DNA of 64,000 nt from Candidatus Neomarinimicrobiota bacterium (GTDB lineage: Bacteria; Fidelibacterota; SORT01), in NCBI GenBank assembly GCA_022573815.1, contig JACZTG010000003.1, forward strand, positions 1 through 64,000. The letters run 5' to 3'. The position numbers and the translations under genes are program-made. Under the pieces are notes generated by a model. That model had not been told where the DNA came from. It did not search any database and saw nothing but the letters and a program-made list of their open reading frames with translations. This document shows, one piece after another, positions 1 through 64,000 of this stretch; positions within the stretch are counted from its first letter, which is position 1; the number at the start of each line of letters is the position of its first letter.

Positions 1-149
1 GAGGAGCGGAAGCTGTCGGTCCGATACTTGTCGGGTTGGAAAAACCTGTTCATGTATTGCAAATCGGTTCATCCGAAGTTAAAGATGTGGTGAATATGAC
101 TGCGATAGCAGTCGTAAACGCTCAGAACATTGAGGAAGCAAATAAATAA
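1..149 (+). CDS. maeB: Malic enzyme (MaeB type), C-terminal end only
   Basis: Only the last 48 codons are in the window, read in frame 3 from base 3 to a TAA at 147-149. The peptide contains GPILVGLEKPVHVLQIGSS and DVVNMTAIAVVNAQ. These match the end of the phosphotransacetylase-like domain that closes NADP-dependent malic enzymes of the MaeB type, which decarboxylate malate to pyruvate. A stand-alone phosphate acetyl- or butyryltransferase is the alternative, but the HVLQ and VNM residues fit MaeB better. The decarboxylating N-terminal part lies upstream of the window and cannot be checked. Confidence 0.6.
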   Translation, partial: GAEAVGPILVGLEKPVHVLQIGSSEVKDVVNMTAIAVVNAQNIEEANK

Positions 150-394
150 AAAAATAAATTAGAATTCGGGACGGTTTGGGTAACGGCAGTGGATTAATCT
201 TGACCGGGTTTGGTATTACCTAATGATAGTGCTAAAAACGAACATTTATGAGACACATTTTTAGTGTCCCAAAAAGGTATATCAAAACTCCTATTAACGA
301 TTAAATCGGTAATCATTTATCTTGCGAGATTTCATCCGATCGAGTAACTTTCATACTTAATTCCACCATACAATAATGGGAAGATATAAGAATT

Positions 395-2224
395 ATGCAC
401 TCTGAGCCCAAACGCAAACTCGCCGCAATAATGTTCATGGACATGGTGGGCTATACAGCTCTTATGCAGAAGGATGAAGGCAAAGCGAGAGGATTGATCA
501 AAAGACACCGTGATTTGGTCAAGCCTCATGTCGATAAGCACGGCGGTGAGATAATACAGTATGTAGGTGACGGAACGTTCTGCCGTTTCGACAGCGCCAT
601 AGAAGCTGTGAATGCTGCTCTTGAGATTCAGCATGTCTTTAAGTTAGAAGACGAAATATCACTACGTATCGGTATTCATGTCGGAGACGTAATGGTTGAA
701 GGAGAAGAAGTTTATGGGGATGGTGTCAATGTTGCATCAAGGATAGAGCCTCTTGCTGAAGCAGGCGGCGTGTGTATTTCTGAAAGAGTTTATGATGACA
801 TTCGGAATCAATCTGAATTGGAAGCTCATTTATTAGGGGAAAGGGTTCTGAAGAATGTTGCACGGCCAATTAAAATTTATTCATTAATTCTTCAAGATAA
901 AAAAATGTCACCAACGATGAGTCAAAATATTGATTCTGGTGGTAGATCAATTGCTGTATTGCCCTTCGTAAATATGAGTTCTGATCCGGAAAATGAATAT
1001 TTTGGGGACGGGTTAGCTGAAGAGATCATAAATGCCTTAACTAAGATTCAAGATTTAAGGGTCGCTTCAAGGACATCTTCATTCTCATTTAAAGAAAGGA
1101 ACGATGATATCCGTGAGATAGGTGAGAAGCTCAATGTAGATACGATTCTTGAGGGCAGTGTGCGAAGACAAGGCAAAAAACTTCGGGTAACGGCCCAGCT
1201 TATCAATGTGGAAGACGGCTATCATCTATGGTCCGAGAGATACGATAAAGAATTAGAAGAGGTCTTTGAAATTCAAGATGAAATCACCGAAAACATCATA
1301 CAAGCGTTGGAGGTGATTCTCAGTGATAATGAGAAGAACTTAATCAAAAATAAGCCATCGGTAGACGTTAAAGCTTATGATTTCTATCTTCGTGCTCGAA
1401 AATTTATGCATAGTTTAACAAAGAAAAATTTTAATTATGCATTGAAAATGCTTTTTCGTGCGATTGAAATCGATCCCAATTATGCGATTGCATATGCAAG
1501 CATAGCTGAATGCCACTGTTGGCTTTATCTTTATCACGAGAGCAAGCAAGAAAATCTAATTAAAGCCGAGGAAGCGAGCCAAAGATCGATAGAGCTTGGA
1601 CCTGATTTGGCAGAAACTCATGTGTCAAGGGGATATGCGGCATCTATCAATAAAAAGTATATCGAAGCAGAAAGTGAATTTAGAACAGCAATTGGAATTA
1701 ATCCTAAATTATATGAAGCATACTATTTTTATGGCCGGACTTGCTTGGTTCAAGGCAAATTAGAAGAAGCTTCACAATTATTTGAGAAAGCAAGTGTTCT
1801 ATTGCCCGAAGATTATCAAGCATTAAATTTTCTTGGTTCTGTTCTCAGAGGTCTTGGTGATATTGAAAAAGCGATTGAGGCTGAATCAGAGAGCTTAAAG
1901 AGAGTAGGGCACCACTTAGAGCTTAATCCTGATGACGTCCGTGCTCTTTATTTGGGTGCGTCCGTACACATTAAAATCGGAAATAAAAAATTGGGACTGG
2001 AATGGTCTAGTAAAGCGCTTGAATTAGAACCGGAAGATGTTGGAGTCCTATATAATGTCGCATGTAGTTATTCCTTGCTTGGTAAGATAGATGAAGCAAT
2101 TGAATTGTTAGAGAAAGCAGTTGATGGCGGTTTTGATCATGTAGAATGGATAGAAAACGATTCCGATTTGGATCCGCTTCGAGACCATCCTAAATTTCAG
2201 TCACTAATTGAAAAATTGAAATAA
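395..2224 (+). CDS. Class III adenylate/guanylate cyclase fused to FlgO/TolB-like and TPR domains
   Basis: This 609-residue protein has three parts. Residues 1-165 are a class III nucleotide cyclase catalytic domain. They keep the metal-binding aspartates D16 (FMDMVGYTAL) and D58 (YVGDGT) and the second-half residues D108, N111 and R115 (YGDGVNVASR). Residues 183-310 resemble the FlgO/TolB N-terminal domain found in CadC-like sensors (RSIAVLPFVNMSSDPENEYF). Residues 340-609 are TPR-type helical repeats. No transmembrane segment is visible, so it should be cytoplasmic. It probably makes cAMP in response to a protein or ligand sensed by the C-terminal parts; the nucleotide specificity is not established. 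It stands alone, upstream of a tRNA gene. Confidence 0.85.
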   Translation: MHSEPKRKLAAIMFMDMVGYTALMQKDEGKARGLIKRHRDLVKPHVDKHGGEIIQYVGDGTFCRFDSAIEAVNAALEIQHVFKLEDEISLRIGIHVGDVMVEGEEVYGDGVNVASRIEPLAEAGGVCISERVYDDIRNQSELEAHLLGERVLKNVARPIKIYSLILQDKKMSPTMSQNIDSGGRSIAVLPFVNMSSDPENEYFGDGLAEEIINALTKIQDLRVASRTSSFSFKERNDDIREIGEKLNVDTILEGSVRRQGKKLRVTAQLINVEDGYHLWSERYDKELEEVFEIQDEITENIIQALEVILSDNEKNLIKNKPSVDVKAYDFYLRARKFMHSLTKKNFNYALKMLFRAIEIDPNYAIAYASIAECHCWLYLYHESKQENLIKAEEASQRSIELGPDLAETHVSRGYAASINKKYIEAESEFRTAIGINPKLYEAYYFYGRTCLVQGKLEEASQLFEKASVLLPEDYQALNFLGSVLRGLGDIEKAIEAESESLKRVGHHLELNPDDVRALYLGASVHIKIGNKKLGLEWSSKALELEPEDVGVLYNVACSYSLLGKIDEAIELLEKAVDGGFDHVEWIENDSDLDPLRDHPKFQSLIEKLK

Positions 2225-2339
2225 GACCATTTTTTACACGCCCACCAACGTCCCAAATCTTAGAATAACGGGAGCTTCTGACAATTAGCATTTGAGACAG
2301 CAGTGTTATATCTCATATGCCATCTAATTAAACTGACTA

Positions 2340-2368
2340 TTGAAATTAAGTTTGCAATTCAGTAAACT
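2340..2368 (+). promoter_or_regulatory. Sigma70-type promoter for tRNA-Val
   Basis: TTGAAA at 2340-2345 and TAAACT at 2363-2368 are 17 bp apart. The -10 ends 9 bp before the mature 5' end of the tRNA, so transcription would start almost at the tRNA itself. The call rests on motif and spacing only. Confidence 0.5.
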
Positions 2369-2377
2369 AATCTTACC

Positions 2378-2452
2378 GGGCGCATAGCTCAGTTGGTTTA
2401 GAGCGCCGCCCTTACAAGGCGGATGTCACAGGTTCGAGTCCTGTTGTGCCCA
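2378..2452 (+). tRNA. tRNA-Val (anticodon UAC)
   Basis: The sequence folds as a full cloverleaf. The acceptor stem is GGGCGCA/TGTGCCC with one G-U pair. The D arm contains AGCTCAGTTGG, and the anticodon stem CCGCC/GGCGG encloses the loop CTTACAA, giving anticodon UAC. The T arm is CACAGGTTCGAGTCCTGTT. The discriminator base is A2452. CCA is not encoded, so it must be added after transcription. Confidence 0.95.
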
Positions 2453-2528
2453 CTTCTCGCTGATTGACAACCAAAAAACATCTTTCAACAGCCATTTGAT
2501 CTTAACCTATCTCCGGATTCGACTTTTG

Positions 2529-2557
2529 TTGACAACGAGAACGATGTATGGTATATT
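2529..2557 (+). promoter_or_regulatory. Sigma70-type promoter upstream of the isolated nuoI
   Basis: A perfect TTGACA (2529-2534) is followed after exactly 17 bp by TATATT (2552-2557), one mismatch from consensus. It lies 39 bp before the ATG of the ferredoxin-type NuoI gene at 2596 and probably drives the 2.6-9.6 kb gene run. Confidence 0.6.
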
Positions 2558-2595
2558 TATGCCGAAGAATTTATGAAAGGAAATAATTACAACAG

Positions 2596-3117
2596 ATGAT
2601 TGTACACAGACCAAAATCTGTTTTGGATAAATTTTATATACCGGCAATATTACAAGGTTTGGCGCTTACTTTCAGGCACCTGATGGGGAGTCGTTTCACG
2701 ATACAATATCCTGAGGAAACAGTGAAACATCATCCGGGCTACAGAGGGGCGCACAGGTTAAATAAAGACAGTAAGGGGAGGATAAAGTGTGTCGCATGTG
2801 AAATGTGCTCTACAGCTTGCCCCGCTAACTGTATAACAATTTCACCTTCGCCGTCTGAATGGATGGACAGGGAAAGAGTTCCCGAAAAGTTTGAGATCAA
2901 TATGTTAAGGTGTATTTACTGCGGGATGTGCGAAGAAGCATGCCCGGAGGATGCAATAGAATTAACCTACATTGACGATTTAGTTTCTTATACTCGTTCT
3001 GAGATGATTTGGGACAAAGACAAGCTTCTTAGACAGTTTGATCTCACAATAAATAACCAACCAATGAAAACGGCGCAGCGTGGAGCATCTATGAAAGCGC
3101 TTCATGGGGCTGTGTAA
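2596..3117 (+). CDS. nuoI: NADH-quinone oxidoreductase subunit I, second copy (NuoI2)
   Basis: The 173-residue protein carries two [4Fe-4S] motifs, CVACEMCSTACPANC and CIYCGMCEEACPEDA, as in the NuoI subunit that passes electrons through clusters N6a/N6b of complex I. The N-terminal helix (FYIPAILQGLALTFRHLMGS) and the following FTIQYPEE segment are typical of NuoI. It is separated from all other complex I genes. A different nuoI sits inside the main cluster at 51587. It probably belongs with the nuoA2-C2-D2-E-F-G set near 59-64 kb. A consensus promoter lies just upstream. The ATG start has only a weak Shine-Dalgarno (AAAGG). Confidence 0.88.
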   Translation: MIVHRPKSVLDKFYIPAILQGLALTFRHLMGSRFTIQYPEETVKHHPGYRGAHRLNKDSKGRIKCVACEMCSTACPANCITISPSPSEWMDRERVPEKFEINMLRCIYCGMCEEACPEDAIELTYIDDLVSYTRSEMIWDKDKLLRQFDLTINNQPMKTAQRGASMKALHGAV

Positions 3118-3273
3118 AAAACGTTTTAAATTCATAGCGGAATTTTCATTCCGGGTAAGCGGGAAAAATTCTCATAGTGAATCGAGAGAATCTTTCCATA
3201 CGGATAAGTGCGTCTTTAAATCATCAGCTTCCTATCCAATTATCTGTTCTTCGGCGAACGAGCGTATAAGCTA

Positions 3274-4119
3274 ATGCAATTAGGCGATTATAAAATAAAC
3301 CCAATAGAGTGCGGAACTTTAGGACTTGACGGCGGAGCAATGTTCGGGGTCATACCTAAGACTATCTGGGAAAAAACCAATCCCGCGGACGACCGGAACA
3401 GAATCACACTTGCAATGCGAGCGATGTTAATTCAAGGCAAGGGAATGAATTTACTTGTTGAGTGCGGCGCCGGAGATAAATTTAACGATAAGTTAAAGGG
3501 GATATATTCCATAGATTATTCTCAGTCTTCATTAGAATCTTCTCTCTCTAAAGCAGGTTTGAATAGAGAAGATATAACTCACATAGTGCTTACACATCTG
3601 CATTTCGATCATACTGGCGGAGCGACAAGACTGAACGGCGAAGGAGTATTATCGGCTACGTTTCCAAATGCGACTTACTTCATTCACCAGACACAGTGGG
3701 ATACGGCGTTCAACCCTACGCCGCGTGACAAGGCGAGCTATTTTCATGAGAATTACGAATTACTAAAGACTAACGGTCAGCTGGAGCTCGTTCAAAATGA
3801 AGGAGAGCTATTTGCAGGAATAGAAACGATAGTTGTGAATGGGCATACTCCCGGTCAGATGTTGATCAAGATCAGCGGCGGAGAACGAGTTTTATTGTAC
3901 ATAGCAGACCTGGTCCCGACATCATCACATCTGCCCGTTCCGTTTTTAATGAGTTATGACCTGGAACCTCTTAAAACTATGGAGGAAAAAGAAAGGGTGC
4001 TTTCTCAAGCAGTTGAAGAGAACTGGATATTGTTTTATGGGCACGACCCTTTTATCGTAGCAACAGAAGTAATTAATAGTGACAAAGGATTTATTGCTGG
4101 AGAGGAGGTAAATATATGA
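3274..4119 (+). CDS. Metallo-beta-lactamase-fold hydrolase
   Basis: This 281-residue enzyme has the zinc signature THLHFDH (H108, H110, D112, H113). It also has the later ligands expected of the fold: a histidine in VNGHTPGQ, an aspartate in LLYIADLVP and a histidine in FYGHDP. The architecture resembles lactonase/hydrolase members of the MBL superfamily rather than beta-lactamases. The substrate cannot be read from the sequence. No signal peptide is seen, so it is likely cytoplasmic. Its stop overlaps the start of the DUF2203 gene by 4 bp (ATGA), implying translational coupling. Confidence 0.8.
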   Translation: MQLGDYKINPIECGTLGLDGGAMFGVIPKTIWEKTNPADDRNRITLAMRAMLIQGKGMNLLVECGAGDKFNDKLKGIYSIDYSQSSLESSLSKAGLNREDITHIVLTHLHFDHTGGATRLNGEGVLSATFPNATYFIHQTQWDTAFNPTPRDKASYFHENYELLKTNGQLELVQNEGELFAGIETIVVNGHTPGQMLIKISGGERVLLYIADLVPTSSHLPVPFLMSYDLEPLKTMEEKERVLSQAVEENWILFYGHDPFIVATEVINSDKGFIAGEEVNI

Positions 4120-4547
4120 GCTTGTACGGAACAAAAAAATTGTTCAGTGTGCAAGATGCCAGCGAGTTAATACCGGATCTGTCTGTAATGATAGACGAGT
4201 TTCGGGATAGAAAAAATAATTTTCTTAAGCTTAATAACGAGGTTATAGAATTAAGGAAAATTATAGAAGTAGATGAATACAGAAAGGAAGAACTTAGTAA
4301 AAAAGAAAGAATTCTTAAAGCTACTGCCGCTGAACTTGAAAATCTCATTATGCAAGTTAGAGATCTGGGTTGTCAATTGAAGGACCCTGAGGCCGGTTTA
4401 GTGGATTTTATTTCCGTGTATAAAGGTAAAAAAGTTTTTCTCTGCTGGAGACAGGGTGAGAAAGAAATAACGTGGTACCACGATATTAATTCCGGATTCT
4501 CAGGTCGGAAAGTAATCGAATATCCGGAAGAATTTAAGAACAATTAA
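4116..4547 (+). CDS. DUF2203 family protein
   Basis: This 143-residue protein begins with a helical region rich in charged residues. It ends with the hallmark block of DUF2203: DLGCQLKDPEAGLVDF, then VFLCWRQGEKEITWYHD and GFSGRK. The function of this family is unknown. The gene is translationally coupled to the MBL hydrolase before it. The C-terminal region holds two cysteines and a conserved Trp-His pair that could form a ligand pocket, but this is inference. Confidence 0.75.
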   Translation: MSLYGTKKLFSVQDASELIPDLSVMIDEFRDRKNNFLKLNNEVIELRKIIEVDEYRKEELSKKERILKATAAELENLIMQVRDLGCQLKDPEAGLVDFISVYKGKKVFLCWRQGEKEITWYHDINSGFSGRKVIEYPEEFKNN

Positions 4548-4749
4548 GTAGGATGAATTAACGGAATCAGACTTAAAATATATGTATAACTTAAAACTGA
4601 TAGCGAAAAGACAATGACAATTGAACCTAAAAATCAATATGAATATTTTTCAGTATTGTCGTTCGCTACCATAAAAAAAGATCGTATGGGGAAAATTAAA
4701 TCTATGAATAATTTCACACCCTACACTGATCTTTATGGGAGAGTAAGAT

Positions 4750-5538
4750 ATGACGGAACAATTAACGCTTTACGTGATGTTAGGGTCATTGGCGATAGTC
4801 GTAGCTACTATCATCTTGGCAGCGATAAAAATTAGAAGTGTTACGGCGAACGCAAAAAATGGAAACAACTATAATGCGCAAAAATCCGGATACAACAGCG
4901 GGCCGTCGCAGAGCAGCTTACAGCGAAAAGAAAGAGATCTGAAGAAGAGAGAAAGAAATCTTGGCCAGCGAAAGGGAGTACTAAAGCAACAGGAAAAAAT
5001 TATTTCCGACAAGAAAGCTGAATTGGATAAACTGATATCCGAAGAGACAGAAATATTATCGAAGATATCCGGGTTGTCGAAAGAGAAAGCCAAAAAGAAT
5101 TTAATGAACAATCTCAAAAAACAGCTTGAGTCCGAAATGGCGCGGTTAAAGGAGCAGATTGAAGAAGAATCCCGAAAAACAATAAACGAAGAAATGTCAG
5201 AATTGATTGAAGAGTCATTGAGGAAACACGCAGAGGAATCCGGAACCGATCTTTCGTTTTCGGTATTTATGCTTCCGCGCGCGGAAATAAAAAGTTGGGT
5301 AATTGGTTCAAGTGGCAGAAATATTAGAACATTTGAATCAACAACAGGCGCAAAGCTTGTCATATCTCAATTTTCGGATGCTGTAGTAATTTCCAGCCCC
5401 AACAGAAATAAAGTAAGAATGGCGGAAGTGGCATTGGATGAACTTATTTCAATGGGTAAGATAACTCCTGAACTTATAATGGACAAAGTTGCCCATTTGA
5501 AAGAAGAATTTGTTGAGTTTTTTGAAGAAGACAGATAG
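4750..5538 (+). CDS. RNase Y-like membrane-anchored KH-domain protein lacking the HD nuclease domain
   Basis: The 262 residues match the front half of RNase Y. There is a transmembrane helix at 7-26 and a long charged coiled coil at about 58-160. A KH domain at 174-250 has the GxxG loop VIGSSGRNIRTFE. RNase Y normally continues with an HD phosphodiesterase domain to about 520 residues. Here a TAG at 5536-5538 ends the protein right after the KH domain, and the following bases encode no HD remnant. It could be a membrane-tethered RNA-binding paralogue or a regulator of full-length RNase Y. The ATG has a GGGAG Shine-Dalgarno. nuoB2 follows 39 bp later. Confidence 0.8.
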   Translation: MTEQLTLYVMLGSLAIVVATIILAAIKIRSVTANAKNGNNYNAQKSGYNSGPSQSSLQRKERDLKKRERNLGQRKGVLKQQEKIISDKKAELDKLISEETEILSKISGLSKEKAKKNLMNNLKKQLESEMARLKEQIEEESRKTINEEMSELIEESLRKHAEESGTDLSFSVFMLPRAEIKSWVIGSSGRNIRTFESTTGAKLVISQFSDAVVISSPNRNKVRMAEVALDELISMGKITPELIMDKVAHLKEEFVEFFEEDR

Positions 5539-5577
5539 ATTCTATATCTTGAATATAAGAAGAAAGACAGAGAGCTG

Positions 5578-6078
5578 ATGATAGAAGACAATTTGCAGGG
5601 GGAGATTAAAGACAATATCATAACTACGCGGATTAAGGATTTTGTCTCGTGGTCGAGAAAAAATTCTTTATGGCCGATGCCGTTCGGAACGGCATGTTGC
5701 GCTATCGAGCTTATGGCAACTCTTTCTGCAAGATATGATCTTGCAAGGTTCGGAGCCGAAGCGATTAAATTTTCACCCCGACAATCCGATTTGATGATAG
5801 TTGCCGGAAGGGTGTCAATCAAAATGATGCCGGTATTAATAAAAATATATGAGCAAATGCCCGAACCGAAATGGGTTATATCAATGGGAGCCTGTGCCTC
5901 AAGCGGAGGCGTATTCGATACCTATACTTTAGTTCAGGGAATTGACCAGTTTATTCCGGTTGACGTTTACGTTCCGGGCTGTCCACCGCGTCCTGAGGGA
6001 CTGATTCACGCGGTTATGAAAATACAGGAGCAGATTACATCGGAGACAAGAGCAAGACCGTTAAGCGAAGTGCTTTAG
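5578..6078 (+). CDS. nuoB: NADH-quinone oxidoreductase subunit B, second copy (NuoB2)
   Basis: This 166-residue protein has all four ligands of cluster N2: the tandem cysteines in [12 protein letters not shown], the cysteine in MGACASSGG and the one in [11 protein letters not shown]. NuoB transfers electrons from the Fe-S chain to quinone. The main complex I cluster has its own nuoB at 48401, which differs clearly (for example GCCATSGG instead of GACASSGG). The second complex I set at 58.7-64 kb runs A2-C2-D2 and skips B, so this gene is its most likely missing subunit. It lies between the KH protein and leucyl aminopeptidase. Confidence 0.88.
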
Positions 6079-6091
6079 ATTAGAGGATTGG

Positions 6092-7579
6092 ATGAAAGTT
6101 AGCGTAAGGACTGAAAGTTTTTTAAAACAAATTGACGGCACGCTGGTATTAGGTTTATTCAAAGGGGAAAAGCTCCCTGCATGGACGAAATCCCTTCCCG
6201 ATAAAATTGGCTCTCAAATTGCCAACATTGTTGATGAAGAAAAATTTAAGGGTGATTGGTCCAAGACGGTAACTCTTAGAGGGCCCATACAATCGAAACT
6301 TCGAATAATTATTGTTGTGGGACTTGGAGATAGTTCAGATTGGAATGAAGAGAAAGCGAGACAGGCGGCAGGAATTTCCAGAAGCTCGCTTGGCAGCTCT
6401 CAACAGAAAAAAGTCGCAATGACGATTTTCGGGGCTGATAATGAATCAGAGACTGCGAAAGCGCAAGTAGAGGGATTTATCTTATCAGGCTACGAGTTTA
6501 ATAAATATAAAACCTCAAAAGAGAGTGATAATAACAGCGTTCAAATCAGCTCGTTGGACCTAATAAAACTCAAAGGTTCTGTAGCTAATTCTCTAAAACG
6601 TGCAGTCAAAACCGGAAAGATATTTGCCGAGAGCGCAATGTTCGCCCGTAACCTTCAGATAGAACCCGGAAGCACCGCAACACCGACATTTCTTGCGTTA
6701 CAGGCACGTAATATTGCCCGGAAATCATCACGGATAAAAGTAACGGTTTTTGACAGAGCAAAAATTAAAAAGCTGAAAATGGGAGCAATCGTAGGAGTTT
6801 CCCGGGGAAGTCAGGAGCCGCCAAGGTTTATTATTCTCGAATATAAAGGCGCTTCGCCCAAACGTAAGCCCATCGTTCTTGTCGGAAAGGGAATAACTTT
6901 CGACAGTGGCGGAATAAGCATTAAACCTTCCGCGAGTATGGAAGAAATGAAATATGATATGTCAGGCGCCGCGGCAGTATTGGGAGTGTTTCACGGCCTG
7001 ATTAGCCTCGATATTAAAGAAAATGTTATAGGTGTGATTCCTGCTACGGAAAATTTACCGAGTGGCACGGCTTTAAAACCGGGTGACATCGTAAAGACGT
7101 ATTCAGGAAAAACTATAGAGATTATTAATACAGACGCCGAAGGCCGATTGGTGCTTGCCGATTCTCTTGCTTATGCTGTAAAGAATTTTAATCCCTCTAC
7201 AATTATCGATTTGGCTACACTCACCGGTTCTGTCGTGGTAGCTTTAAGTTCTCACGCATCCGCAATAATAGCCAATAATGCAGAACTCACAAAGAAGCTC
7301 GTCAGTTCGGGTGAATCTACGGGTGAAAGAATTTGGGAGCTGCCATTGTGGGACGAATATCGAGATCAGATAAAAAGTGATATTGCAGATATGAAAAATA
7401 TAGGGAGTAAAGGTGGTGGAGCAATAACCGCAGCCGCACTATTAGAAAAATTTGTGGGAGATGTCCCGTGGGCGCACCTCGATATAGCGGGAACCGCGTA
7501 TATTTCCAAATCACTACCCTATTCTCCAAAAGGACCTACAGGTGTAGGAGTCCGATTACTATTAGATTTTTTAAGCTGA
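6092..7579 (+). CDS. pepA: Leucyl aminopeptidase (M17 family)
   Basis: The 495-residue length is normal for the family. The C-terminal catalytic domain shows the M17 metal and active-site blocks VGKGITFDSGGISIKPS, MKYDMSGAAAV and the signature NTDAEGRLVLADSL. These bind two metal ions and cleave N-terminal residues from peptides in the cytoplasm. The N-terminal half is the usual less conserved macrodomain-like region. It starts at an ATG 14 bp after the nuoB2 stop, preceded by AGAGGATTGG, and is probably co-transcribed with its neighbours. Confidence 0.92.
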   Translation: MKVSVRTESFLKQIDGTLVLGLFKGEKLPAWTKSLPDKIGSQIANIVDEEKFKGDWSKTVTLRGPIQSKLRIIIVVGLGDSSDWNEEKARQAAGISRSSLGSSQQKKVAMTIFGADNESETAKAQVEGFILSGYEFNKYKTSKESDNNSVQISSLDLIKLKGSVANSLKRAVKTGKIFAESAMFARNLQIEPGSTATPTFLALQARNIARKSSRIKVTVFDRAKIKKLKMGAIVGVSRGSQEPPRFIILEYKGASPKRKPIVLVGKGITFDSGGISIKPSASMEEMKYDMSGAAAVLGVFHGLISLDIKENVIGVIPATENLPSGTALKPGDIVKTYSGKTIEIINTDAEGRLVLADSLAYAVKNFNPSTIIDLATLTGSVVVALSSHASAIIANNAELTKKLVSSGESTGERIWELPLWDEYRDQIKSDIADMKNIGSKGGGAITAAALLEKFVGDVPWAHLDIAGTAYISKSLPYSPKGPTGVGVRLLLDFLS

Positions 7580-7607
7580 TGAATATTTACCAGAAAGGAA
7601 TGAATTG

Positions 7608-9593
7608 ATGACAGACCTAGGACACTTCGCATTACAACTTGGTTTGCTGTTATCAGTGGGAGCGATAATATTAGTTTATTTTGGTGTAAAATTAGAGCGT
7701 CCTGAATTAGTTAGGAGCGGAGAAAACGCCGTTCTGGCTGTTTTAGGATTGACAACTCTTGCAGTTTTTTCATTGGAATATCTGATGCTCACAAGTGATT
7801 TCAATGTAGAATACGTAGCAAAATATACAAGCCGGCCTCTTCCGGTCATTTACAAAATTGCGGCTCTATGGGGAGGTCAAGCAGGGTCTTTACTCTTCTG
7901 GCTCTTCCTTCTGGGAATTTACACGTCGGTTGTTGTGGTTCTTTATCGGTATAAACAGAGGCGATTGATGCCCTGGGTTGTGGGAACGACAATGGTCGTT
8001 TCGATATTTTTTCATCTAATGCTGGTCACAATGGCAGATCCATTTGTACGATTGGATTTTACTCCTGTTGAAGGAAACGGACTTAATCCGTTGCTACAGA
8101 ATCCATATATGGCGATCCACCCTGTGATGCTCTATTTGGGGTATGTGGGCTTTGTTATTCCTTTCGCATTCGCTATTGGAGCGATGGCCACCAGACATAT
8201 GGGAACCGACTGGATCAGGGCGATTAGAAGGTCAACCATGACAGCCTGGTTGTTTCTAACTATAGGTAATATACTCGGTATGAAGTGGGCGTATGTTGAA
8301 CTCGGCTGGGGCGGTTATTGGGCATGGGATCCGGTAGAGAACGCTGCCATTTTACCCTGGTTTACCGGGACGGCATTCCTTCATTCCGTAATGATACAGG
8401 AAAAGAAAGGGATGTTAAAGATATGGAATATGGTGTTGATTATCCTGACATTCCTGTTAACAATTTTCGGAACATTTTTAACCCGAAGCGGAATCTTATC
8501 ATCTGTTCATTCCTTTACGGAATCTCCTATAGGTCCGATGTTCTTCTCCTTTTTAGCGTTCATGACCGTGGCAAGTTTCGGGCTCTTATTTATGAGGTTA
8601 GATTCTCTTAAAAGCGAAAGTCAGCTTGAGTCTCTGGTATCAAGAGAAAGTACTTTCCTATTCAATAATCTCCTTTTGGTAGGAGCAGCATTCGCGGTTT
8701 TCTGGGGTACTATCTTTCCGTTAGTCTCTGAATTAGTGAAAGGAGTGCAGGTTACGGTCAGCGCGCCATTTTTCAATCAGATCACTGTGCCGATCGGTTT
8801 AGGGTTAATTCTTCTCACGGGATTGTGCACAATGATATCCTGGAGAAAAATGACGTTATCAAAATTCAGGAAGGCATTTTTGTATCCATCCATATTTTCA
8901 GGAGTCCTCGTAATTGTCCAGATAGCAGTCGGATTAAGGGGTTTTTATACTATTATGGGATTCACCTTTCTGTTCTTCACTTTTTATACCCTTGTCCTTG
9001 AGTTTTGGAACGGTACAGCTGCGAGAATGCGGATGACAGGAGAAAAAACCTTACAAGCGTTTAATGAGCTTGTGGGCAAGAACAAAAGACGCTATGGCGG
9101 ATATATAGTCCATTTTGGGATGGTATCAATCTTTTTCGGATTTGTAGGTTCAGGTTCGTTCCAATTTGAAAAACAATTCTACCTTCAGGAAGGGGAATCA
9201 GTCAAATTAAAACATTATGATATTAAATTTGATACATTTTTCTTTGATAAAACACCCAGTTATGATGTAGCGATAGCTAATCTTGAAATTAGACGAGATG
9301 GCAAATTTATTACAACTATGAGACCTGAAAAACGATTTTATCCTCGCCAGGATCAACCTAGTACAGAAGTTGTAATCTATTCCACTTTTGCGGAAGATCT
9401 TTATCTGATTCTTGCAGGTTGGGATGAGGATGGCGCTACTATTAAGGCTTACATTAATCCTCTTGTTCGCTGGATATGGATCGGTGGATTGATCATCGTT
9501 TTTGGAACCGTGATCGCCATTGCTCCTGACGACGCATTACGGCGATTATCCGGTAGGAGGAAAAAAAGAGAACTGGAAGAGCGCATAAGCTAA
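7608..9593 (+). CDS. ccmF: Cytochrome c biogenesis heme lyase CcmF/NrfE family protein
   Basis: This polytopic membrane protein of about 661 residues carries the tryptophan-rich heme-handling WWD motif (WGGYWAWDPVENAAILPW). It also has the CcmF blocks LWGGQAGSLLFW, NPYMAIHPVMLYLGYVGFVI and IFGTFLTRSGILSSVHSF. CcmF attaches heme to apocytochrome c outside the cytoplasmic membrane. The start is taken as the ATG at 7608, 7 bp after AAAGGAA; a TTG one codon upstream is possible. Its last 4 bases overlap the end of the convergent aldehyde dehydrogenase gene. No other ccm genes are in the window. Confidence 0.9.
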   Translation: MTDLGHFALQLGLLLSVGAIILVYFGVKLERPELVRSGENAVLAVLGLTTLAVFSLEYLMLTSDFNVEYVAKYTSRPLPVIYKIAALWGGQAGSLLFWLFLLGIYTSVVVVLYRYKQRRLMPWVVGTTMVVSIFFHLMLVTMADPFVRLDFTPVEGNGLNPLLQNPYMAIHPVMLYLGYVGFVIPFAFAIGAMATRHMGTDWIRAIRRSTMTAWLFLTIGNILGMKWAYVELGWGGYWAWDPVENAAILPWFTGTAFLHSVMIQEKKGMLKIWNMVLIILTFLLTIFGTFLTRSGILSSVHSFTESPIGPMFFSFLAFMTVASFGLLFMRLDSLKSESQLESLVSRESTFLFNNLLLVGAAFAVFWGTIFPLVSELVKGVQVTVSAPFFNQITVPIGLGLILLTGLCTMISWRKMTLSKFRKAFLYPSIFSGVLVIVQIAVGLRGFYTIMGFTFLFFTFYTLVLEFWNGTAARMRMTGEKTLQAFNELVGKNKRRYGGYIVHFGMVSIFFGFVGSGSFQFEKQFYLQEGESVKLKHYDIKFDTFFFDKTPSYDVAIANLEIRRDGKFITTMRPEKRFYPRQDQPSTEVVIYSTFAEDLYLILAGWDEDGATIKAYINPLVRWIWIGGLIIVFGTVIAIAPDDALRRLSGRRKKRELEERIS

Positions 9594-11191
9594 AAAAGTT
9601 TTTTTATTCTCAAGAGCAATGAAGCAAGCGATATTCGCTCCCAGAATCTTCTGAACATCATCAGTGACAGGATGCTGCGCAATTTTGTTCCAAGGTTATA
9701 AGAATAAAGAGCAAGGGTAACTTTCCTATAAAAATCCTTCAATTCCTTGTTATACGGATACCACCAAAGCTGCGCTGGATTTTTAAGAGGATCAAAGTCC
9801 GCGAATTTCATATTGACCAGCTCGGTTAATCCGAATCTCGAATGAATTTTACCGAATCCGCTTTGCTTGACCCCTCCCCAGGGAGCGCCGGGTTCGCCAA
9901 ACCCGTAAACTGAATCGTTTATAGTTACCTGTCCGGCGGTTATTCCATCCTGTATTTTTTTAGCGGTTTTGCGACTCTGTGTCCAGCCGCTGGCGGCAAG
10001 ACCGTAAATTGAATCATTGGCAAGCTTTATCGCTTCCTCAACAGTTTCAACTACCATAACCGGTAATAACGGCCCAAACGTCTCTTCATTCATCACTAAC
10101 ATCGAATGATCAACGTTTATGAGAACCGTGGGCGGGAAATAAAGGTCGGAACCATCGCTGACAGAGTTTCCGCCTCCGCAAACAACCTTTGCTCCTTTCG
10201 CGACAGCGTCTTCCAAATGCCCGGATACGATCTGAATTTGTTCTTTCTGCGTCATTGGACCAATATCTGTATCGCTATCAAGCGGGTCGCCCATTTTAAG
10301 CGTATCAACTTCCCTTATCAAAGATAGAATGAATTTTTCGGAAATTTCTTTTTGGACATATACTCTCTCAATTCCGACGCAAGTTTGCCCTGCATTACAA
10401 AATGCTCCCCAAACTATGCCTTTCACGGTTCGATCTAAATTCGCATCATTGCAGACTATCGCAGCGTCTTTACCGCTAAGTTCGAGTATAACAGGAGTGA
10501 GGTTTTGCGCCGCCGAAGCCATAATTTTCTTGCCGGTTTCCACACTTCCCGTAAAAATTATTTTGCCTATTCCCTTGTGCTGTGTCATAAGCGGAGCATT
10601 TGAATCTGAAACGGCTAATATATTTATAACTCCTTCTGGAAAGTCCGCGTATTCAAACATCTCTTTTAGTTTAAACGCCGTGAAAATAGTTTGCAGTGCG
10701 GGTTTCAGGACAATTGTATTGCCGCATATGACAGTGCTTGCAATATCAATAAGAGGTATTACAAAAGGGTAATTCCAGGGCGAAATACTTAAGATAGTAC
10801 CTATCGGCTCAAAAATTATCCTACCTTTTTTATGGGCAAATAGAGGTTGATGATATTCAGGTTTGATTTCGCTGAGAATTTTCTTAGCGTTTTTTCTTAA
10901 AAATTTCATATAATCGAGAGCGGGAATCAGTTCCATGCCTAATGCTTCGGTAAATGGTTTTCCCTGTTCAGTCGCTATAGTTTTCGCGACCTCCTCAAAA
11001 TTTTCCAACAGCCAATCTTGCGCTTTTTGCAAGTATTTTAAACGATCTCGGATAGAAACAGATTTCCATAAAAGAAATGCTTCGTTCGCCCGTTCTATTG
11101 CGGCATTTATTTCTGCTTCATTGGAGAGAGGCACGTCGCCAACGGGAGTTCCCGTTGAGGGATTAAATGAAGTATACTTCGCTTCAGTCAA
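9590..11191 (-). CDS. NAD(P)-dependent aldehyde dehydrogenase
   Basis: The 533-residue protein has the ALDH catalytic set: N140 (SPWNYP), K163 (VLKPA), the general base E237 (LELSGKDA) and the nucleophile C271 (NAGQTCVG). It oxidises aldehydes to acids. The substrate is not clear. After the usual ALDH end there are about 60 extra residues ending in a basic, hydrophobic stretch (RISLASLLLRIKKLF), which could associate with the membrane. This recalls fatty-aldehyde dehydrogenases, though that is inference. The gene diverges from the TPR/HTH regulator and converges on ccmF with a 4-bp overlap. Confidence 0.88.
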   Translation of the reverse strand: MTEAKYTSFNPSTGTPVGDVPLSNEAEINAAIERANEAFLLWKSVSIRDRLKYLQKAQDWLLENFEEVAKTIATEQGKPFTEALGMELIPALDYMKFLRKNAKKILSEIKPEYHQPLFAHKKGRIIFEPIGTILSISPWNYPFVIPLIDIASTVICGNTIVLKPALQTIFTAFKLKEMFEYADFPEGVINILAVSDSNAPLMTQHKGIGKIIFTGSVETGKKIMASAAQNLTPVILELSGKDAAIVCNDANLDRTVKGIVWGAFCNAGQTCVGIERVYVQKEISEKFILSLIREVDTLKMGDPLDSDTDIGPMTQKEQIQIVSGHLEDAVAKGAKVVCGGGNSVSDGSDLYFPPTVLINVDHSMLVMNEETFGPLLPVMVVETVEEAIKLANDSIYGLAASGWTQSRKTAKKIQDGITAGQVTINDSVYGFGEPGAPWGGVKQSGFGKIHSRFGLTELVNMKFADFDPLKNPAQLWWYPYNKELKDFYRKVTLALYSYNLGTKLRSILSLMMFRRFWERISLASLLLRIKKLF

Positions 11192-11320
11192 CTAATTTGG
11201 GAATGAGTATTGATTATTGATGAACACATATTCAGGGAAGATAACTTTATGCCGGCGATTAAATCAAGCGTATAGAAGAATTTAATAATATTGAATTTAT
11301 TATCCCTTTAAGTTAAATTA

Positions 11321-11349
11321 TTTGCAATATTATACTAAAATATTGCAAA
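11321..11349. promoter_or_regulatory. Perfect 11-bp inverted repeat over a -10 box (probable operator)
   Basis: TTTGCAATATT (11321-11331) and AATATTGCAAA (11339-11349) are perfect inverted copies around a 7-bp spacer. A good -10 hexamer, TATACT (11331-11336), lies at the centre of symmetry. A bound dimer would therefore block RNA polymerase. The site is 21 bp before the ATG of the TPR/Fis-HTH gene, which suggests autoregulation. It may also act on the divergent aldehyde dehydrogenase gene 130 bp away. Confidence 0.55.
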
Positions 11350-11369
11350 AACAGTGCGGTTTTAACTCT

Positions 11370-12716
11370 ATGACAGATAAAAAAGCTTTAAATATAAACG
11401 AAAGTTTAGCCGGATTAAGGCCCGATCAATTGTCCGCTCTGATTGAACGGGCTGCTGAACTGAAGCTGGTGGGCAAGAAATGTTCACAGGAAGAGCTTGC
11501 AGATGCCATAGATAAGGCAAAAGGGAAGATTCAATCTGAAATGCTGTTCAGGCTCGGAGATAAATTAATTGATAACAATGATATTGAACTTTCGCTTATT
11601 ATTTTAACATCTTCTGTGGGTGGAGCGGCAGGCGCCGAGCATGAATTGCCATTACAAAATTCTCTCGGTCTTGCATATTATATGAACGGCAAGTTAAAAG
11701 AGGCCATCGAAATATTTTCAAAACTTCTTAAAAGTAAAATGGATAATACTCTGAAAAGCTCCACACTTCACTATCTCGGTTTATCATATTTCGATGCGGG
11801 AACATATGCAGAGGCTATTAAGAAATTGGAAGCGGCAGCGAAATTATATGAATCTGATAAGAATATCGAAGCGGCTATTCCGCCCATTGAAGATGTCGCC
11901 CGTGTATATCAGGAACAGAATGAGCATGAAAAAGCGCTGAAAATTCTTGAAAAGGCATACGATTATTCAAAAGAAATAATGCTGGAGAATTATATAGCCA
12001 GAATTTCGGCATCAAAAGGGGAGAGTTTTATCGCCATCGGGAAATATCGGTCAGCTTCCGAAGCACTGGAATTCTCTCTACAGGACAGAACAAGTCCATT
12101 TGATACTTTAGACAGAATGAGATTGTTGGCACACTCTTATACCCTTGTAGGCTCCGACGAAAAAGCGGAAGTCGCATTTGAAGAGCTGTGCAAGCTTGCT
12201 GAAATCACCGGAGAGAAGGAGGAGATGATTAACTCTCTCGATCTGTTAGGCCGGCATTATAATAATGTGGAGAAGTACGCCGAGGCGAAAAGTATTTTGC
12301 GTCAGTCCTATAATTTGCGGCTTAAATATCAGGAGGAATCAGGAGCGGAATTTCCGGGCAGTTGGGAATTTTGCCAAATTCTTGAAAACGTGAATAAGAT
12401 GGTGGAATTTCAAGAAGCGAAATACACGGATAAATTGGGTATCAAACCACATCCGGTTTATGATCTCAATGAGCAGGTGAAACAGAGTATGAGTAAATTG
12501 ATTGAGCTGTTAGACTTAGGGATAGATGAACCTTCGGCATACGCGCTGAAGTATTCAGGAAAAAACCTTAAAGAAGCCACAAATGATTTCCAGAAAGAAT
12601 ACATTTTGCAGATATTAAGACTGTATGAATGGGATAAGGCAGCTGTTGCAAAGCATCTTGGTGTGTCCACAAGCAACTTATATCACTATCTTTACAAGCT
12701 AGGAATAGAGCGATAA
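11370..12716 (+). CDS. TPR-repeat protein with C-terminal Fis-type helix-turn-helix (probable regulator)
   Basis: The 448-residue protein is mostly TPR-like helical repeats (for example LHYLGLSYFDAGTYAEAIKKLE and NSLDLLGRHYNNVEKYAEAK). It ends in a Fis/NtrC-type DNA-binding helix-turn-helix, EWDKAAVAKHLGVSTSNLYH. There is no AAA+ or receiver domain, so it is not a standard sigma54 activator. The ATG at 11370 is preferred over an upstream in-frame start at 11322, because the upstream region is occupied by a -10 box inside a perfect dyad. It probably senses a protein or peptide ligand through the TPRs. The targets are unknown, but its own promoter is the obvious candidate. Confidence 0.75.
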   Translation: MTDKKALNINESLAGLRPDQLSALIERAAELKLVGKKCSQEELADAIDKAKGKIQSEMLFRLGDKLIDNNDIELSLIILTSSVGGAAGAEHELPLQNSLGLAYYMNGKLKEAIEIFSKLLKSKMDNTLKSSTLHYLGLSYFDAGTYAEAIKKLEAAAKLYESDKNIEAAIPPIEDVARVYQEQNEHEKALKILEKAYDYSKEIMLENYIARISASKGESFIAIGKYRSASEALEFSLQDRTSPFDTLDRMRLLAHSYTLVGSDEKAEVAFEELCKLAEITGEKEEMINSLDLLGRHYNNVEKYAEAKSILRQSYNLRLKYQEESGAEFPGSWEFCQILENVNKMVEFQEAKYTDKLGIKPHPVYDLNEQVKQSMSKLIELLDLGIDEPSAYALKYSGKNLKEATNDFQKEYILQILRLYEWDKAAVAKHLGVSTSNLYHYLYKLGIER

Positions 12717-12730
12717 AAGCTAAATATCTC

Positions 12731-12759
12731 TTGCGTTTCCCCTTAATTTATGATATTAT
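12731..12759 (+). promoter_or_regulatory. Sigma70-type promoter for the IscA-type gene
   Basis: TTGCGT (12731-12736) and TATTAT (12754-12759) are separated by 17 bp and lie 33 bp before the ATG at 12792. The call rests on motif match only. Confidence 0.4.
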
Positions 12760-12791
12760 TCAACGTAGGGAAAAAGTAGAAAGGTAATGTT

Positions 12792-13169
12792 ATGCAAGGC
12801 GAATTGGATACAAGTCTTATAGATGCGGAAAGCACAATTGCTACCGGGGTAAGCGTGACGGAAGATGCCGCAATATACTTGAATGACCTGATGACTAAGG
12901 ATGGTAAGGCCGGATTTGGTCTGAAAGTTGGAGTAAAAGGCGGAGGCTGCTCGGGTCTTCAATATGAGCTCACATTTGAAAACAATCCTGATGAGGGTTC
13001 CAAAATCTATAAAAGCAGCGGTCTTAGGATATTTGTTGACCTGAAAAGCTATTTTTATCTGAGGGGACTAACACTTGATTACTCCGGCGGATTAAATGGA
13101 AAAGGATTCGTATTTATGAATCCCAATGCCTCAAAAACATGTGGGTGTGGTTCTTCATTCGCGGCCTGA
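12792..13169 (+). CDS. Iron-sulfur cluster assembly accessory protein (IscA/ErpA/SufA type)
   Basis: This 125-residue A-type carrier has the three conserved cysteines, one in GGGCSGLQYEL and two in the C-terminal SKTCGCGSSF. It also has the AAIYLNDLM and LDYSGGLNGKGFVFMNPNA segments typical of the family. These proteins bind Fe-S clusters and hand them to apoproteins. It appears to be a single-gene unit with its own promoter and a strong terminator just downstream. Many Fe-S enzymes in this window (complex I, the LeuC-type hydro-lyase) would be potential clients. IscA, SufA and ErpA cannot be told apart from sequence alone. Confidence 0.9.
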   Translation: MQGELDTSLIDAESTIATGVSVTEDAAIYLNDLMTKDGKAGFGLKVGVKGGGCSGLQYELTFENNPDEGSKIYKSSGLRIFVDLKSYFYLRGLTLDYSGGLNGKGFVFMNPNASKTCGCGSSFAA

Positions 13170-13190
13170 GCAAATCAAAATGAAATTTTA

Positions 13191-13226
13191 AAACGGTTCT
13201 TGAATTCAGGAACCGTTTTTTATTTT
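13191..13226 (+). terminator. Rho-independent terminator after the IscA-type gene
   Basis: Perfect 9-bp arms AAACGGTTC (13191-13199) and GAACCGTTT (13210-13218) form a hairpin. The loop region TTGAATTCAG can pair further, and a T-rich tail follows. It separates the IscA-type gene from the long metabolic array beginning at 13278. Confidence 0.8.
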
Positions 13227-13239
13227 AATCTGAATAAGA

Positions 13240-13269
13240 TTGAATTTTATCAGGTTTTCCGCATAAATT
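13240..13269 (+). promoter_or_regulatory. Candidate promoter of the long metabolic array, possibly giving a leaderless mRNA
   Basis: TTGAAT (13240-13245) and TAAATT (13264-13269) are 18 bp apart. TAAATT is also the -10 of the nuo promoter at 47901. The expected start point, about 7 bp downstream, falls at or next to the ATG at 13278, and no Shine-Dalgarno is present before that ATG. A leaderless transcript is therefore plausible. Confidence 0.4.
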
Positions 13270-13277
13270 AACACACA

Positions 13278-14306
13278 ATGAAATCTATTCGAATCCATGA
13301 GCATGGCGGTATCGAGAAGCTGGTTTACGAGGACGCCCCGGAGCCGCTTATCTCCCCGGGAAATGTGATTGTGAAGGTAAAAGCCTGCGCACTAAACCAT
13401 CTTGACATTTGGGTTCGACAGGGACTCCCTAATGCGGATTTTCATCTGCCGCGGATTCCCGGCTCCGATATTTCAGGAATTGTTGCTGAAGTGGGAGAAG
13501 GAGTTACGGCGGTTCAGAGTGGGGATGAGGTTATACTTTATCCGGCATATTTTTGCGGAACCTGCGAGATGTGCTTATCGGGAAGGCAAACGCTCTGCGA
13601 TTCATATTCTGCTTTTGGTACAATGCTCGACGGTGGCAATGCGGAGTATATCTCAGTCCCGGAGAGAAACGTAATACCAAAACCCGAAAACTTGGATTTC
13701 AATGAATCGGCTGCTTTCCCATTAGTTTTTCTCACTGCGTGGCATATGTTAGTTAGCTTAGGCAAGGTTAAAGAAGGGGATAAGGTTTTGGTGCATGCAG
13801 CGGGAAGCGGAGTTGGAATGGCAGCGATACAAATTGCCAGATTATTCTGTGCCCGTGTATATACTACCTCCTCCTCAGATGAAAAATTGGAAAAAGCTAA
13901 GGAAATTGGAGCTGACGTTACAATTAATTACGACTCGGAAGATTTTCTTAAATCCGTAAGAGATGATACGGACGGCGAAGGAGTTGATATTGTGATTGAG
14001 CATATAGGTCCGGCAACGTGGAAAAACAGCGTCAGGTCACTCAAAAAAGGTGGTCGGCTGGTGACTTGCGGAGCTACTACAGGTCCCGTTGCCGAATTGG
14101 AGCTTCGTAGAATTTTCAGCAATCAGATTTCAATACTCGGCTCCTATATGGGGTACCTGTCGGAACTTCACGACATAATCAGATATATAAGCTCGGGCGC
14201 CCTGAAGCCGATAATCGACAAAGTGTTCGATCTTAAAGACACGGCAGAGGCGCATAAGCGTATGGAACTGCGCAAACAATTTGGAAAAATAGTACTTAAT
14301 CCGTAG
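13278..14306 (+). CDS. Medium-chain dehydrogenase/reductase, zinc-lobe quinone reductase-like
   Basis: The 342-residue MDR protein has a GroES-like N-terminal half and a Rossmann domain (HAAGSGVGMAAIQIAR). The structural zinc lobe is intact (CGTCEMCLSGRQTLC). The usual catalytic zinc ligands of alcohol dehydrogenases are not: the Cys position reads LNHLDIW and the GHE motif reads GSD. It therefore looks more like an NAD(P)H quinone/enoyl reductase-type MDR than a true alcohol dehydrogenase. It is the first gene of the array that continues 13 bp later with lipoamide dehydrogenase. The substrate is unknown. Confidence 0.82.
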   Translation: MKSIRIHEHGGIEKLVYEDAPEPLISPGNVIVKVKACALNHLDIWVRQGLPNADFHLPRIPGSDISGIVAEVGEGVTAVQSGDEVILYPAYFCGTCEMCLSGRQTLCDSYSAFGTMLDGGNAEYISVPERNVIPKPENLDFNESAAFPLVFLTAWHMLVSLGKVKEGDKVLVHAAGSGVGMAAIQIARLFCARVYTTSSSDEKLEKAKEIGADVTINYDSEDFLKSVRDDTDGEGVDIVIEHIGPATWKNSVRSLKKGGRLVTCGATTGPVAELELRRIFSNQISILGSYMGYLSELHDIIRYISSGALKPIIDKVFDLKDTAEAHKRMELRKQFGKIVLNP

Positions 14307-14319
14307 GAAGAGATAACAG

Positions 14320-15705
14320 ATGGCGGAGCATAATTTTGATTTGGTGGTTTTAGGAGGTGGACCGGGAGGATATATCGCCGCTATCAGAGCAAGACAATTA
14401 GGGATGAATACAGCATTGGTGGAGGATAAACATCTCGGCGGAATATGTCTGAATTGGGGTTGCATTCCCACGAAAGCGCTGCTGAAAAGCGCGGAATTAT
14501 ATAACGAAATAAGTCACGCTTCCAAATTCGGCATAATAACGGACGCACCGGCTTTTGATATGCAGAGTATCGTCAAACGCAGCCGGCAAACCGCGCAACG
14601 TCTAAGCAAAGGTGTAGGATTTCTTATGAAAAAGAACGATGTGACTGTTTTTGAAGCGCGTGGTTCGCTGAATGCCGATGCTGATCTGGTTTTATCCAAT
14701 GGAGACCTGCTTAAAAGTAAGAATATTATTTTAGCTACGGGCGCACGACCGATAACCATACCGGGTATTGATGTGGACGAAAAGCAGATTATCACAAGCA
14801 GGACGGCAATGACTCTTGAGTCCATTCCTGAAAGCATTGCGATAATCGGCGGTGGCGCCATAGGTGTTGAGTTTGCCTACTTTTTCTCCACTTTTGGAGC
14901 GGATGTCACCATAATTGAAATGATGCCGCAACTTCTGCCGGTTGAAGATGAAGAAATAGCTCAAACAGTTGAAAAGAGTTTTATGAAAATGGGGATGAAA
15001 GTTAGAACTTCCACAGCGGTAAAAAAAGTAGAAAAAACTGACGGCGGATTGAATATCATTATCGAAAAAGAGGGGCAAGAGGAATCAATTTCGGCAGCGA
15101 TTGTCCTGAACGCCGTAGGCGTGAGGGGAAATATTGAGGATATAGGATTGGAAGAAGCAGGTGTGGAAAATAACGGTCAGTTCATTGAAGCTGACAGTCA
15201 GTGCCAAACTTCACGCAAAGGAGTATGGGCAATCGGAGATGTTATCGGGCCTCCGTTATTGGCTCATGTAGCATCGGCGGAAGGGGTTGCAGTGGCGGAA
15301 TTAATTGCGGGCAATCGGGAAAGCGGCATAGATTACAATGCGATACCCGGATGCACTTATTGCCAACCGCAAGTTGCGAGTTTTGGATTGACGGAAAAAG
15401 CAGCGCTTGAAAAAGGATTGGCGGTCAATGTGGGCCGTTTCCCTTTCAGAGCGAACGGTAAGGCGCTCGCTCTTGGAAATAGCGAAGGTATGGTCAAGCT
15501 GGTATTTAACAAAGAAGACGGAGAGCTTCTCGGCGCTCATATTGTGGGAGAGGACGCGACTGAGATGATCGGGGAATTGGTAATGGCAAGAACGCACGGC
15601 GCCACCTACGAATCTATATTGGAAACGATTCACGCTCATCCCACACTTGGCGAGTCGATTCCTGAGGCAGCCGGAGAGGCCTACGGTGAAGCGCTTAATA
15701 TCTAA
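14320..15705 (+). CDS. lpdA: Dihydrolipoyl dehydrogenase (E3)
   Basis: The 461-residue flavoprotein has an N-terminal FAD motif (VLGGGPGGYIAA), the redox disulfide C43/C48 in GGICLNWGCIPTKALL and a central NAD motif (AIIGGGAIGVEFA). The C-terminal His-Glu pair HAHPTLGESIPEA is that of pyridine nucleotide-disulfide oxidoreductases. It reoxidises dihydrolipoamide on E2 (or GcvH) with NAD. It sits directly before lipB and a fused E1 gene, so it most likely serves that 2-oxoacid dehydrogenase complex. No E2 gene is in the window. Confidence 0.93.
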   Translation: MAEHNFDLVVLGGGPGGYIAAIRARQLGMNTALVEDKHLGGICLNWGCIPTKALLKSAELYNEISHASKFGIITDAPAFDMQSIVKRSRQTAQRLSKGVGFLMKKNDVTVFEARGSLNADADLVLSNGDLLKSKNIILATGARPITIPGIDVDEKQIITSRTAMTLESIPESIAIIGGGAIGVEFAYFFSTFGADVTIIEMMPQLLPVEDEEIAQTVEKSFMKMGMKVRTSTAVKKVEKTDGGLNIIIEKEGQEESISAAIVLNAVGVRGNIEDIGLEEAGVENNGQFIEADSQCQTSRKGVWAIGDVIGPPLLAHVASAEGVAVAELIAGNRESGIDYNAIPGCTYCQPQVASFGLTEKAALEKGLAVNVGRFPFRANGKALALGNSEGMVKLVFNKEDGELLGAHIVGEDATEMIGELVMARTHGATYESILETIHAHPTLGESIPEAAGEAYGEALNI

Positions 15706-16441
15706 TTCGGACAGGTCAATTGAACACATCAGGCTGGGATACCAATCGTATCTGAAAGCCCTGAATTTGCAATCTCGTCTTATGGATTTGAAAAAGGATG
15801 GCTTTGATGATGATTTTCTGCTAACTGTGGAGCATCCTCACACTTATACAATAGGCTCCGCAGGCTCAAAAGAGAATTTGCTGGTGAATGATGACTACCT
15901 GAAAGCGAAAGGAATCGACCTGCATTTTTCGGGGAGAGGAGGGGATATTACCTATCACGGACCGGGTCAATTGGTGATTTATCCGATATTGGATCTGAAT
16001 CATTATTATAAAGACCTGCATCGGTATCTTAGAGATTTGGAGGAAGTGATAGTCCTTACTCTGAGAAGATTTGATATTGATGCCGGGAGAATTAAAGGTT
16101 TAACCGGAGTTTGGGTGGGCGAAAGAAAGCTCGCTTCAATCGGTATCAGGATGTCCAAATGGATTACAATGCACGGCAGTGCATTGAACGTTTCTCCCGA
16201 TCTAACTCTTTTTGACAATATCATTCCGTGCGGGATTAAAGATAAATCAGTATCCTCTATATCTGAAATTCTTGATAAACCGGTGCAAATTGAAAATGTG
16301 ATTCCCGAGTATTTGTCGGCGTTTTCGGAAGTTTTCGGAGTGACTCTGAACGAAAATAAAGACTCTTCTTATTGGATTATTTCTGAAACAGTTTCCAACA
16401 CAAATTATAATACCGAAGAAAAGATAACCGATGGCGTTTGA
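15686..16441 (+). CDS. lipB: Octanoyl-[ACP]:protein N-octanoyltransferase LipB
   Basis: The protein has the LipB blocks VEHPHTYTIGSAGSKENLL, FSGRGGDITYHGPGQLVIYP, GVWVGERKLASIGI and TMHGSALNV. The acyl-accepting cysteine is in IIPCGIKDK. LipB moves the octanoyl group from ACP to lipoyl domains, the first step of lipoate cofactor assembly. The start is taken as GTG at 15686, preceded 7 bp upstream by GGAGAGG; a TTG at 15647 would add 13 residues unlike the family. It overlaps the end of lpdA by 20 bp and the following E1 gene by 11 bp, so the three are coupled. Confidence 0.9.
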   Translation: MKRLISNSDRSIEHIRLGYQSYLKALNLQSRLMDLKKDGFDDDFLLTVEHPHTYTIGSAGSKENLLVNDDYLKAKGIDLHFSGRGGDITYHGPGQLVIYPILDLNHYYKDLHRYLRDLEEVIVLTLRRFDIDAGRIKGLTGVWVGERKLASIGIRMSKWITMHGSALNVSPDLTLFDNIIPCGIKDKSVSSISEILDKPVQIENVIPEYLSAFSEVFGVTLNENKDSSYWIISETVSNTNYNTEEKITDGV

Positions 16442-18479
16442 ACCAAAAGCAGATACGGCAACTAATCAAGACAATCAGCATAATTTTGAAAGACTGATCA
16501 AAGCTTACACCCTTATGCACACTTCACGGCAGCTCGACCATAAGATGCTTAATCTGATCAAGCAGGGAAAAGGTTTTTTCCATATAGGCGCGGCAGGTCA
16601 TGAAGCGGCGCAGCTTGCGGCAGCGCTGAATTTGAAGGGCGGCGAGGATTGGTCATTCCCGTATTACAGGGATATTGCGTATGTGCTTGGGCTGGGGATG
16701 ACACCGGAAGAGATAATGATGTGTTTCACGAGCCGGGCGGAAGATCCGAATTCCGGCGGCAGACAGATGCCTGCTCATTATGGGCATAAAGAGCTGAAGA
16801 TAGTTTCACAATCAAGTCCGACGGGAACACAATATCTTCAGGCTGTGGGTGTCGCATTGTCGCTTAAAAAACAGGGCAGCGAGAATGTCGTATATGTTTC
16901 TTCGGGAGAAGGAACCACAAGTCAGGGTGATTTTCATGAAGCGCTGAATTGGGCATCGCGAGAGAAACTTCCGGTCATTTTCTTTATAGAAAACAACAAA
17001 TACGCTATTTCAGTACATATATCGGAACAGACATCCGGAAGCTCTGTCTATGAAATGACAAAGGGTTATGAAGGACTGACGAGATATGAAATGGATGGAA
17101 CGGATTTCGAATCATCTGATAATCTAATGAAGGAAGTAGTAGCTAACGTCAGGCGGGGAAATGGACCTGCGTTAGTGGAAGCAGATTGTGTCAGGCTTAT
17201 GCCTCATTCGTCATCGGATGACCAGAAGAAATATCGCGATGAAGAAGAGCTCTCTTCAGATAGTAAGCGAGATCCGATAATCATATTAAAAGATTTCCTT
17301 TTACGGGAAAAAGCGCTGACAGAATCTCAAGACGATTCAATAAGCAGCGCTGCCGTAGCCGATGCGACCAGAGTCACAGAACTTGCGTTCACAAAGGAAG
17401 AAGCCGGAGCTGAAACAGCCGTAAAGTACGTTTTTGATGAGAGCGGAAAGGCGGATTCACTTGAATACGAAAAATCAGAACCGTCAGGCGAGCCTGTAGT
17501 AATAGTGGATGCGATCAACCATGCCTTGCATGAAGAGATGGACCGCGACCATAAAATAATAGTGTTCGGACAGGACATAGCGGATGGCAAAGGTGGAGTA
17601 TTTACCGTAACTAAAGGACTTTCCACTAAATTCGGGTCGGACAGGGTATTCAACAGTCCGCTTGCGGAAGCGAGTATTGTGGGGGTGGCAATCGGTTTAG
17701 CTTTGAACGGCTTTAAACCGGTAGTGGAGATACAATTTGCCGATTATGTGTGGACTGCAATGATGCAGATAAGGAATGAACTATCCACAATGCGGTACCG
17801 TTCCAATAACAACTGGGAATGTCCCGTTGTCATACGGATTCCATGTGGTGGATATATTCACGGTGGGCTTTATCACAGTCAGAACATTGAAGCGATATTC
17901 GCGCATCTGCCCGGCATAAAGATTTGTATGCCTTCCAATGCGGCGGATGCCAAGGGACTGCTGAAAACGGCAATCAGGGGTAAAGATCCGGTCATATATT
18001 TAGAGCATAAGGGGATTTATCGTCAGCCGTTCGCTAAATCACCTGAACCGGATGAAGATTATTTGGTTCCATTCGGTAAAGCAAAAATTGTCAGGGAAGG
18101 AAATGATCTAACCATCGTTACATACGGCGCGATGGTCAAACGTTCTCTTGATGCGGCTGATAAATTTAATCAGGAGTCAGGAGCTTCTATAGAGATCATT
18201 GATATCCGATCGATCGTACCGCTGGACCTGGATACCATCTTAACTTCGGTGGAAAAAACATCTCGACTGCTTATAGTACACGAAGACAGCATCTTTCAAG
18301 GATTCGGCGCCGAAATAGCGGCACAGGTTTCAAATAAAGGATTCAGTTTTTTAGATGCGCCTATCGGGCGCGTGGCGGCATTGCACACTCCGATTCCTTA
18401 TGCTCCAATCCTTGAAAAGCGGATATTGCCTGATATTGACGATATTTACGATGCTTTAAAGTCACTTTCGGAATATTGA
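16431..18479 (+). CDS. Fused alpha-beta E1 component of a 2-oxoacid dehydrogenase
   Basis: This 682-residue protein joins the E1 alpha subunit (about 1-310) and the E1 beta subunit (about 355-682). The alpha half has the thiamine diphosphate motif from VSSGEGTTSQGDFHEALN to the asparagine pair in FIENNKYAIS. The beta half shows VFGQDIADGKGGVF, EASIVGVAIGLALNG and PCGGYIHGGLYHSQ. Such fusions usually act on branched-chain or related 2-oxoacids. The reaction transfers the acyl group to lipoyl-E2. It overlaps lipB and follows lpdA, which supports a lipoate-dependent complex. No E2 gene is nearby, so it may borrow an E2 encoded elsewhere. Confidence 0.88.
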   Translation: MAFEPKADTATNQDNQHNFERLIKAYTLMHTSRQLDHKMLNLIKQGKGFFHIGAAGHEAAQLAAALNLKGGEDWSFPYYRDIAYVLGLGMTPEEIMMCFTSRAEDPNSGGRQMPAHYGHKELKIVSQSSPTGTQYLQAVGVALSLKKQGSENVVYVSSGEGTTSQGDFHEALNWASREKLPVIFFIENNKYAISVHISEQTSGSSVYEMTKGYEGLTRYEMDGTDFESSDNLMKEVVANVRRGNGPALVEADCVRLMPHSSSDDQKKYRDEEELSSDSKRDPIIILKDFLLREKALTESQDDSISSAAVADATRVTELAFTKEEAGAETAVKYVFDESGKADSLEYEKSEPSGEPVVIVDAINHALHEEMDRDHKIIVFGQDIADGKGGVFTVTKGLSTKFGSDRVFNSPLAEASIVGVAIGLALNGFKPVVEIQFADYVWTAMMQIRNELSTMRYRSNNNWECPVVIRIPCGGYIHGGLYHSQNIEAIFAHLPGIKICMPSNAADAKGLLKTAIRGKDPVIYLEHKGIYRQPFAKSPEPDEDYLVPFGKAKIVREGNDLTIVTYGAMVKRSLDAADKFNQESGASIEIIDIRSIVPLDLDTILTSVEKTSRLLIVHEDSIFQGFGAEIAAQVSNKGFSFLDAPIGRVAALHTPIPYAPILEKRILPDIDDIYDALKSLSEY

Positions 18480-18509
18480 TTATAACAGGTTCAAAGAGGG
18501 GACACAGAA

Positions 18510-20036
18510 GTGGCTAAGCTGCATGAACATCAGGGGAAAGTTCTCTTCAAAGAAGCGGGAATTCCAGTTCCGGAAGGTTCCCTGGCAAGCAGTCCCGACG
18601 AAGCAGCGGAGATTGCGAGTAAACTCAAATCTCCCGTTGTAATCAAGATGCAGGCATGGACTACGGGAAGAGCGGGGCTTGGAGGGATAATATTTGCGGA
18701 TTCTCCGAAACAGGCTCGGGACGGAGCAGCTGATATTCTTGGGAAAGAAGTAGAAAATTTTGTTGTTGAAAATGTGCTGGTAGAAAAGAAGCTGAATATT
18801 GAGAAGGAATTTTATGCGGGAATCGTGATTGATGACAAATCAAGAAAACCCGCCATGATATTTTCTTCCGTAGGCGGAACAGGGATAGAGGAGATAGCGC
18901 AAAAATTTCCCGATAAAATCTCACGAATGTCTATTGACGTTATTGAAGGATTAAAGGATTATCAGGCGCGGGAACTGGTGAAACGGACAGGACTAACCGG
19001 AAAACTGCAATTACGTATAGCGGGAATACTCGTAAAATTATTTAACTTAGCGCGGAAATATGAAATGCGGTCTGCTGAAATAAACCCGCTTGTTCTTACT
19101 GATGAAGATAAATTAATTGCCGCCGATAGCCGTATAACCATAGACGATTCGGCAGTTTTTAAACACCCGGAACTCGGAATTGAAATTGCGAGAGAGTTAG
19201 ATCATCCGCCTTCTGAATTGGATAAGATTGCATGGAATGTCGAGAAGGACGATTACCGCGGAACTTTCTATTTTATACAAATGGCTCAGGGTTTTTCAAT
19301 GGAGGAGCGTTACGTGGGATTTCACGGAGCGGGCGGCGGCGGTTCGATGATGTCAATGGACGCTCTTATGAATAAGGGTTTCAAACTCGCTAATTTTGTT
19401 GACACAAGCGGAAATCCTCCCGCGTCTAAAGTGTACAGAGCAGCGAAAATCATTCTCTCTCAAAAAAATATTGTCGGCTATTTCGGATCGGGTTCCGGGG
19501 TTGCATCGCAGGAGCAATTTCACTCTGCGAGAGGATTAGTTAAGGCGTTCAGGGAAGAAAATATTTCGATCCCTGTTGTCATTCGGCTTGGCGGAAATCA
19601 GGAAGATAAGGCAATTGAAATACTTACAAATTATACGGCAGACCTGCCCGCACCCGTCGAGGGCTACAAGAAAAATGACAGCGCCGATTTCTGTGCCGAC
19701 AGGATGAAAGCATTGGTGGATTCCTTCGATTATTCATCGGCAAATGGAGCGTCGTTTGTTCCTCCAAAAGCGGAAAAACCGTATTCATTTAAAACTCTCA
19801 CGGGAGAGATAACTTACGACCATGCCCTTTGTCTTGATTGCAAAGATAAACCTTGCATTGAATCGTGCGGTCCGGAAATACTAAAACTTGAAGATAATCT
19901 GCCCGTATTAGCCATCAGCGATGAAGATGCCGCAAAAGGAAAATGCACCGAGTGCTTAGCCTGCGAACAGGAATGTTACTTTCACGGGAACAAAGGCGCT
20001 TATATCAGCCTTCCGATAGAGGGATTAGTAAATTGA
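18510..20036 (+). CDS. ATP-grasp acyl-CoA synthetase large subunit (SucC/CcsA/AclB-like) with C-terminal 8-Cys ferredoxin domain
   Basis: Residues 1-400 match the beta subunit of succinyl-CoA synthetase and the large subunits of citryl-CoA synthetase and ATP-citrate lyase: MAKLHEHQGKVLFKEAGIPV, SAEINPLVL and FHGAGGGGSMMSMDAL. Residues 434-500 are extra. They hold CLDCKDKPCIESC (C441, C444, C449, C453) and CTECLACEQEC (C479, C482, C485, C489), enough for two [4Fe-4S] clusters. The start is GTG with GAGGGG upstream. The matching small subunit at 21020 is separated from it by a broken methyltransferase gene, and a citryl-CoA lyase-like gene follows. The most likely reaction is ATP-dependent CoA activation of citrate or a related acid. 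An Fe-S fusion is unusual for this family. Confidence 0.8.
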   Translation: MAKLHEHQGKVLFKEAGIPVPEGSLASSPDEAAEIASKLKSPVVIKMQAWTTGRAGLGGIIFADSPKQARDGAADILGKEVENFVVENVLVEKKLNIEKEFYAGIVIDDKSRKPAMIFSSVGGTGIEEIAQKFPDKISRMSIDVIEGLKDYQARELVKRTGLTGKLQLRIAGILVKLFNLARKYEMRSAEINPLVLTDEDKLIAADSRITIDDSAVFKHPELGIEIARELDHPPSELDKIAWNVEKDDYRGTFYFIQMAQGFSMEERYVGFHGAGGGGSMMSMDALMNKGFKLANFVDTSGNPPASKVYRAAKIILSQKNIVGYFGSGSGVASQEQFHSARGLVKAFREENISIPVVIRLGGNQEDKAIEILTNYTADLPAPVEGYKKNDSADFCADRMKALVDSFDYSSANGASFVPPKAEKPYSFKTLTGEITYDHALCLDCKDKPCIESCGPEILKLEDNLPVLAISDEDAAKGKCTECLACEQECYFHGNKGAYISLPIEGLVN

Positions 20037-21019
20037 AGAAATTTACCTCTGAAAAACTTGGACGTTTGGATCTCAGGAATGACTTACGAGAGAAAATTCT
20101 ACCGCTCTGTAGATTGAAAATGGGTGAAATTTGGGAGGATGGCATTTCGGGACACAAAGTTGGAGTTCTTGATGCGACGAGTATAGATGATGTTAACAGC
20201 ATTATGAATGGTGATAAAGCTACCTTAGCCGTGAATGACCCGCCATATAATGTCGCTGTGGGTAATGCCAACACGGCAAATTTATCAAAAATTGATATGA
20301 GCAAATATCTATCGTTTTCTGAAAAGTGGATAAAAAATGTCGTCTCGGTTATGAGAGAAAACTCTCATTTTTACTTATGGTCAGGAGCAGATCAGAGGGA
20401 CGATTTCCAACCTCTTCCTGATATTATGATTCTGCTTCGAAAATTTGAGGAACTTAAGTCGCGGAATCTGATCACAATGCGAAATCAGAGAGGATACGGC
20501 ACTCAGAAGAACTGGATGTGGGTTCGTCAGGAACTTCTGTATTATATTAAAGGTGAGCCGTAATTTAATGTTGATGCGGTTTACACGGATATACCCAAAA
20601 TATTGCGAGGTTATTATAAGAACGTTAAGGGCGAGATGACAGAAAATCTCCAACGGAGCAAGTCGAACAACATTCGAGCGGGAAATGTGTGGGTAGATAT
20701 TCAGCAGGTATTCTATCGTATGGAGGAAAATGTTCCCGGCTGCTACGCGCAAAAACCGCTGAAAGCGATAGAGCGTATAATTGAATCAGGAACGAACGAA
20801 GGCGATCTTGTCATTGATTTCTTCGCTCATTCCGGGACGACTCTGATAGCGGGAGAACTATTGAACCGAAAAGTTTATACTCTTGAATTAGACCCGATTT
20901 TCGCCGAACTGACCATCAGACGACTGGAAAATTACCGGAGCAACGGCAAGACAGGATGGCAGTGGAAGAATCCGTTTCCTGAATTAGAAGAGACTGAAGC
21001 ATTAGAAGAGGTAAATTAA
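20033..21019 (+). pseudogene. DNA methyltransferase (DPPY-type) interrupted by an in-frame TAA
   Basis: Reading from TTG at 20033 (overlapping the synthetase stop) gives one frame of 329 codons to TAA at 21017-21019, broken only by TAA at 20561-20563. The first part has the catalytic motif IV (AVNDPPYNVAVGNAN). The second part has the AdoMet-binding motif I (VIDFFAHSGTTLIAGELL) and a following acidic LELDP. This is the DPPY-before-FxGxG order of beta-class amino-methyltransferases. The frame and similarity continue across the stop (KGEP, stop, FNVDAVYTDIPK), so this is a single nonsense change rather than a frameshift. It lies exactly between the two subunit genes of an acyl-CoA synthetase, so it looks inserted. 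Recent inactivation, readthrough or a sequence error are possible. Confidence 0.75.
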
Positions 21020-21922
21020 TTGGCGATTTTGATTGACGAAAAGATGAGCGTGATAGTGCAGGGAATCACCGGACGTGAGGGAATGGCTCGGACTAAGCTG
21101 ATGATGGAATACGGCACGAATGTTCTGGCTGGTTGCACGCCGGGCAAAGGGGGTCAGGAGGTTTTAGGGCTTCCGGTTTATGATACTCTTTTAGAAGCAA
21201 CGGAAAAGCACGGCGTATTTGATGTCAGCGTGGTTTATGTTCCCGCTCCGTTAGTTAAAAACGCAGCGCTTGAGGCAATTGATGCGGGAATTAAACTTAT
21301 CGTTCTTGTCCCTGACAGGGTTCCTGTGTGGGATGTGATGGAGATCGCCCGAGCAGCGGAAGCGAACGGCGCGCAATTCGTCGGCCCCAACACGTTAGGC
21401 GTATTGAGCGTGGATAAAGCGGTTTTGGGAATGATAGGCGGTAACGCGAAATCAGCAAGGGAATGGTTCAAAAAGGGAAATGTGGGCGTTGCTTCCCGGA
21501 GCGGAGGAATTACTTCCTCCATCGGCTATTATCTCTGTCAGTCGGGTATCGGACTATCCACACTGGTACATGTGGGGGGAGACCCAATTGTGGGACTGCC
21601 ACATCCGAGTGTGATGGAGCTGTTTGAAACAGACAGTGAGACCGAAGCGGTGGTGATGTTCGGGGAAATCGGAACTTCACAGGAAGAACAGGTTGCCGAT
21701 TTGATTGAAAGCGGGAACTTTACGAAACCGCTCATTGCGTATATAGGCGGAAAAGCCGCCACATCGGGAACTCGATTCAGCCATGCGGGAGCCATAGTAG
21801 AGGGAAACAGCGGCACCCACGCAGGGAAGGTAAAACGTCTGAGAGAGGTAGGTGTCACTGTGGTTGATGAGTTCGGCGACCTGCCGGAAGCGACAAATAA
21901 ATTGCTAAAATCATTAGCATAA
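21020..21922 (+). CDS. Acyl-CoA synthetase small subunit (SucD/CcsB-like)
   Basis: The 300-residue protein matches the alpha subunit of succinyl-CoA synthetase. It has a CoA-binding Rossmann-like region (VQGITGREGMARTKLMMEYG), the VGGDPIVGLPHPSVMELF block and the phosphohistidine H255 in TRFSHAGAIVEG. It should form the catalytic pair with the ATP-grasp subunit at 18510, the histidine carrying phosphate between ATP and the acid. The TTG start follows directly on the methyltransferase stop. A citryl-CoA lyase-like gene comes 15 bp later, as expected if ATP-citrate lyase were split into its parts. The substrate could also be succinate, malate or a methylated relative. Confidence 0.82.
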   Translation: MAILIDEKMSVIVQGITGREGMARTKLMMEYGTNVLAGCTPGKGGQEVLGLPVYDTLLEATEKHGVFDVSVVYVPAPLVKNAALEAIDAGIKLIVLVPDRVPVWDVMEIARAAEANGAQFVGPNTLGVLSVDKAVLGMIGGNAKSAREWFKKGNVGVASRSGGITSSIGYYLCQSGIGLSTLVHVGGDPIVGLPHPSVMELFETDSETEAVVMFGEIGTSQEEQVADLIESGNFTKPLIAYIGGKAATSGTRFSHAGAIVEGNSGTHAGKVKRLREVGVTVVDEFGDLPEATNKLLKSLA

Positions 21923-21937
21923 TTTAGAGAATTTGAT

Positions 21938-22717
21938 ATGACAGAAGAAAAATGGAAAACAGCGATAACCGAAATTGAACCGAATAAAATTAAACTTCGG
22001 GGTTATCCGCTGGACGAGCTCATGGGAAACATCTCTTTTGCCGAGGCTGTGTACCTCGCCTTGAGAGGCGAACTTCCCACGCCTGAAGTCGGTAAGCTGA
22101 TAGACGCCATCTTAGTATCGTCTATAGACCACGGTGTAACACCGCCTTCGGCATTAGCAGCGATCAATTCGGCATCCACAGGCGCTCCCTTGAACGCCGC
22201 TGTGGCGTCGGGTATTCTGGCAATCAACAAATACCACGGCGGAGCGATAGAGGCTTGTATGGAGATGCTTCAGGCGGGGAAATCGCAAGTGGACAGCGGA
22301 AACTCTGCTCAGGAAGCGGCGAAAAATCTTGTGGAGGAATATCGGAATGCGAAGAAACGAATGTCGGGATTCGGACATCGTATTCATACCGATGATCCCC
22401 GCACCAAACGACTATTTGAATTAGCGGAAGAGGCGGGACAGTCCGGGACTTTCATTGAATTGATACGATCTATCCAATCCGAACTTGAGATTTCAGCAGG
22501 CAAAAAACTACCTATCAATGTGGACGGAGCAATTGCGGCGGTGTTATGTGAATTGGATTTCTGGACGAATCTTGCCAATGCCTTTTTCATAATGGCTCGT
22601 GTGCCCGGCTTGGTAGCTCACGCCGCGGAAGAACAGGAACGTCAGCGTCCCATGCGAAAAATAGACCCGGCGAACCATGAATACGACGGTCCTTCGGAAC
22701 GACACCTTGATGATTAA
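21938..22717 (+). CDS. Citryl-CoA lyase-like protein (citrate synthase fold)
   Basis: At 259 residues this is far shorter than true citrate synthases (about 430) and close to citryl-CoA lyase and the C-terminal domain of ATP-citrate lyase. The citrate synthase catalytic set is kept: H100 (KYHGGAIEA), H147 (SGFGHRIHTDDPRTKRL) and D196 (PINVDGAIAAVL), plus the conserved IDHGVTPPSALAA. It probably cleaves citryl-CoA to acetyl-CoA and oxaloacetate, or acts on a homologue such as methylcitryl-CoA. With the two synthetase subunits upstream it would make a three-part ATP-citrate-lyase-like system. A separate full-length citrate synthase is at 40777. Confidence 0.82.
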   Translation: MTEEKWKTAITEIEPNKIKLRGYPLDELMGNISFAEAVYLALRGELPTPEVGKLIDAILVSSIDHGVTPPSALAAINSASTGAPLNAAVASGILAINKYHGGAIEACMEMLQAGKSQVDSGNSAQEAAKNLVEEYRNAKKRMSGFGHRIHTDDPRTKRLFELAEEAGQSGTFIELIRSIQSELEISAGKKLPINVDGAIAAVLCELDFWTNLANAFFIMARVPGLVAHAAEEQERQRPMRKIDPANHEYDGPSERHLDD

Positions 22718-22734
22718 GAGGAGCAAATAATAAT

Positions 22735-23268
22735 ATGAAAGACGCTATCATTGCCATTTTACCGGAATTAGGCGAAATTTCATCTGTGGAATTACGAGAT
22801 AAAGTTGTTGGAGTCTGGGAAGAGGCGTTAACGAAAAAAAACTGGGACATCAGCACACTGAAACGAATGCCGTTTACATTGCTTGTGGATGATGTTAAAA
22901 TAAGTTTTGTGGAACACGTTCGGACGGTCTGCAAAATGTGCGTCGTTATGGAAGCGCAGCTGGTTGAGATGTATTCTGACAGAGTGAGTATTAATCATGA
23001 TTACCTCGTTGCCGGAGCGCTGCTTGCGGATGTTGGAAAGATATTCGAGTATGATGAAGAAGGCGATAAATTTGTTAAAAGCGAACAGGGAAAATATCTT
23101 CGTCACCCATTCACGGGTGTGGGGCTTTCTTTCAGGCATGACCTGCCTGATGAGGTGATGCATATAATCGCAGTGCATTCTAAGGAGGGCGAGGGATTCA
23201 AGCGAACGGCGGAGGCGATTATCTTTCACCATGCCGATTTTACTGATTTCGAGATTATAGGCGGATAG
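22735..23268 (+). CDS. HD-domain protein with a substituted HD motif
   Basis: The 177 residues resemble small HD phosphohydrolases: SFVEHVRTVCKM (H61), then INHDYLVAGALLADVGKIFEYD, RHPFTGVGLSF, HIIAVHSKEGEGF and IIFHHADFTDFE. The central HD pair reads AD (A98-D99), so one metal-ligand histidine is missing. GCG is two or more base changes away from any histidine codon, so a single sequencing error does not explain it. It may be non-catalytic, or use a different ligand. It lies 17 bp after the citryl-CoA lyase-like gene and ends the first uninterrupted part of the array. Its role there is unknown. Confidence 0.7.
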   Translation: MKDAIIAILPELGEISSVELRDKVVGVWEEALTKKNWDISTLKRMPFTLLVDDVKISFVEHVRTVCKMCVVMEAQLVEMYSDRVSINHDYLVAGALLADVGKIFEYDEEGDKFVKSEQGKYLRHPFTGVGLSFRHDLPDEVMHIIAVHSKEGEGFKRTAEAIIFHHADFTDFEIIGG

Positions 23269-23289
23269 TGAATATTATGAAATTTGATG

Positions 23290-23500
23290 AACCACCCCTT
23301 AATCCCCTCCTTGAAAAGTAGGGGACAATATGCAGAAAATATTGGTTCTTGATTCCCTCTCCTTTCTAAGGATGGGACACTGTGCAGATAATTTAGGAAG
23401 TAGAAAAATCGGAAAGAAAAGGAATCAAAGAGAAAAGAAATTGACTGAATAATTTGATGTTGAATTCCCCTCCTTTTTAAGGAGGGGGTAGGGGGTGGTT
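23290..23500. repeat. C/G-rich palindromic repeat cluster upstream of a DUF559 gene
   Basis: Three related units are seen. Unit 1 (23290-23340) starts AACCACCCCTTAATCCCC. Unit 2 (about 23348-23396) is a diverged direct copy (GATTCCCTCTCC ... GGGACACTGTGCAGATAAT against GGGGACAATATGCAGAAAAT). Unit 3 (23465-23500) is an inverted copy ending GGGGGTGGTT. Unit 3 contains a perfect 9-bp hairpin, CCCCTCCTT/AAGGAGGGG, with a 3-base loop (23467-23487). The cluster fills the gap between the HD gene and the DUF559 gene. Its G-rich right end (AAGGAGGGGG) may also act as a ribosome binding site. Confidence 0.7.
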
Positions 23501-23514
23501 AAAGGGCTCTCAAA

Positions 23515-23898
23515 GTGAAAATAATTAAATTAAATAAAAAAGATCAAAAAAGTAGAAGACGAGAATTAAGAAATAGCTCTACACTATGGGAACACAAATT
23601 ATGGAATCATCTAAAGAATTCTCAATTAGATGGACTCAAATTTCGGCGGCAACAAGGAATTGAAAACTATATAGTAGATTTTTATTGCCCTAAATTAAAA
23701 TTGATAATAGAAATTGATGGCGGTGGACATTATAAAACTGAAAACAGAGAAGCAGACAAAGTTAGAGAAAAAAACATTAGAACATGGGGATATAAAGTTT
23801 TGAGATATACAAATGTTGAAGTTCAACAAAATTTAATTGAAGTTGTTGAAGACATCAGAAGAAATTGTAATATCAAGAATGAAACTTTACCCAAATAG
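23515..23898 (+). CDS. DUF559 family endonuclease-like protein
   Basis: The 127-residue protein has the DUF559 layout: STLWEHKLWNHLKNSQLDGL, then KFRRQQGIENYIVDFYCP, LKLIIEIDGGGHY and WGYKVLRYTNVEV. The D...ExD arrangement (DFYC, IEIDGG) is that of the restriction-endonuclease/Vsr-like nuclease fold. The biological role of the family is not settled. It starts at GTG directly after a palindromic repeat cluster. It is more AT-rich than the metabolic genes around it, which suggests arrival by transfer. It interrupts the array between the HD gene and the LeuC-type gene. Confidence 0.8.
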   Translation: MKIIKLNKKDQKSRRRELRNSSTLWEHKLWNHLKNSQLDGLKFRRQQGIENYIVDFYCPKLKLIIEIDGGGHYKTENREADKVREKNIRTWGYKVLRYTNVEVQQNLIEVVEDIRRNCNIKNETLPK

Positions 23899-23912
23899 AA
23901 AGCGAGAATATA

Positions 23913-25163
23913 ATGGGGCAAACATTTGCAGAAAAGATGCTCTCAAAATACTCCGGCAGGAATGTTGTGCCGGGAGAGATAGTAGAAGTCAAACCTGATA
24001 TAGCGATGTCGCATGATAATACGGCGGCGATAAGCGGAACATTCGAGCAGCTGGGCGTGGATAAGTTGGACGACCCCGACAGGCATGTTATTGTCCTTGA
24101 TCATTGCTCTCCGCCTGCGAATGAGAAGTTCGCTCTCAATCATAAGATCACGCGTAACTTCGTAAAGAAACATGGAATAAAAAACTTTTTTGACTTGGAG
24201 GCGGGTATCTGTCATCAGGTCATAATAGAAAACGGGCTTTGCCTTCCGGGAACGATTATGGTGGGCGCGGATTCACATTCCACGACTTACGGGGCTTTCG
24301 GAGCGTTCGGTACAGGAATTGGACGTTCAGAGACGGCGGTTATAATGGCAACAGGTAAAATTTGGTTTAGAGTTCCCGAGACCATAAAAATAATCATCAA
24401 CGGCGAATTCCCTGAGGGAACGGGTTCGAAAGACCTGATATTGAAAATAGCCGGTGAGATAAGAGCGGACGGCGCATTATATAAGGCGATAGAATTTGCC
24501 GGCTCGACCATAGAAAATATGTCGGTTTCTTCCCGCATCGTGCTGCCGAACATGGCTGTTGAGCTTGGTGCCAAGATAGGCTACATGGAGCCTAACGAGG
24601 CAACATTGGAATATCTTGAAGGGCGGGCAAAGAAGGAATTTGAGGTAGTGGTATCCGATGATGATGCCAATTTTGAAAAGGTCATCGAATTTGATATAAG
24701 CGAACTGGAGCCGCAAATCGCTTGTCCGCATACGGTTGATAATGTTCATCCGATAACGGAGGTTACGGGAACCAAAATTGACGAAATATTCTTCGGTTCA
24801 TGTACGAATGCACGGCTCGAAGATTTTGAAATTGTAGCCGGAGTTATGAAAGGAAACAAAGTGCATAGAGACGTTCGGATGCTTGTATTCCCCGCTTCGA
24901 AGGACGTGTTTTTAGAGGCTATGCGTCTCGGATACGTGCAAACTCTTGCGGAATCGGGTGCGGTAATTATGAACACCGGATGCGGCCCATGTATGGGTAA
25001 CCATGAAGGAGTGCCTGCGGAAGGGGAAGTGGTTTTAGCTACGAACAACAGGAATTATCGTGGCAGACTTGGCAACAGGGATTCGGAAGTATATCTGTCA
25101 AGCCCGCTGGTGGCAGCGCACAGCGCCATTACGGGTACAATAACCGATCCGAGAACTCATTAA
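23913..25163 (+). CDS. Aconitase-family hydro-lyase large subunit (LeuC/HacA type)
   Basis: This 416-residue protein has the cluster ligands of the aconitase superfamily, one cysteine in FFGSCTNARLEDFEI and two in NTGCGPCMGNHEGV. It also has the substrate-binding blocks GADSHSTTYGAFGAFGTGIG and VLDHCSPPAN. Its length fits the two-subunit isopropylmalate/homoaconitate/dimethylmalate dehydratase group rather than one-piece aconitase. The small subunit follows after 6 bp. Next to citryl-CoA lyase-like and isocitrate-type dehydrogenase genes, it may isomerise citrate or a close homologue. Leucine synthesis is less likely because no leuA or leuB-type set is present. Confidence 0.85.
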   Translation: MGQTFAEKMLSKYSGRNVVPGEIVEVKPDIAMSHDNTAAISGTFEQLGVDKLDDPDRHVIVLDHCSPPANEKFALNHKITRNFVKKHGIKNFFDLEAGICHQVIIENGLCLPGTIMVGADSHSTTYGAFGAFGTGIGRSETAVIMATGKIWFRVPETIKIIINGEFPEGTGSKDLILKIAGEIRADGALYKAIEFAGSTIENMSVSSRIVLPNMAVELGAKIGYMEPNEATLEYLEGRAKKEFEVVVSDDDANFEKVIEFDISELEPQIACPHTVDNVHPITEVTGTKIDEIFFGSCTNARLEDFEIVAGVMKGNKVHRDVRMLVFPASKDVFLEAMRLGYVQTLAESGAVIMNTGCGPCMGNHEGVPAEGEVVLATNNRNYRGRLGNRDSEVYLSSPLVAAHSAITGTITDPRTH

Positions 25164-25169
25164 GGAGAT

Positions 25170-25670
25170 ATGATGGCTGTTACAGGCAAAGTTTGGAAAT
25201 ACGGGGATGACGTAAACACGGATGTGATATTCCCCGGGAAATATACATATACGGTGTCGGACCCGAATGAGATGGCGCAGCACGCGATGGAGGATCTGGA
25301 TCCTGAATTCGCGAAAAATGTAAAGGAAAACGACATAATTGTGGGAGGCAAAAATTTCGGATGTGGTTCCTCCCGGGAACAAGCTGCGGTTTGCATTAAA
25401 ATGTCGGGAATCGGAGCCGTCATCGCAAAGTCGTTCAGCAGACTTTATTTTCGCAATTGTATTAATACGGGGTTGCCGATGATAGTGAGCGCCGAAGCTG
25501 TGGATGCCATTGAGAACGGTGAGGAAATAACCGTGGATATGGATAGCGGCGAAATAACCTGTAAGGCGGGCGTTTTTAAATTCCCGCCGCTCCCTCCGGA
25601 AGTTAAGGGCATCTTCGATGACGGCGGACTTATCCCGCATACAAAAAAGATATTGGGAACGGATAAATAG
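25170..25670 (+). CDS. Aconitase-family hydro-lyase small subunit (LeuD/HacB type)
   Basis: The 166-residue swivel-domain protein has GGKNFGCGSSREQAAVCI and KSFSRLYFRNCINTGLP, typical of LeuD/HacB. The specificity loop, usually YLRT in isopropylmalate isomerases or YLV-type in homoaconitases, reads YTYT here (residues 25-28, FPGKYTYTVSDPNEMAQ) with an extra residue. The substrate therefore cannot be assigned by the usual rule. It is preceded by AAGGAG; ATG codons at 25170 and 25173 are both possible starts. It pairs with the large subunit directly upstream, and the gene is followed by the RAYT island. Confidence 0.85.
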   Translation: MMAVTGKVWKYGDDVNTDVIFPGKYTYTVSDPNEMAQHAMEDLDPEFAKNVKENDIIVGGKNFGCGSSREQAAVCIKMSGIGAVIAKSFSRLYFRNCINTGLPMIVSAEAVDAIENGEEITVDMDSGEITCKAGVFKFPPLPPEVKGIFDDGGLIPHTKKILGTDK

Positions 25671-25703
25671 TGTGGCGATTAGTCTAAACACTGTCATGTC
25701 CGT

Positions 25704-25770
25704 AACGCCGTGAACGGCGTTGATTTTTTATGTTTATTCTTGTTACCCAGCCATAAATGGCTGGGCTATA
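25704..25770 (+). repeat. REP-like palindromic unit, left copy
   Basis: Two hairpins occur in a row: AACGCCG TGAA CGGCGTT, then CCCAGCC ATAAAT GGCTGGG. They are joined by a T-rich spacer. The whole unit recurs on the same strand at 26453-26517 with a one-base deletion in the first stem and one substitution in the spacer. Confidence 0.8.
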
Positions 25771-25922
25771 GATCAGAGGTTTTAATTAGACTGTTTAATA
25801 ATGTATTATGTTAGTTAGGGATGCTATCTGAGGTTAAACAGATTGCTCAAATGTCAATCAAGGAGGTATTCGGCCCGGCTTGAAAGAAATTTTAATACTC
25901 GCAATAATCATAATGGGATTAG

Positions 25923-25942
25923 CCCAGCCGTTCACGGCTGGG
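25923..25942. repeat. REP-like hairpin, middle copy
   Basis: CCCAGCCG and CGGCTGGG form a perfect 8-bp stem with loop TTCA. The stem matches the second hairpin of the flanking units (CCCAGCC/GGCTGGG). The loop TTCA is the reverse complement of the TGAA loop of the first hairpin. Confidence 0.7.
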
Positions 25943-25966
25943 TAAAGAAGCTGATTATAATATTAT

Positions 25967-25982
25967 AGGGCGTTTACGCCCT
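25967..25982. repeat. Short palindrome just before the RAYT gene
   Basis: AGGGCG TTTA CGCCCT is a perfect 6-bp stem with a 4-base loop, followed by AAAAAG. It has the same GxCG-loop-CGxC layout as the other palindromes of this island but a different stem. It lies 30 bp before the probable start of the transposase gene. Confidence 0.6.
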
Positions 25983-26012
25983 TTAAAAAGTATAATTAAG
26001 GAGAAACAAAAA

Positions 26013-26471
26013 ATACCCCATACATTTCATAAGATTCTGCTTCATTACGTATGGTCAACCAAAAATCGTCTTCCATTGATTAATAAAAATCTGAGGACAA
26101 AGTTAATAGAACATATCAAGGAATATGCGAAAGAAAACGAAATCGAAATTGATACAATTAATGTTGTTTCAGATCATGTCCATCTGCTAACGACATTAAC
26201 ACCGGTTCAGTCGCCGTCTAAGGTCGTAAACTTACTTAAGGGGGAATCCTCAAATTGGATTAATAGTAATAATCTTAGTAAAGGAAAGTTCAGTTGGCAG
26301 GAGGGTTACGGTGTATTTTCAGTGTCATTTTCCAGTGTTGCAAGTATTAGGAAATATATAAATAACCAAATAAAACATCACAGAAAAGTATCTTATTTAG
26401 AAGAAGTGGATAATTTTCTAAAGGCGTATCATATTTATCAAAATAAAAGGGGAACGCGTGAACGGCGTTGA
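26013..26471 (+). CDS. REP-associated tyrosine transposase-like protein (Y1/IS200-like)
   Basis: The protein matches the Y1 transposase domain of RAYT proteins: PHTFHKILLHYVWSTKNRLP, then the metal-binding DHVHLL, GKFSWQEGYGVFSVS and IRKYINNQIKHHRK, which usually carries the active tyrosine region. Such enzymes cut single-stranded DNA at REP hairpins. Similarity begins at base 26013, where the codon is ATA, correctly spaced after AAGGAG. The first standard start, TTG at 26076, would remove 21 conserved residues. The stop codon lies inside the right palindromic unit. It is AT-rich compared with the neighbours. It may be recently disabled or use a rare start. Confidence 0.72.
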   Translation: MPHTFHKILLHYVWSTKNRLPLINKNLRTKLIEHIKEYAKENEIEIDTINVVSDHVHLLTTLTPVQSPSKVVNLLKGESSNWINSNNLSKGKFSWQEGYGVFSVSFSSVASIRKYINNQIKHHRKVSYLEEVDNFLKAYHIYQNKRGTRERR

Positions 26472-26517
26472 TTTTTTATGTTTATTCGTGTTACCCAGCC
26501 ATAAATGGCTGGGCTAT
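26453..26517 (+). repeat. REP-like palindromic unit, right copy
   Basis: Same strand and almost the same sequence as 25704-25770. The first stem has lost one base (AACGCGTGAACGGCGTT), and the second hairpin, CCCAGCC/GGCTGGG, is intact. It overlaps the last codons and stop of the RAYT gene. Confidence 0.8.
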
Positions 26518-26648
26518 GAAATCAGGCATAATTGTAAATGGTCAAGAATATTACAATATTATGAAAATGGAAAATTCAATTAACAGAGAGAAGAGGAATA
26601 GCTTCAAAATTAAATTCATTCTACACTGTTAAAAAGTAAGGAATATAA

Positions 26649-27767
26649 ATGGCAAAATATAAGATAGCATGGCTGCCGGGTGACGGCGTTGGAAAGGATG
26701 TAATGGAAGCGGCACGGATAGTGTTAGATAAAATTCAATTGGATGCTGAATATCTGCACGGTGATATCGGCTGGGAATTTTGGCGGACAGAGGGAGAACC
26801 ACTTCCCGACAGGACGATAGACTTGTTAAAAAGCACAGATGCCTGCCTTTTCGGAGCGATTACATCCAAACCGAGAGACGAAGCGCAGGATGATCTTATT
26901 CCCGAACTGCAGGGAAAAGGATTGGAATATTTTAGCCCAATCGTCCGATTGAGGCAGGAGTTTAATCTCAGGACTAACCTGCGTCCCTGCAAGGCATATA
27001 AAGGCAACCCGCTGAATTTTAAAGACGAAATTGACCTTATTGTTTTTCGTGAAAATACTGAAGGTCTGTATGTTGGAATTGAGTTCAATCCGATGAACGA
27101 GGAAGTGATGAACGCTCTTGTGGCAAACCATCCAAAGGCAAAAAGATTCGGTGATATTCCGTTAGAAGATATTGCTTTTTCCGCACGTATAATCACGAGA
27201 GAAGGCGCTCGAAATATTATTAGGGAGGGTTTCGAGTATGCGAAGGAATTCGGTTATAAAACTGTTACGTTGGTGGAAAAACCCAATGTCCTGAGGGAAA
27301 CCAGCGGTCTGGTGATTCGGGAGGGTAGGAAAATCGCGAAGGAATATCCTGGTATTGAACTCTGGGAGACGAACATTGACGCTATGATGATGTGGCTCAT
27401 AAAGAACCCGTTGGATTACGGCGTACTTGTAGCCACCAATATGTTCGGTGATATAATTTCCGACCTTTGTGCTCAATTAGTGGGAGGACTCGGTTTCGCG
27501 GCAAGCGGAAACATCGGAGACGATTACGCTGTTTTTGAACCAACACATGGCTCCGCTCCCAAATACGCCGGACAATTTAAAGTAAATCCAATGGCAATGC
27601 TCCTGACGACGAAGATGATGCTGAACTATCTCGGAGAATCTGACAAGGCAGACGCCCTTGAGAATGCCATCGCTGCCGTTATAGAAGAGGGAACCGTGCG
27701 CACTTATGATATGGGCGGTGAATCTTCAACTTTGGAAATGGCGGAAGCGGTGGCGGATAAACTCTAA
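26649..27767 (+). CDS. Isocitrate/isopropylmalate-type beta-decarboxylating dehydrogenase
   Basis: The 372-residue enzyme has the family blocks WLPGDGVGKDVMEAA, REFNLRTNLRP-like substrate arginines (RQEFNLRTNLRPCK), FRENTEGLYVG, TNMFGDIISDLCAQLVGG and EPTHGSAPKYAG. These enzymes oxidise a 2-hydroxy acid and remove the neighbouring carboxylate. The usual D/HKxN catalytic segment reads VEKPNVLRETSGL, so the exact substrate (isocitrate, homoisocitrate, isopropylmalate or a methylated analogue) is open. It has a good AAGGAA ribosome site. Placement after a LeuCD-type hydro-lyase fits the next step of a citrate-like pathway. It is separated from those genes only by the RAYT island. Confidence 0.85.
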   Translation: MAKYKIAWLPGDGVGKDVMEAARIVLDKIQLDAEYLHGDIGWEFWRTEGEPLPDRTIDLLKSTDACLFGAITSKPRDEAQDDLIPELQGKGLEYFSPIVRLRQEFNLRTNLRPCKAYKGNPLNFKDEIDLIVFRENTEGLYVGIEFNPMNEEVMNALVANHPKAKRFGDIPLEDIAFSARIITREGARNIIREGFEYAKEFGYKTVTLVEKPNVLRETSGLVIREGRKIAKEYPGIELWETNIDAMMMWLIKNPLDYGVLVATNMFGDIISDLCAQLVGGLGFAASGNIGDDYAVFEPTHGSAPKYAGQFKVNPMAMLLTTKMMLNYLGESDKADALENAIAAVIEEGTVRTYDMGGESSTLEMAEAVADKL

Positions 27768-27798
27768 TAATAATTTATTTTAGGAAATCACAATAAGT

Positions 27799-29181
27799 AT
27801 GTCCGATAAAACTATAGCGCGCCGGATGGCTGAATTTGCGCTTGAATTGCAATACGATGATCTGCCGTCTGAGGTAATTGAAGAGGTTAAGCGGTTTTTA
27901 TATGATTCAGTCGGTTGCGCATTAGGCGGGTTTAATACCCATGATGTGAAGGCGATGTTGGAGATTTATAGTGATATGGGCGGCAAACCCGAAGCTACTC
28001 TTTTTGGCAGCGGAGAGAAACTGCCTGCAGCTAACGCTACTTTATTGAACAGTCTTATGATTCGAGCGCTGGACTTCAACGACATCTACTGGAAAGAAGA
28101 TCCGTCTCATCCCTCGGACCTGATTCCTGCCGCATTGGCAATGGCTGAACGGCAAAACTCTTCCGCTAAAGAGCTTATAGTGGCAATCGTTCTTGCGTAT
28201 GAATTCGAGCAACGATTATGTCTTTTCGCCAAGCCGGGAGTGCGTGAGAGGAAGTGGCATCACGCTACGCTGACTCAATTCGTGTCGCCGATAGTGGCGG
28301 GCAGACTTCTCGGATTGGACGCCGAGCAGATGGAAAACGCTATTGGAATTTCCGGAGGACATAATTTTACTCCGGGTGCGGCTGCTGCCGGACAACTCTC
28401 AATGATGAAAAACACCGTTGACCCAATGGCAGTTCAAAGCGGAGTAATAGCTGCGCTTATGGCGGAGAAGGGCTTCACAGGAACGCGGGCGATTTTTGAG
28501 GGGAAGGAAGGGCTGATGGATATTCTCGGAGATGATTGGGACGAAGAAGCGCTTCTCGGCGGACTGGGCGAAAGTTTCAAGATACTTGAATGCTCGATGA
28601 AAGCGTTTCCTACCGAAGCGCTGACTCATTCTCATATTACATGCGCATTAAAAATTGTGCGGGATCATGATGTTTTGCCGGATGACATTAAGGAGATAAA
28701 GGTAACAACCATCGCCAGAGCGGTAGATATACTTTTTGACCCGGAAAAATATAATCCAAAAAGCCGTGAAACCGCAGACCATAGTTTACCGTATGTTATT
28801 GCGGCGGCTGTGGTGGACAGGAAGATAACCACTGACCAGTTCAGTGACGAGCGGATAGCCGACCCGAAAATTCGGTCGGTACTGCCGAAAATTGTCGGAG
28901 AAGCAAGCGAGGAGTTTGAGAAGATGTTTCCCGCTAAACAGCCGTCAAAGGTTGTGATAACTCTCAATGACGGCACTGCTTATACAGAGAAAGTGGATTA
29001 TCCCAAAGGTGATCCTCGCGAGCCGATGAGTCAGGATGATCTTGATGATAAATTTAAGGGATTAACGAGTTTGATTTTAGATGATGAGAGCCGGAGAAAA
29101 ATAAAAGATACCATATGGAACTTAGAATCGTTAAATAATGTGAGCGATTTAATGAACGATTTAAAGATTATGGAATTATAG
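27799..29181 (+). CDS. MmgE/PrpD family protein
   Basis: This 460-residue protein matches the MmgE/PrpD family: FLYDSVGCALGG near the N terminus, then the helical domain and RALDFNDIYW, ISGGHNF and MKAFPTEALTHSHI. Known members are 2-methylcitrate dehydratase and cis-aconitate decarboxylase, which act on citrate-like tricarboxylic acids. Its place 31 bp after an isocitrate-type dehydrogenase suggests it handles the same substrate class, perhaps as an alternative dehydratase or a side-branch decarboxylase. The precise reaction cannot be read from sequence. Confidence 0.85.
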   Translation: MSDKTIARRMAEFALELQYDDLPSEVIEEVKRFLYDSVGCALGGFNTHDVKAMLEIYSDMGGKPEATLFGSGEKLPAANATLLNSLMIRALDFNDIYWKEDPSHPSDLIPAALAMAERQNSSAKELIVAIVLAYEFEQRLCLFAKPGVRERKWHHATLTQFVSPIVAGRLLGLDAEQMENAIGISGGHNFTPGAAAAGQLSMMKNTVDPMAVQSGVIAALMAEKGFTGTRAIFEGKEGLMDILGDDWDEEALLGGLGESFKILECSMKAFPTEALTHSHITCALKIVRDHDVLPDDIKEIKVTTIARAVDILFDPEKYNPKSRETADHSLPYVIAAAVVDRKITTDQFSDERIADPKIRSVLPKIVGEASEEFEKMFPAKQPSKVVITLNDGTAYTEKVDYPKGDPREPMSQDDLDDKFKGLTSLILDDESRRKIKDTIWNLESLNNVSDLMNDLKIMEL

Positions 29182-29199
29182 ATAAAAGGAATAGCAAAA

Positions 29200-30135
29200 T
29201 TGAGTGATGATAAAAGAAATGTAATTATAATAGGGTCGGGACCTGCCGGATTAACAGCGGCTTTATACGCAGCAAGAGCAAATCTGAAACCGTTAGTGCT
29301 TGAAGGAACACAGCCGGGCGGACAACTTACGATTACGACTGATGTGGAAAACTATCCCGGATTTCCCGACGGTATTCTCGGGCCTGAATTGATGGACAAG
29401 ATGAGACAACAGGCGACCCGATTCGGCGCAGAATGCAAATATGAAACAGTATCGGGAGTAAAATTTTCTGATAAACCGTATGAAATAACTACAGAGAACG
29501 GAACGTACTTGAGTGAAACCGTAATCATAACTACCGGCGCGACGGCGATGTTTTTGGACATTCCGGGTGAGATGCGATATATGGGTCACGGTGTATCTGC
29601 CTGTGCAACCTGTGACGGCTTTTTCTTTTCCGACCAGGAGATAATAGTAGTAGGTGGCGGCGACACTGCGATGGAAGAGGCAACATTCCTGACGAAATTT
29701 GCCAGTAAAGTTTATGTTGTGCATAGGCGGGATGAGCTTCGTGCTTCCAAAACTATGCAGGATAAAGCAAATAAGAATGAAAAAATAGAATTTATCTGGG
29801 ACTCGGAATTAAAAGAAATTCTCGGAGACGATAACAACGTCACTTCGGTGAATATACGCAACGTAAAAACCGGAGATGAAAAAGATATGCCGATTCAGGG
29901 CGTATTTATGGCTATCGGTCACAAACCTAACACCGAGATATTCAAAGATATTCTGGATATGAATGATGTGGGCTATCTCAAAGTGCAAAACGGATCCACA
30001 GCAACAAATGTGGAGGGTGTTTTTGCTGCGGGAGATGTGGCTGACCATGTGTACAGACAAGCGATAACTGCCGCGGGAACAGGTTGTATGGCGGCGATAG
30101 ATGCGGAGCGGTGGTTGGAATCTCAGAACGGTTGA
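29200..30135 (+). CDS. trxB: Thioredoxin-disulfide reductase
   Basis: The 311-residue flavoprotein has the FAD motif IIGSGPAGLTAALYAAR, the redox cysteines C135 and C138 in SACATCDGFFF, the NADPH motif VVGGGDTAMEEA and the C-terminal FAD block GVFAAGDVADHVYRQAITAAG. It reduces thioredoxin with NADPH. The start is TTG with AAAAGGAA upstream. It closes the run after MmgE/PrpD by 18 bp and is probably in the same transcript. Whether it has a role in that pathway is unclear. Confidence 0.92.
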   Translation: MSDDKRNVIIIGSGPAGLTAALYAARANLKPLVLEGTQPGGQLTITTDVENYPGFPDGILGPELMDKMRQQATRFGAECKYETVSGVKFSDKPYEITTENGTYLSETVIITTGATAMFLDIPGEMRYMGHGVSACATCDGFFFSDQEIIVVGGGDTAMEEATFLTKFASKVYVVHRRDELRASKTMQDKANKNEKIEFIWDSELKEILGDDNNVTSVNIRNVKTGDEKDMPIQGVFMAIGHKPNTEIFKDILDMNDVGYLKVQNGSTATNVEGVFAAGDVADHVYRQAITAAGTGCMAAIDAERWLESQNG

Positions 30136-30136
30136 T

Positions 30137-30598
30137 TTGTCAGGAATACCGCTACATCCTCAGATAGTACATTTCCCCATTGCGCTGATTACAGTGAGCT
30201 TTCTCATTGACCTCGTGGGCGTTATAACCGGCTCTAAAAAATGGACACAGTTCGGAGGAATTCTGCTTTCTCTTGCTGTTTTTTCGTCCTTAATCGCACT
30301 GCTAACAGGGCAGTCATCCGAGCAGAGCCTTAAACCGATGTCGGATATACTGCACGAGGCAGTGGAAGAACATGAAGGGATGGCTACGCGAGTTTTCTTC
30401 TTTTTTCTGATTATCGCCGTTCTTCGGGGTTGGCTCCAATTAAAAGGGATATTCAATTCGTGGAAACAGTGGGGATATGTCATTCTCGCGGGAGCGGGCG
30501 TTATATTGATATTACGGGTGGGGCAGTTGGGCGGTACTCTTGTATATAAACACGGAGCCGGAGTCCAAACAGGAGATTCTACGCAAATCTCGGAATAA
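30137..30598 (+). CDS. DUF2231-like membrane protein
   Basis: About 153 residues with four hydrophobic segments. The N terminus carries the HPQIVHFPIALITVSFLIDLVG block typical of DUF2231 membrane proteins, and histidines in the soluble loop (LHEAVEEHEG) fit the family. DUF2231 proteins are of unknown function; the conserved histidines suggest metal or heme binding. The start is taken as TTG at 30137, right after the trxB stop. An ATG at 30101 would add 12 residues overlapping trxB. Confidence 0.65.
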   Translation: MSGIPLHPQIVHFPIALITVSFLIDLVGVITGSKKWTQFGGILLSLAVFSSLIALLTGQSSEQSLKPMSDILHEAVEEHEGMATRVFFFFLIIAVLRGWLQLKGIFNSWKQWGYVILAGAGVILILRVGQLGGTLVYKHGAGVQTGDSTQISE

Positions 30599-30599
30599 G

Positions 30600-30621
30600 T
30601 ATTGCCTTCTCTTAGGCAATA
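30600..30621 (+). terminator. Hairpin at the end of the metabolic array
   Basis: TATTGCCT (30600-30607) and AGGCAATA (30614-30621) form a perfect 8-bp stem with a 6-base loop, one base after the DUF2231 stop codon. It lacks a clear T tract, so it may be a weak terminator or an mRNA 3'-end stabiliser. Confidence 0.45.
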
Positions 30622-30717
30622 ATATCACTATCTTGTAATGCAAGTTACATAATAAAATGTGAATTTGTCTCAACTTAGAGCCGATAAAAATGTTATGTTG
30701 AATACGAGAGGGATTGT

Positions 30718-31785
30718 GTGATAAAAATTGCATCTTTAGTTCTGTTTACTTTGCTCTTTCTAACTTGCTCGAATAGTGTTGAACCGGACTTAGCCGGTTG
30801 GAATGAGTTACCGGCTGAAATCATTTCAGGCGGCGTACCGAAAGACGGTATTCCCGCTATTAATAATCCGATATGGGATGGCGCTGCCGAAGGTGATTGG
30901 CTGGATGACAGTTACTTGGTAGTAGGTGTGGTGATTGACGGACAGGCATACGCTTATCCTCATAAAATGATGGACCAGCATGAAATAGCCAACGAACCGA
31001 CGAGCTCCACACCCTATACTGTATCATTTTGTCCTCTCACAGGTTCAAGCATAGTATTCAAATCGACAATCAATGGCTCCGTGCATACTTTCGGCGTATC
31101 GGGATTATTGATGCAGAATAATTTAATTATGTTCGACCGACAAACCGACAGCAACTGGCCGCAGCTCAGGCTTCAAGCGGACAGAGGAAGTCTTATTAAT
31201 ACAAAGTTGGATTTAATAGAGCACACGGAAATTGAATGGGGAGGTTGGAAAGAGCTTCATCCCGGGACGCTTATAATGAACAGAAATTCGGGGGGAAGAA
31301 ATCCCGATGTTTATTTCGGAACAGTTTATGGTAATTATAGTCTGTCGGACGTACCGCCATTATTCAGAATGAGTTATAATGATGCAAGATTGCTTCCTAA
31401 AATTAGAGTTTTAGGCATAATTACAGGAAATACCACAAAAGCGTATCCGATGTTCAGTTTTGACAATGGCAGAGCAATAATAAATGATCAAGTAGGCGGT
31501 AGTTCAATCGCAGTTTTCGGTGATCCCGGCTCAAGAATGATGAGAGGATTTTACACTGAAGTAAATGGCCAAAATTTAACGTTAAAATTATTATCGGGAA
31601 CTGAAACGGGCTCGCTTTCCAACGTACGGTTTATTGATAACGAAACAGGCAGCAAATGGAATCTTGACGGGGAGGCAATAGCGGGAAGTTTAACGGGTGA
31701 AAAATTATCGCAGCCGAAATCTTACGTCGCTTACTGGTTTGCATGGAGCGCATTTAACAGGACAACAGAATTATGGGAAGGTTGA
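30718..31785 (+). CDS. DUF3179 domain lipoprotein
   Basis: The 355-residue protein begins with a lipoprotein signal (LLFLTCSNS), so the mature form is anchored at a membrane. The rest matches DUF3179: DGIPAINNPIWDG, a central SFCPLTGSSIVF with its cysteine, and LIMFDRQTDSNWPQ. The function of DUF3179 is unknown. The start is GTG at 30718. An outer-membrane-type protein gene follows after 7 bp and is probably co-transcribed, so the two may work together at the cell surface. Confidence 0.8.
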   Translation: MIKIASLVLFTLLFLTCSNSVEPDLAGWNELPAEIISGGVPKDGIPAINNPIWDGAAEGDWLDDSYLVVGVVIDGQAYAYPHKMMDQHEIANEPTSSTPYTVSFCPLTGSSIVFKSTINGSVHTFGVSGLLMQNNLIMFDRQTDSNWPQLRLQADRGSLINTKLDLIEHTEIEWGGWKELHPGTLIMNRNSGGRNPDVYFGTVYGNYSLSDVPPLFRMSYNDARLLPKIRVLGIITGNTTKAYPMFSFDNGRAIINDQVGGSSIAVFGDPGSRMMRGFYTEVNGQNLTLKLLSGTETGSLSNVRFIDNETGSKWNLDGEAIAGSLTGEKLSQPKSYVAYWFAWSAFNRTTELWEG

Positions 31786-31792
31786 GATAAAT

Positions 31793-32713
31793 ATGAAATC
31801 AGTTATAAATATTGCGCTTATGTTATTTATTGTCTTTATAAGTTCCGAAGCAGATGCGCAGCTCTGCTGCACTTCAGGTTCTGCATCTGCCAGCTCATTC
31901 GAGATTGGAGTTACACCGGCAAAAACGCTTCGATTAAGTTTCGGTCATGAATACAATAGTCTCAATGGGACGTTTGTGGGGAGCGATAGATCAGATGACG
32001 ATCTTCTCGGAACCGGTTCGGTACAGTCATATACAGTGCAGGCACATTATGGAATTAACAGGAGATGGGGAATCACTATAGTTGCTCCTTACGTGAAAAC
32101 GAGTCGATCATTTGGTGGTCCTACCACATTCGGAGCCGATGGAATGGGTGATTTGAGCCTTATCGCAAAATATAGCGTAAAACCGATAAACATCGCGTCC
32201 AGCACCGAGATAGCCGTTGGAGCAGGATTTAAACTGCCAAGCGGTTCGTCAAATAGTGTCAATGACGGTACTGACCTGAATTTTAATCTTCAGCCCGGCA
32301 CCGGGGCGTGGGATCTTCTTTTCTGGGGTTATTATTATAAGACTTCCCTGCCTACGGGATGGAGCGGTTCGCTTTCAGGTTTAGTTCGGGTTCCGGGAAC
32401 GAATTCTGACGGCTTACGATATGGTAATGAGATTTTGTATTCTCTCGTTCTAAGCAAGAGATTGAACAATGTTACTCAATTATCTGTTAGATTAAAAGGT
32501 CGAACCTCATCACAAGTAGCGATTGACGGATTCGAAAATCCTAACACCGGAGGAACGATTATTTTTGCCGCTCCGAGTTTTGTTTATAATCCACGGCGTC
32601 TGATTTCCATAGAAGCAGGCGTGGACATTCCGACATTTTATTCTGTATCGGGAACGCAGCAGGCTCTTGATTATCGTTCATTTGTGGATTTGAGCTTCTT
32701 TTTCACGTTATAA
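31793..32713 (+). CDS. Probable outer-membrane beta-barrel protein
   Basis: The 306-residue protein has a signal peptide (MKSVINIALMLFIVFISSEADA). It then shows alternating beta strands of the type seen in outer-membrane barrels (LRLSFGHEYNSLNG, YGINRRWGITIVAPYV, SLIAKYSVKP) and ends in aromatic residues (FVDLSFFFTL). The cysteine pair QLCCTSGSA at the mature N terminus is notable. The ATG at 31793 is chosen over an upstream in-frame start because it begins the signal peptide. A transporter or porin role is possible, but no specific family is recognised. Confidence 0.65.
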   Translation: MKSVINIALMLFIVFISSEADAQLCCTSGSASASSFEIGVTPAKTLRLSFGHEYNSLNGTFVGSDRSDDDLLGTGSVQSYTVQAHYGINRRWGITIVAPYVKTSRSFGGPTTFGADGMGDLSLIAKYSVKPINIASSTEIAVGAGFKLPSGSSNSVNDGTDLNFNLQPGTGAWDLLFWGYYYKTSLPTGWSGSLSGLVRVPGTNSDGLRYGNEILYSLVLSKRLNNVTQLSVRLKGRTSSQVAIDGFENPNTGGTIIFAAPSFVYNPRRLISIEAGVDIPTFYSVSGTQQALDYRSFVDLSFFFTL

Positions 32714-32731
32714 CCCACATTCTGGGGTTAT
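32710..32731 (+). terminator. Possible terminator after the outer-membrane protein gene
   Basis: ATAACCC (32710-32716) and GGGTTAT (32725-32731) pair perfectly around an 8-base loop that contains part of a G run. TATATTCTTTTATCTT follows, a loose T-rich tail. It overlaps the TAA stop. Confidence 0.45.
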
Positions 32732-32817
32732 TATATTCTTTTATCTTGCATAATTCTTTAGGTAAAGATTATCTTCACTCTTTGATTCAGAACCTTTGTA
32801 ATAGTTAAGGAGTAATA

Positions 32818-33624
32818 ATGCCTTCAAAAGCAAAAAAAGATAAAAAATGGGCGGTTATTCTCGGAGCCTCAAGTGGGTTCGGAGCCGCCACAGCGATAGA
32901 ATTAGCAAAATCCGGTTTAAATATATGTGGTATCCATTTCGACCGGCGTTCTACAATGCCTGCTGTAAAAAAAGTTCAAAGCAAAATCCGGGCAGCCGGT
33001 TCAAAAGCATTGTTTTTCAATATGAATGCCGCGGATCCCGGAAATCGCGAAGATGCGTTGAAAAAATTAAAAAAGGAAACAAAGGGCTTACGGCATCCTG
33101 TAAAACTTCTTATGCATTCTCTGGCATTTGGAAGTTTATTGCCATTTGTTGCCGATAAAGGTGAGAATGAAATTAATGCAAAGCAGATGGATTTAACTCT
33201 TGATGTTATGGCGAATAACCTGGTTTACTGGACCCAGGATTTGATCAGTAAAAATCTTATAGGCGCAGGTGGTCAGATTCTTTCCATGACAAGTGCCGGT
33301 AGTCATCAAGTGTGGCCGAATTATGGAGCAGTCTCTGCGGCAAAAGCGGCATTGGAATCCCACACTCGTCAACTAGCCGTAGAATTATCAAATAAGAAAA
33401 TTTCCGTAAATTGCATTCAAGCTGGAGTAACTGATACGGCTGCGTTACGGAAAATTCCAGGAAATCTTAAAATGATTGAAAAAGCAGAAAAATTAAATCC
33501 TGCCGGAAGACTGACAAAGCCCCAAGAAGTTGCAACAATTATCTCAATGTTGGTTAATTCGAGTATTCCATGGTTAACGGGAAATATAATCCGAGTTGAT
33601 GGTGGAGAAGATATCGCCAGTTAA
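32818..33624 (+). CDS. Enoyl-[ACP] reductase, FabL-like SDR
   Basis: This 268-residue short-chain dehydrogenase has the nucleotide motif GASSGFGAATAIELA. The tyrosine and lysine are spaced Y-x6-K (YGAVSAAK), the hallmark of enoyl-ACP reductases of the FabI/FabL branch instead of the usual Y-x3-K. The end GNIIRVDGGEDIAS is typical of SDRs. It would reduce the trans-2-enoyl-ACP in fatty acid synthesis. A GGAGTAAT ribosome site precedes the ATG. It appears to be the first gene of a short run with the GNAT gene. Confidence 0.75.
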   Translation: MPSKAKKDKKWAVILGASSGFGAATAIELAKSGLNICGIHFDRRSTMPAVKKVQSKIRAAGSKALFFNMNAADPGNREDALKKLKKETKGLRHPVKLLMHSLAFGSLLPFVADKGENEINAKQMDLTLDVMANNLVYWTQDLISKNLIGAGGQILSMTSAGSHQVWPNYGAVSAAKAALESHTRQLAVELSNKKISVNCIQAGVTDTAALRKIPGNLKMIEKAEKLNPAGRLTKPQEVATIISMLVNSSIPWLTGNIIRVDGGEDIAS

Positions 33625-33647
33625 ATAACAGCCGTATTGAGATCAGA

Positions 33648-34151
33648 ATGATTCGAAAAGCAAGACCTGATGATATGAATGATCTTTTATTTCTCTGGAA
33701 TGAGATGATGGACTCGCATATAGGTATGCATCCCGATTTTAGAATATCAAAAAACGCGGATATGGCAATGGCTTCAAATTTTACAAACATTTTTGACGAT
33801 ACCACATCCGAAATATTTGTGGCAGAAGAGGACAACAAAATAATCGGAATGTTGATTGCCCAATTCCGGGTGGGACTTCCATACACGCGGACTGAAAAGA
33901 CCGGTTATTTTAGAGACGTTTCGGTAACGAAATCATTCAGAAGAACCGGCGTAGGAAAAAAGCTGGTGGAAGCGGGAATAAAATTTTTAAGCTCGCTTGA
34001 TGTGGAATATATTGATTTGATAACAGGCGCTGAAAACGAGGAATCCAATGAATTTTGGAAAAAAATGGGGTTTGGAGAAACCCTTAAAATAAGATCGCTA
34101 TTCCTAAGTCCCGAGTTAAAACAAATTAAATCAGATAATAAAGATAAATGA
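33648..34151 (+). CDS. GNAT family N-acetyltransferase
   Basis: The 167-residue protein has the acetyl-CoA binding motif A (RDVSVTKSFRRTGVGKKLVE) and the following beta strand (YIDLITGAENEESNEFWKKMGF). It transfers an acetyl group from acetyl-CoA to an amine. The substrate is not predictable. Its end overlaps the start of the GHL10 gene by 4 bp (ATGA), so the two are translationally coupled. Confidence 0.85.
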   Translation: MIRKARPDDMNDLLFLWNEMMDSHIGMHPDFRISKNADMAMASNFTNIFDDTTSEIFVAEEDNKIIGMLIAQFRVGLPYTRTEKTGYFRDVSVTKSFRRTGVGKKLVEAGIKFLSSLDVEYIDLITGAENEESNEFWKKMGFGETLKIRSLFLSPELKQIKSDNKDK

Positions 34152-35428
34152 TATTAAAGAAACATAAGAGCAAACGAACGGCTGCGTTTCTGATATTGAT
34201 TTCTTCGCTGATGTTCAGCGCCTTTGTCTGCAATAAAGAAACCGGAACACAAACTAAATATGAAACTCGCAGCGTCTGGGTCACACGATTTGATTATACA
34301 ATAAATATTGATTCGACTGATTCTGACAGTCAGAAAGCCGCAATATCTAATTATTTCAAGATAGCTAAAGAATCAAATTTGAACACTGTTTTTTTTCAGG
34401 TTAGAGGAAGCTTCGATGCTTATTACAATTCCAATTACGAACCGTGGGCAAAAGCGCTTTCAGGTAGTTTGGGAGTCGACCCTGGTTGGGACCCTTTAAA
34501 ATTCGCAATCAAAGAGGCAGATGAAAACGGATTAAAATTACATGCCTGGGTTAACACATTCACATTATGGAAAGGGGAGGAACCTCCGGAGCGAAGTGAA
34601 GTTCTCCACGCCTTCTACGCACATCCCGAATGGATTGTGGCGGACAGCAACGGAACATCCATGCAGCTGAACAGTCACTATGTATACGTTAATCCCGGAA
34701 ATCCCGAAGTGAGGAAACACGTCATAAATGTTGTTAAGGACATTGTAACGAATTACGATGTGGATGGGATTCATTTTGATTATATCCGATACCCTGAAAG
34801 AGCAAGTCGGGCCGGTTACTCTCACGACACAGTAAGTGTGAATATTTTTAACGAAAAAAATGGTAATCCTGATTCGCTTGACTGGGAAGATTGGCAAAGA
34901 AATAATATAAACCTTTTTGTAAAAGCTGTCAAAGACAGTGTCTCGAAATTGAAGCCAAATATAGCGCTTTCGGCAGCTGTACTCGGAAAATATCGCAAAC
35001 CCGGCTGGAGCGGATACGATGCTGTGTACCAAGATGCCGTGCCATGGATTAAGAATGGGTGGCTCGATTTTATAGTACCTATGGCATATACAACACGCGA
35101 TAATAAATCGGCGTCTTTCACAAGTTTAATACAAGAATGGAATGAGTTAACGGGGAAATCGAATTCGGTTCTTGCGGGTATTGCGGTATATCGAGCCGAG
35201 GGTATAGACGGCTGGGGATGGAGCGAAATAGCCCATCAGATAATTGACGCCAGAAAGCAAAATTTAAGAGGAATGGCGTTTTTTAATGTGACAGCTTTGA
35301 AATCAGACTGGTGGGAAATTCAAAGAGCATTATTCAGTCACCCGGTTCTTCCTTATCCGTTGGAACGGCCGGATGTTATGGCAGTCCGTGCTGCAAATAT
35401 AATGAATAAATATTCTTCGGGCGACTGA
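34148..35428 (+). CDS. Glycosyl hydrolase-like GHL10 family protein (DUF187)
   Basis: The 426-residue protein begins with a signal sequence ending near FSAFVC, possibly a lipoprotein. It continues with the GHL10/YngK TIM-barrel blocks: RSVWVTRFDY, NLNTVFFQVRGSFDAYYNS, LKLHAWVNTF, YDVDGIHFDYIRYPE and LDFIVPMAYT. The acidic residues in GIHFDYIRYPE lie where glycoside hydrolases of this fold have catalytic acids. It probably acts on extracellular or cell-wall polysaccharide. The substrate is unknown. Confidence 0.8.
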   Translation: MILKKHKSKRTAAFLILISSLMFSAFVCNKETGTQTKYETRSVWVTRFDYTINIDSTDSDSQKAAISNYFKIAKESNLNTVFFQVRGSFDAYYNSNYEPWAKALSGSLGVDPGWDPLKFAIKEADENGLKLHAWVNTFTLWKGEEPPERSEVLHAFYAHPEWIVADSNGTSMQLNSHYVYVNPGNPEVRKHVINVVKDIVTNYDVDGIHFDYIRYPERASRAGYSHDTVSVNIFNEKNGNPDSLDWEDWQRNNINLFVKAVKDSVSKLKPNIALSAAVLGKYRKPGWSGYDAVYQDAVPWIKNGWLDFIVPMAYTTRDNKSASFTSLIQEWNELTGKSNSVLAGIAVYRAEGIDGWGWSEIAHQIIDARKQNLRGMAFFNVTALKSDWWEIQRALFSHPVLPYPLERPDVMAVRAANIMNKYSSGD

Positions 35429-35484
35429 TAAACTGTCGTTGAAGAGTCCGAATCGAATCCGGTAACTCTTAAGTCTGAAATCTC

Positions 35485-36291
35485 ATGAGTAACATTAACT
35501 CCGCATCAAAATTATTCAAAGTTCTCCGAGAAAAAGAAAAATCTCTTGGAGTAAGGGAGAATTATGGTTCCGAGTTTTCTCAGAGTGGGGAATGCACTCG
35601 TATTGGAGCATTACTCATTCACGGGTTCGGCTCTTCTCCTACTGAGATGAACGACCTGAAAGAATTTTTGTTCAACAAAGGAATAAATGTGCTATCTATC
35701 CGGTTAGACGGGCACGCAACAACAGTTGAAAATTTCTCAAATTCAGGAAAGGATTCATGGTTGGCATCGGTCAGAGAGGGATATGAGATTATCAGTGAAG
35801 TCTGCGAAAATACTTTTATTATTGGTCAATCGCTTGGAGCAGGATTGGCTCTAATTATAGAGCCTGAATTAAAACCGGCTGGTGTTGTTTCGTTCGTTGC
35901 CCCGTTGCTCATAAAGGATAAGCGTCTGTTCTTGACAACATTCAAGATTTTCAGATTATTTTTCCCTTATACATATACGAATTCCGAGTCGGAGACTGAA
36001 GAATTCATCTACAGCAAACGACCCACAATCACTTTGGCTGAAATGTATAAGGTCAGTAAAGAAATATTACCGGCTCTACCAAATTTGAAGTCGCCAATTT
36101 TCTTGGCACATGCTGAGGATGATGAGACAGTTGATGTAAAAAGCGTAGATTTGATATATGAAAAAGCCGGATCAGCCGTAAAAGAAATTTATAAGATGAA
36201 TAGCGGGGGACACCGACTTACTTTATCGGAAAACTCCAATCGAGACGCTCTTTTCAATAAGACTTTGCAGTTCATGGAATCCAACAGCTAA
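35485..36291 (+). CDS. Alpha/beta hydrolase, carboxylesterase-like
   Basis: The 268-residue protein has the oxyanion segment LLIHGFGSSPTEMNDL and the nucleophile elbow IIGQSLGAGLAL (G-x-S-x-G). A late acidic residue is in HAEDDETVD, and the histidine in NSGGHRLTL completes the triad. The layout is that of Est30-type carboxylesterases or monoglyceride lipases, which cleave short acyl esters. No signal peptide is visible. The gene appears to be transcribed alone. Confidence 0.85.
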   Translation: MSNINSASKLFKVLREKEKSLGVRENYGSEFSQSGECTRIGALLIHGFGSSPTEMNDLKEFLFNKGINVLSIRLDGHATTVENFSNSGKDSWLASVREGYEIISEVCENTFIIGQSLGAGLALIIEPELKPAGVVSFVAPLLIKDKRLFLTTFKIFRLFFPYTYTNSESETEEFIYSKRPTITLAEMYKVSKEILPALPNLKSPIFLAHAEDDETVDVKSVDLIYEKAGSAVKEIYKMNSGGHRLTLSENSNRDALFNKTLQFMESNS

Positions 36292-36426
36292 AGTCGTTTT
36301 AAATTTAAAATTAATTTCCGCGCAATAAGAATTAAAATTTACTCTTGAAATTAAGGATAAAATTGTTAAGTTTATCTCTCGCACCGTGCAATTTGGAAAC
36401 TGAAGGACTCCTCCGAGGAAAAAGCA

Positions 36427-36915
36427 ATGCGGATGACGATTGACGATAAAATTACCAGCGCATTAAAAGAATCAACTCTTGCCAGATTGAAGCTTAAATC
36501 GCCCGTAATGGTTGATGCAGGAACTGAAGTAGCAGTCGCAATAGAAAAAATGAATCAGACTGACTATGGCTATGTGCTTGTTATGGAAAATGGTATTCTA
36601 ATCGGAATTTTCACAGAAAGAGACATACTGATGAAGATGGCGTCAATAAGTGACACTGACGGTAAATCCATTGATGAATTTATGACTCGTGATCCTGTAA
36701 CTTTGAGAATCGACAGCACAATCGCTAAAGCAGTTTACGAAATGAGCGCTCACGGGTATCGCCATCTACCTGTATTGGATAAAAACGGCGAAAAATGCGT
36801 GGGTATGGTAGCGGCAAAAAATATCGTAAAATTCGTAGCCGATTTTTTACCGGATCAAGTTTATAATCTTCCTCCAACTCCAAACCAGCAAATGTTAACT
36901 CCTGAGGGAGGGTGA
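36427..36915 (+). CDS. Tandem CBS-domain protein
   Basis: The 162 residues form two CBS motifs: SPVMVDAGTEVAVAIEKMN with GIFTERDILMKM, and RDPVTLRIDSTIAKAVYEM with RHLPVLDKNGEKCVGMVAA. CBS pairs bind adenine nucleotides such as AMP, ATP or S-adenosylmethionine and act as energy sensors. There is no attached enzyme domain. A second CBS-pair gene follows after 6 bp, so the two may form a hetero-oligomer. Confidence 0.88.
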   Translation: MRMTIDDKITSALKESTLARLKLKSPVMVDAGTEVAVAIEKMNQTDYGYVLVMENGILIGIFTERDILMKMASISDTDGKSIDEFMTRDPVTLRIDSTIAKAVYEMSAHGYRHLPVLDKNGEKCVGMVAAKNIVKFVADFLPDQVYNLPPTPNQQMLTPEGG

Positions 36916-36921
36916 GAAAAG

Positions 36922-37434
36922 ATGAGATGTCCACAGTGTGATTCGGATAATTTCCCGGGAGAAGATTACTGCGAGAATTGCGGAACCGATCTCAGAGAAT
37001 CAGATTTATTCACTCCTGAAGGATTGGGCGCAAAAGTTTTGAGCGATACGATTACAAATCTCGATCCGCCTGAACCGCTGGTTGTCAATTCGGATGCCAC
37101 TGTTAAGGATGCTGTTGAACTGATGAAAACAAGAGGGCACGGAAGCGTAATTATTGTTGATGAAGGGAAATTCAACGGAATATTCACCGAAAGGGATTTG
37201 CTTAAAAGAGTCGTGTCGAAGGGATTGGAAGCCGATTCTGTGATTATTTCAAAGGTAATGACAAAGAAGGTTCAAACTCTGAAGGAAACAGATTCAATCG
37301 CATTTGCATTGAATAGGATGTCAATACACAGTATCCGGCATATTCCGATTATGCGTAAAAATAAACCTGTAGGCATTATATCAGTGAGGGGAATGCTAAA
37401 ATATTTAGCAGAGCATACTCTCGAGAAAGCATAA
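36922..37434 (+). CDS. CBS-pair protein with N-terminal zinc ribbon
   Basis: The 170-residue protein opens with a zinc ribbon (MRCPQCDSDNFPGEDYCENCG), four cysteines in two CxxC knuckles. Two CBS motifs follow (DATVKDAVELMKTRGHG with GIFTERDLLKRV, and SIRHIPIMRKNKPVGIISVRG). The zinc ribbon suggests contact with another protein or nucleic acid. It has an excellent ribosome site (GAGGGAGGGTGAG) and is co-transcribed with the preceding CBS gene. Confidence 0.88.
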   Translation: MRCPQCDSDNFPGEDYCENCGTDLRESDLFTPEGLGAKVLSDTITNLDPPEPLVVNSDATVKDAVELMKTRGHGSVIIVDEGKFNGIFTERDLLKRVVSKGLEADSVIISKVMTKKVQTLKETDSIAFALNRMSIHSIRHIPIMRKNKPVGIISVRGMLKYLAEHTLEKA

Positions 37435-37506
37435 ATTTTTCTAATTAGATTTTATTCTTAATAATCCTGACAACCAATATTTTTATAAACCTCGTACGGA
37501 TATAAA

Positions 37507-37992
37507 TTGACAGCTGAAAACAAAGATCAATCGTTTAAAAATATTTTTAAAAAATTCAATTACGGCGTTTATCTTTTAGGAAGCGCACACAACGGTTCGT
37601 ACGATCTGATAACCTGCACGTGGGCAATGCAAGGATCCTATGAAAATGAAGAACTGATTGTAAATATAGGAAAAGAGCGTCCGATCTCTTCTTTAATCCG
37701 GGAAAGCCGTCTATTCTCATTATCAATTCTCGCTGTAGAAAATGTTGAAGAAGCGACCGTTTGCGCAAAATCGTCAGAAAAACGTGAAAAAGCTCTTAAA
37801 ACTCTGCAATTCGAAACGACTGAAGACAATCTTCCATTTCTACAGAATTCACTTGCGTATCTGAAATGTGAAGTGACGGATATATTCGAATTAGAAAGCA
37901 GTCTGCTTGTGGTAGGCAATCCGATTGGAGGAAAGGTACTTTCCGACGGTGTTTCACTCACATTGCACGAATACTACAAATTGTCAGGCTGA
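37507..37992 (+). CDS. Flavin reductase-like, FMN-binding split-barrel protein
   Basis: The 161 residues match the flavin reductase domain: KKFNYGVYLLGSAHNGSYDL, CTWAMQGSYENEELIVNIGK, SRLFSLSILA and LAYLKCEVTDIFELESSLLVVG. These proteins bind FMN and reduce free flavin or act as small flavin-dependent oxidoreductases. The start is TTG at 37507 with no strong ribosome site. It ends 2 bp before the convergent symporter gene. Confidence 0.82.
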   Translation: MTAENKDQSFKNIFKKFNYGVYLLGSAHNGSYDLITCTWAMQGSYENEELIVNIGKERPISSLIRESRLFSLSILAVENVEEATVCAKSSEKREKALKTLQFETTEDNLPFLQNSLAYLKCEVTDIFELESSLLVVGNPIGGKVLSDGVSLTLHEYYKLSG

Positions 37993-37994
37993 AT

Positions 37995-39425
37995 CTATTC
38001 GGCAGCGAACGGTTTCCACTGTTCCTCTCTCGGCGGATCTGTGAATAAACTCACACCGACCAAAGTTAATACCGATAGGGTAATAGCGGGTATCACAGCA
38101 TCTATCTCCACCCCGTCTAATCCCATTGCCGATGGAACTAACGTGTTCAAATCCATATTTTTCCAAACTATTGTAACAAATGTTCCTACTAAGATAGAAG
38201 AGATGCCACCGGCTGTGGTTGCCCTTTTCCAGAAAAATGCCGCAAGCAGCGCCGGTGTAATTCCCGCTCCATAAATAGTATAAGCATAGAAGGCTACGGC
38301 AAGAAATTTATCATCCAATGTTGAGAGCAGATAGGCGACAATCCCCAGAACTACAATAACCACTCTCGAGAGAAGGACAATTTTCTTTGGAGAAGCATCG
38401 GGTTCAATGAATCTTTGATAAATGTCCCTAACAATACTTGTAGCAGGAACGAGAAGGAATGAGTCAGCGGTTGAGACAATTATAGCGATAACAGCGGCGA
38501 TTATTAAGCTGCCGAGAATAACAGGGAGATTATTAAATGCGGCTAATACAATTATTCTTCCATGATTTTCAATTCCCCAGTTCAATCCGCTGGCATACCA
38601 CGCTGCGAGAATTATCATAGTTTCCACTACAGCAACTCCCACAAGCATAAAAATTACAGCTTGTTTGGCGGTTTTTTCATCCTTTGCCGAGAAAAACCGC
38701 TGATACATATTTGCATCGCCGAGCATTAGAAGAAAGGGCGGAAGTAAAATACCCATAACTTCCCATCCGCTGAGCACACCAAAAAATTGAAAATGATCTG
38801 CCGGAAGAATTTGCCTCATACCTTCGATACCGCCAACTTCCGACGCCAAAAAAGGAACTGCGAGGATTATACCCACAACAATAAGAATCCCGTTGACGAG
38901 ATCGGTGTATGCGACCGAATACATTCCGGCAAGAGCCGTATAAATTATCACGAAGACAGCGGAGATAATTACTCCCGTAGATGTGTCTATATTCGGATTT
39001 ATTATATTTATCACTGCTCCACCTGCTCTATACTGATAAGATACGATCGTAGTGTAAGCGGTGACGACCGTTATTGTACCGAAAATTCGAGCCCACTTAT
39101 TATATCGGGTTTCAAGGATATCCTGAACAGTGAACTGTTTAAATTTTCTGACTCTTCCGGCAACAAAATAGAGAACTATAATCCCTGCTATCCCTCCAAG
39201 AGGAAGTATCAACCCTATAATACCAATTTCGTAAGTCCGTTCCGCGTTGCCGAATATACTTCCTGTTCCGACCCACGTTGCCAGAAGGGTTCCAACAAGA
39301 ACGAGCGGTCCCAATTTTCTCCCGGCCACCATAAAATCTGTTTGGTCATTAACCTTTCCGCTGCGGATAGCGCCTACTACAATGAGAATCAATAGGTAGA
39401 TGAGTGATACCCAAAAATAGATCAT
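37995..39425 (-). CDS. Sodium:solute symporter (SSS family)
   Basis: The 476-residue membrane protein has about 13 hydrophobic segments and SSS signatures: TDFMVAGRKLGPLVLVGTLLATWVGTG split over helix 2, QYRAGGAVINI, ALAGMYSVAYTDLVNG and VSTADSFLLVPATSIVRDI. It imports a solute with sodium. The substrate (amino acid, sugar or carboxylate) is not clear. Its ATG is preceded by GAGGAG. Proline dehydrogenase lies 8 kb away, which is not enough to call it PutP. Confidence 0.88.
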   Translation of the reverse strand: MIYFWVSLIYLLILIVVGAIRSGKVNDQTDFMVAGRKLGPLVLVGTLLATWVGTGSIFGNAERTYEIGIIGLILPLGGIAGIIVLYFVAGRVRKFKQFTVQDILETRYNKWARIFGTITVVTAYTTIVSYQYRAGGAVINIINPNIDTSTGVIISAVFVIIYTALAGMYSVAYTDLVNGILIVVGIILAVPFLASEVGGIEGMRQILPADHFQFFGVLSGWEVMGILLPPFLLMLGDANMYQRFFSAKDEKTAKQAVIFMLVGVAVVETMIILAAWYASGLNWGIENHGRIIVLAAFNNLPVILGSLIIAAVIAIIVSTADSFLLVPATSIVRDIYQRFIEPDASPKKIVLLSRVVIVVLGIVAYLLSTLDDKFLAVAFYAYTIYGAGITPALLAAFFWKRATTAGGISSILVGTFVTIVWKNMDLNTLVPSAMGLDGVEIDAVIPAITLSVLTLVGVSLFTDPPREEQWKPFAAE

Positions 39426-39477
39426 AATCGTGAATCTCCTCTAATGGTCAATTCGGTTAGAAAACGGAATTATTGTT

Positions 39478-39792
39478 TCATCCTGATAATGTTCCTCCCA
39501 GCCGGTCCGAAAGATATTCGGCTACGAGCTTCGCATGTGAGCCAGCCCATTCGGTATCGTTATCTGACACAGGAACTATCGTAAGTTCTTTGACGCCCGG
39601 ATCGTATATGATTTCCAGATGCCCTTTCTGTGTATTTTTGCGCAAAAGCCAGATAAGACCTCCGATGGGATATTTCAGGGTACTTGATATTGCCGGTTGC
39701 AATCCGAGAGTTTTACTGCTGTCGAACACCGCCGAAAGAACGTCTCCGATTTCTGAGATAGTATCAAAGTCGTAAATGCGATATTTCCGCAT
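39478..39792 (-). CDS. Hypothetical protein, coupled to the AlkD-like gene
   Basis: A 104-residue protein not recognised as any family. It has one tryptophan-containing hydrophobic stretch (YPIGGLIWLLRKNTQKG) and an otherwise mixed, soluble-looking composition. Its ATG overlaps the stop of the AlkD-like gene in a TAATG, so it is very likely translated by re-initiation. That coupling is the main evidence that it is a real gene. Confidence 0.6.
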   Translation of the reverse strand: MRKYRIYDFDTISEIGDVLSAVFDSSKTLGLQPAISSTLKYPIGGLIWLLRKNTQKGHLEIIYDPGVKELTIVPVSDNDTEWAGSHAKLVAEYLSDRLGGTLSG

Positions 39793-40523
39793 TAAATACC
39801 CAATTCTTTTTTATGAGCCTGATTGAATATTTCGCTTCCATGCTTAAGTACATAAGGAACTGCTAAATCTTTTACGTCTAATAAAAATTTAACTGCCGAC
39901 TCGTTATCTGCCTTGTAAGCTTCACGAATTGCCCATGCAACAGCTTTTCGGACCATATCGTCATTGTCCGCAACGAGGGGACGTAGAACCTCAAAAGTAG
40001 CGGTGGGATTTGAATGGCTGCCGTGGTTCAGAGGAATGGTTGCCGAAGCAGCAAATCTTCGTCTCCATATGTTGGTCTGTTTCGCCCATTTTTTCAAATC
40101 TGTTATGAGGTCAATATTACTGAGGAGTAATTTCCCGGCAAACTGTGTTGCGAGATGATCGCACGTTTCCCAATTGGAGATATAATCAACCCAGTTATCT
40201 ACCAATCTCCAGGTCTGTCTGTCCATTTTATTTACCCGCTTCGCAATAATGAATACAGCGAAGAGTTGTTCCTCACGACCCTCGGTTTTGAAACATTCGT
40301 CAGCTATGGAGAGTAGATCGCTTATAGATAGTTTTTTACCGTTTTCTTTGAAATAATCTCTTGCGATGGCTTTAATTTCCGGCACCGGAACTCCTAAAAT
40401 CCTATCTTCGCTACCTGTCGCTTTATGTACTCCCTCAATGTATGACGGATTTGCCAGAGCTTTGAATTGTTTCTGAATAGGATTGAGCAACTTTTTAACA
40501 TCAGCCGGACTTATCATCATCAA
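39792..40523 (-). CDS. DNA alkylation repair protein (AlkD-like HEAT-repeat family)
   Basis: The 243-residue, all-helical protein matches the AlkD family: RILGVPVPEIKAIARDYF, then EGREEQLFAVFIIAKRV, NWVDYISNWETCDHLATQ and WRRRFAASATIPL, and finally DDMVRKAVAWAIREAYK. AlkD-type enzymes remove bulky alkylated bases without flipping them. The tryptophan/aspartate positions around NWETCD are those used by the family. Three ATG codons in a row or nearly so leave the exact start open by a few residues. A second base-repair gene, a 3-methyladenine glycosylase, lies 2 kb away. Confidence 0.85.
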   Translation of the reverse strand: MMMISPADVKKLLNPIQKQFKALANPSYIEGVHKATGSEDRILGVPVPEIKAIARDYFKENGKKLSISDLLSIADECFKTEGREEQLFAVFIIAKRVNKMDRQTWRLVDNWVDYISNWETCDHLATQFAGKLLLSNIDLITDLKKWAKQTNIWRRRFAASATIPLNHGSHSNPTATFEVLRPLVADNDDMVRKAVAWAIREAYKADNESAVKFLLDVKDLAVPYVLKHGSEIFNQAHKKELGI

Positions 40524-40776
40524 TCTCTACGGTTGCGCTGTCGGATCAGCATGCTGACGATATGGCTGCATACAAAAGTAAAAACAGTCGTTTCAAATTA
40601 AGTTCTCATATTTACGAATAATAATAATGGAAAAATAACTACCTAAAATTAAGTTATTCGTACAGAGATGCAAGGAAAAGAGTTTAGGAATGCCCGGTTC
40701 TTGTTTCTCTATGAGAATCACGGACGTGGAATGATATTCCGGGAAAAAGATTCAGGAGACAATATAATTACTACGC

Positions 40777-42111
40777 TCAGACTGTCTCGGTTTTAGTTTC
40801 CTCTCCGTTGGTATGGACGTTATTCTTAATCCATTCCGTAGTTACGCTCTTAGGTCTTTCGAGCGGAAGTCCAAGCGCTCTCGACCAAATTGAAGAGGCG
40901 AGCACTCCCATAGCTCTTGACACTCCGAACATAACTGTATAATAATCGTATTCCTTTACTCCGTAATGCCATTGTAAACATCCGGAATGGGCATCAACAT
41001 TAGGCCATGGGTTCTTTGCCTTGCCATGTTCCCTGAGCGCATCCGGGACTACCTCATAGACCAAGCTGACTATCTGGAATAATTCGTCATCAGGCAGATG
41101 CCGCAGAGCGAATTCACGCTGCGCAGTATAACGAGGATCCGTTTTTCTTAATACAGCATGACCGTAACCGGGGATAACCTGACCATTATTTAGGGTTTCC
41201 CAAACATGTTTCGTCAATTGTTCTTTCGAGGGGACTCCTCCTCCAAGTGTTTTCTGTAACTGCTGAATCCAGATCAGCACCTCCTGATTTGCTAATCCGT
41301 GCAGTGGACCTGCGAGAGCGTCCATAGCGCCTGAGAGACTGTAATATGCGTCAGAGAGTGTTGAACCGACTAAATGAGCGGAATGAGCCGAAGCGTTGCC
41401 ACCTTCATGGTCGGCATGGATTGTAAGATATAACCTCATCAGTTCTTTATATTCGGGATCTTCAATTCCCATCATATGTGCGTAATTTGCCGCCCAATCA
41501 AGATTTTCGTCAGAATGAATTCTAACACCGTCCTTGAATGAACGACGATAAATATATGCGGCGATTGTAGGAAGTTTGCCAAGCAGATTCATTGTATCCT
41601 CATATTGAGCATCCCAATAATCTTCTTTTTGCATTCCTTCATGATACCGTTTTGAGAAAACCGATTCAGGCTGAAGCGCTAAAATTCCAATGGATAATTG
41701 TGTCATAGGATGAGTATCTTTCGGAAGACCGTCAATTACGTCAAACAGATATTGAGGAACTTCTCGCCTATCCATCCACTCACTGCCAACATCTTTAGCA
41801 TCTTCTTCGGTCGGCATATCGCCTGTCAGCAATAAATAGAACAACCCTTCCGGCAGAGGTTCTTCTCCTCCGGCTGCCTTCGGCAGAAGTTTTTGTAAAT
41901 TAGGAATCGTACAACCCCGAAATCTAATCCCTTCTTCCGGATCGAGAGCAGATGGTTCCCAGACCATACATTTTATACCTCTCATCCCTCCGTAAGCCTG
42001 CGATACGGTCACATCGCCAATTTTTATGTTTCCAAACTCTTTGATGAGCTCTTTTACCTCTTTTCGTTTAGGCTCAATCTTTGAGAAAAGTTTTTCTTTT
42101 AACGTGGACAT
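40777..42111 (-). CDS. gltA: Citrate synthase, eukaryotic-like type
   Basis: This full-length enzyme of about 444 residues has the catalytic histidine and aspartate blocks DALAGPLHGLANQEVL, VIPGYGHAVLRKTDPRY and NVDAHSGCLQWHYG. The N terminus (IKIGDVTVSQAYGGMRGIK and FRGCTIPNLQKLLP) is of the mitochondrial type rather than the E. coli type. It makes citrate from oxaloacetate and acetyl-CoA for the TCA cycle. The start is taken as ATG at 42111, 5 bp after GGAGG; a TTG at 42123 overlaps that ribosome site. It shows that the short citrate synthase-fold protein at 21938 has a different job. Confidence 0.93.
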   Translation of the reverse strand: MSTLKEKLFSKIEPKRKEVKELIKEFGNIKIGDVTVSQAYGGMRGIKCMVWEPSALDPEEGIRFRGCTIPNLQKLLPKAAGGEEPLPEGLFYLLLTGDMPTEEDAKDVGSEWMDRREVPQYLFDVIDGLPKDTHPMTQLSIGILALQPESVFSKRYHEGMQKEDYWDAQYEDTMNLLGKLPTIAAYIYRRSFKDGVRIHSDENLDWAANYAHMMGIEDPEYKELMRLYLTIHADHEGGNASAHSAHLVGSTLSDAYYSLSGAMDALAGPLHGLANQEVLIWIQQLQKTLGGGVPSKEQLTKHVWETLNNGQVIPGYGHAVLRKTDPRYTAQREFALRHLPDDELFQIVSLVYEVVPDALREHGKAKNPWPNVDAHSGCLQWHYGVKEYDYYTVMFGVSRAMGVLASSIWSRALGLPLERPKSVTTEWIKNNVHTNGEETKTETV

Positions 42112-42360
42112 CAATTCCTCCAAAACAACGACATTGAATTCTTTACTGATTATACTTCAAAACCCTGATTTAGTTTCGAATCCAAGCCGATAATTACAAT
42201 TTTCCTTACTCTGATTTTCATCTCAAGTAAGGACATTATTTCACACCCCCGACATGAGGTAGCCCTCTCGTGAGGCTAAGTTAAGCAAGTCTTATATTTT
42301 AATCAATAGGTGAACGGAAATAAATGATAAAAATTAAAAGATGCTTAAGGAAATACTATT

Positions 42361-42549
42361 TTAGTAACGCTCATCTTCCCAATAGCTTTTTTGTTCATCT
42401 ATCATACGAGAAATCAGTCGCGCGATTTTCCGTTTATCGGATGATAGTCGGATGGTCACTTCTTCATCCAAACTCGAACATTTTTTCATAATCATTTCGA
42501 GTTCTTCCAATTCCTCTTTTTCAAGTTCAATACTTAGTTTAGCTCTCAT
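42361..42549 (-). CDS. Small charged hypothetical protein
   Basis: 62 residues, highly charged and helical (ELEKEELEELEMIMKKCS ... KIARLISRMIDEQKSYW). No family is recognised. It has a good GAGGAT ribosome site and lies 19 bp downstream of the 3-methyladenine glycosylase gene on the same strand, which supports it being a real, co-transcribed gene. The helical amphipathic pattern suggests a small dimer or a protein-binding peptide. Confidence 0.5.
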   Translation of the reverse strand: MRAKLSIELEKEELEELEMIMKKCSSLDEEVTIRLSSDKRKIARLISRMIDEQKSYWEDERY

Positions 42550-42568
42550 AAAAATATTATCCTCTTCT

Positions 42569-43111
42569 TCAATTACTTATAAATTTATTGTCCTTAATAT
42601 AAAACCGCCACTCAAGGTCAGTGGCTTTGCTGATGCCTATTCGTGTGCTACTGACGATTTCAGGTCTAAAATTTCTTTCATAAAGAGATATAGCCTCACC
42701 AATCATTTTATTGTTCTGATCAGGACCAATTCCAAAAGCCTGACAAAGCTTACCCGGACCATTAGTGAGGTTTTTCATTTTCTCGGTCTTTCGACGTTTT
42801 TGCATGACTTCTATACCTTCTATCGGTTCCAATGCTCTTATCAGCACTGCCCCGATACCATTTTTTTCTGTCGTAAAATTCAGGAGATGATACATCCCGT
42901 AGTTCAGATAGATGTAAACTTGTCCGTAGCTGTTCGCAAGCGCCCTGCCCTTAATTTTGCGAGTCTTGAAATGAGAAGCGTCATCGGTTTTGTAAGCCTC
43001 AGTCTCCACAATCATCCCCCGACATTCTCCAAAAGCGATTTCTACACCAAGAAGGTTTTTTGCGACTTCAAGAGTTTCGCCTGCGAAGAAGTCTTTATAT
43101 AATATTTTCAT
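42569..43111 (-). CDS. DNA-3-methyladenine glycosylase (AAG/MPG type)
   Basis: The 180-residue protein matches the AAG/MPG family: LLGVEIAFGECRGMIVETEAY, NSYGQVYIYLNYGMYHLLNF, GAVLIRALEP and LTNGPGKLCQAFGI. The glutamate in IVETEAY is the catalytic base, and the tyrosine in YIYLNYGMY intercalates into DNA. It cuts damaged purines from DNA. Its start overlaps the end of the SDR gene by 4 bp, so they are coupled. The family fold is normal in length. Confidence 0.9.
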   Translation of the reverse strand: MKILYKDFFAGETLEVAKNLLGVEIAFGECRGMIVETEAYKTDDASHFKTRKIKGRALANSYGQVYIYLNYGMYHLLNFTTEKNGIGAVLIRALEPIEGIEVMQKRRKTEKMKNLTNGPGKLCQAFGIGPDQNNKMIGEAISLYERNFRPEIVSSTRIGISKATDLEWRFYIKDNKFISN

Positions 43112-43839
43112 GCAAGAAGGCGTCCGCCTTCAACAGGAATTAGCGCGCCTGTGATGAAATCGGAACCTTCAATGAGAAACTGAACAGTGGCGGCTATGTC
43201 GTCGGGAGAGCCGATTCGTTTGACGAGTGTGGAGTCAGCGATTTTCTTCGTTTGCTCTTCTGAATAACCTTCAGGAAGTAAAATCGGACCGGGCAATATG
43301 CAGTTTACCTGTATGGTCGGCGCTAATTCAACAGCCAGAACTTTCGTCATTGTCATAACGCCGCCTTTAGCGACGAAATAAGGGAGATAATTTTTATAAG
43401 GGCGGTTTGCGGCCCAATCACCGAACGTGATAATTTTTCCGCCGCCTTGTTTAAGCATTATCTCTGATGCTGCTTTGGCGCACAGCCATGTCCCTTTTAA
43501 GTCAACTGACATCTGAAAGTCCCAATTTTCTTCTGTGATTTCGCTATATGCTGTAGGTTTGAAATAAGATGCCATTGTAACCAGCACATCTAACGAACCG
43601 AACTCGTTTGTAACCGTCTCAATCATACTATTTACTTCGTCAGATTTAGTAATATCGGCTTTCACAGAAATCGCTTTTGCTCCATTAGCTGTGAGTTCGT
43701 TCACGAGGGATTCAGCCTCTGAAGCGGAGCTGTTATAATGAGCGGCGATATTTGCTCCGCTAAGAGAAAGTTTTTTTGCAACCGTCTGTCCGACTCTTTT
43801 CGTGCCGGTGATAAGGACAGTTTTTCCTTTAATATCCAA
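43108..43839 (-). CDS. Short-chain dehydrogenase/reductase, pteridine reductase-like
   Basis: The 243-residue SDR has the cofactor motif VLITGTKRVGQTVAKKL, with TKR/VG as in pteridine reductases (FolM/PTR1). It has the active-site pair Y-x3-K in YLPYFVAKGGV and the end ITGALIPVEGGRLLA. The usual serine before the tyrosine is replaced in IITFGDWAAN by aspartate, as in PTR1-like enzymes. A role in reducing dihydropterin is possible. It lies between the ABC exporter and the glycosylase genes. Confidence 0.78.
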   Translation of the reverse strand: MDIKGKTVLITGTKRVGQTVAKKLSLSGANIAAHYNSSASEAESLVNELTANGAKAISVKADITKSDEVNSMIETVTNEFGSLDVLVTMASYFKPTAYSEITEENWDFQMSVDLKGTWLCAKAASEIMLKQGGGKIITFGDWAANRPYKNYLPYFVAKGGVMTMTKVLAVELAPTIQVNCILPGPILLPEGYSEEQTKKIADSTLVKRIGSPDDIAATVQFLIEGSDFITGALIPVEGGRLLA

Positions 43840-43855
43840 TGCTATTCGCCAAAAA

Positions 43856-44608
43856 TTAAGTTCTCAGTTTATAACCGATTTTAAACAGATACAAACTAAT
43901 TGAGCCGAGTAATAAACTGGAAAACAGCGTCGTGATAATAGCAGTTCCAAGATTGATGTCGCCAACTCCTATCATCCCGAATCTTAAGCCGTTTACCATA
44001 TAAACTATGGGATTGAACAATGAAACTTTAGCCCAAAACGGCGGTAACATACTTGTTGAGTAAAAAACTCCTCCCAGATATACAAGCGGTGTTATCAGAT
44101 AAGTCTGAAAAATTCCGAGATGCTCGAATTTTTCCGCCCATAACCCCGTTAATAAGCCGAGCTGAGCGAAAACTATGCTTACGAAGACTATGAAAAAAGT
44201 AACAATATAATAGTTGTTAATTTGAATATCCATAAGCAGTAAACCGGCCGCTAAAGTCACTACTCCGACTATCAATCCGCGCACCATTCCACCCAGCACT
44301 ATAGCCGTTACCATCTCGAAATATGAAAGCGGAGAAGTCAGTATATCAGCTATGTTACCTTGAAACTTGGACATAAAAAGCGATGAGGAAGTATTCATAT
44401 AAGAGGAATTTATAACTCCCATCATCATCAATCCGGGAAAGATATATTGCATATATGTCACCCCTTCGATATCGCTTATCCTTGAGCCGATGGAATATCC
44501 GAAAATTGTGATATACAGAAGTGCGGACATAAATGGAGGAACTAAAGTCTGATTTGGGAGGCTTAAAAATCGGATGATCTCTCTTTTCAGAAGAGTCCAA
44601 AAGCCGAT
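43856..44608 (-). CDS. ABC-2 type transporter permease
   Basis: This integral membrane protein has six hydrophobic segments and ABC-2 signatures (LLKREIIRFLSLPNQTLVPP, YMQYIFPGLMMMGVINSSYM, LITPLVYLGGVFYSTSMLP). It is the export channel for the ATPase gene upstream. Counting from 44608 gives about 250 residues, normal for the family. There the codon is ATC, sharing its A with the ATPase stop (TAATC). The first standard start codons, TTG at 44755 or ATG at 44788, would overlap the ATPase gene by about 150-180 bp and add non-conserved sequence. The ATC start is therefore preferred, but is unproven. Confidence 0.75.
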   Translation of the reverse strand: MGFWTLLKREIIRFLSLPNQTLVPPFMSALLYITIFGYSIGSRISDIEGVTYMQYIFPGLMMMGVINSSYMNTSSSLFMSKFQGNIADILTSPLSYFEMVTAIVLGGMVRGLIVGVVTLAAGLLLMDIQINNYYIVTFFIVFVSIVFAQLGLLTGLWAEKFEHLGIFQTYLITPLVYLGGVFYSTSMLPPFWAKVSLFNPIVYMVNGLRFGMIGVGDINLGTAIITTLFSSLLLGSISLYLFKIGYKLRT

Positions 44609-45540
44609 TAGTTTACTTTCGTTGTACTCCCCGTGAGCCTGAGAAAAATGTCCTCCAATTTTCCTGACACTGTCTTCAGGTCTTCCACTTCTATGCTCGA
44701 GTTCACCAGAGCCTTCAACAGCCCCGACATCGTTTGATTTTTCTTGTCGAGACAAAGCGTCAACTTTCCCTCTTTCGATTTCTTGCATTCATACTCCTTT
44801 AACTCTTCCGGTATAACATCAACAGGTGATGAGGGTGTAATTTCTATCAATTGATAATCAATTTCCTTCATCAGTTCGTTTTTGTCAATATCCCGGATTA
44901 TTTTTCCTTTATGAATAATTGCGATTTTATCGCACAGCGCTTCGGCTTCTTCTATATAATGTGTCGTGAGGAGAATCGTGGTGCCGTTATTTCTCAATTC
45001 ATCCATAGATTTCCAGATTTTTCTACGGAGCTCAACATCTACACCGGCGGTAGGTTCGTCGAGAATCAGGAGCTTCGGTTTGTGCATCATTGCCCTTGCG
45101 ATAAGTAGTCTTCGTTTGAGGCCTCCGCTCAGGCGCCTGAACGGTAACTTCCGATGCTCCACCAAATCAAAATATTCGAGAAGTTCTTCAGCACGGGCTT
45201 TTCGTTCTTTTGACCTCATTCCAAAATATCCGCCCTGAAGATTCAGAACAGTTTCAGCTGGAAAGAAAAAATCGAGGTTCGGTTCCTGTGGCGAAAGACC
45301 CACCAATCTTCGTGCAGACCGATAATCTTTTACTACATCATTGCCGAATACACTCACGCTGCCGGATGTAATATTCGTTAGTCCTGTTATTATATTTATT
45401 GTAGTAGTTTTACCAGCGCCGTTCGGTCCGAGAAAACCGTAAAATTCACCTTCTTTTATGGTGAGGTCAATACCCGCTAATGCGACTTTTGAGCCATAGT
45501 TTTTTTTGAGATTATGTATCTCGAGAGCGTTAACTGACAA
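44608..45540 (-). CDS. ABC transporter ATP-binding protein (DrrA/CcmA-like)
   Basis: The 310-residue ATPase has Walker A (FLGPNGAGKTTTINII), the ABC signature (RLSGGLKRRLLIARAMMH), Walker B (LLILDEPTAGVD) and the switch histidine (LLTTHYIEEAEALCD). A C-terminal domain (about 230-310) is typical of drug- or lipid-type ABC-2 exporters. The permease gene follows on the same strand with a stop-start overlap. The exported substrate is unknown. Confidence 0.9.
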   Translation of the reverse strand: MSVNALEIHNLKKNYGSKVALAGIDLTIKEGEFYGFLGPNGAGKTTTINIITGLTNITSGSVSVFGNDVVKDYRSARRLVGLSPQEPNLDFFFPAETVLNLQGGYFGMRSKERKARAEELLEYFDLVEHRKLPFRRLSGGLKRRLLIARAMMHKPKLLILDEPTAGVDVELRRKIWKSMDELRNNGTTILLTTHYIEEAEALCDKIAIIHKGKIIRDIDKNELMKEIDYQLIEITPSSPVDVIPEELKEYECKKSKEGKLTLCLDKKNQTMSGLLKALVNSSIEVEDLKTVSGKLEDIFLRLTGSTTKVN

Positions 45541-45726
45541 AGTCTGATCCTTTCACATTTTACGGAAATGATGTTAAGCAGAAATTGATAGAATTTCAAC
45601 AGTAAAAAATCAATTATGGCTAAAGAAAATGTCGTCACTCAATAATGTGTAATACAGGATACCTTTTATTTATCGGAAAATTATATATATTTGTGTGGGA
45701 TGAATCACTCTCAAAAAATAAGAATA

Positions 45727-46818
45727 ATGAAAAGAATGCTGACAGCGCTGTTAATTATGACAGCAGTGTCTCTCACAACAATTGATTTGAATGCGCAGAC
45801 GCTGACTTGCGAGCAATGTGGAAATCCCATTCGGCCAGGAAATTATACGATGGTGGACGGGAAAGCCTATCATCCGGAGCACTTTCTTTGCGCTTTTTGC
45901 GGCAACCCGATTTTGGATACGCAGTTTTATAAAGATGGCGGGAATTATTATCATCCTGACCATTATGCTCAGCACATTGCTCCGAAATGCGCTTTTTGCG
46001 GACAACCGATTATCGGCGAATACATAAAATCAGAAGGGAAAACATATCATAAGGATCATTATGACCAGCATATTGCTTTAAAGTGCGATTTTTGCGGCTT
46101 AACAATAAACGGAGATTATACGAAAACTTTCTGGGGAGAGTCCTACCACAAGTATCATGACGGAAACGTTGATAAATGTGATTACTGTTCGCGCTATATT
46201 TCGGATTCGGGTACAGGCGGAGGAGTAAGGTATAATGACGGCAGAAATATTTGCGGAATATGTTTAGCGACAGTGGTAAATGATTACGCCTTAGCGCAGC
46301 ACCTTTTTCGTGATGTAAAAAAGGAACTGAGAGGATATGGTATTGATATTAATTGGGATGATATAGGGTTCTATCTTGTTGACAGAAATTACATTTCTCA
46401 GCTTTCAAATGAAAATCGGGTAATAGAGCAGCAAACAGGGTTTACTTATCATCGGTTTGAGACGCTTAACGGACAAATTCGCAGCAGAAAATTTGATGTT
46501 TACATTCTAAGCGGAATGCCCGAGATAAATTTTATATCGACTGCCGCACATGAATTGATGCACGTTTGGCTATATCTTAATGCATCGTATGATATGGATA
46601 AATCTTTAAGTGAAGGGAGCGCAAATTTCGCTTCATATCTTGTATTGAGAAATAGAAAAGTGGATAGGGCGAGGTTTCTGATAGAGAATCTTGAAAACGA
46701 CAGGGACCCGGTTTACGGAGACGGGTACAGAAGGGTGAAACAGTTTGTGGGAACAAGAGGGATGAACGGCTGGATCGGCTATCTAAAAAATAATCTTATC
46801 ATTCCCATAGGATATTGA
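45727..46818 (+). CDS. Secreted LIM-type zinc-finger protein with DA1-like metallopeptidase domain
   Basis: The protein starts with a signal peptide (MKRMLTALLIMTAVSLTTID) and has about three LIM-type zinc modules. Their CxxC knuckles read CEQC, CAFC, CAFC, CDFC, CDYC and CGIC, with YHPEHF and YYHPDHY histidines between them. A C-terminal domain follows with AAHELMHVWLYLNASYDM and DKSLSEGSANFASYLVL. HELMH (46549-46563) with a downstream Glu-Gly is the zinc site of the DA1 peptidase family, best known from plants. It should act outside the cytoplasm. Earlier in-frame starts (TTG 45691, ATG 45700) exist; 45727 gives the cleanest signal peptide. The target is unknown. Confidence 0.8.
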   Translation: MKRMLTALLIMTAVSLTTIDLNAQTLTCEQCGNPIRPGNYTMVDGKAYHPEHFLCAFCGNPILDTQFYKDGGNYYHPDHYAQHIAPKCAFCGQPIIGEYIKSEGKTYHKDHYDQHIALKCDFCGLTINGDYTKTFWGESYHKYHDGNVDKCDYCSRYISDSGTGGGVRYNDGRNICGICLATVVNDYALAQHLFRDVKKELRGYGIDINWDDIGFYLVDRNYISQLSNENRVIEQQTGFTYHRFETLNGQIRSRKFDVYILSGMPEINFISTAAHELMHVWLYLNASYDMDKSLSEGSANFASYLVLRNRKVDRARFLIENLENDRDPVYGDGYRRVKQFVGTRGMNGWIGYLKNNLIIPIGY

Positions 46819-46836
46819 GTCTCTGCAATGAAATAT

Positions 46837-47745
46837 TTATTTGCCGCTGTTGAACGAAAAGATATTTTTGATTATATAGCCGGCGATCTCCGGATTTTCT
46901 TTTAATCTGCGGGTCGAGTAAGCATACCATGCCTTACCGTAAGGTACATACACCCTAACCTGATGACCATCATCTAATATTTTCTTTCTAAGCTGTTCGC
47001 GAACGCCGTAAATCATTTGAAATTCATACTGTTCTTTGCCTAATCCAAGCTCATCAATTACGCGGTAAGCTTCATATACAATATGCTCGTCATGAGTGGC
47101 GATTCCCACATAGCTTCCGCCTTTAAACAATATTTCCAATAGGCGGACAAAGTTTTTTCTTATCATATCTTTATCTTTGAATGCGATTTTCTCTGATTCA
47201 ACGTAAATACCTTTACAAATCCTGATATTCGCTTTAATCTTTGACAGCTCCGTAACATCCGCCTCACTCCGTCGGAGGTATGCCTGAATCACCGTTCCTA
47301 CGTTCTGTTTCAAGGAAAGTAATTCGGAATGAATATCTAATGTCTTAGTCGTATAGGTGGATTCTTCCATATCAATACGAACGAAACTATCTGCTTCGGT
47401 TGCCAATGTTAGAAGCTCTTTGATATTCCTCAAACAGATTTTGTCGTCGATACCCATTCCCAACTGACTCAATTTTATAGATATGTTAGCATTTTGATTT
47501 CTCTCAATAATCGTTGAAAGGGCATCTTTGTAACCTGTAACATATTTTGCGGAATCTTCAATATCAATAAGGTGTTCGCCCAATATATTAACTGTGCAGA
47601 GATAACCCTCATCGTTAAGTCTTTCAATGGCATCTGTGGCTTCTTGAAGGCTTTCGCCTGCGATATATTTTTTAGCGAAATGACCTACCATCGATTTTGG
47701 TATAATGGGAATTAGGTTTGCAATGGCGGTGTTTATTATTCCCAT
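46837..47745 (-). CDS. Proline dehydrogenase
   Basis: The 302-residue TIM-barrel flavoenzyme matches stand-alone proline dehydrogenases: ISIKLSQLGMGID, FVRIDMEESTYTT, GTVIQAYLRRSEADV, ICKGIYVES, VGIATHDEHIV, FQMIYGVREQLRK and RVYVPYGKAWYAYSTRRLKENPE. The last block carries the substrate-binding arginines. It oxidises proline to pyrroline-5-carboxylate, passing electrons to FAD and then quinone. No delta-1-pyrroline-5-carboxylate dehydrogenase is adjacent. The gene diverges from the nuo cluster and converges with the LIM/DA1 gene. Confidence 0.88.
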   Translation of the reverse strand: MGIINTAIANLIPIIPKSMVGHFAKKYIAGESLQEATDAIERLNDEGYLCTVNILGEHLIDIEDSAKYVTGYKDALSTIIERNQNANISIKLSQLGMGIDDKICLRNIKELLTLATEADSFVRIDMEESTYTTKTLDIHSELLSLKQNVGTVIQAYLRRSEADVTELSKIKANIRICKGIYVESEKIAFKDKDMIRKNFVRLLEILFKGGSYVGIATHDEHIVYEAYRVIDELGLGKEQYEFQMIYGVREQLRKKILDDGHQVRVYVPYGKAWYAYSTRRLKENPEIAGYIIKNIFSFNSGK

Positions 47746-47877
47746 AGGTGTATTCTTAACAGATAATTCGATTTCATAACTGTTCCTAAATTATCATGCT
47801 GCTATAGTAATCACAAGATATATTGACCTTTGGGAACGACAGGGCACTTTTATGTTGAACACGCAACTCGAAATACC

Positions 47878-47906
47878 TTGACACTGTTTGGAGTCGGTAA
47901 TAAATT
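47878..47906 (+). promoter_or_regulatory. Sigma70-type promoter of the nuo cluster
   Basis: A perfect TTGACA (47878-47883) is followed by a 17-bp spacer and TAAATT (47901-47906). Transcription would start near 47913, 17 bp before the nuoA ATG, with AGAGGAT as ribosome site. The divergent proline dehydrogenase gene shares this 184-bp intergenic region. Confidence 0.65.
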
Positions 47907-47929
47907 AAGCGCCTTAATAGAGGATATTA

Positions 47930-48385
47930 ATGCTTTTTGATTTAGGTAGTGTTTTGATGTTCATGGTTACCGCGATGGTAATCGTGGGATTTACACTCTT
48001 GTTAGCCAAGGCGCTTCGTGCGGATAATCCCACTCCGGAAAAACTTACCGGATATGAATGCGGAGAAGATTCTATAGGCAGTAGTTGGGTTCAGTTTAAC
48101 ATCAGATTTTATGTAGTAGCCTTAATTTTCCTTATTTTTGAAGTCGAAATAGTCTTCCTTTATCCCTGGGCTATAGTGTTCAAAGAAATGGGATTTATCA
48201 CTTTTATTGAAATGATGATTTTTGTGGGTGTCCTCCTTATAGGACTCGCATATGTTTGGGTGAAAGGTGATCTTAGTTGGGTCCTGCCAAAGCAGAAATA
48301 CAGCGCTGATTTTGATTATTCAAACATTCCGAGATTTAAAGCGCCCAAGAAAAAAGAAAGCCGCAAATTAGAAGCGGTAGAATAA
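47930..48385 (+). CDS. nuoA: NADH-quinone oxidoreductase subunit A
   Basis: This 151-residue membrane protein has three hydrophobic helices and the NuoA signature block YECGEDSIGSSWVQFNIRFY, followed by FLIFEVEIVFLYPWAIVF. The cysteine-containing loop faces the quinone site at the junction of the membrane and peripheral arms. It has a charged C-terminal tail of about 40 residues, longer than in the second copy at 58701. It is the first gene of an 11-gene operon. Confidence 0.93.
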   Translation: MLFDLGSVLMFMVTAMVIVGFTLLLAKALRADNPTPEKLTGYECGEDSIGSSWVQFNIRFYVVALIFLIFEVEIVFLYPWAIVFKEMGFITFIEMMIFVGVLLIGLAYVWVKGDLSWVLPKQKYSADFDYSNIPRFKAPKKKESRKLEAVE

Positions 48386-48400
48386 GAAAAGAGGAAAACT

Positions 48401-48892
48401 TTGGGTATAATTGAAAATAAATTCCGTGATAATATTATAATTACAAGTGCGGACAAATTTATGAACTGGGCGCGGTTATCTTCCCTTTGGCCGATTACTT
48501 TTGGAATCGCCTGCTGCGCTATCGAAATGATGGCTACTGCTGCATCCCGTTATGATCAGGACAGACTTGGAGTGCTTCCAAGGCCTTCTCCCCGACAATC
48601 TGACCTAATGATAGTTGCGGGTACTGTGACATTTAAAATGGCGACACGGATTCAAAAGCTCTATGAGCAAATGCCCGACCCAAAATATGTTATAGCAATG
48701 GGATGTTGTGCCACATCGGGCGGCCCTTACTGGAATCACGGTTATCACGTTATGAAAGGTGTTGATCAGGCAATTCCCGTTGATGTATATGTTCCCGGTT
48801 GCCCCCCGCGGCCTGAATCACTGCTTGAAGGTTTTATAAAATTGCAGGATAAAATAAGGCGCGAGTCTATCGCTACCACTCAAGCCGCTTGA
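48401..48892 (+). CDS. nuoB: NADH-quinone oxidoreductase subunit B
   Basis: The 163-residue subunit has the four N2 cluster cysteines: the pair in [12 protein letters not shown], one in [11 protein letters not shown] and one in [12 protein letters not shown]2 is the last Fe-S cluster before quinone. It starts at TTG with GAGGAAAAC upstream, 15 bp after nuoA. It differs clearly from the isolated nuoB at 5578, in line with two distinct complexes. Confidence 0.93.
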
Positions 48893-48893
48893 A

Positions 48894-49385
48894 ATGACAT
48901 CAAGCGATGTAATAAAAGAAGTAGAACTGAAATTTCCTGATAAGGTAAAGACCACCGAGCAGGAAGGGTTGGAACCGTTTATCACGGTAAATTCTGATTT
49001 AATCATACAAGTTTGTAGTTATCTGAAATTAGAAAAGAACCTTGATTTCACATCACTCGTCTGTATTTCCGGAGTGGATTTTGATGAAAATATGGAAGTC
49101 GTCTATCATCTGCACTCTTTAAGACACAATCACTCCATTACTATCAAGGTAGAGCTTCCGAGAGATAAACCGAGCATACCTTCAGTTACTGCGATATGGA
49201 AAGCAGCGGATTGGTACGAGAGGGAAACATTCGATTTGTTCGGAATCAATTTTGAGGATCATCCCAATCTCAAGAGACTTTTATTGCCTGATGATTGGGA
49301 AGGATACCCTTTAAGAAAAGATCATGTAGATGCCGAAGAATATCGAGGATGGACAATTCGAAAAATTAAAGAAGGAAATGTTTAA
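48894..49385 (+). CDS. nuoC: NADH-quinone oxidoreductase subunit C
   Basis: The 163-residue protein ends with the NuoC hallmark WYERETFDLFGINFEDHPNLKRLLLP in two parts (ERETFDLFGI and HPNLKRLLLPDDWEGYPLRK). This peripheral-arm subunit packs against NuoD and NuoB. It follows nuoB by 1 bp and is followed by nuoD after 3 bp. Confidence 0.92.
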   Translation: MTSSDVIKEVELKFPDKVKTTEQEGLEPFITVNSDLIIQVCSYLKLEKNLDFTSLVCISGVDFDENMEVVYHLHSLRHNHSITIKVELPRDKPSIPSVTAIWKAADWYERETFDLFGINFEDHPNLKRLLLPDDWEGYPLRKDHVDAEEYRGWTIRKIKEGNV

Positions 49386-49388
49386 TTA

Positions 49389-50510
49389 ATGTCCGATCTG
49401 AAAACAGAAGAAATGGTTATCAATATGGGGCCGCAGCATCCTGCGACTCACGGAGTGCTGAGACTTGAGATTACCACCGACGGAGAGATTGTAAAGAAAA
49501 TTGTGCCTCATATCGGGTATCTCCATCGTTGTTTTGAGAAGCATTGTGAAAAACTGAATTATCATCAAATAATTCCATTCGTAGACAGATGCGATTACCT
49601 CGCCGCTATGAATAACGAGCATGGTTATGCGATGGCTGTGGAGAAACTTCTCGATATTGAGTTACCTCCGAGGGTGGAGTATATAAGAGTTATTATGTCC
49701 GAGCTCAATCGGATAGCAAGTCATATGGTTGCCCTCGGTACATTTGGAATGGATGTCGGAGCCTTTACTCCATTTTTGTTCACTTTCCGCGATAGAGAAA
49801 AGATTCTTGATCTGTTTGAAATGACCAGTGGGGCACGTCTTCTATATAACTATATTTGGATCGGAGGAGTAGCTCACGATCTACCGGACGGATTTGTTGA
49901 AAAATGTTTTGAATTTCTGGATTACTTCGGGCCGAAACTTAAAGAATATGATGATCTGCTCTCTTTCAATAAAATATTTATCAGTAGAACGGCAAATGTT
50001 GCGATTATTCCTCCCGATGTCGCCATAGAATGGGGACTTACCGGTCCTAACCTTAGAGCTTCCGGCGTTGACTGGGATTTGCGCCGTGATGTACCGTATT
50101 CGATTTACGATAAGTTCGATTGGGATGTAATAGTAGGAGACGGGCGAGAAGGAGTTATCGGAGACTGCTGGTCCCGCTATTATGTGCGTGTGTTGGAAAT
50201 GCACGAATCAGCCAAGATTGTCAGGCAGGCTTTGGAAGGATTGCCGGCTGATGAAAATGTAAAATCCGCCGTACCGAGAAAGGTGAAAGCCAAAGAAGGA
50301 TCGGTTTATTTTCGTTCTGAAAATCCGAGAGGTGAGTTGGGCTTTTATATCGTTAGTAAAGGAGGCGATACGCCGCACAGACTTAAGATGCGTTCGCCTG
50401 CGTTTTCATCACTTAGTTCCATCGCAGATGTAGGAGAAGGGTTATTAATATCTGATCTTGTCGCATTGCTCGGAAGTATCGACATCGTGCTGGGAGAAAT
50501 TGACCGGTAA
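49389..50510 (+). CDS. nuoD: NADH-quinone oxidoreductase subunit D
   Basis: This 373-residue subunit has [49 protein letters not shown] and the C-terminal block [17 protein letters not shown]. It forms the quinone pocket with NuoB. It is about 25 residues shorter than the second copy at 59596, and the [15 protein letters not shown] segment replaces HTGFEKLAEHMSYNQ there. Confidence 0.93.
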
Positions 50511-50511
50511 G

Positions 50512-51570
50512 ATGGAATATTTCATAAATTTAGTAACTGAAAACGTTGTGGGAATTGAAATAGTTCCTGCATGGTTCCTGACTCCCATTTTGATGTTTAC
50601 CTACGGCGGATTTGTTTTCACCGGAATCGCAGTTTACGTAATGGTCGTCATCTGGTTTGAACGTAAGGTTGCCGCTCATATGCAGGATAGGCTCGGTCCG
50701 ATGGAAGTGGGAGGATGGCACGGCTGGCTTCAGACAGTTGCCGATTCTGTCAAACTCTTGCTCAAAGAAGATCTCATTCCCGCATTGGCTGACAGGAAGC
50801 TATTTAAACTCGCTCCTTATATAGTATTTTTAGCGGCATTCGCGGTGTTCGCTGCTCTCCCATTTTCTGATAAGATAGTCGGTAGCGATCTCAACATCGG
50901 TATTTTTTACATTTTAGCCGTCTCATCGGTGGGAGTTATCGGAATTCTTATGGCAGGATGGAGCTCGAATAATAAATGGGCGTTATTCGGAGCTATGAGG
51001 TCGGTAGCGCAGATGATTAGTTATGAAATTCCCATTGGATTATCCATTCTCGTAATAGTAATGTCGGTCGGCTCCCTTAGTATGAGAGATATTGTAATGG
51101 CACAGGACGGAGGAATTTTTAACTGGTTGATATGGCAAAACCCTCCATTTAATTTTATCGCGTTCATTATTTTATTCATTGCAGGAACTGCCGAAACGAA
51201 TAGAGTCCCTTTTGATATTCCTGAAGCTGAGTCAGAACTTGTTGCCGGTTTTCATGTTGAGTATTCGGGAATGAGATTCTCATTTTTCTTCTTAGCGGAA
51301 TATGCCAGTATGTTCGCAATCGGAATAATTGTCTCTACACTTTTCCTTGGGGGATGGCAGGGTATTTACGGTGCGTCAAGTTCGCCGGGTGTTGGTCTCC
51401 TTTGGATGACGCTAAAAGGGTTTTCATTTGTACTTATAATGATATGGTTCAGATGGACACTTCCGAGACTACGGGTAGATCAACTGATGTATGTTTGTTG
51501 GAAGGTACTTGTACCGATTGCTTTTATGAATGTAATAGGTGCGGGAATATGGATAGGTTTATCATCATGA
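50512..51570 (+). CDS. nuoH: NADH-quinone oxidoreductase subunit H
   Basis: This membrane subunit of about 352 residues has FERKVAAHMQDRLGPMEVGG near the N terminus, then MISYEIPIGLSIL, AETNRVPFDIPEAESELVAG and FFLAEYASMFA. It anchors the peripheral arm and lines the quinone entry path. The ATG at 50512, just after the nuoD stop, is preferred over an upstream in-frame start inside nuoD. It is the only nuoH in the window; a second copy for the other complex is not seen here. Confidence 0.93.
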   Translation: MEYFINLVTENVVGIEIVPAWFLTPILMFTYGGFVFTGIAVYVMVVIWFERKVAAHMQDRLGPMEVGGWHGWLQTVADSVKLLLKEDLIPALADRKLFKLAPYIVFLAAFAVFAALPFSDKIVGSDLNIGIFYILAVSSVGVIGILMAGWSSNNKWALFGAMRSVAQMISYEIPIGLSILVIVMSVGSLSMRDIVMAQDGGIFNWLIWQNPPFNFIAFIILFIAGTAETNRVPFDIPEAESELVAGFHVEYSGMRFSFFFLAEYASMFAIGIIVSTLFLGGWQGIYGASSSPGVGLLWMTLKGFSFVLIMIWFRWTLPRLRVDQLMYVCWKVLVPIAFMNVIGAGIWIGLSS

Positions 51571-51586
51571 TTGAGAGTATTCGATA

Positions 51587-52162
51587 ATGAAACAATATTT
51601 TTACGATATATATCTTGCTATAACTTCAGTGCTGATAGGTATGAAGATAACTTTCGGTCACTTATTTACGCGTTCCATAACTTTACAGTATCCGCGTGAA
51701 AAAGCCCCTATGTTCGATCGTTCACGGAACAGGCTCCATGTGGATATCGAAGATTGTATAGGGTGTTATCAGTGTGATAAAGCTTGTCCTGTGGACTGTA
51801 TTCACATTGATACTATAAAAGCCAGACCGGGTGAAGATCTCGGACTAACCGAAAAATTTGAAAAAAAGAAAACATTTGTGTTTCCTAAATTCGACATCGA
51901 TATGGCGGAATGCTGCTATTGCGGGTTGTGCGTGTTCCCATGTCCGACAGAATGTATTTACTGGATTTCGGATTATGAATTTGCAGAGTATGACAGGAGT
52001 AATCTGAATTATAATTTTGGTAACATTACGCCTGATGAAGCGCGAGTGAGATATGAGGAAGCGGAGAAACTGAAGATAGAAAAAGAGAAACAGATTGCGG
52101 CAAAAAAGGCGGTACCCCAACCTTCCGAACCGGACGAAGAAAAAAATGATTTCACGGAGTAA
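51587..52162 (+). CDS. nuoI: NADH-quinone oxidoreductase subunit I
   Basis: The 191-residue protein has two [4Fe-4S] motifs, CIGCYQCDKACPVDC and CCYCGLCVFPCPTEC. The NuoI N-terminal helix and FTRSITLQYP-like segment precede them. It has a charged C-terminal tail (EKLKIEKEKQIAAKKA). It is the cluster's own NuoI and differs from the isolated copy at 2596, which lacks this tail. Confidence 0.92.
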   Translation: MKQYFYDIYLAITSVLIGMKITFGHLFTRSITLQYPREKAPMFDRSRNRLHVDIEDCIGCYQCDKACPVDCIHIDTIKARPGEDLGLTEKFEKKKTFVFPKFDIDMAECCYCGLCVFPCPTECIYWISDYEFAEYDRSNLNYNFGNITPDEARVRYEEAEKLKIEKEKQIAAKKAVPQPSEPDEEKNDFTE

Positions 52163-52666
52163 TTGAGTCAGATGGAAACTTTTGTATTTTATCTCTTTGG
52201 AATATTGACCATTTCCGCCAGCTGGGTGGTTATCTATTCCAAGAATTTAATATATTCAGCGTTTGCATTATTGTTCGCATTTTTCGGAATAGCCGGTTTG
52301 TATGGACTTTTAATGGCTGATTTTTTAGCAGCCACTCAGGTACTGATATATGTTGGAGGAGTGTTGATGCTCCTGCTCTTCGGAGTGATGTTAACAGCGC
52401 GAAAATCAGTTATAGAGGTTACACAATCAAACCTGCCGCGATTACCGGGTGCGATAATTAGCGGATTGATGTTCCTATTGCTCTTATTTATCATATTTAG
52501 TGAAAAAAGCTGGAATGCCGCTTCGAATCAGGGTGTCCGTGAGACAGCGTCTGTAATTGGCCGGCTATTGATGACAGATTATCTTCTTCCTTTTGAGGTC
52601 ACATCAATTCTTCTGCTCGCTGCGTTGATTGGCGCCGTATATATCGCAAGGAAAGATGAATCATGA
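52163..52666 (+). CDS. nuoJ: NADH-quinone oxidoreductase subunit J
   Basis: The 167-residue membrane protein has five hydrophobic segments and the NuoJ blocks NLIYSAFALLFAFFGIAGLY and AATQVLIYVGGVLMLLLFGV. It is part of the proton-pumping membrane arm. TTG at 52163 follows the nuoI stop directly; ATG at 52172 is an alternative start. It overlaps nuoK by 4 bp. Confidence 0.92.
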   Translation: MSQMETFVFYLFGILTISASWVVIYSKNLIYSAFALLFAFFGIAGLYGLLMADFLAATQVLIYVGGVLMLLLFGVMLTARKSVIEVTQSNLPRLPGAIISGLMFLLLLFIIFSEKSWNAASNQGVRETASVIGRLLMTDYLLPFEVTSILLLAALIGAVYIARKDES

Positions 52667-52974
52667 CTTCCTTAAGCCTATATCATTTTTTAGTGTTGTC
52701 CGCATTACTTTTCTCATTCGGATTATTTGCGGTTATGTCGCGCAGAAATGCAATTGGTATATTATTAGGCATTGAACTCATCCTTAATGCCGCCAACCTG
52801 AACTTTGTTGCCTTTTCACGTTATGGTATTTTTTCGATGGATGGACAAATGTTCGCAATTTTTATAATAATTATTGCAGCGGCGGAAGCTGCCGTAGCGC
52901 TTGCTATCGTTTTGAACATATACAACAATTTCCAATCTATTAATGTGGACGAAGCGGATTCAATGAGATTTTAG
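52663..52974 (+). CDS. nuoK: NADH-quinone oxidoreductase subunit K
   Basis: The 103-residue protein has three transmembrane helices with the NuoK signature GILLGIELILNAANLNFVAF and IIIIAAAEAAVALAIVLNIY, including the two membrane glutamates used in proton transfer. It overlaps nuoJ (ATGA) and abuts nuoL. Confidence 0.94.
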   Translation: MTSLSLYHFLVLSALLFSFGLFAVMSRRNAIGILLGIELILNAANLNFVAFSRYGIFSMDGQMFAIFIIIIAAAEAAVALAIVLNIYNNFQSINVDEADSMRF

Positions 52975-55008
52975 ATGAATACAATAATATTATATGCAAT
53001 TATTATGCTGTTCCTGCCGTTGCTTGCTTTCGGCGTGAACATCTTAGTCGGGAAGCGACTTCCGCGAAAAGGTGATTGGGTATCTATTGCCGCAATTCTC
53101 TCGTCATTTTCGTTGGCATTGGCAATATTCGCCTATATGCTGTTCGTTCGATATGATCCGACTTTCAGCGCCGAATGGAAATGGACGTGGATAACCCTTA
53201 TTGGATTTGAAATAGAGTTAGGGATATTGGTAGATAACCTGACGATTATGATGGCATTTATCGTAACATTGGTCAGCAGTCTTGTTCATATTTATTCGAT
53301 TTCATATATGAAGGATGATCCAAGATATAATAGATATTTCGCGTTTCTTTCGCTCTTTTCATTCTCCATGTTGATAATTGTATTGTCCAATAATCTATTC
53401 GGGTTGTACATAGGATGGGAACTCGTTGGAATCAGTTCATATCTGCTCATTGGATTTTGGTTCGAAAAAGATTCGGCATCCGATGCTGGCAAGAAAGCTT
53501 TCCTCGTTAATCGTATTGGCGATTTCGGTTTTTTCATCGGAATACTGCTGTTCTTCTCAAGTGTTGGTTCATTTAATTACGGTGACATTATTGCGGGTAT
53601 TCAAGCAGGGCAAATAAAAGATGGGATGCTCACGGCAGCAGGCATACTGCTGTTCACGGGGGCTATCGGAAAGTCGGCACAGGTGCCTCTCCATATTTGG
53701 CTTCCCGACGCTATGGAAGGTCCAACGCCGGTAAGCGCACTGATTCATGCTGCTACAATGGTCGCGGCAGGTGTATATATGGTTGGGAGAATTTACCCGT
53801 TCTTCTCACCGGGAGCGTTATTGTTCATCGCTTATGTAGGAGCGATAACCGCTTTCATCACTGCAACTATCGCCATAGTCCGAAAGGATATAAAAAAGGT
53901 ATTGGCATATTCCACAGTCTCTCAACTTGGCTATATGATAATGGCGTTAGGAGTGGGCGGTTATGTGTCAGGAATCTGGCATTTGACAACCCATGCTTTT
54001 TTCAAGTCGCTTCTCTTTTTAGGAGCGGGAAGCGTCATCCATGCCGCTCATACTAATGATATGTTTAAGATGGGTGGGTTCAGGAAAAAGATGCCTATTA
54101 CCTTCTGGACATTCTTGATTGCAACGCTGGCGATTTCAGGAGTACCTCTTTTCTCGGGGTTTTTCAGCAAAGATGCCATTCTAACTGCCGCGCTTGTCTT
54201 CGGACTTGCAAATCCGGCACATATTATTTTATTCATACTCGCGCTCGTATCAGCAGGTCTAACGTCGTTTTATATGTTTAGGGCATTGTTTTTGACATTC
54301 TACGGAAAGCCAAAGGACGAAGAAATTTATTCTCATATTCATGAATCTCCAAGTTCGATGACTATCCCAATGATGATTTTAGCTGCGCTGACCATATTAA
54401 TCACATTAGACAATTGGCCGGGATTTCAAAATCTACCCGGTGTCGGCGAATTTGCGGGATGGTTTCAACATCTTATTCAAAAACCTGCAAGCATAGCGAC
54501 AGCAGTGGCGACAGCAGGAGAGACAGTCGAGCATGCAGTATCTCATGAAACAGCTCATACTATAGCTACGTGGCTCTCAATATTCGTTGCGGGTACCGGT
54601 ATATTATTGGCCTATCTGTTTTATTACAAGAAAAGCCTGTCGGCAAAGAAGGTTTCAAAATCACTATCTTCGATTTATACTCTGCTTAGAAATAAATATT
54701 ATTTTGATGAATTTTACGGTGCTTCTGTCGTTAGGGGCGTTTTAGGTTTATCGCGGGTCAGCGCGAAATTTGATATTAAAATCGTTGATGGAGCGGTTAA
54801 TGGTACAGCGAAAGTAGGCTTGTACATTTCGAGAGTCAGCAGATGGTTCGACGATCATATTGTTGACGGCGCAGTCAACGGTACAGCTTTAATTTCTATG
54901 TTTTTAGGTTCCAGACTTAGAAGAATCCAAACAGGAAAAATTGAGAATTACGTAGCATTTCTCCTGGTCGGTATATTGATATTCTTCGTCTTTCAGGCGC
55001 TATCTTAG
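52975..55008 (+). CDS. nuoL: NADH-quinone oxidoreductase subunit L
   Basis: The 677-residue antiporter-like subunit has the conserved blocks FLVNRIGDFGFFIGI, SAQVPLHIWLPDAMEGPTPV, HAATMVAAGVYMVGR, KKVLAYSTVSQLGYM and HAFFKSLLFLGAGSVIHA. It also has the long C-terminal lateral helix region. Near the end, IVDGAVNGTA occurs twice (54781-54810 and 54859-54888) with different codons, an old internal duplication. It pumps protons at the far end of the membrane arm. Confidence 0.94.
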   Translation: MNTIILYAIIMLFLPLLAFGVNILVGKRLPRKGDWVSIAAILSSFSLALAIFAYMLFVRYDPTFSAEWKWTWITLIGFEIELGILVDNLTIMMAFIVTLVSSLVHIYSISYMKDDPRYNRYFAFLSLFSFSMLIIVLSNNLFGLYIGWELVGISSYLLIGFWFEKDSASDAGKKAFLVNRIGDFGFFIGILLFFSSVGSFNYGDIIAGIQAGQIKDGMLTAAGILLFTGAIGKSAQVPLHIWLPDAMEGPTPVSALIHAATMVAAGVYMVGRIYPFFSPGALLFIAYVGAITAFITATIAIVRKDIKKVLAYSTVSQLGYMIMALGVGGYVSGIWHLTTHAFFKSLLFLGAGSVIHAAHTNDMFKMGGFRKKMPITFWTFLIATLAISGVPLFSGFFSKDAILTAALVFGLANPAHIILFILALVSAGLTSFYMFRALFLTFYGKPKDEEIYSHIHESPSSMTIPMMILAALTILITLDNWPGFQNLPGVGEFAGWFQHLIQKPASIATAVATAGETVEHAVSHETAHTIATWLSIFVAGTGILLAYLFYYKKSLSAKKVSKSLSSIYTLLRNKYYFDEFYGASVVRGVLGLSRVSAKFDIKIVDGAVNGTAKVGLYISRVSRWFDDHIVDGAVNGTALISMFLGSRLRRIQTGKIENYVAFLLVGILIFFVFQALS

Positions 55009-55030
55009 TTAATGGAGGTTTTTATATAAT

Positions 55031-56533
55031 ATGCAAAATTATTTACTTTCGGCGTTAACCTTTATACCTGTTTTCGGAATGCTGGTTATATTACTAATTC
55101 CACGAGATAAGAGTCATGTGGTAAAAGTGATAGCCGCTGTGACCACCGGGCTTCAGTTATGGCTCGCAATACAACTATTCCTTGTTTTCGATAGGACTAC
55201 TACCGCAATGCAATTTACCGAGCATTACTCGTGGATTCCTGCGTTCAACATCGAATATTTTATGGGAGTGGACGGTTTGAGCGCTCCAATGGTGCTTCTC
55301 ACCGCATTGCTGTCATTTATTTGTATCTTTGCATCATGGAACATTAATAAATCTGTAAAGGCGTATTTTGCGCTATTCCTGTTGCTTGACGCAGGTATGA
55401 TGGGTGTCTTCGTCTCCATTGACTTTTTCCTGTTTTATATATTTTGGGAAGTTATGCTTCTGCCGATGTATTTCCTTATCGGAATTTGGGGAGGCCCGAG
55501 AAGAGAGTATGCTTCCATTAAATTTTTTCTTTACACGCTGTTTGGCAGCGTACTAATACTGCTTGCCATGCTTGCTTTATATTTTTACAACGATCCGCAC
55601 ACTTTTAATATGCTTGAATTAATGCAGACGACCTATGACTTTGAGTTCCAGAAATGGGTATTCCTTGCGCTGTTTATAGGATTTGCGATTAAAGTGCCCA
55701 TATTTCCATTCCACACATGGTTACCCGATGCTCATGTGGAAGCGCCGACGGCAGTTAGCGTGATTTTAGCCGGAGTGCTTTTGAAAATGGGAGTTTACGG
55801 AATTCTTCGGCTCAATTTTTCAATATTACCCGACGCAACGCTCTGGTTTGTCGTTCCGTTAGCGGTTTTGGGGGTCATAAATATTATATACGGGGCTTTG
55901 TGCGCGCTTGCTCAGACTGACTTAAAGAGGTTGATTGCCTATTCAAGTATAAGTCATATGGGCTTCAGTCTTCTCGGAATGGCTGCCTTAACATCTGCCG
56001 GAATGAATGGGGCGGTTTTCCAGATGTTCAATCATGGGACTATCACCGCTATGTTATTCCTTTTGGTAGGTGTCCTTTATGATAGAGCACATATCAGGGA
56101 TGTTAACGGATTCGGAGGATTAGCGGTCAGAATGCCGCTCTATGGCGGAATGGTGGCAATAGCATTCTTTGCCGGTTTAGGGCTACCGGGATTTTCCGGA
56201 TTCATAAGTGAGACGCTCTCATTAATCGGAGGATTCGGCTCGGCGCACAGTTCAACCACGTTCCGTTGGCTCACAGGTATTGCGGTAATCGGAATAGTGC
56301 TGAACGCTGCATATTTCTTGTGGGCGTATCAGAGGATATTCCTTGGCAAATTGAATGAAAAATGGGCGTCGCTTCCTGAAATCACCGGACGGGAACTATT
56401 CACAGTTGTACCGTTGGCAGTGATTGTGATAATTCTCGGATTTTACCCCATGCCGATTCTTGGTATGATGTCGGAGACAATGAATGGAATTATTGAGATG
56501 GTGCAGAACGGCGCGGCAACGGCTATTCAATAA
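55031..56533 (+). CDS. nuoM: NADH-quinone oxidoreductase subunit M
   Basis: The 500-residue antiporter-like subunit has FIFWEVMLLPMYFLIGIWGG, FPFHTWLPDAHVEAPTAVSV, DLKRLIAYSSISHMGF and FNHGTITAMLFLLVG. It also has GLPGFSGFISE and the late LWAYQRIFLGKLN. It forms one of the proton channels. A ribosome site (GGAGG) lies 14 bp upstream of the ATG. Normal length for the family. Confidence 0.94.
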   Translation: MQNYLLSALTFIPVFGMLVILLIPRDKSHVVKVIAAVTTGLQLWLAIQLFLVFDRTTTAMQFTEHYSWIPAFNIEYFMGVDGLSAPMVLLTALLSFICIFASWNINKSVKAYFALFLLLDAGMMGVFVSIDFFLFYIFWEVMLLPMYFLIGIWGGPRREYASIKFFLYTLFGSVLILLAMLALYFYNDPHTFNMLELMQTTYDFEFQKWVFLALFIGFAIKVPIFPFHTWLPDAHVEAPTAVSVILAGVLLKMGVYGILRLNFSILPDATLWFVVPLAVLGVINIIYGALCALAQTDLKRLIAYSSISHMGFSLLGMAALTSAGMNGAVFQMFNHGTITAMLFLLVGVLYDRAHIRDVNGFGGLAVRMPLYGGMVAIAFFAGLGLPGFSGFISETLSLIGGFGSAHSSTTFRWLTGIAVIGIVLNAAYFLWAYQRIFLGKLNEKWASLPEITGRELFTVVPLAVIVIILGFYPMPILGMMSETMNGIIEMVQNGAATAIQ

Positions 56534-56548
56534 CGGAAACAGAGATAA

Positions 56549-58036
56549 ATGGATAACATCAGCAGCTTAAGCTACTTTCTTCCTGAAATAACGTTGGTGG
56601 TGACCATATTGGTGGTCATCGTATATGACCTATTTTTGAAGAAAGGGGAATCGGTATATACAGTGTACGTTACAGCCGCCGGGTTGGTATTGACCTTGCT
56701 CACTCTCTTTTCCTCATATTCGGACGTTCAAATGAGTCTGTTTTCCGGTATGGTCGCGCAGGATCCATTTTCCTTTTTCTTTAAATTCTTATTTGTTCTT
56801 GCGGCATTTTTCACTGTAGTGATCTCTTCCACTTCATCTGAAATGAAAAATAGATTACACGGCGAATTCAATACCCTGATTTTAGCTATTACGCTTGGTA
56901 TGTTTTTTATGGCATCAGCCAAAAACTTGCTGATGGCTTATATTGGGTTTGAACTCGTCAGCATCGCTTCATATGTCGTGGCCGGTTTTCTAAAAGAATC
57001 GCGACGTTCCAGCGAAGCGGCATTGAAATACGTAATTTATGGAGGTGTTTCTTCCGGGATAATGCTTTATGGATTTTCGCTTCTATACGGCCTGACGGGA
57101 ACACTGGATATATCAGAAATCGGGCGGCTGCTTTCAGAGGGAAACGCAGGCGGTCTTACCGTTTTGGTAGCGTTTCTTATGGTTCTTGCAGGATTCGGTT
57201 ATAAAATAGCTTCTGTTCCTTTTCATTTCTGGTCGCCTGATGTTTACGAGGGCGCGCCGACAGCATTTACCGCTTTTCTTTCTGTAGGTCCGAAAGCGGC
57301 GGGATTTGCGCTGCTAATTCGATTCTTCAATACTGCGTTTGTATCCCAGGGTTCTGTTGCCCTTTCAGAGTGGTTACCCATAGAACAGCTGGATTGGCCT
57401 AATATAATGATGTGGATTTCCGCGATAACAATGACTTTTGGCAATCTTATAGCGTTAAAACAAGATAACGTTAAGAGGATGCTTGCCTACTCGAGCATCG
57501 CCCATGCCGGATATGTACTTATGGGAATTGTTGTACTAACGCAAGACGGGCTATTCGCAATGATGTTCTACCTTTCGGCATATTATTTGATGAACCTCGG
57601 AGCTTTTTTTGTAGTTCTCAATATATCGGATAGGTTTGGCTCAGAAGAGATAGACAGTTATAACGGACTTGTTTTTAAGGCTCCGTTCATAGCTATTTGT
57701 ATGGGTATTTTTCTCTTTTCGCTTGCCGGCATTCCACCCACTGTAGGTTTTATCGGAAAGTTTTATCTCTTTGCGGCGCTCATTCAAAGCGGACCCGGAT
57801 ATTACTCGCTGGCAATCATAGGAGCGCTGAACAGCGTAGTTTCTCTTTATTATTATGCGCGGGTCTTGCGAGCGATGTTCGTGCGTGGTGAAGCTGCCGA
57901 AGCATCGCCTCCTATCTCCAAAACTCCTATTATCATAATAGGCGTATTAGCTTTTCCGGCGCTCTTTTTAGGATTGTATTGGGCTCCTCTTGCAGGCTTT
58001 GCTCAAGCTTCTTTAAAGATTCTCACAGGACACTAA
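56549..58036 (+). CDS. nuoN: NADH-quinone oxidoreductase subunit N
   Basis: The 495-residue antiporter-like subunit has FELVSIASYVVAGFLKES, SEAALKYVIYGGVSSGIM, VPFHFWSPDVYEGAPTAFTA, NVKRMLAYSSIAHAGYVLMG and GIPPTVGFIGKFYLF. It completes the membrane arm of the first complex. The cluster ends here without nuoE, nuoF or nuoG, so this 11-subunit complex probably takes electrons from ferredoxin or another donor rather than directly from NADH. Confidence 0.94.
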   Translation: MDNISSLSYFLPEITLVVTILVVIVYDLFLKKGESVYTVYVTAAGLVLTLLTLFSSYSDVQMSLFSGMVAQDPFSFFFKFLFVLAAFFTVVISSTSSEMKNRLHGEFNTLILAITLGMFFMASAKNLLMAYIGFELVSIASYVVAGFLKESRRSSEAALKYVIYGGVSSGIMLYGFSLLYGLTGTLDISEIGRLLSEGNAGGLTVLVAFLMVLAGFGYKIASVPFHFWSPDVYEGAPTAFTAFLSVGPKAAGFALLIRFFNTAFVSQGSVALSEWLPIEQLDWPNIMMWISAITMTFGNLIALKQDNVKRMLAYSSIAHAGYVLMGIVVLTQDGLFAMMFYLSAYYLMNLGAFFVVLNISDRFGSEEIDSYNGLVFKAPFIAICMGIFLFSLAGIPPTVGFIGKFYLFAALIQSGPGYYSLAIIGALNSVVSLYYYARVLRAMFVRGEAAEASPPISKTPIIIIGVLAFPALFLGLYWAPLAGFAQASLKILTGH

Positions 58037-58212
58037 ACTTATATTTTAAAAGTGGTTTCAAGGGGAATCGGTAAAGCCAATTCGACCAAAATACCCTTTG
58101 AAATTAGTCAGCCTATTCCCTATATTTTTCCGTCCGGATAAATAATTTTAACGGTCATCGGGGGAAGTTTTGGGAGGTGACCACAATTGAATATTAAGGT
58201 CGGAAGTATAAA

Positions 58213-58701
58213 GTGAGCGGAAAAAAAGTATCTAATTCACAAATTCAAATGGCGGAAATAGTCCTGCCGAACGATGCTAATACTCATGGCAATATGCTCG
58301 GTGGCAGAGTCATGCATCTGATAGATATTGCAGCATCAATGAGCGCTGTTCGCCACTGTAGAAAACCCGTAGTAACCGCTTCAGTAGATTCACTCGATTT
58401 TCGTTATCCAATCAAAATCGGTCATATGATATTATTGAGAGCGTCGGTGAATTATACTCATGATACTTCAATGGAGATTGGAGTTCGTGTAGAATCGGAA
58501 GATCCGCTGACGGGCAAAAGATTTCATACAAGCTCGGCATATCTTACTTTCGTAGCGCTTGATGAAAATGGAAGACCTGCTAAAGTTCCGACTGTTGAAC
58601 CGGAATCGGAGATAGAAATAAAAAGATACGAAGCAGCGGAACAGCGTAGAGCTTACAGGCTCGATAATATTTCCAAAGGAAAACCGGAAAAAAACAGCTG
58701 A
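58213..58701 (+). CDS. Acyl-CoA thioesterase (YciA/BFIT hotdog family)
   Basis: The 162-residue hotdog protein has the family blocks LPNDANTHGNMLGGRVMHLID, split as NDANTHGN and MLGGRVMHLID, then SVDSLDFRYPIKIGHMI and SAYLTFVALDENGRP. The asparagine and aspartate in these blocks are catalytic. It hydrolyses acyl-CoA. The start is GTG at 58213. Its stop overlaps the start of nuoA2 (TGATG), so it is coupled to the second complex I set although its function is different. Confidence 0.88.
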   Translation: MSGKKVSNSQIQMAEIVLPNDANTHGNMLGGRVMHLIDIAASMSAVRHCRKPVVTASVDSLDFRYPIKIGHMILLRASVNYTHDTSMEIGVRVESEDPLTGKRFHTSSAYLTFVALDENGRPAKVPTVEPESEIEIKRYEAAEQRRAYRLDNISKGKPEKNS

Positions 58702-59066
58702 TGCTGCAAGAATACCTCCCGTTATTAATATTAGTCTCCATCGTTGGATTAATAGTAATATCAATGTTGATTCTTCCGAGATTACTTCAACCGAAACAAC
58801 GCTCTAAACAGGATCTTGAGCCTTATGAATCAGGCACAACACCCACGTCATTTGCTCGAATCAGAGTCTCCATACGGTTTTTTATGGTAGCCATAATATT
58901 CATAATTTTTGATATAGAAGTTGTCTTTATGTATCCATGGGCAGTGGTTTTCAAAGAGTTGCTTGGAATCGGAACATTTATTTTCATAGAGATGTTGACA
59001 TTTCTCGGAATCTTATTGGTAGGATTCATTTACGTTTGGAAAATGGGCGCTCTCGATTGGGACTGA
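58701..59066 (+). CDS. nuoA: NADH-quinone oxidoreductase subunit A, second copy (NuoA2)
   Basis: The 121-residue protein has three hydrophobic helices, YESGTTPTSFARIRVSIRFF and FIIFDIEVVFMYPWAVVFKE. The family's usual cysteine (YECG in the first copy) is replaced by serine (YESG). This cysteine is a marker of the quinone-site loop in many NuoA proteins, so its loss may be significant. It opens the second set and is coupled to the thioesterase gene. Confidence 0.9.
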   Translation: MLQEYLPLLILVSIVGLIVISMLILPRLLQPKQRSKQDLEPYESGTTPTSFARIRVSIRFFMVAIIFIIFDIEVVFMYPWAVVFKELLGIGTFIFIEMLTFLGILLVGFIYVWKMGALDWD

Positions 59067-59067
59067 A

Positions 59068-59595
59068 ATGACGGACGTATCGAAATTTTTCTCTGATCTT
59101 GAGAATAAACTTTCCGAAAAATTCGGTGATGAGTTTATAAGCGGCAATGAATTTCATGGAACTGTTTCAGTATCTGTCAAGAGTAAAAAAATTCTGGATA
59201 TATTAGAATATTGCGTATTTGACGTTGATTTAAAACTTACATTCTTAACCGACCTGACAGCCGTTGATTATCTTGAAATGGAAGCTCCCGGCAGGTTGGC
59301 TGTAGTCTATTGCCTTAGAAATGTGGACAATATGAATCAGGTGTTGATCAAAGCGTTTTTACCCGCTGATGAGACGGAGATTGACTCTGCTGTCGGGATG
59401 TGGAGCTCCGCTGAATGGCTCGAGAGAGAAGTTTGGGATCTATTCGGAATAAAATTCAAAGGTAATCCCAATTTAAAAAGAATTTTGCTGCCTGATGATT
59501 ATGAGGGACATCCTCTGCTGAAGGATTATCCGCTGAAGGGAAGAGGAGAAAGAGATTCGTTCAAGGTCATACAACGGGAAAGCGGGCGGTATTGA
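59068..59595 (+). CDS. nuoC: NADH-quinone oxidoreductase subunit C, second copy (NuoC2)
   Basis: This 175-residue protein ends with WLEREVWDLFGIKFKGNPNLK and RILLPDDYEGHPLLKDYPLK, the NuoC hallmark. It lies 1 bp after nuoA2. There is no nuoB between them, unlike in the first set; the nuoB2 gene at 5578 is the likely partner. Confidence 0.92.
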   Translation: MTDVSKFFSDLENKLSEKFGDEFISGNEFHGTVSVSVKSKKILDILEYCVFDVDLKLTFLTDLTAVDYLEMEAPGRLAVVYCLRNVDNMNQVLIKAFLPADETEIDSAVGMWSSAEWLEREVWDLFGIKFKGNPNLKRILLPDDYEGHPLLKDYPLKGRGERDSFKVIQRESGRY

Positions 59596-60795
59596 TTGAG
59601 TAAAACTTCAGAAGATCTGCACACCGAGACATTGAAGCTCAGTTTCGGACCTCAACATCCCGCAACTCACGGAACCCTCCAAATTGTAATGGAGCTCGAC
59701 GGAGAGATCGTGGTTGATGTAGAACCCCATATCGGATTTCTACACACCGGATTCGAAAAACTTGCAGAACATATGTCGTATAACCAGTTTGTGACGGTTA
59801 CCGACAGGATGAACTACCTCTCACCGCTATCGAATAATATTGGGTTTTCTGTAGCCGCAGAGAAACTTTTTGGAATTGAAGTGCCGAAACGAGCTCAATA
59901 TATCAGAGTATTGATGGGAGAACTTTCTCGAATTGCTGATCATCTTGTCGCTATCGGAACAGCAGCAATGGATTTAGGGGCTATGACCGTCTTTCTTTAT
60001 GGATTCAGAGAACGGGAAAAATTATATGATCTCTTCGAATGGGCAACAGGAGCGCGGTTGACGACAAGCTATACCCGCGTTGGGGGTCTAATGAGAGACC
60101 TTCCGGACGAATTTCCCGATGCGGTGAGAAAGTGGTTAGCGCAGTTTCCGAAAACCATAGATGAAATTGAGAAGCTCCTAAGTCATAACAGAATATTTCA
60201 GGACAGGACTTATGATATAGGAATAATCAGCGAAGAGGATGTGCTGAAATACAGCCTCACCGGTCCTGTTGCAAGGGCGTCAGGCGTTAAGTATGATGTC
60301 CGAAAGGATATGCCTTATTCCTCCTATGAAGATTTTGATTTTGAAGTTCCCGTTGGGGAAAACGGAGATGCATACGACCGCTATCTGGTCAGGATGGAAG
60401 AATTAAGACAGTCAATGAAGATAATTGAGCAGGTACTTGATAATCTTCCTGACGGGCATGTGAATATCGATCCTGATTCGAAATTTATGTTACCCGGAAA
60501 AGACGAAGTTTACACGACTATTGAAGGCCTGATACATCATTTTGAAGTGACGATGGAAAACAGGGGGATACTACCTCCCGTAGGCGAAATCTACATGGGA
60601 ACAGAGACGCCTAACGGCGAATTGGGATTCTACATAGTTTCTAATGGAGGAAGAGAGCCTTATAGGGTGAGGATAAGACCACCGTCATTTATAAATTACA
60701 CGATTTTTAAGAAACTTATGAAGGGAGCGATGTTTTCTGATATAGTTTCTAATTTGGGTTCGTTGAATATCATAGCGGGAGAGCTGGACAGATAA
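59596..60795 (+). CDS. nuoD: NADH-quinone oxidoreductase subunit D, second copy (NuoD2)
   Basis: The 399-residue subunit has [59 protein letters not shown] and [16 protein letters not shown]. It forms the quinone pocket of the second complex. It starts at TTG directly after nuoC2. Its end overlaps nuoE in a TAATG. Confidence 0.93.
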   Translation: MSKTSEDLHTETLKLSFGPQHPATHGTLQIVMELDGEIVVDVEPHIGFLHTGFEKLAEHMSYNQFVTVTDRMNYLSPLSNNIGFSVAAEKLFGIEVPKRAQYIRVLMGELSRIADHLVAIGTAAMDLGAMTVFLYGFREREKLYDLFEWATGARLTTSYTRVGGLMRDLPDEFPDAVRKWLAQFPKTIDEIEKLLSHNRIFQDRTYDIGIISEEDVLKYSLTGPVARASGVKYDVRKDMPYSSYEDFDFEVPVGENGDAYDRYLVRMEELRQSMKIIEQVLDNLPDGHVNIDPDSKFMLPGKDEVYTTIEGLIHHFEVTMENRGILPPVGEIYMGTETPNGELGFYIVSNGGREPYRVRIRPPSFINYTIFKKLMKGAMFSDIVSNLGSLNIIAGELDR

Positions 60796-61268
60796 TGCCA
60801 TCCGAATTTTCAGACAGCGCTAAAAGTAAAATTAAAAATCTTATGGAGGTTTACCCTGACAATCGGTCTGCATTAATGAACGCATTGCATATTACGCAGC
60901 AAGAGTTCAGTTACCTTTCATTTGATGCGCTTCAAGCCCTTTCGGAACTGATGGATATTCCCGTTCAGCAGATAGAAGACACGGCAAGTTTTTACACGAT
61001 GTTTCAGAAAGAATCGATTGGGAAGAATGTCATATGGATTTGCCATACTCTACCTTGCGCGCTGAGAGGTTCTGCGACTGTTTTGGATTATCTTAAGAGC
61101 AAGCTCGAGATTGAAGTAGGAGAAACTACAAAAGACAAACGATTTACACTGATGAAAGCCGAATGCCTTGCTTCGTGCGATACAGCGCCGATGATGCAGA
61201 TAAACGATGAGTATTATGAAAACTTGAATAATGAGATGATTGATAAAATTCTCGGTAGGTTTGAATGA
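60795..61268 (+). CDS. nuoE: NADH-quinone oxidoreductase subunit E
   Basis: The 157-residue protein has the thioredoxin-like [2Fe-2S] fold, with the cluster cysteines in ICHTLPCALRGS and KAECLASCDTAPMMQIND. It is part of the NADH-oxidising module with NuoF. It overlaps nuoD2 (TAATG) and nuoF (4 bp). There is no nuoE in the first complex I cluster. Confidence 0.93.
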   Translation: MPSEFSDSAKSKIKNLMEVYPDNRSALMNALHITQQEFSYLSFDALQALSELMDIPVQQIEDTASFYTMFQKESIGKNVIWICHTLPCALRGSATVLDYLKSKLEIEVGETTKDKRFTLMKAECLASCDTAPMMQINDEYYENLNNEMIDKILGRFE

Positions 61269-62560
61269 TGGAAAAAATTCTTACCCGGAATATTAACATA
61301 GAAAATTCCCATAAGATCGGGACATATATAAATTCGGGCGGATATGACGCGCTCAGGAAAATTTTAGGCGGGCTCTCTCCCGAAGAAGTGACCGATATTG
61401 TAAAATCTTCCGGTCTTAGAGGTAGGGGTGGAGCGGGATTTCCCGCAGGAGTTAAATGGGGATTCGTGCCGAAGAACACCGGAAAACCGATATACCTTGT
61501 GTGTAATGCCGATGAGTCGGAGCCGGGAACGTTCAAGGACAGGCTCATGCTTGAGAAAGACCCTCATATGATGTTAGAAGGAATAGTCATCGCATCATAC
61601 GCAATTGGCGCTAATACGGCTTTTATTTATATCAGGGGCGAATTCGCCGAACAGACCAAACTGCTTTTGGAAGCTCTTGAGGAAATGAAAGGAAAAGGTT
61701 TTCTCGGAAAAAATATTCTGAATAGCGGTTACGATTTAGAAATTCTGATTACACGCGGGGCAGGCGCATATATCTGTGGCGAGGAAACGGCGTTATTGAC
61801 CTCCTTAGAGGGTAAACGCGGTTATCCGAAAATCAAGCCTCCTTTTCCTGCCGTTGAAGGTTATCTCGGTTCTCCAACAATAGTCAATAATGTGGAGACC
61901 CTGAGCTGTGTTCCCCACATAATATTGCGTGGAGCTGATTGGTTTAAGTCTATCGGGACGGAAAAGAGCGCGGGTCCGAAACTATTCTGTGTCTCGGGGC
62001 ATGTGAGGAATCCGGGAGTATTCGAATTTCCGATGGGCACATCGCTGAAAGAATTGATATACGAGCATGCCGGCGGGATATTACACAACAGAAAATTAAA
62101 GGCGGTTATTCCGGGAGGTTCTTCCACCCCTGTGCTGACTGAAAGCGAGATAGATATAAATCTCGACTATGAGTCCTTAGCGGAGGCGGGCAGTATGTTA
62201 GGTTCGGCTGGAATTATTGTAATGGATGAATATACCGATATGGTGGATGCATGTTATAATCTTTCCAAATTTTATGCGCATGAATCGTGCGGTCAATGCA
62301 CACCGTGCCGGGAAGGGGTTCCCTGGATGAAAATGATTCTCGGCAGAATAACGAATGGCAACGGCAGAAGAAACGATGTAGAACTTCTTCTTGATATTTG
62401 CAGGAGCATAGAAAAAAGAACCATCTGTCCGTTTGGCGACGCAGCTGTTGCTCCGGTAAAAAGCTATATAGATAAATTCAGAGAGGAATTTGATTACTAT
62501 ATCGAGAATAAAAAATCGTTGATCCCAACAGAATCGGAACAAAATAACAATGGAAATTAA
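61265..62560 (+). CDS. nuoF: NADH-quinone oxidoreductase subunit F
   Basis: The 431-residue subunit binds NADH and FMN (GRGGAGFPAGVKWGFVPKN, NADESEPGTFKDR, GAGAYICGEETALLTSLEG). It also carries the [4Fe-4S] cluster N3 in ESCGQCTPCREG with a later cysteine in RTICPFGDAA. This is where NADH electrons enter. It overlaps nuoE by 4 bp and nuoG by 1 bp (TAATG). Confidence 0.94.
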   Translation: MMEKILTRNINIENSHKIGTYINSGGYDALRKILGGLSPEEVTDIVKSSGLRGRGGAGFPAGVKWGFVPKNTGKPIYLVCNADESEPGTFKDRLMLEKDPHMMLEGIVIASYAIGANTAFIYIRGEFAEQTKLLLEALEEMKGKGFLGKNILNSGYDLEILITRGAGAYICGEETALLTSLEGKRGYPKIKPPFPAVEGYLGSPTIVNNVETLSCVPHIILRGADWFKSIGTEKSAGPKLFCVSGHVRNPGVFEFPMGTSLKELIYEHAGGILHNRKLKAVIPGGSSTPVLTESEIDINLDYESLAEAGSMLGSAGIIVMDEYTDMVDACYNLSKFYAHESCGQCTPCREGVPWMKMILGRITNGNGRRNDVELLLDICRSIEKRTICPFGDAAVAPVKSYIDKFREEFDYYIENKKSLIPTESEQNNNGN

Positions 62561-64000
62561 TGCCGTTTATTAAGATTAACGATAAAGAATTAGAAGTCGA
62601 AAAAGGCTCTCGCCTTCTTCAGGTAGCGTTAGATAACGGTGTTGATCTACCCCATTATTGTTATCACGAGGGACTATCAATCGCCGGTAATTGCAGGATG
62701 TGCTGCGTTGAGGTTGACGGGATGCCGGGTCTTCAGATATCCTGCAATGTTACGATTGGCGAGCTTCCTCAAGACAAAAAAGTTGACGGGAAATATGATA
62801 TGGTAGTCCGGACAGAATCTGAAGAGGTCAAAGATTCTCGTTCGAGAGTCCTGGAGCTTTTGCTTCTGAATCATCCGATTGACTGTCCGGTGTGCGACCA
62901 GGCGGGAGAGTGTTATCTTCAGGATTATTCTTTTGCTCACGGAAACGCGCATAGTCGGTTTGAAGAGGAAAAGCGGGTAAATCCGAAGAAACAACTCGGG
63001 CATGAAATCTGGATTTATCCTAACCGGTGTGTGCTCTGCTCAAGATGCATTCGTTTTTGTGATGAAATAGTGGGAGACCCTCAGCTGATCGTGCGAAACA
63101 GAGGCTATAACTCTATTATAGATGTAAGAGATAGTCAACCTTTGGATAATAAGCTGTCCGGAAATACGGCTGATATATGCCCTGTAGGAAGTCTTGTAAG
63201 CAACGATTTCTTACATAAAACGAGGGTTTGGAATCTTACTGAAACTGAAACGATTTGCAAGGATTGTTCGGTCGGGTGCAACATAAAGGTCGGGACAACT
63301 AAAAACGAAATTCAGCGGATTAAGCCTCGCAGAAATGATGAAGTGAACAGTTTTTGGATGTGTGATGATGGCAGACTCGGATATCATTCCTCGGATAAAA
63401 TTGAGCGGATTCAATCCCCGATGATTAAAGAAGGCGATAGTTTTAAACCGGTATCCTGGACTGAGGCGTTTGAATCACTGAAGAAAAGTCTTCTCGGCGA
63501 CAGTGATATTTCACCTGATAATATATCGTTTATGGGTTCTGCAAATTGTACGAACGAAGAGAATTATCTTATTCGGAAAATTGCAGAATCTTTGTCCGTT
63601 CCGGCACAGAATTTATGTATTAATCCCGGAAAAGTAGAGGGCGAACCGATAATATATAAGAGCGGATTTAGAATATCTCCCGATAAGACACCCAACAGAA
63701 ACGGCGCAATTGCAATGATGGGTTTGAAGGATTCAGCTGATGAGAACGATCCGTTTAAAGGAAAGATTAAAGCTGTTTATTTGCATTACGGGGCAACTTC
63801 TGATTATATGAATGAAGCAAATCTTGAAGCAATAAAAAAATTGGATTATTTTGCGGTTCAATCGGCATATATGTCTGATGCAGCCAAACTCGCTGATCTG
63901 ATATTACCGGCATCTATTCACTATGAAAAGAACGGTACGATGTTGAATGACAGTGGAAGAGTGCAAAGGCTGATGAATGTTATCGAACCTCCAATAGGTG
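62560..64000 (+). CDS. nuoG: NADH-quinone oxidoreductase subunit G (partial, runs off the window)
   Basis: 480 codons are present and the frame is open at the window's end. The N-terminal [2Fe-2S] domain has CYHEGLSIAGNCRMCCVEV. The His-ligated cluster motif HPIDCPVCDQAGECYLQD follows, then two [4Fe-4S] sets (RCVLCSRCIRFC and ICPVGSLVS). A molybdopterin-oxidoreductase-like region starts with CKDCSVGCNIKVG, the extra N7-type cluster motif, and continues to ADLILPASIHYEKNGTM. It passes electrons from NuoF toward NuoI. The ATG shares its A with the nuoF stop. Confidence 0.92.
   Translation, partial: MPFIKINDKELEVEKGSRLLQVALDNGVDLPHYCYHEGLSIAGNCRMCCVEVDGMPGLQISCNVTIGELPQDKKVDGKYDMVVRTESEEVKDSRSRVLELLLLNHPIDCPVCDQAGECYLQDYSFAHGNAHSRFEEEKRVNPKKQLGHEIWIYPNRCVLCSRCIRFCDEIVGDPQLIVRNRGYNSIIDVRDSQPLDNKLSGNTADICPVGSLVSNDFLHKTRVWNLTETETICKDCSVGCNIKVGTTKNEIQRIKPRRNDEVNSFWMCDDGRLGYHSSDKIERIQSPMIKEGDSFKPVSWTEAFESLKKSLLGDSDISPDNISFMGSANCTNEENYLIRKIAESLSVPAQNLCINPGKVEGEPIIYKSGFRISPDKTPNRNGAIAMMGLKDSADENDPFKGKIKAVYLHYGATSDYMNEANLEAIKKLDYFAVQSAYMSDAAKLADLILPASIHYEKNGTMLNDSGRVQRLMNVIEPPIG

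Follow-up and report, generated by a model that had tools for sequence, protein, structure and literature searches.

A gene set on the + strand of a Neomarinimicrobiota MAG (18510–29181 of the 64,000-nucleotide stretch of DNA analysed, hereafter the window) may well encode a free-standing, reversible citrate arm that links acetyl-CoA and oxaloacetate to 2-oxoglutarate via citryl-CoA. This reading is drawn from features of the sequences: the conservation of the module, its distinctness from the canonical families, the catalytic residues, the exchange of MmgE for a second LeuCD pair (LeuCD-B), the fusion of SucD with the lyase, and the absence of the canonical enzymes in some carriers. We infer the substrates, the order of the third and fourth steps, the reversibility and the direction.

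In the proposed scheme, the lyase would interconvert acetyl-CoA + oxaloacetate and citryl-CoA, and the synthetase formed by SucD and the ferredoxin-tailed SucC (SucC-Fd) would interconvert citryl-CoA + ADP + Pi and citrate + CoA + ATP via a phosphohistidine. Citrate would then be dehydrated to cis-aconitate by the MmgE/PrpD protein, or by LeuCD-B in other phyla; LeuCD-A would hydrate cis-aconitate to isocitrate, and the IDH-family enzyme would yield 2-oxoglutarate by oxidative decarboxylation, from which a 2-oxoacid:ferredoxin oxidoreductase or dehydrogenase could continue. Since no thioester would be wasted, the route could run both ways, with synthesis of citrate and 2-oxoglutarate gaining ATP and citrate splitting costing ATP. 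The ferredoxin tail may have a redox-sensing or tethering role.

All ORFs that the first-pass annotation had placed on one strand were recovered on the + strand (Table 1), but the ferredoxin-like tail of SucC had been overlooked. The span also holds genes for a DNA methyltransferase, an HD-domain protein, a DUF559 protein and an IS200-type transposase that were missing from that inventory; the methyltransferase and the DUF559 ORF are lineage-specific and lie outside the pathway. The fused E1 alpha/beta, Lpd and LipB genes are directly upstream of the SucC-like gene, as had been described, but do not belong to the unit: they are its neighbours only in the host family, with Lpd and LipB also beside the module in KSB1, and not in most other phyla. 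They were rejected as core members because they are not conserved with the module.

Table 1. Features of the module and its surroundings in the window.
Feature	Position	Strand	Remark
Dihydrolipoyl dehydrogenase (Lpd) and LipB, adjoining operon	14320..16441	+	
Fused 2-oxoacid dehydrogenase E1 alpha/beta, adjoining operon	16431..18479	+	
SucC-like ATP-grasp acyl-CoA synthetase large subunit with C-terminal ferredoxin-like tail	18510..20036	+	
N6/N4 DNA methyltransferase, between SucC and SucD	19943..21019	+	in-frame TAA 20561-20563; lineage-specific
SucD-like small subunit	21020..21922	+	phosphohistidine His255
Putative citryl-CoA lyase	21938..22717	+	citrate-synthase-type residues conserved
HD-domain protein, HD doublet changed to AD	22735..23268	+	conserved module member
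DUF559 (endonuclease-like) ORF	23515..23898	+	lineage-specific insertion
LeuC-type hydro-lyase large subunit, type A clade	23913..25163	+	[4Fe-4S] ligands
LeuD-type hydro-lyase small subunit, type A	25170..25670	+	loop GKYTYT
IS200-like Y1 transposase, between LeuD and IDH	26076..26471	+	insertion in host genome only
Isocitrate/isopropylmalate-family beta-decarboxylating dehydrogenase (Iso_dh), new subfamily	26649..27767	+	
MmgE/PrpD-family protein, proposed tricarboxylate dehydratase	27799..29181	+	H104, K268, H277 region
Canonical full-length citrate synthase, outside module	40777..42123	-	same window

The block of SucC-Fd, SucD, lyase, HD, LeuCD-A and IDH genes, with or without MmgE, recurs in Neomarinimicrobiota, Chloroflexota and Aminicenantes/Acidobacteriota; KSB1 carries the same block without LeuCD-A, and parts of the block occur elsewhere. 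Because the order recurs across phyla, it is far from chance. The first-pass annotation had asked whether the proteins fall inside ordinary SucCD, LeuCD and LeuB clades with leucine or TCA genes as neighbours; this was not the case, and the SucC and IDH clades are separate.

The SucC-like protein matches ATP-grasp_2 (E 3e-52) and ends in a 2x[4Fe-4S] ferredoxin-like tail with eight cysteines (residues 441–489). For its acyl-binding domain, the Pfam match is a borderline one to Citrate_bind (E 8e-6 to 5e-7), with none to Ligase_CoA; the pattern is the reverse in SucC of E. coli and in the host's canonical SucC. Across six relatives SucC-Fd scores 26.0–29.8 bits with PF16114, straddling the cut-off of 26.8; canonical SucC lacks PF16114, and PF00549 was not found in the module SucC. 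Both subunits miss the succinyl-CoA synthetase (SCS) equivalog cut-offs (SucC 258 bits vs 370; SucD 296 vs 336). The module SucC forms a strongly supported clade outside canonical SucC, with a long stem (1.8 changes/site, SH-aLRT 100) and the acyl-site loop YFGSGSGVASQ in place of NIFGGI, and His255 of SucD is kept in 36 relatives. SucD and the lyase, which are separate chains in the window, are fused into a 609 aa protein in two Anaerolineae (L095/L124). This fusion and the Citrate_bind match support the earlier proposal that the genes work together around a split system resembling ATP-citrate lyase.

Scores are 216 bits to SCS and 128 to CcsA for the module SucC, and 286 to SCS alpha and 163 to H. 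thermophilus CcsB for SucD. A Foldseek search with the SucC model returned SCS first, CcsA at rank 18 and ACL from rank 26; it does not separate substrates and was discarded as a discriminator. That SucD and the SucC model are nearer to SCS than to CcsB and CcsA counts against the citrate arm, as does the lack of SucC-Fd in Zixibacteria, which retain the lyase.

The lyase-like protein, for which all catalytic residues had been claimed, indeed conserves the citrate-synthase-type set (H65, H100, H147, R155, D196, R221), and NF004869 places it in the citryl-CoA lyase family (277 bits, cut-off 212). Its best PDB match is the citryl-CoA lyase 6hxp (208 bits), compared with ~75 bits to citrate synthases and 62 bits to ATP-citrate lyases in the PDB. 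Structure comparison of the HD protein revealed only a YhaM-like HD fold and pointed to no function. The change from HD to AD coincides perfectly with the presence of MmgE; it was set aside as independent evidence because a single change on the HD tree suffices.

Module LeuC keeps the cluster cysteines (SCTN...CGPC; [4Fe-4S] ligands C297, C357 and C360), and the LeuD specificity loop GKYTYT is one residue longer than that of isopropylmalate isomerase or homoaconitase. The subunits miss the equivalog cut-offs of both LeuCD (LEU2 460 vs 611; leud 187 vs 246) and homoaconitase (HacA_Meth 502 vs 550; HacB2_Meth 172 vs 230). An MmgE orthologue is present in 9 of 21 genomes and LeuCD-B in 12 of 21, with zero overlap, and the swap amounts to three changes on the IDH tree. 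This perfect replacement implies two hydro-lyase steps. Two-enzyme isomerisation has a precedent in the homocitrate pathway (PMC3556520), and citrate dehydration has been reported for the wild-type PrpD of E. coli (PMC9468356). The nearest PDB matches of MmgE are cis-aconitate decarboxylases (115 bits); an itaconate-forming role was set aside as improbable, since a decarboxylase would not be exchangeable for a LeuCD hydro-lyase. Three genomes (G041–G043) lack LeuCD-A and carry canonical aconitases. The LeuC upstream of the KSB1 cluster was considered as type B and rejected because it groups with the host C2 LeuC.

The dehydrogenase carries the motif SPIVRLRQ...RPCKAY.GNPLN and falls in a clade of 28 members (SH-aLRT 100) outside canonical Icd and LeuB, characterized by an inserted KP..EA..EL.P.L.GKGL segment together with RPCKAY. 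It misses the isocitrate dehydrogenase equivalog cut-off (NF006529 290 vs 510), and the S-x-N-x-x-x-R motif of isocitrate dehydrogenases was not found in it, S-P-I-V-x-L-R taking its place. The top models are of the homoisocitrate type, below cut-off (AksF2 334 vs 540; AksF 282 vs 500). The missed cut-offs and the separate IDH clade agree with the first-pass view that the hydro-lyase and the dehydrogenase lie outside the standard families. The lack of Ser-x-Asn and the best match to a homoisocitrate model also count against the citrate arm.

Genome content was judged by protein-family searches. In the host, the cluster comes on top of canonical copies of citrate synthase, aconitase, IDH and SucCD; about seven further carriers likewise have the first three of these, and a second citrate arm must serve a separate role in all such genomes. 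In 8 of the 19 other genomes tested, full-length aconitase, non-cluster IDH and citrate synthase are all absent, the search for the last covering the Si-type (full-length) enzyme, and the cluster enzymes are left; one of the eight (G063) is a closed chromosome. G046, G049 and G053 have no Iso_dh protein besides the cluster IDH and no aconitase-fold genes besides the LeuC genes of the cluster. Since some carriers lack the normal citrate-section enzymes, the cluster may be their way to make or split citrate. The earlier suggestion of a new acid as the substrate is not established, and the eight carriers favour citrate. Each of the 12 carriers searched for POR/KOR-family ferredoxin oxidoreductases encodes them, the host among these (POR_N at C3:78450 and C16:27167 of G000), and in Anaerolineales the cluster has 2-oxoacid:acceptor oxidoreductase genes as neighbours. 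A methylisocitrate lyase of the PrpB type is missing, or scores under the cut-off, in the host family, G046, G049, G053, G054 and G063 (PF13714 is below cut-off in G000, G001 and G002). A canonical 2-methylcitrate cycle in the host family was rejected, as PrpB is nowhere above cut-off.

A different tricarboxylate is possible but doubtful: homocitrate (from acetyl-CoA + 2-oxoglutarate, with 2-oxoadipate as the eventual product) or an alkylcitrate (e.g., from propionyl-CoA + oxaloacetate), with hydration on the unsubstituted carbon allowing a homoisocitrate-type dehydrogenase to oxidise the product beside the normal TCA cycle. We give the same limited credence to its wider form, an undescribed, ATP-coupled alkylcitrate/homocitrate pathway through a CoA thioester, with two-enzyme isomerisation and a new dehydrogenase subfamily, running beside the TCA cycle in several phyla. 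A different tricarboxylate would account for the retention of both sets in the host and other carriers, and is consistent with the sub-cut-off matches of the dehydrogenase to homoisocitrate dehydrogenase models and the high, sub-cut-off scores of LeuC/LeuD with homoaconitase models. The separate dehydratase and hydratase are typical of homocitrate (PMC3556520) and methylcitrate, and the GKYTYT loop resembles neither isopropylmalate isomerase nor homoaconitase. However, the eight carriers would be left without any (Si) citrate synthase/aconitase/IDH route to 2-oxoglutarate. Oxaloacetate is the acceptor known for citrate-synthase-fold enzymes, which argues against homocitrate, and the missing or sub-cut-off PrpB excludes the ordinary methylcitrate cycle in the genomes listed above.

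It is unlikely that the module is dedicated to reductive citrate cleavage, whether for a reductive TCA cycle or to supply acetyl-CoA at the cost of ATP, opposing the oxidative citrate synthase of the same cell. CCS/CCL cleaves citrate in Hydrogenobacter (PMC9802188, PMC12743299), the ubiquity of POR/KOR-family enzymes among the tested carriers fits such a use, and the coexistence of both sets would be accounted for, but carriers without citrate synthase would need oxidative use, or 2-oxoglutarate from succinyl-CoA. Ordinary paralogues (spare SucCD, LeuCD and LeuB) adjacent by chance are very improbable. Every protein does belong to a broad known superfamily; yet the order is kept across phyla, the SucC and IDH clades are separate and strongly supported, SucD can be fused with the lyase, and the module proteins fall below equivalog cut-offs, while the host's canonical copies score above theirs. 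Leucine/TCA paralogy was rejected on trees, cut-offs and conserved neighbours.

If the citrate arm is correct, several poorly cultured phyla would make or split citrate without loss of thioester energy, closing an apparent gap in the TCA cycle of Chloroflexota and Aminicenantes MAGs. The module would add a new ferredoxin-tailed synthetase, a two-enzyme aconitase replacement and a new IDH subfamily. Its genes would also serve as a marker of reversible citrate metabolism, one to which surveys based on the Hydrogenobacter genes would be blind; one such survey assigned CCS/CCL-type cycles to just 10 MAGs and did not name the module phyla for them (PMC9802188). It would also represent a living example of the proposed ATP-citrate lyase ancestor state, with a second, apparently independent SucD + lyase fusion.

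Like H. thermophilus CcsAB + Ccl, the module keeps the ATP-grasp subunit, the SucD-like subunit and the lyase, which has the citrate-synthase fold and belongs to the same family, on separate chains, but its SucC and SucD are nearer to succinyl-CoA synthetase, it has a ferredoxin tail, and its genes are clustered with those of dedicated hydro-lyases and a dehydrogenase. With ATP-citrate lyase (AclA/AclB, ACLY) it shares the domain inventory, an acyl domain with a borderline Citrate_bind match and, in the two Anaerolineae, the fusion layout of AclB, whereas it is mostly unfused, its lyase scores only 62 bits to ACL, and ACL lacks the ferredoxin tail. The fold, ATP-grasp and phosphohistidine are those of SucCD, in contrast to the long-stem SucC clade, its YFGSGSGVASQ loop and its score under the equivalog cut-off. 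The hydro-lyase has the two-subunit aconitase fold and [4Fe-4S] ligands of HacAB and LeuCD, but falls under the LeuC and HacA cut-offs and has its own GKYTYT loop. The dehydrogenase shares the fold and catalytic core of PF00180 isocitrate/homoisocitrate dehydrogenases (best sub-cut-off match AksF2), but has its own 28-member clade, inserted segment and RPCKAY. As in the 2-methylcitrate cycle (PrpC, PrpD, AcnB, PrpB), a separate PrpD-family dehydratase is paired with an aconitase-fold hydratase; unlike in that cycle, a beta-decarboxylating dehydrogenase stands in place of the lyase PrpB, for which neither the host family nor several other carriers have a match above cut-off.

The host Neomarinimicrobiota MAG (G000; 2.39 Mb, 96% complete) carries the synthetase subunits, lyase, hydro-lyase, dehydrogenase and MmgE/PrpD protein on one strand, as the first-pass annotation had described, and the intergenic gaps along this block are mostly short. 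The lyase is the sole cluster protein that scores above a specific profile model (NF004869, citryl-CoA lyase; 277 against a cut-off of 212), and the remaining proteins fall below every equivalog cut-off. At the array start lies a TPR protein (11322–12716) that ends in a Fis-type HTH and is a possible regulator.

Genes of the cluster and the genes inserted within it (window coordinates)
Feature	Position	Strand	Location
SucC-Fd (SucC-like ATP-grasp subunit with C-terminal ferredoxin-like tail)	18510–20036	+	
N6/N4 DNA methyltransferase	19943–21019		between SucC and SucD
SucD	21020–21922	+	
Citryl-CoA lyase	21938–22717	+	
HD-domain protein	22735–23268	+	
DUF559 endonuclease-like ORF	23515–23898		between HD gene and LeuC
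LeuC	23913–25163	+	
LeuD	25170–25670	+	
IS200-like Y1 transposase	26076–26471		between LeuD and dehydrogenase
Iso_dh dehydrogenase (IDH)	26649–27767	+	
MmgE/PrpD	27799–29181	+	

The methyltransferase gene, which overlaps the SucC end by 94 bp, contains an in-frame TAA (20561–20563) that reflects either decay or an assembly error; the frame is open in the relatives G001, G002 and G004, and the gene is absent from G015, a more distant Neomarinimicrobiota genome. The DUF559 ORF is present in three family members and absent from G004, and the transposase occurs, among the relatives compared, in the host only. Because some close relatives lack the latter two genes and G015 lacks the methyltransferase, all three are insertions. 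Together, the methyltransferase and DUF559 ORF may form a restriction-like pair that moved into the operon.

The neighbourhood search suggested by the annotation revealed that the cluster order recurs across several phyla. A lyase-based scan of 84,980 species genomes yielded 57 loci, and the order SucC-Fd, SucD, lyase, HD, LeuC, LeuD, IDH is kept in Neomarinimicrobiota (where the lyase is patchy, 5/41 genomes), Chloroflexota, Aminicenantes and Acidobacteriota. The block of KSB1 and BMS3Bbin03 matches it except that this LeuC/LeuD pair (type A, LeuCD-A) is missing, and Sumerlaeia, Planctomycetota, WOR-3 and Zixibacteria have a partial cluster. Stand-alone citryl-CoA lyases without SucC-Fd occur in Acidobacteriota and Zixibacteria (L085, L091, L092, L108–L115); those of Zixibacteria adjoin VorB-type oxidoreductase genes. 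The module is real, conserved and uncharacterised.

In quick trees (LG+G4), likewise proposed earlier, two of the cluster proteins stand outside the ordinary clades: SucC-Fd (n = 30) with SH-aLRT 100 and a stem length of 1.8 changes/site, and the dehydrogenase (n = 28) with SH-aLRT 100, separate from LeuB, Icd and NAD-IDH. Where succinyl-CoA synthetase has the acyl-site loop NIFGGI, SucC-Fd carries a conserved YFGSGSGVASQEQ. The SucC-Fd domain matches Pfam Citrate_bind, at scores around the cut-off, and not Ligase_CoA, the opposite of E. coli SucC and the host canonical SucC. Nearly all of the eight cysteines in its ferredoxin tail are conserved. However, the SucC-Fd relatives of L097 (7564–9057) and L101 (6819–8384) lack most of them while keeping the fold region, so catalysis probably does not depend on the tail. 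An unfused version is seen in G053, where a second SucC-like gene (C9:17552–19092) adjoins a separate ORF with 39% identity to the tail.

An MmgE orthologue (≥49% identity) is found in 9/21 genomes and a second hydro-lyase pair, LeuCD-B, in 12/21; none has both or neither (the lack of LeuCD-B in G000 and G015 rests on separate searches, and G015 is partly sampled), a split with a naive probability of 3e-6 among genomes that are related. The swap requires at least three changes on the IDH tree, so it probably took place more than once. In the simplest model, MmgE or LeuCD-B would dehydrate the substrate, and LeuCD-A or an aconitase would hydrate the product; G041–G043, which lack LeuCD-A, have canonical aconitases. 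Wild-type PrpD of E. coli has citrate-dehydrating activity (PMC9468356), and fungi and Thermus employ two enzymes for homocitrate isomerisation (PMC3556520). The modelled HD protein retains the HD fold (pLDDT 93; top PDB match YhaM). At its doublet, every MmgE-type carrier has AD and every LeuCD-B-type carrier has HD (window gene and L104:10781–11323), one change with a single origin on the HD-protein tree, and the metal site seems to have been lost where MmgE is used.

The annotation correctly noted off-standard active-site segments: type A LeuD has GKYTYT/S as its specificity loop, which exceeds that of 3vba, 1v7l and 2pkp by one residue, and the dehydrogenase has SPIVRLRQ and RPCKAY where the Ser-x-Asn motif of isocitrate dehydrogenases is expected. 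The novel substrate it drew from them is possible, and citrate is favoured. A different acid would fit the homoisocitrate-like dehydrogenase scores, the homoaconitase-like hydro-lyase scores and the redundancy in the host, where the cluster is an extra set beside enzymes present in canonical form: citrate synthase in the same window (40777–42123; above the TIGR01793 cut-off), aconitase (NF005558, 958 against 612), NADP-IDH (TIGR00183, 675 against 567), SucD (460 against 336) and LeuB (405 against 393), with a further LeuC outside the cluster. Citrate is nevertheless favoured because of the lyase family, the citrate-binding match, a SucD-lyase fusion and carriers without alternative enzymes. 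Among 19 carriers searched for the citrate synthase, aconitase and Iso_dh families, seven hold both sets. In eight (G044, G046, G048, G049, G051, G053, G059, G063), full-length citrate synthase and full-length single-chain aconitase are both absent, and every Iso_dh protein is either of the cluster type or LeuB. No Iso_dh or aconitase-fold genes besides those of the cluster occur in G046, G049 and G053; G063 is a closed Zixibacteria chromosome, without SucC-Fd and with scattered genes. The argument that the cluster replaces the normal enzymes is strong but not complete, since the other carriers are MAGs of unreported completeness and Re-citrate synthase lies outside the families searched.

POR/KOR-type ferredoxin oxidoreductases, present in 12/12 carriers tested and adjoining the cluster in Anaerolineales, are consistent with a 2-oxoacid product. 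Since the thioester is never wasted, the route should be reversible and may run in either direction.

In two Anaerolineae (L095:8918–10744; L124), SucD and the lyase form a single 609-residue protein beside SucC-Fd, the AclA/AclB layout of ATP-citrate lyase. This fusion appears to have arisen independently of the one in AclB, and it argues that synthetase and lyase work jointly. No published description of the cluster was found in the open literature searched (subscription papers were outside its scope). When 52,515 MAGs were surveyed using Hydrogenobacter CCS/CCL as the key, 10 MAGs were reported to have that type, and the cluster-carrying phyla are not named for it (PMC9802188). The module is most likely a citryl-CoA-linked citrate arm, interconverting acetyl-CoA plus oxaloacetate and 2-oxoglutarate.

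What the first reader, a model, noticed from the sequence alone, without database searches (positions are those of the whole stretch)
45727..46818. Secreted bacterial LIM-type zinc-finger protein with a DA1-like HELMH peptidase domain
The architecture (LIM-type zinc modules followed by a DA1-type peptidase domain) recalls plant DA1 proteins, which control organ size by cutting growth regulators. Here it carries a bacterial signal peptide, so it should act outside the cytoplasm, where zinc fingers and ubiquitin-linked control would have a different meaning. It could be an ancestral form or a secreted peptidase aimed at other organisms.
Basis: partly seen in the sequence, partly recalled or inferred. 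Interest (0 to 1): 0.7.

Follow-up and report, generated by a model that had tools for sequence, protein, structure and literature searches.

The report
Exported bacterial LIM-DA1 zinc peptidase
This is a real gene for an exported zinc-dependent protein-cutting enzyme that carries the same zinc-finger-plus-peptidase core as the plant growth regulator DA1; relatives are scattered through many bacteria, so it is a new member of a known family rather than a new kind of system.

Summary
Window 45727-46818 (+) encodes 363 aa: a signal peptide, one full LIM domain, one extra CxxC/HxxH zinc module, the DA1 'LIM-like' domain, and a DA1-type HELMH...E zinc-peptidase domain. Pfam scores both above their cut-offs (LIM 56.2 bits, DA1-like 43.7), and an AlphaFold2 model of the peptidase part is confident (pLDDT 92.8, pTM 0.90). 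The host is a Marinimicrobia-type bacterium. The gene is single-copy and stands alone, with the same neighbours in two relatives. 41 of 245 genomes of the phylum have a DA1-like gene, and relatives occur in about ten other phyla. In 76 sequences the eight LIM-like zinc ligands and H-E-H-E are invariant, apart from His/Cys exchange at one ligand. Most family members are exported, but Bacteroidales, Sericytochromatia and a few others have a cytosolic form; in Bacteroidales this often sits beside vWA/PP2C/kinase (TerY-P-like) or DO-GTPase genes. Best reading: an exported, self-contained zinc endopeptidase that trims specific envelope proteins, with LIM modules for docking or latency. A ubiquitin link is not supported for this protein, and attack on other organisms has no positive evidence. 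Bacterial LIM-DA1 proteins were already noted (Dong 2017, citing Burroughs 2011).

The parts
45727..46818 (+). whole gene: exported LIM-DA1 zinc peptidase, 363 aa
   Evidence: ORF; Pfam LIM + DA1-like above cut-offs; conserved and syntenic in relatives
45727..45798 (+). signal peptide (residues 1-24), no lipobox seen
   Evidence: sequence; model helix 2-21; hydrophobic N-terminus in nearly all secreted-type relatives with a complete start, absent from cytosolic types
45808..45969 (+). canonical LIM domain, residues 28-81, two predicted zinc sites
   Evidence: PF00412; fold match to PINCH1/TES/LMO2 LIM pairs
45988..46059 (+). extra single-zinc CxxC/HxxH module, residues 88-111
   Evidence: motif positions; number of such upstream modules varies between relatives
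46084..46263 (+). DA1 LIM-like domain, residues 120-179, two predicted zinc sites
   Evidence: C120 C123 H141 H144 C151 C154 C176 C179 invariant (H/C exchange at 141 only) in 76 sequences
46279..46815 (+). DA1-like peptidase domain, residues 185-363
   Evidence: PF12315 46.8 bits; AlphaFold2 pLDDT 92.8, pTM 0.90
46549..46563 (+). HELMH catalytic motif, residues 275-279, inside helix 266-285
46612..46614 (+). E296, predicted third zinc ligand, in the next helix (292-307)
   Evidence: invariant E-G in 76 sequences; aligns with the second E of plant HEMMHX15EE (PMC5322733)

Best explanation
An exported, single-chain zinc metallo-endopeptidase of the DA1 family (gluzincin type, HExxH plus downstream Glu). 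The signal peptide sends it through the Sec pathway to the periplasm or beyond. There the invariant LIM-like domain supports the peptidase fold and probably gates its activity, while the upstream LIM modules, whose number varies between species, dock selected client proteins. It then makes limited cuts in a few envelope or exported proteins. Shown here: gene, domain membership, intact ligands and catalytic residues, model with HExxH and Glu helices, conservation. Inferred: actual export, zinc occupancy, peptidase activity, LIM docking or gating, identity of substrates.
For: Pfam LIM and DA1-like above curated cut-offs; all 40 diverse peptidase parts hit PF12315. H275, E276, H279, E296 invariant in 76 sequences, and the eight LIM-like ligands invariant except His/Cys exchange at 141 in 12 of 76, as expected of a zinc ligand and not of a disulfide (HExxH and E-G were partly used to pick sequences). 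Confident models. Weak fold matches point to gluzincins: ACE2, M32 carboxypeptidases; LIM part to PINCH/TES/LMO2. Signal peptide conserved across phyla. Number of upstream modules varies while the LIM-like-peptidase core does not. In plant DA1, mutating the LIM-like Cys274 or HEMMH abolishes cleavage (PMC5322733).
Against: No activity data. No closely matching solved structure; Foldseek hits to the peptidase part are all above E 0.001. HExxH also occurs in non-peptidases (an HExxH 2-oxoglutarate oxygenase, 8s5f, is among the weak matches). Zinc-thiolate fingers outside the cytoplasm could be oxidised. Gene neighbours give no clue to substrate.
Confidence: 0.68

Rival explanations
1. The N-terminal helix is not cleaved, so the protein is a membrane-anchored periplasmic LIM peptidase that processes membrane proteins near the site of export.
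For: One N-terminal hydrophobic helix 2-21; from memory, Burroughs 2011 describes prokaryotic LIM domains as partners of membrane-associated peptidases.
Against: The helix ends in a plausible cleavage site (..DLNA/QT) and the first LIM ligand C28 follows closely, leaving little spacer; many relatives have similarly typical signal peptides.
Confidence: 0.2
2. The LIM modules act mainly as metal or redox sensors: they hold the peptidase latent, and zinc loss or cysteine oxidation outside the cytoplasm switches it on.
For: Zinc-thiolate sites in an exported protein are redox-exposed; the LIM-like domain is needed for plant DA1 activity (PMC5322733). Cytosolic relatives lie beside TerY-P-like triads, which the literature proposes to be metal-sensing switches (PMC11090510).
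Against: Not tested directly; no sensing behaviour is visible from sequence, and structural zinc in LIM domains is usually tightly held (general knowledge).
Confidence: 0.2
3. Secreted effector aimed at other organisms.
Against: Monocistronic among housekeeping genes, same gene order in two relatives, no phage, plasmid or viral relatives found, no secretion-system or immunity gene beside it, single copy in the genome.
Confidence: 0.05
4. Ubiquitin-linked peptidase like plant DA1.
For: Same core domains as plant DA1.
Against: No UIM family hit; no ubiquitin or E2 match in the genome (without positive control); exported.
Confidence: 0.02
5. The HExxH domain is a non-peptidase metalloenzyme or an inactive scaffold.
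For: An HExxH oxygenase is among the weak fold matches.
Against: Complete H-E-H-E set kept in 76 sequences; direct Pfam membership in DA1-like, whose plant member is a shown peptidase (PMC5322733).
Confidence: 0.08

Closest known systems
Plant DA1/DAR peptidases (Pfam PF12315; Dong et al. 2017, PMC5322733)
   Same: canonical LIM, then LIM-like domain with four metal pairs, then HExxH-x(15-16)-E peptidase; LIM-like and HExxH needed for activity in the plant protein
   Different: no UIMs, signal peptide and export, an extra half LIM module, SEG instead of EEG after the motif, no known ubiquitin system
Bacterial LIM-DA1 proteins noted earlier (Roseiflexus; Burroughs, Iyer and Aravind 2011, cited in PMC5322733)
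   Same: LIM-like plus DA1 similarity in bacteria
   Different: paper not held, so its architectures and localisation could not be compared in detail; this member is in Marinimicrobia and exported
Cytosolic Bacteroidales LIM-DA1 proteins (L093, L105, L107, L124-L131)
   Same: same LIM-like and peptidase core with the same invariant residues
   Different: no signal peptide, no extra LIM upstream, often beside vWA/PP2C/kinase or DO-GTPase genes
Gluzincin peptidases such as ACE2 (M2), M32 carboxypeptidase, MJ1213
   Same: HExxH helix plus Glu helix by model; weak fold or profile matches
   Different: no significant overall similarity; no LIM domains

Membership tests
DA1-like (Pfam PF12315) | profile match above curated cut-off | tested here: met
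   43.7 bits whole protein, 46.8 peptidase part, cut-off 25
DA1-like (Pfam PF12315) | HExxH plus downstream Glu active site (plant HEMMHX15EE) | tested here: met
   HELMH-x16-E, second Glu of the plant EE kept; invariant in 76 sequences
DA1-like (Pfam PF12315) | LIM-like domain with four C/H metal pairs just before the peptidase | tested here: met
   residues 120-179
DA1-like (Pfam PF12315) | peptidase activity | not testable with these tools
   needs purified protein
Plant-type DA1 (ubiquitin-activated) | N-terminal ubiquitin-interacting motifs | tested here: not met
   no UIM family in the Pfam scan at E up to 1; signal peptide instead
Plant-type DA1 (ubiquitin-activated) | host ubiquitin/E2 system | tested here: inconclusive
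   no hit to PF00179 or PF00240, but no control genome rang
LIM domain (PF00412) | profile match with double zinc-site ligand pattern | tested here: met
   56.2 bits, residues 28-81; fold matches to eukaryotic LIM pairs
Exported protein | Sec signal peptide and extracytoplasmic location | tested here: inconclusive
   signal-peptide features by sequence and by N-terminal hydrophobicity across the family; no dedicated predictor was available and location was not measured
Gluzincin metallopeptidase | zinc held by two His of HExxH and a distant Glu, in a cleft | tested here: inconclusive
   helices and residues placed as expected in a confident model, but coordinates were not measured and Foldseek matches are weak
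TerY-P-associated protein | adjacent vWA, PP2C and kinase genes | tested here: not met
   window neighbours are ABC transporter, SDR, proline dehydrogenase, nuo genes; met only by cytosolic Bacteroidales relatives

The most novel reading that the evidence does not exclude
LIM-DA1 peptidases are an old, widely scattered bacterial family that works in two compartments with the same zinc-gated core: an exported form with a variable string of LIM modules that processes envelope proteins, and a cytosolic form used as the cutting component of phospho-switch (vWA/PP2C/kinase) and DO-GTPase conflict or stress systems. Eukaryotes would then have taken over a latent, LIM-gated peptidase and later wired it to ubiquitin.
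Probability: 0.3. Interest if true: 0.62.

Novelty: new member of a known kind. Interest (0 to 1): 0.4.

Why it matters
DA1 controls seed and organ size in plants, yet how its LIM-like domain switches the peptidase on is not established, and the searches here found no solved structure that closely matches the peptidase domain. A compact, apparently ubiquitin-independent bacterial relative (about 250-400 aa) would be an easy model for that switch. The exported form also poses a testable puzzle: zinc-thiolate LIM domains working outside the cytoplasm. The cytosolic form beside kinase/phosphatase switches suggests that control of this peptidase by signalling may be older than its link to ubiquitin.

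Tried and rejected
Ubiquitin link: no UIM, ubiquitin or E2 hits, the genome searches being uncontrolled. Mobile or viral origin: no relatives in phages, plasmids or viral contigs; fold matches in the viral library were weak SprT, IrrE and other peptidase-like proteins. Operon context for the window gene: none; same order ABC - LIM-DA1 - proline dehydrogenase - nuo in two relatives. Sequence search for a solved DA1 structure: only LIM structures and chance-level HExxH hits. NCBIfam gave no family above cut-off. The Burroughs 2011 paper is not held. A tree with plant DA1 was not possible for want of plant sequences.

Full report
What is there. The ORF at 45727-46818 (+) is a genuine gene encoding 363 aa. 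The protein starts with a Sec-type signal peptide, then carries paired C/H ligands at 28/31, 49/52, 55/58, 76/79 (one full LIM domain), 88/91, 108/111 (one single-zinc module), and 120/123, 141/144, 151/154, 176/179 (the LIM-like domain typical of DA1), and ends in a DA1-like domain with HELMH 275-279 and E296. Pfam LIM scores 56.2 bits (cut-off 22.9) and DA1-like 43.7 bits (cut-off 25; 46.8 with the peptidase part alone).

Source and context. The nearest named relatives (L031 and L032, 63-65% identity) are Candidatus Neomarinimicrobiota/Marinimicrobia genomes. In the window and in both relatives the gene stands alone between a divergent ABC-2 transporter pair plus SDR gene and a convergent proline dehydrogenase followed by nuo genes. 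It is the only DA1-like and the only LIM match in its 2.39 Mb genome. In the phylum 41 of 245 genomes have a DA1-like match (15 of 94 among the best-quality genomes), one per genome, so the gene is patchy.

Family. A scan of 85,000 species genomes gave 80 kept loci in Marinimicrobia, Zixibacteria, Ignavibacteria, Calditrichota, Desulfobacterota, Verrucomicrobia (Opitutae), Sericytochromatia, Bacteroidales, Fusobacteria, Myxococcota and others. In 76 usable sequences all eight LIM-like ligands are Cys or His, with His/Cys exchange at residue 141 in 12, and H275, E276, H279, E296, G297 never vary. Caveat: the scan pattern contained HExxH and my ORF filter asked for E-G or E-E downstream, so those positions are partly selected; the LIM-like ligands served only to mark the start of the core, but sequences without a recognisable core were left out. 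An independent set of 19 found by the Pfam profile or close to the window shows the same invariants. Upstream LIM modules vary from none to about four while the core is constant.

Structure. AlphaFold2 gives mean pLDDT 89.1 for the whole chain and 92.8 with pTM 0.90 for the peptidase part. HELMH lies in a 20-residue helix and E296 in the next helix, the gluzincin arrangement. Foldseek finds eukaryotic LIM pairs for the zinc part (best E 2e-7, PINCH1). For the peptidase part it finds only weak matches led by gluzincins (ACE2 E 0.013, M32 carboxypeptidase E 0.1).

Two compartments. N-terminal hydrophobicity splits the family: signal peptides in Marinimicrobia, Zixibacteria, Ignavibacteria, Calditrichota, Desulfobacterota and Opitutae; none in Bacteroidales, Sericytochromatia, the Fusobacteria member and the Myxococcota member. 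L105 was counted as exported in the tree, but its likely start gives a cytosolic protein. On the tree the label needs four changes, at least three of them forced by well-supported branches; correcting L105 would lower this slightly. The window protein groups with Zixibacteria and Ignavibacteria forms (99 support) and not with most other Marinimicrobia forms, which points to ancient paralogy or horizontal transfer.

Neighbours of the cytosolic form. In Bacteroidales the gene is rare (8 of 200 genomes of one family, 3 of 393 drawn from the order). In 9 of 17 loci it sits beside a complete vWA + PP2C + Ser/Thr kinase set, in one more there are PP2C and kinase genes within a few kilobases, and in three it lies beside a DO-GTPase/GAP1-type protein, although the peptidases are as little as 23-40% identical across groups. 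Several of the nine are related to each other (55-74%), so these are not nine independent events. vWA/PP2C/kinase sets of this kind are known as TerY-P triads and are proposed to be metal-sensing phospho-switches tied to defence (PMC11090510); DO-GTPase systems are predicted conflict systems (PMC7159879). Four Zixibacteria contigs have the exported form directly upstream of Ser/Thr kinases. None of this applies to the window gene itself.

How it most likely works. Exported zinc endopeptidase, LIM modules for docking or latency, limited cleavage of envelope proteins. Plant DA1 gives the precedent: HEMMH and LIM-like Cys274 are both needed for cleavage (PMC5322733). Export, activity and substrates are inferred.

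Novelty. The kind is known: Dong et al. reported that plant DA1 resembles Roseiflexus proteins and cited Burroughs et al. 2011 for the bacterial LIM family. What is added here is the exported, UIM-less member in Marinimicrobia, the breadth of the bacterial family, the two compartment types and the recurrent link of the cytosolic type to phospho-switch loci. Whether that link was described before could not be checked in the papers held.

Noticed in passing
L093, L105, L107, L124, L125, L127, L128, L129, L131 (and partly L130): Cytosolic LIM-DA1 genes of Bacteroidales lie beside vWA + PP2C + Ser/Thr kinase genes (TerY-P-like triads), with peptidases as little as 23-40% identical between groups.
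   Followed up: partly
L100:804-8732, L110:327-8744, L123: Cytosolic LIM-DA1 gene beside a large protein with DO-GTPase2 and GAP1-N2 matches and (L100, L110) a type IV coupling-protein-like gene.
   Followed up: partly
L046, L049, L082, L106: Zixibacteria exported LIM-DA1 gene directly followed by one to three Ser/Thr kinases (TPR repeats in the one scanned) on the same strand.
   Followed up: partly
L101:5719-14429: Cytosolic LIM-DA1 gene followed by a vWA-like protein, a tubulin-like protein (PF13809) and a papain-family protease, a possible conflict locus.
   Followed up: no
window 43856-45540 (-): The ABC permease and ATPase ORFs overlap by about 180 bases in different frames; the same overlap and the same 310-aa lengths recur in L031 and L032, so either a long conserved overlap or a later true start.
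   Followed up: no
window 39792-43111 (-): Two alkylation-repair genes near each other: DNA_alkylation (PF08713) at 39792-40523 and methylpurine-DNA glycosylase at 42569-43111, either side of citrate synthase.
   Followed up: no
tree: The window LIM-DA1 clade groups with Zixibacteria/Ignavibacteria rather than with most other Marinimicrobia copies.
   Followed up: partly
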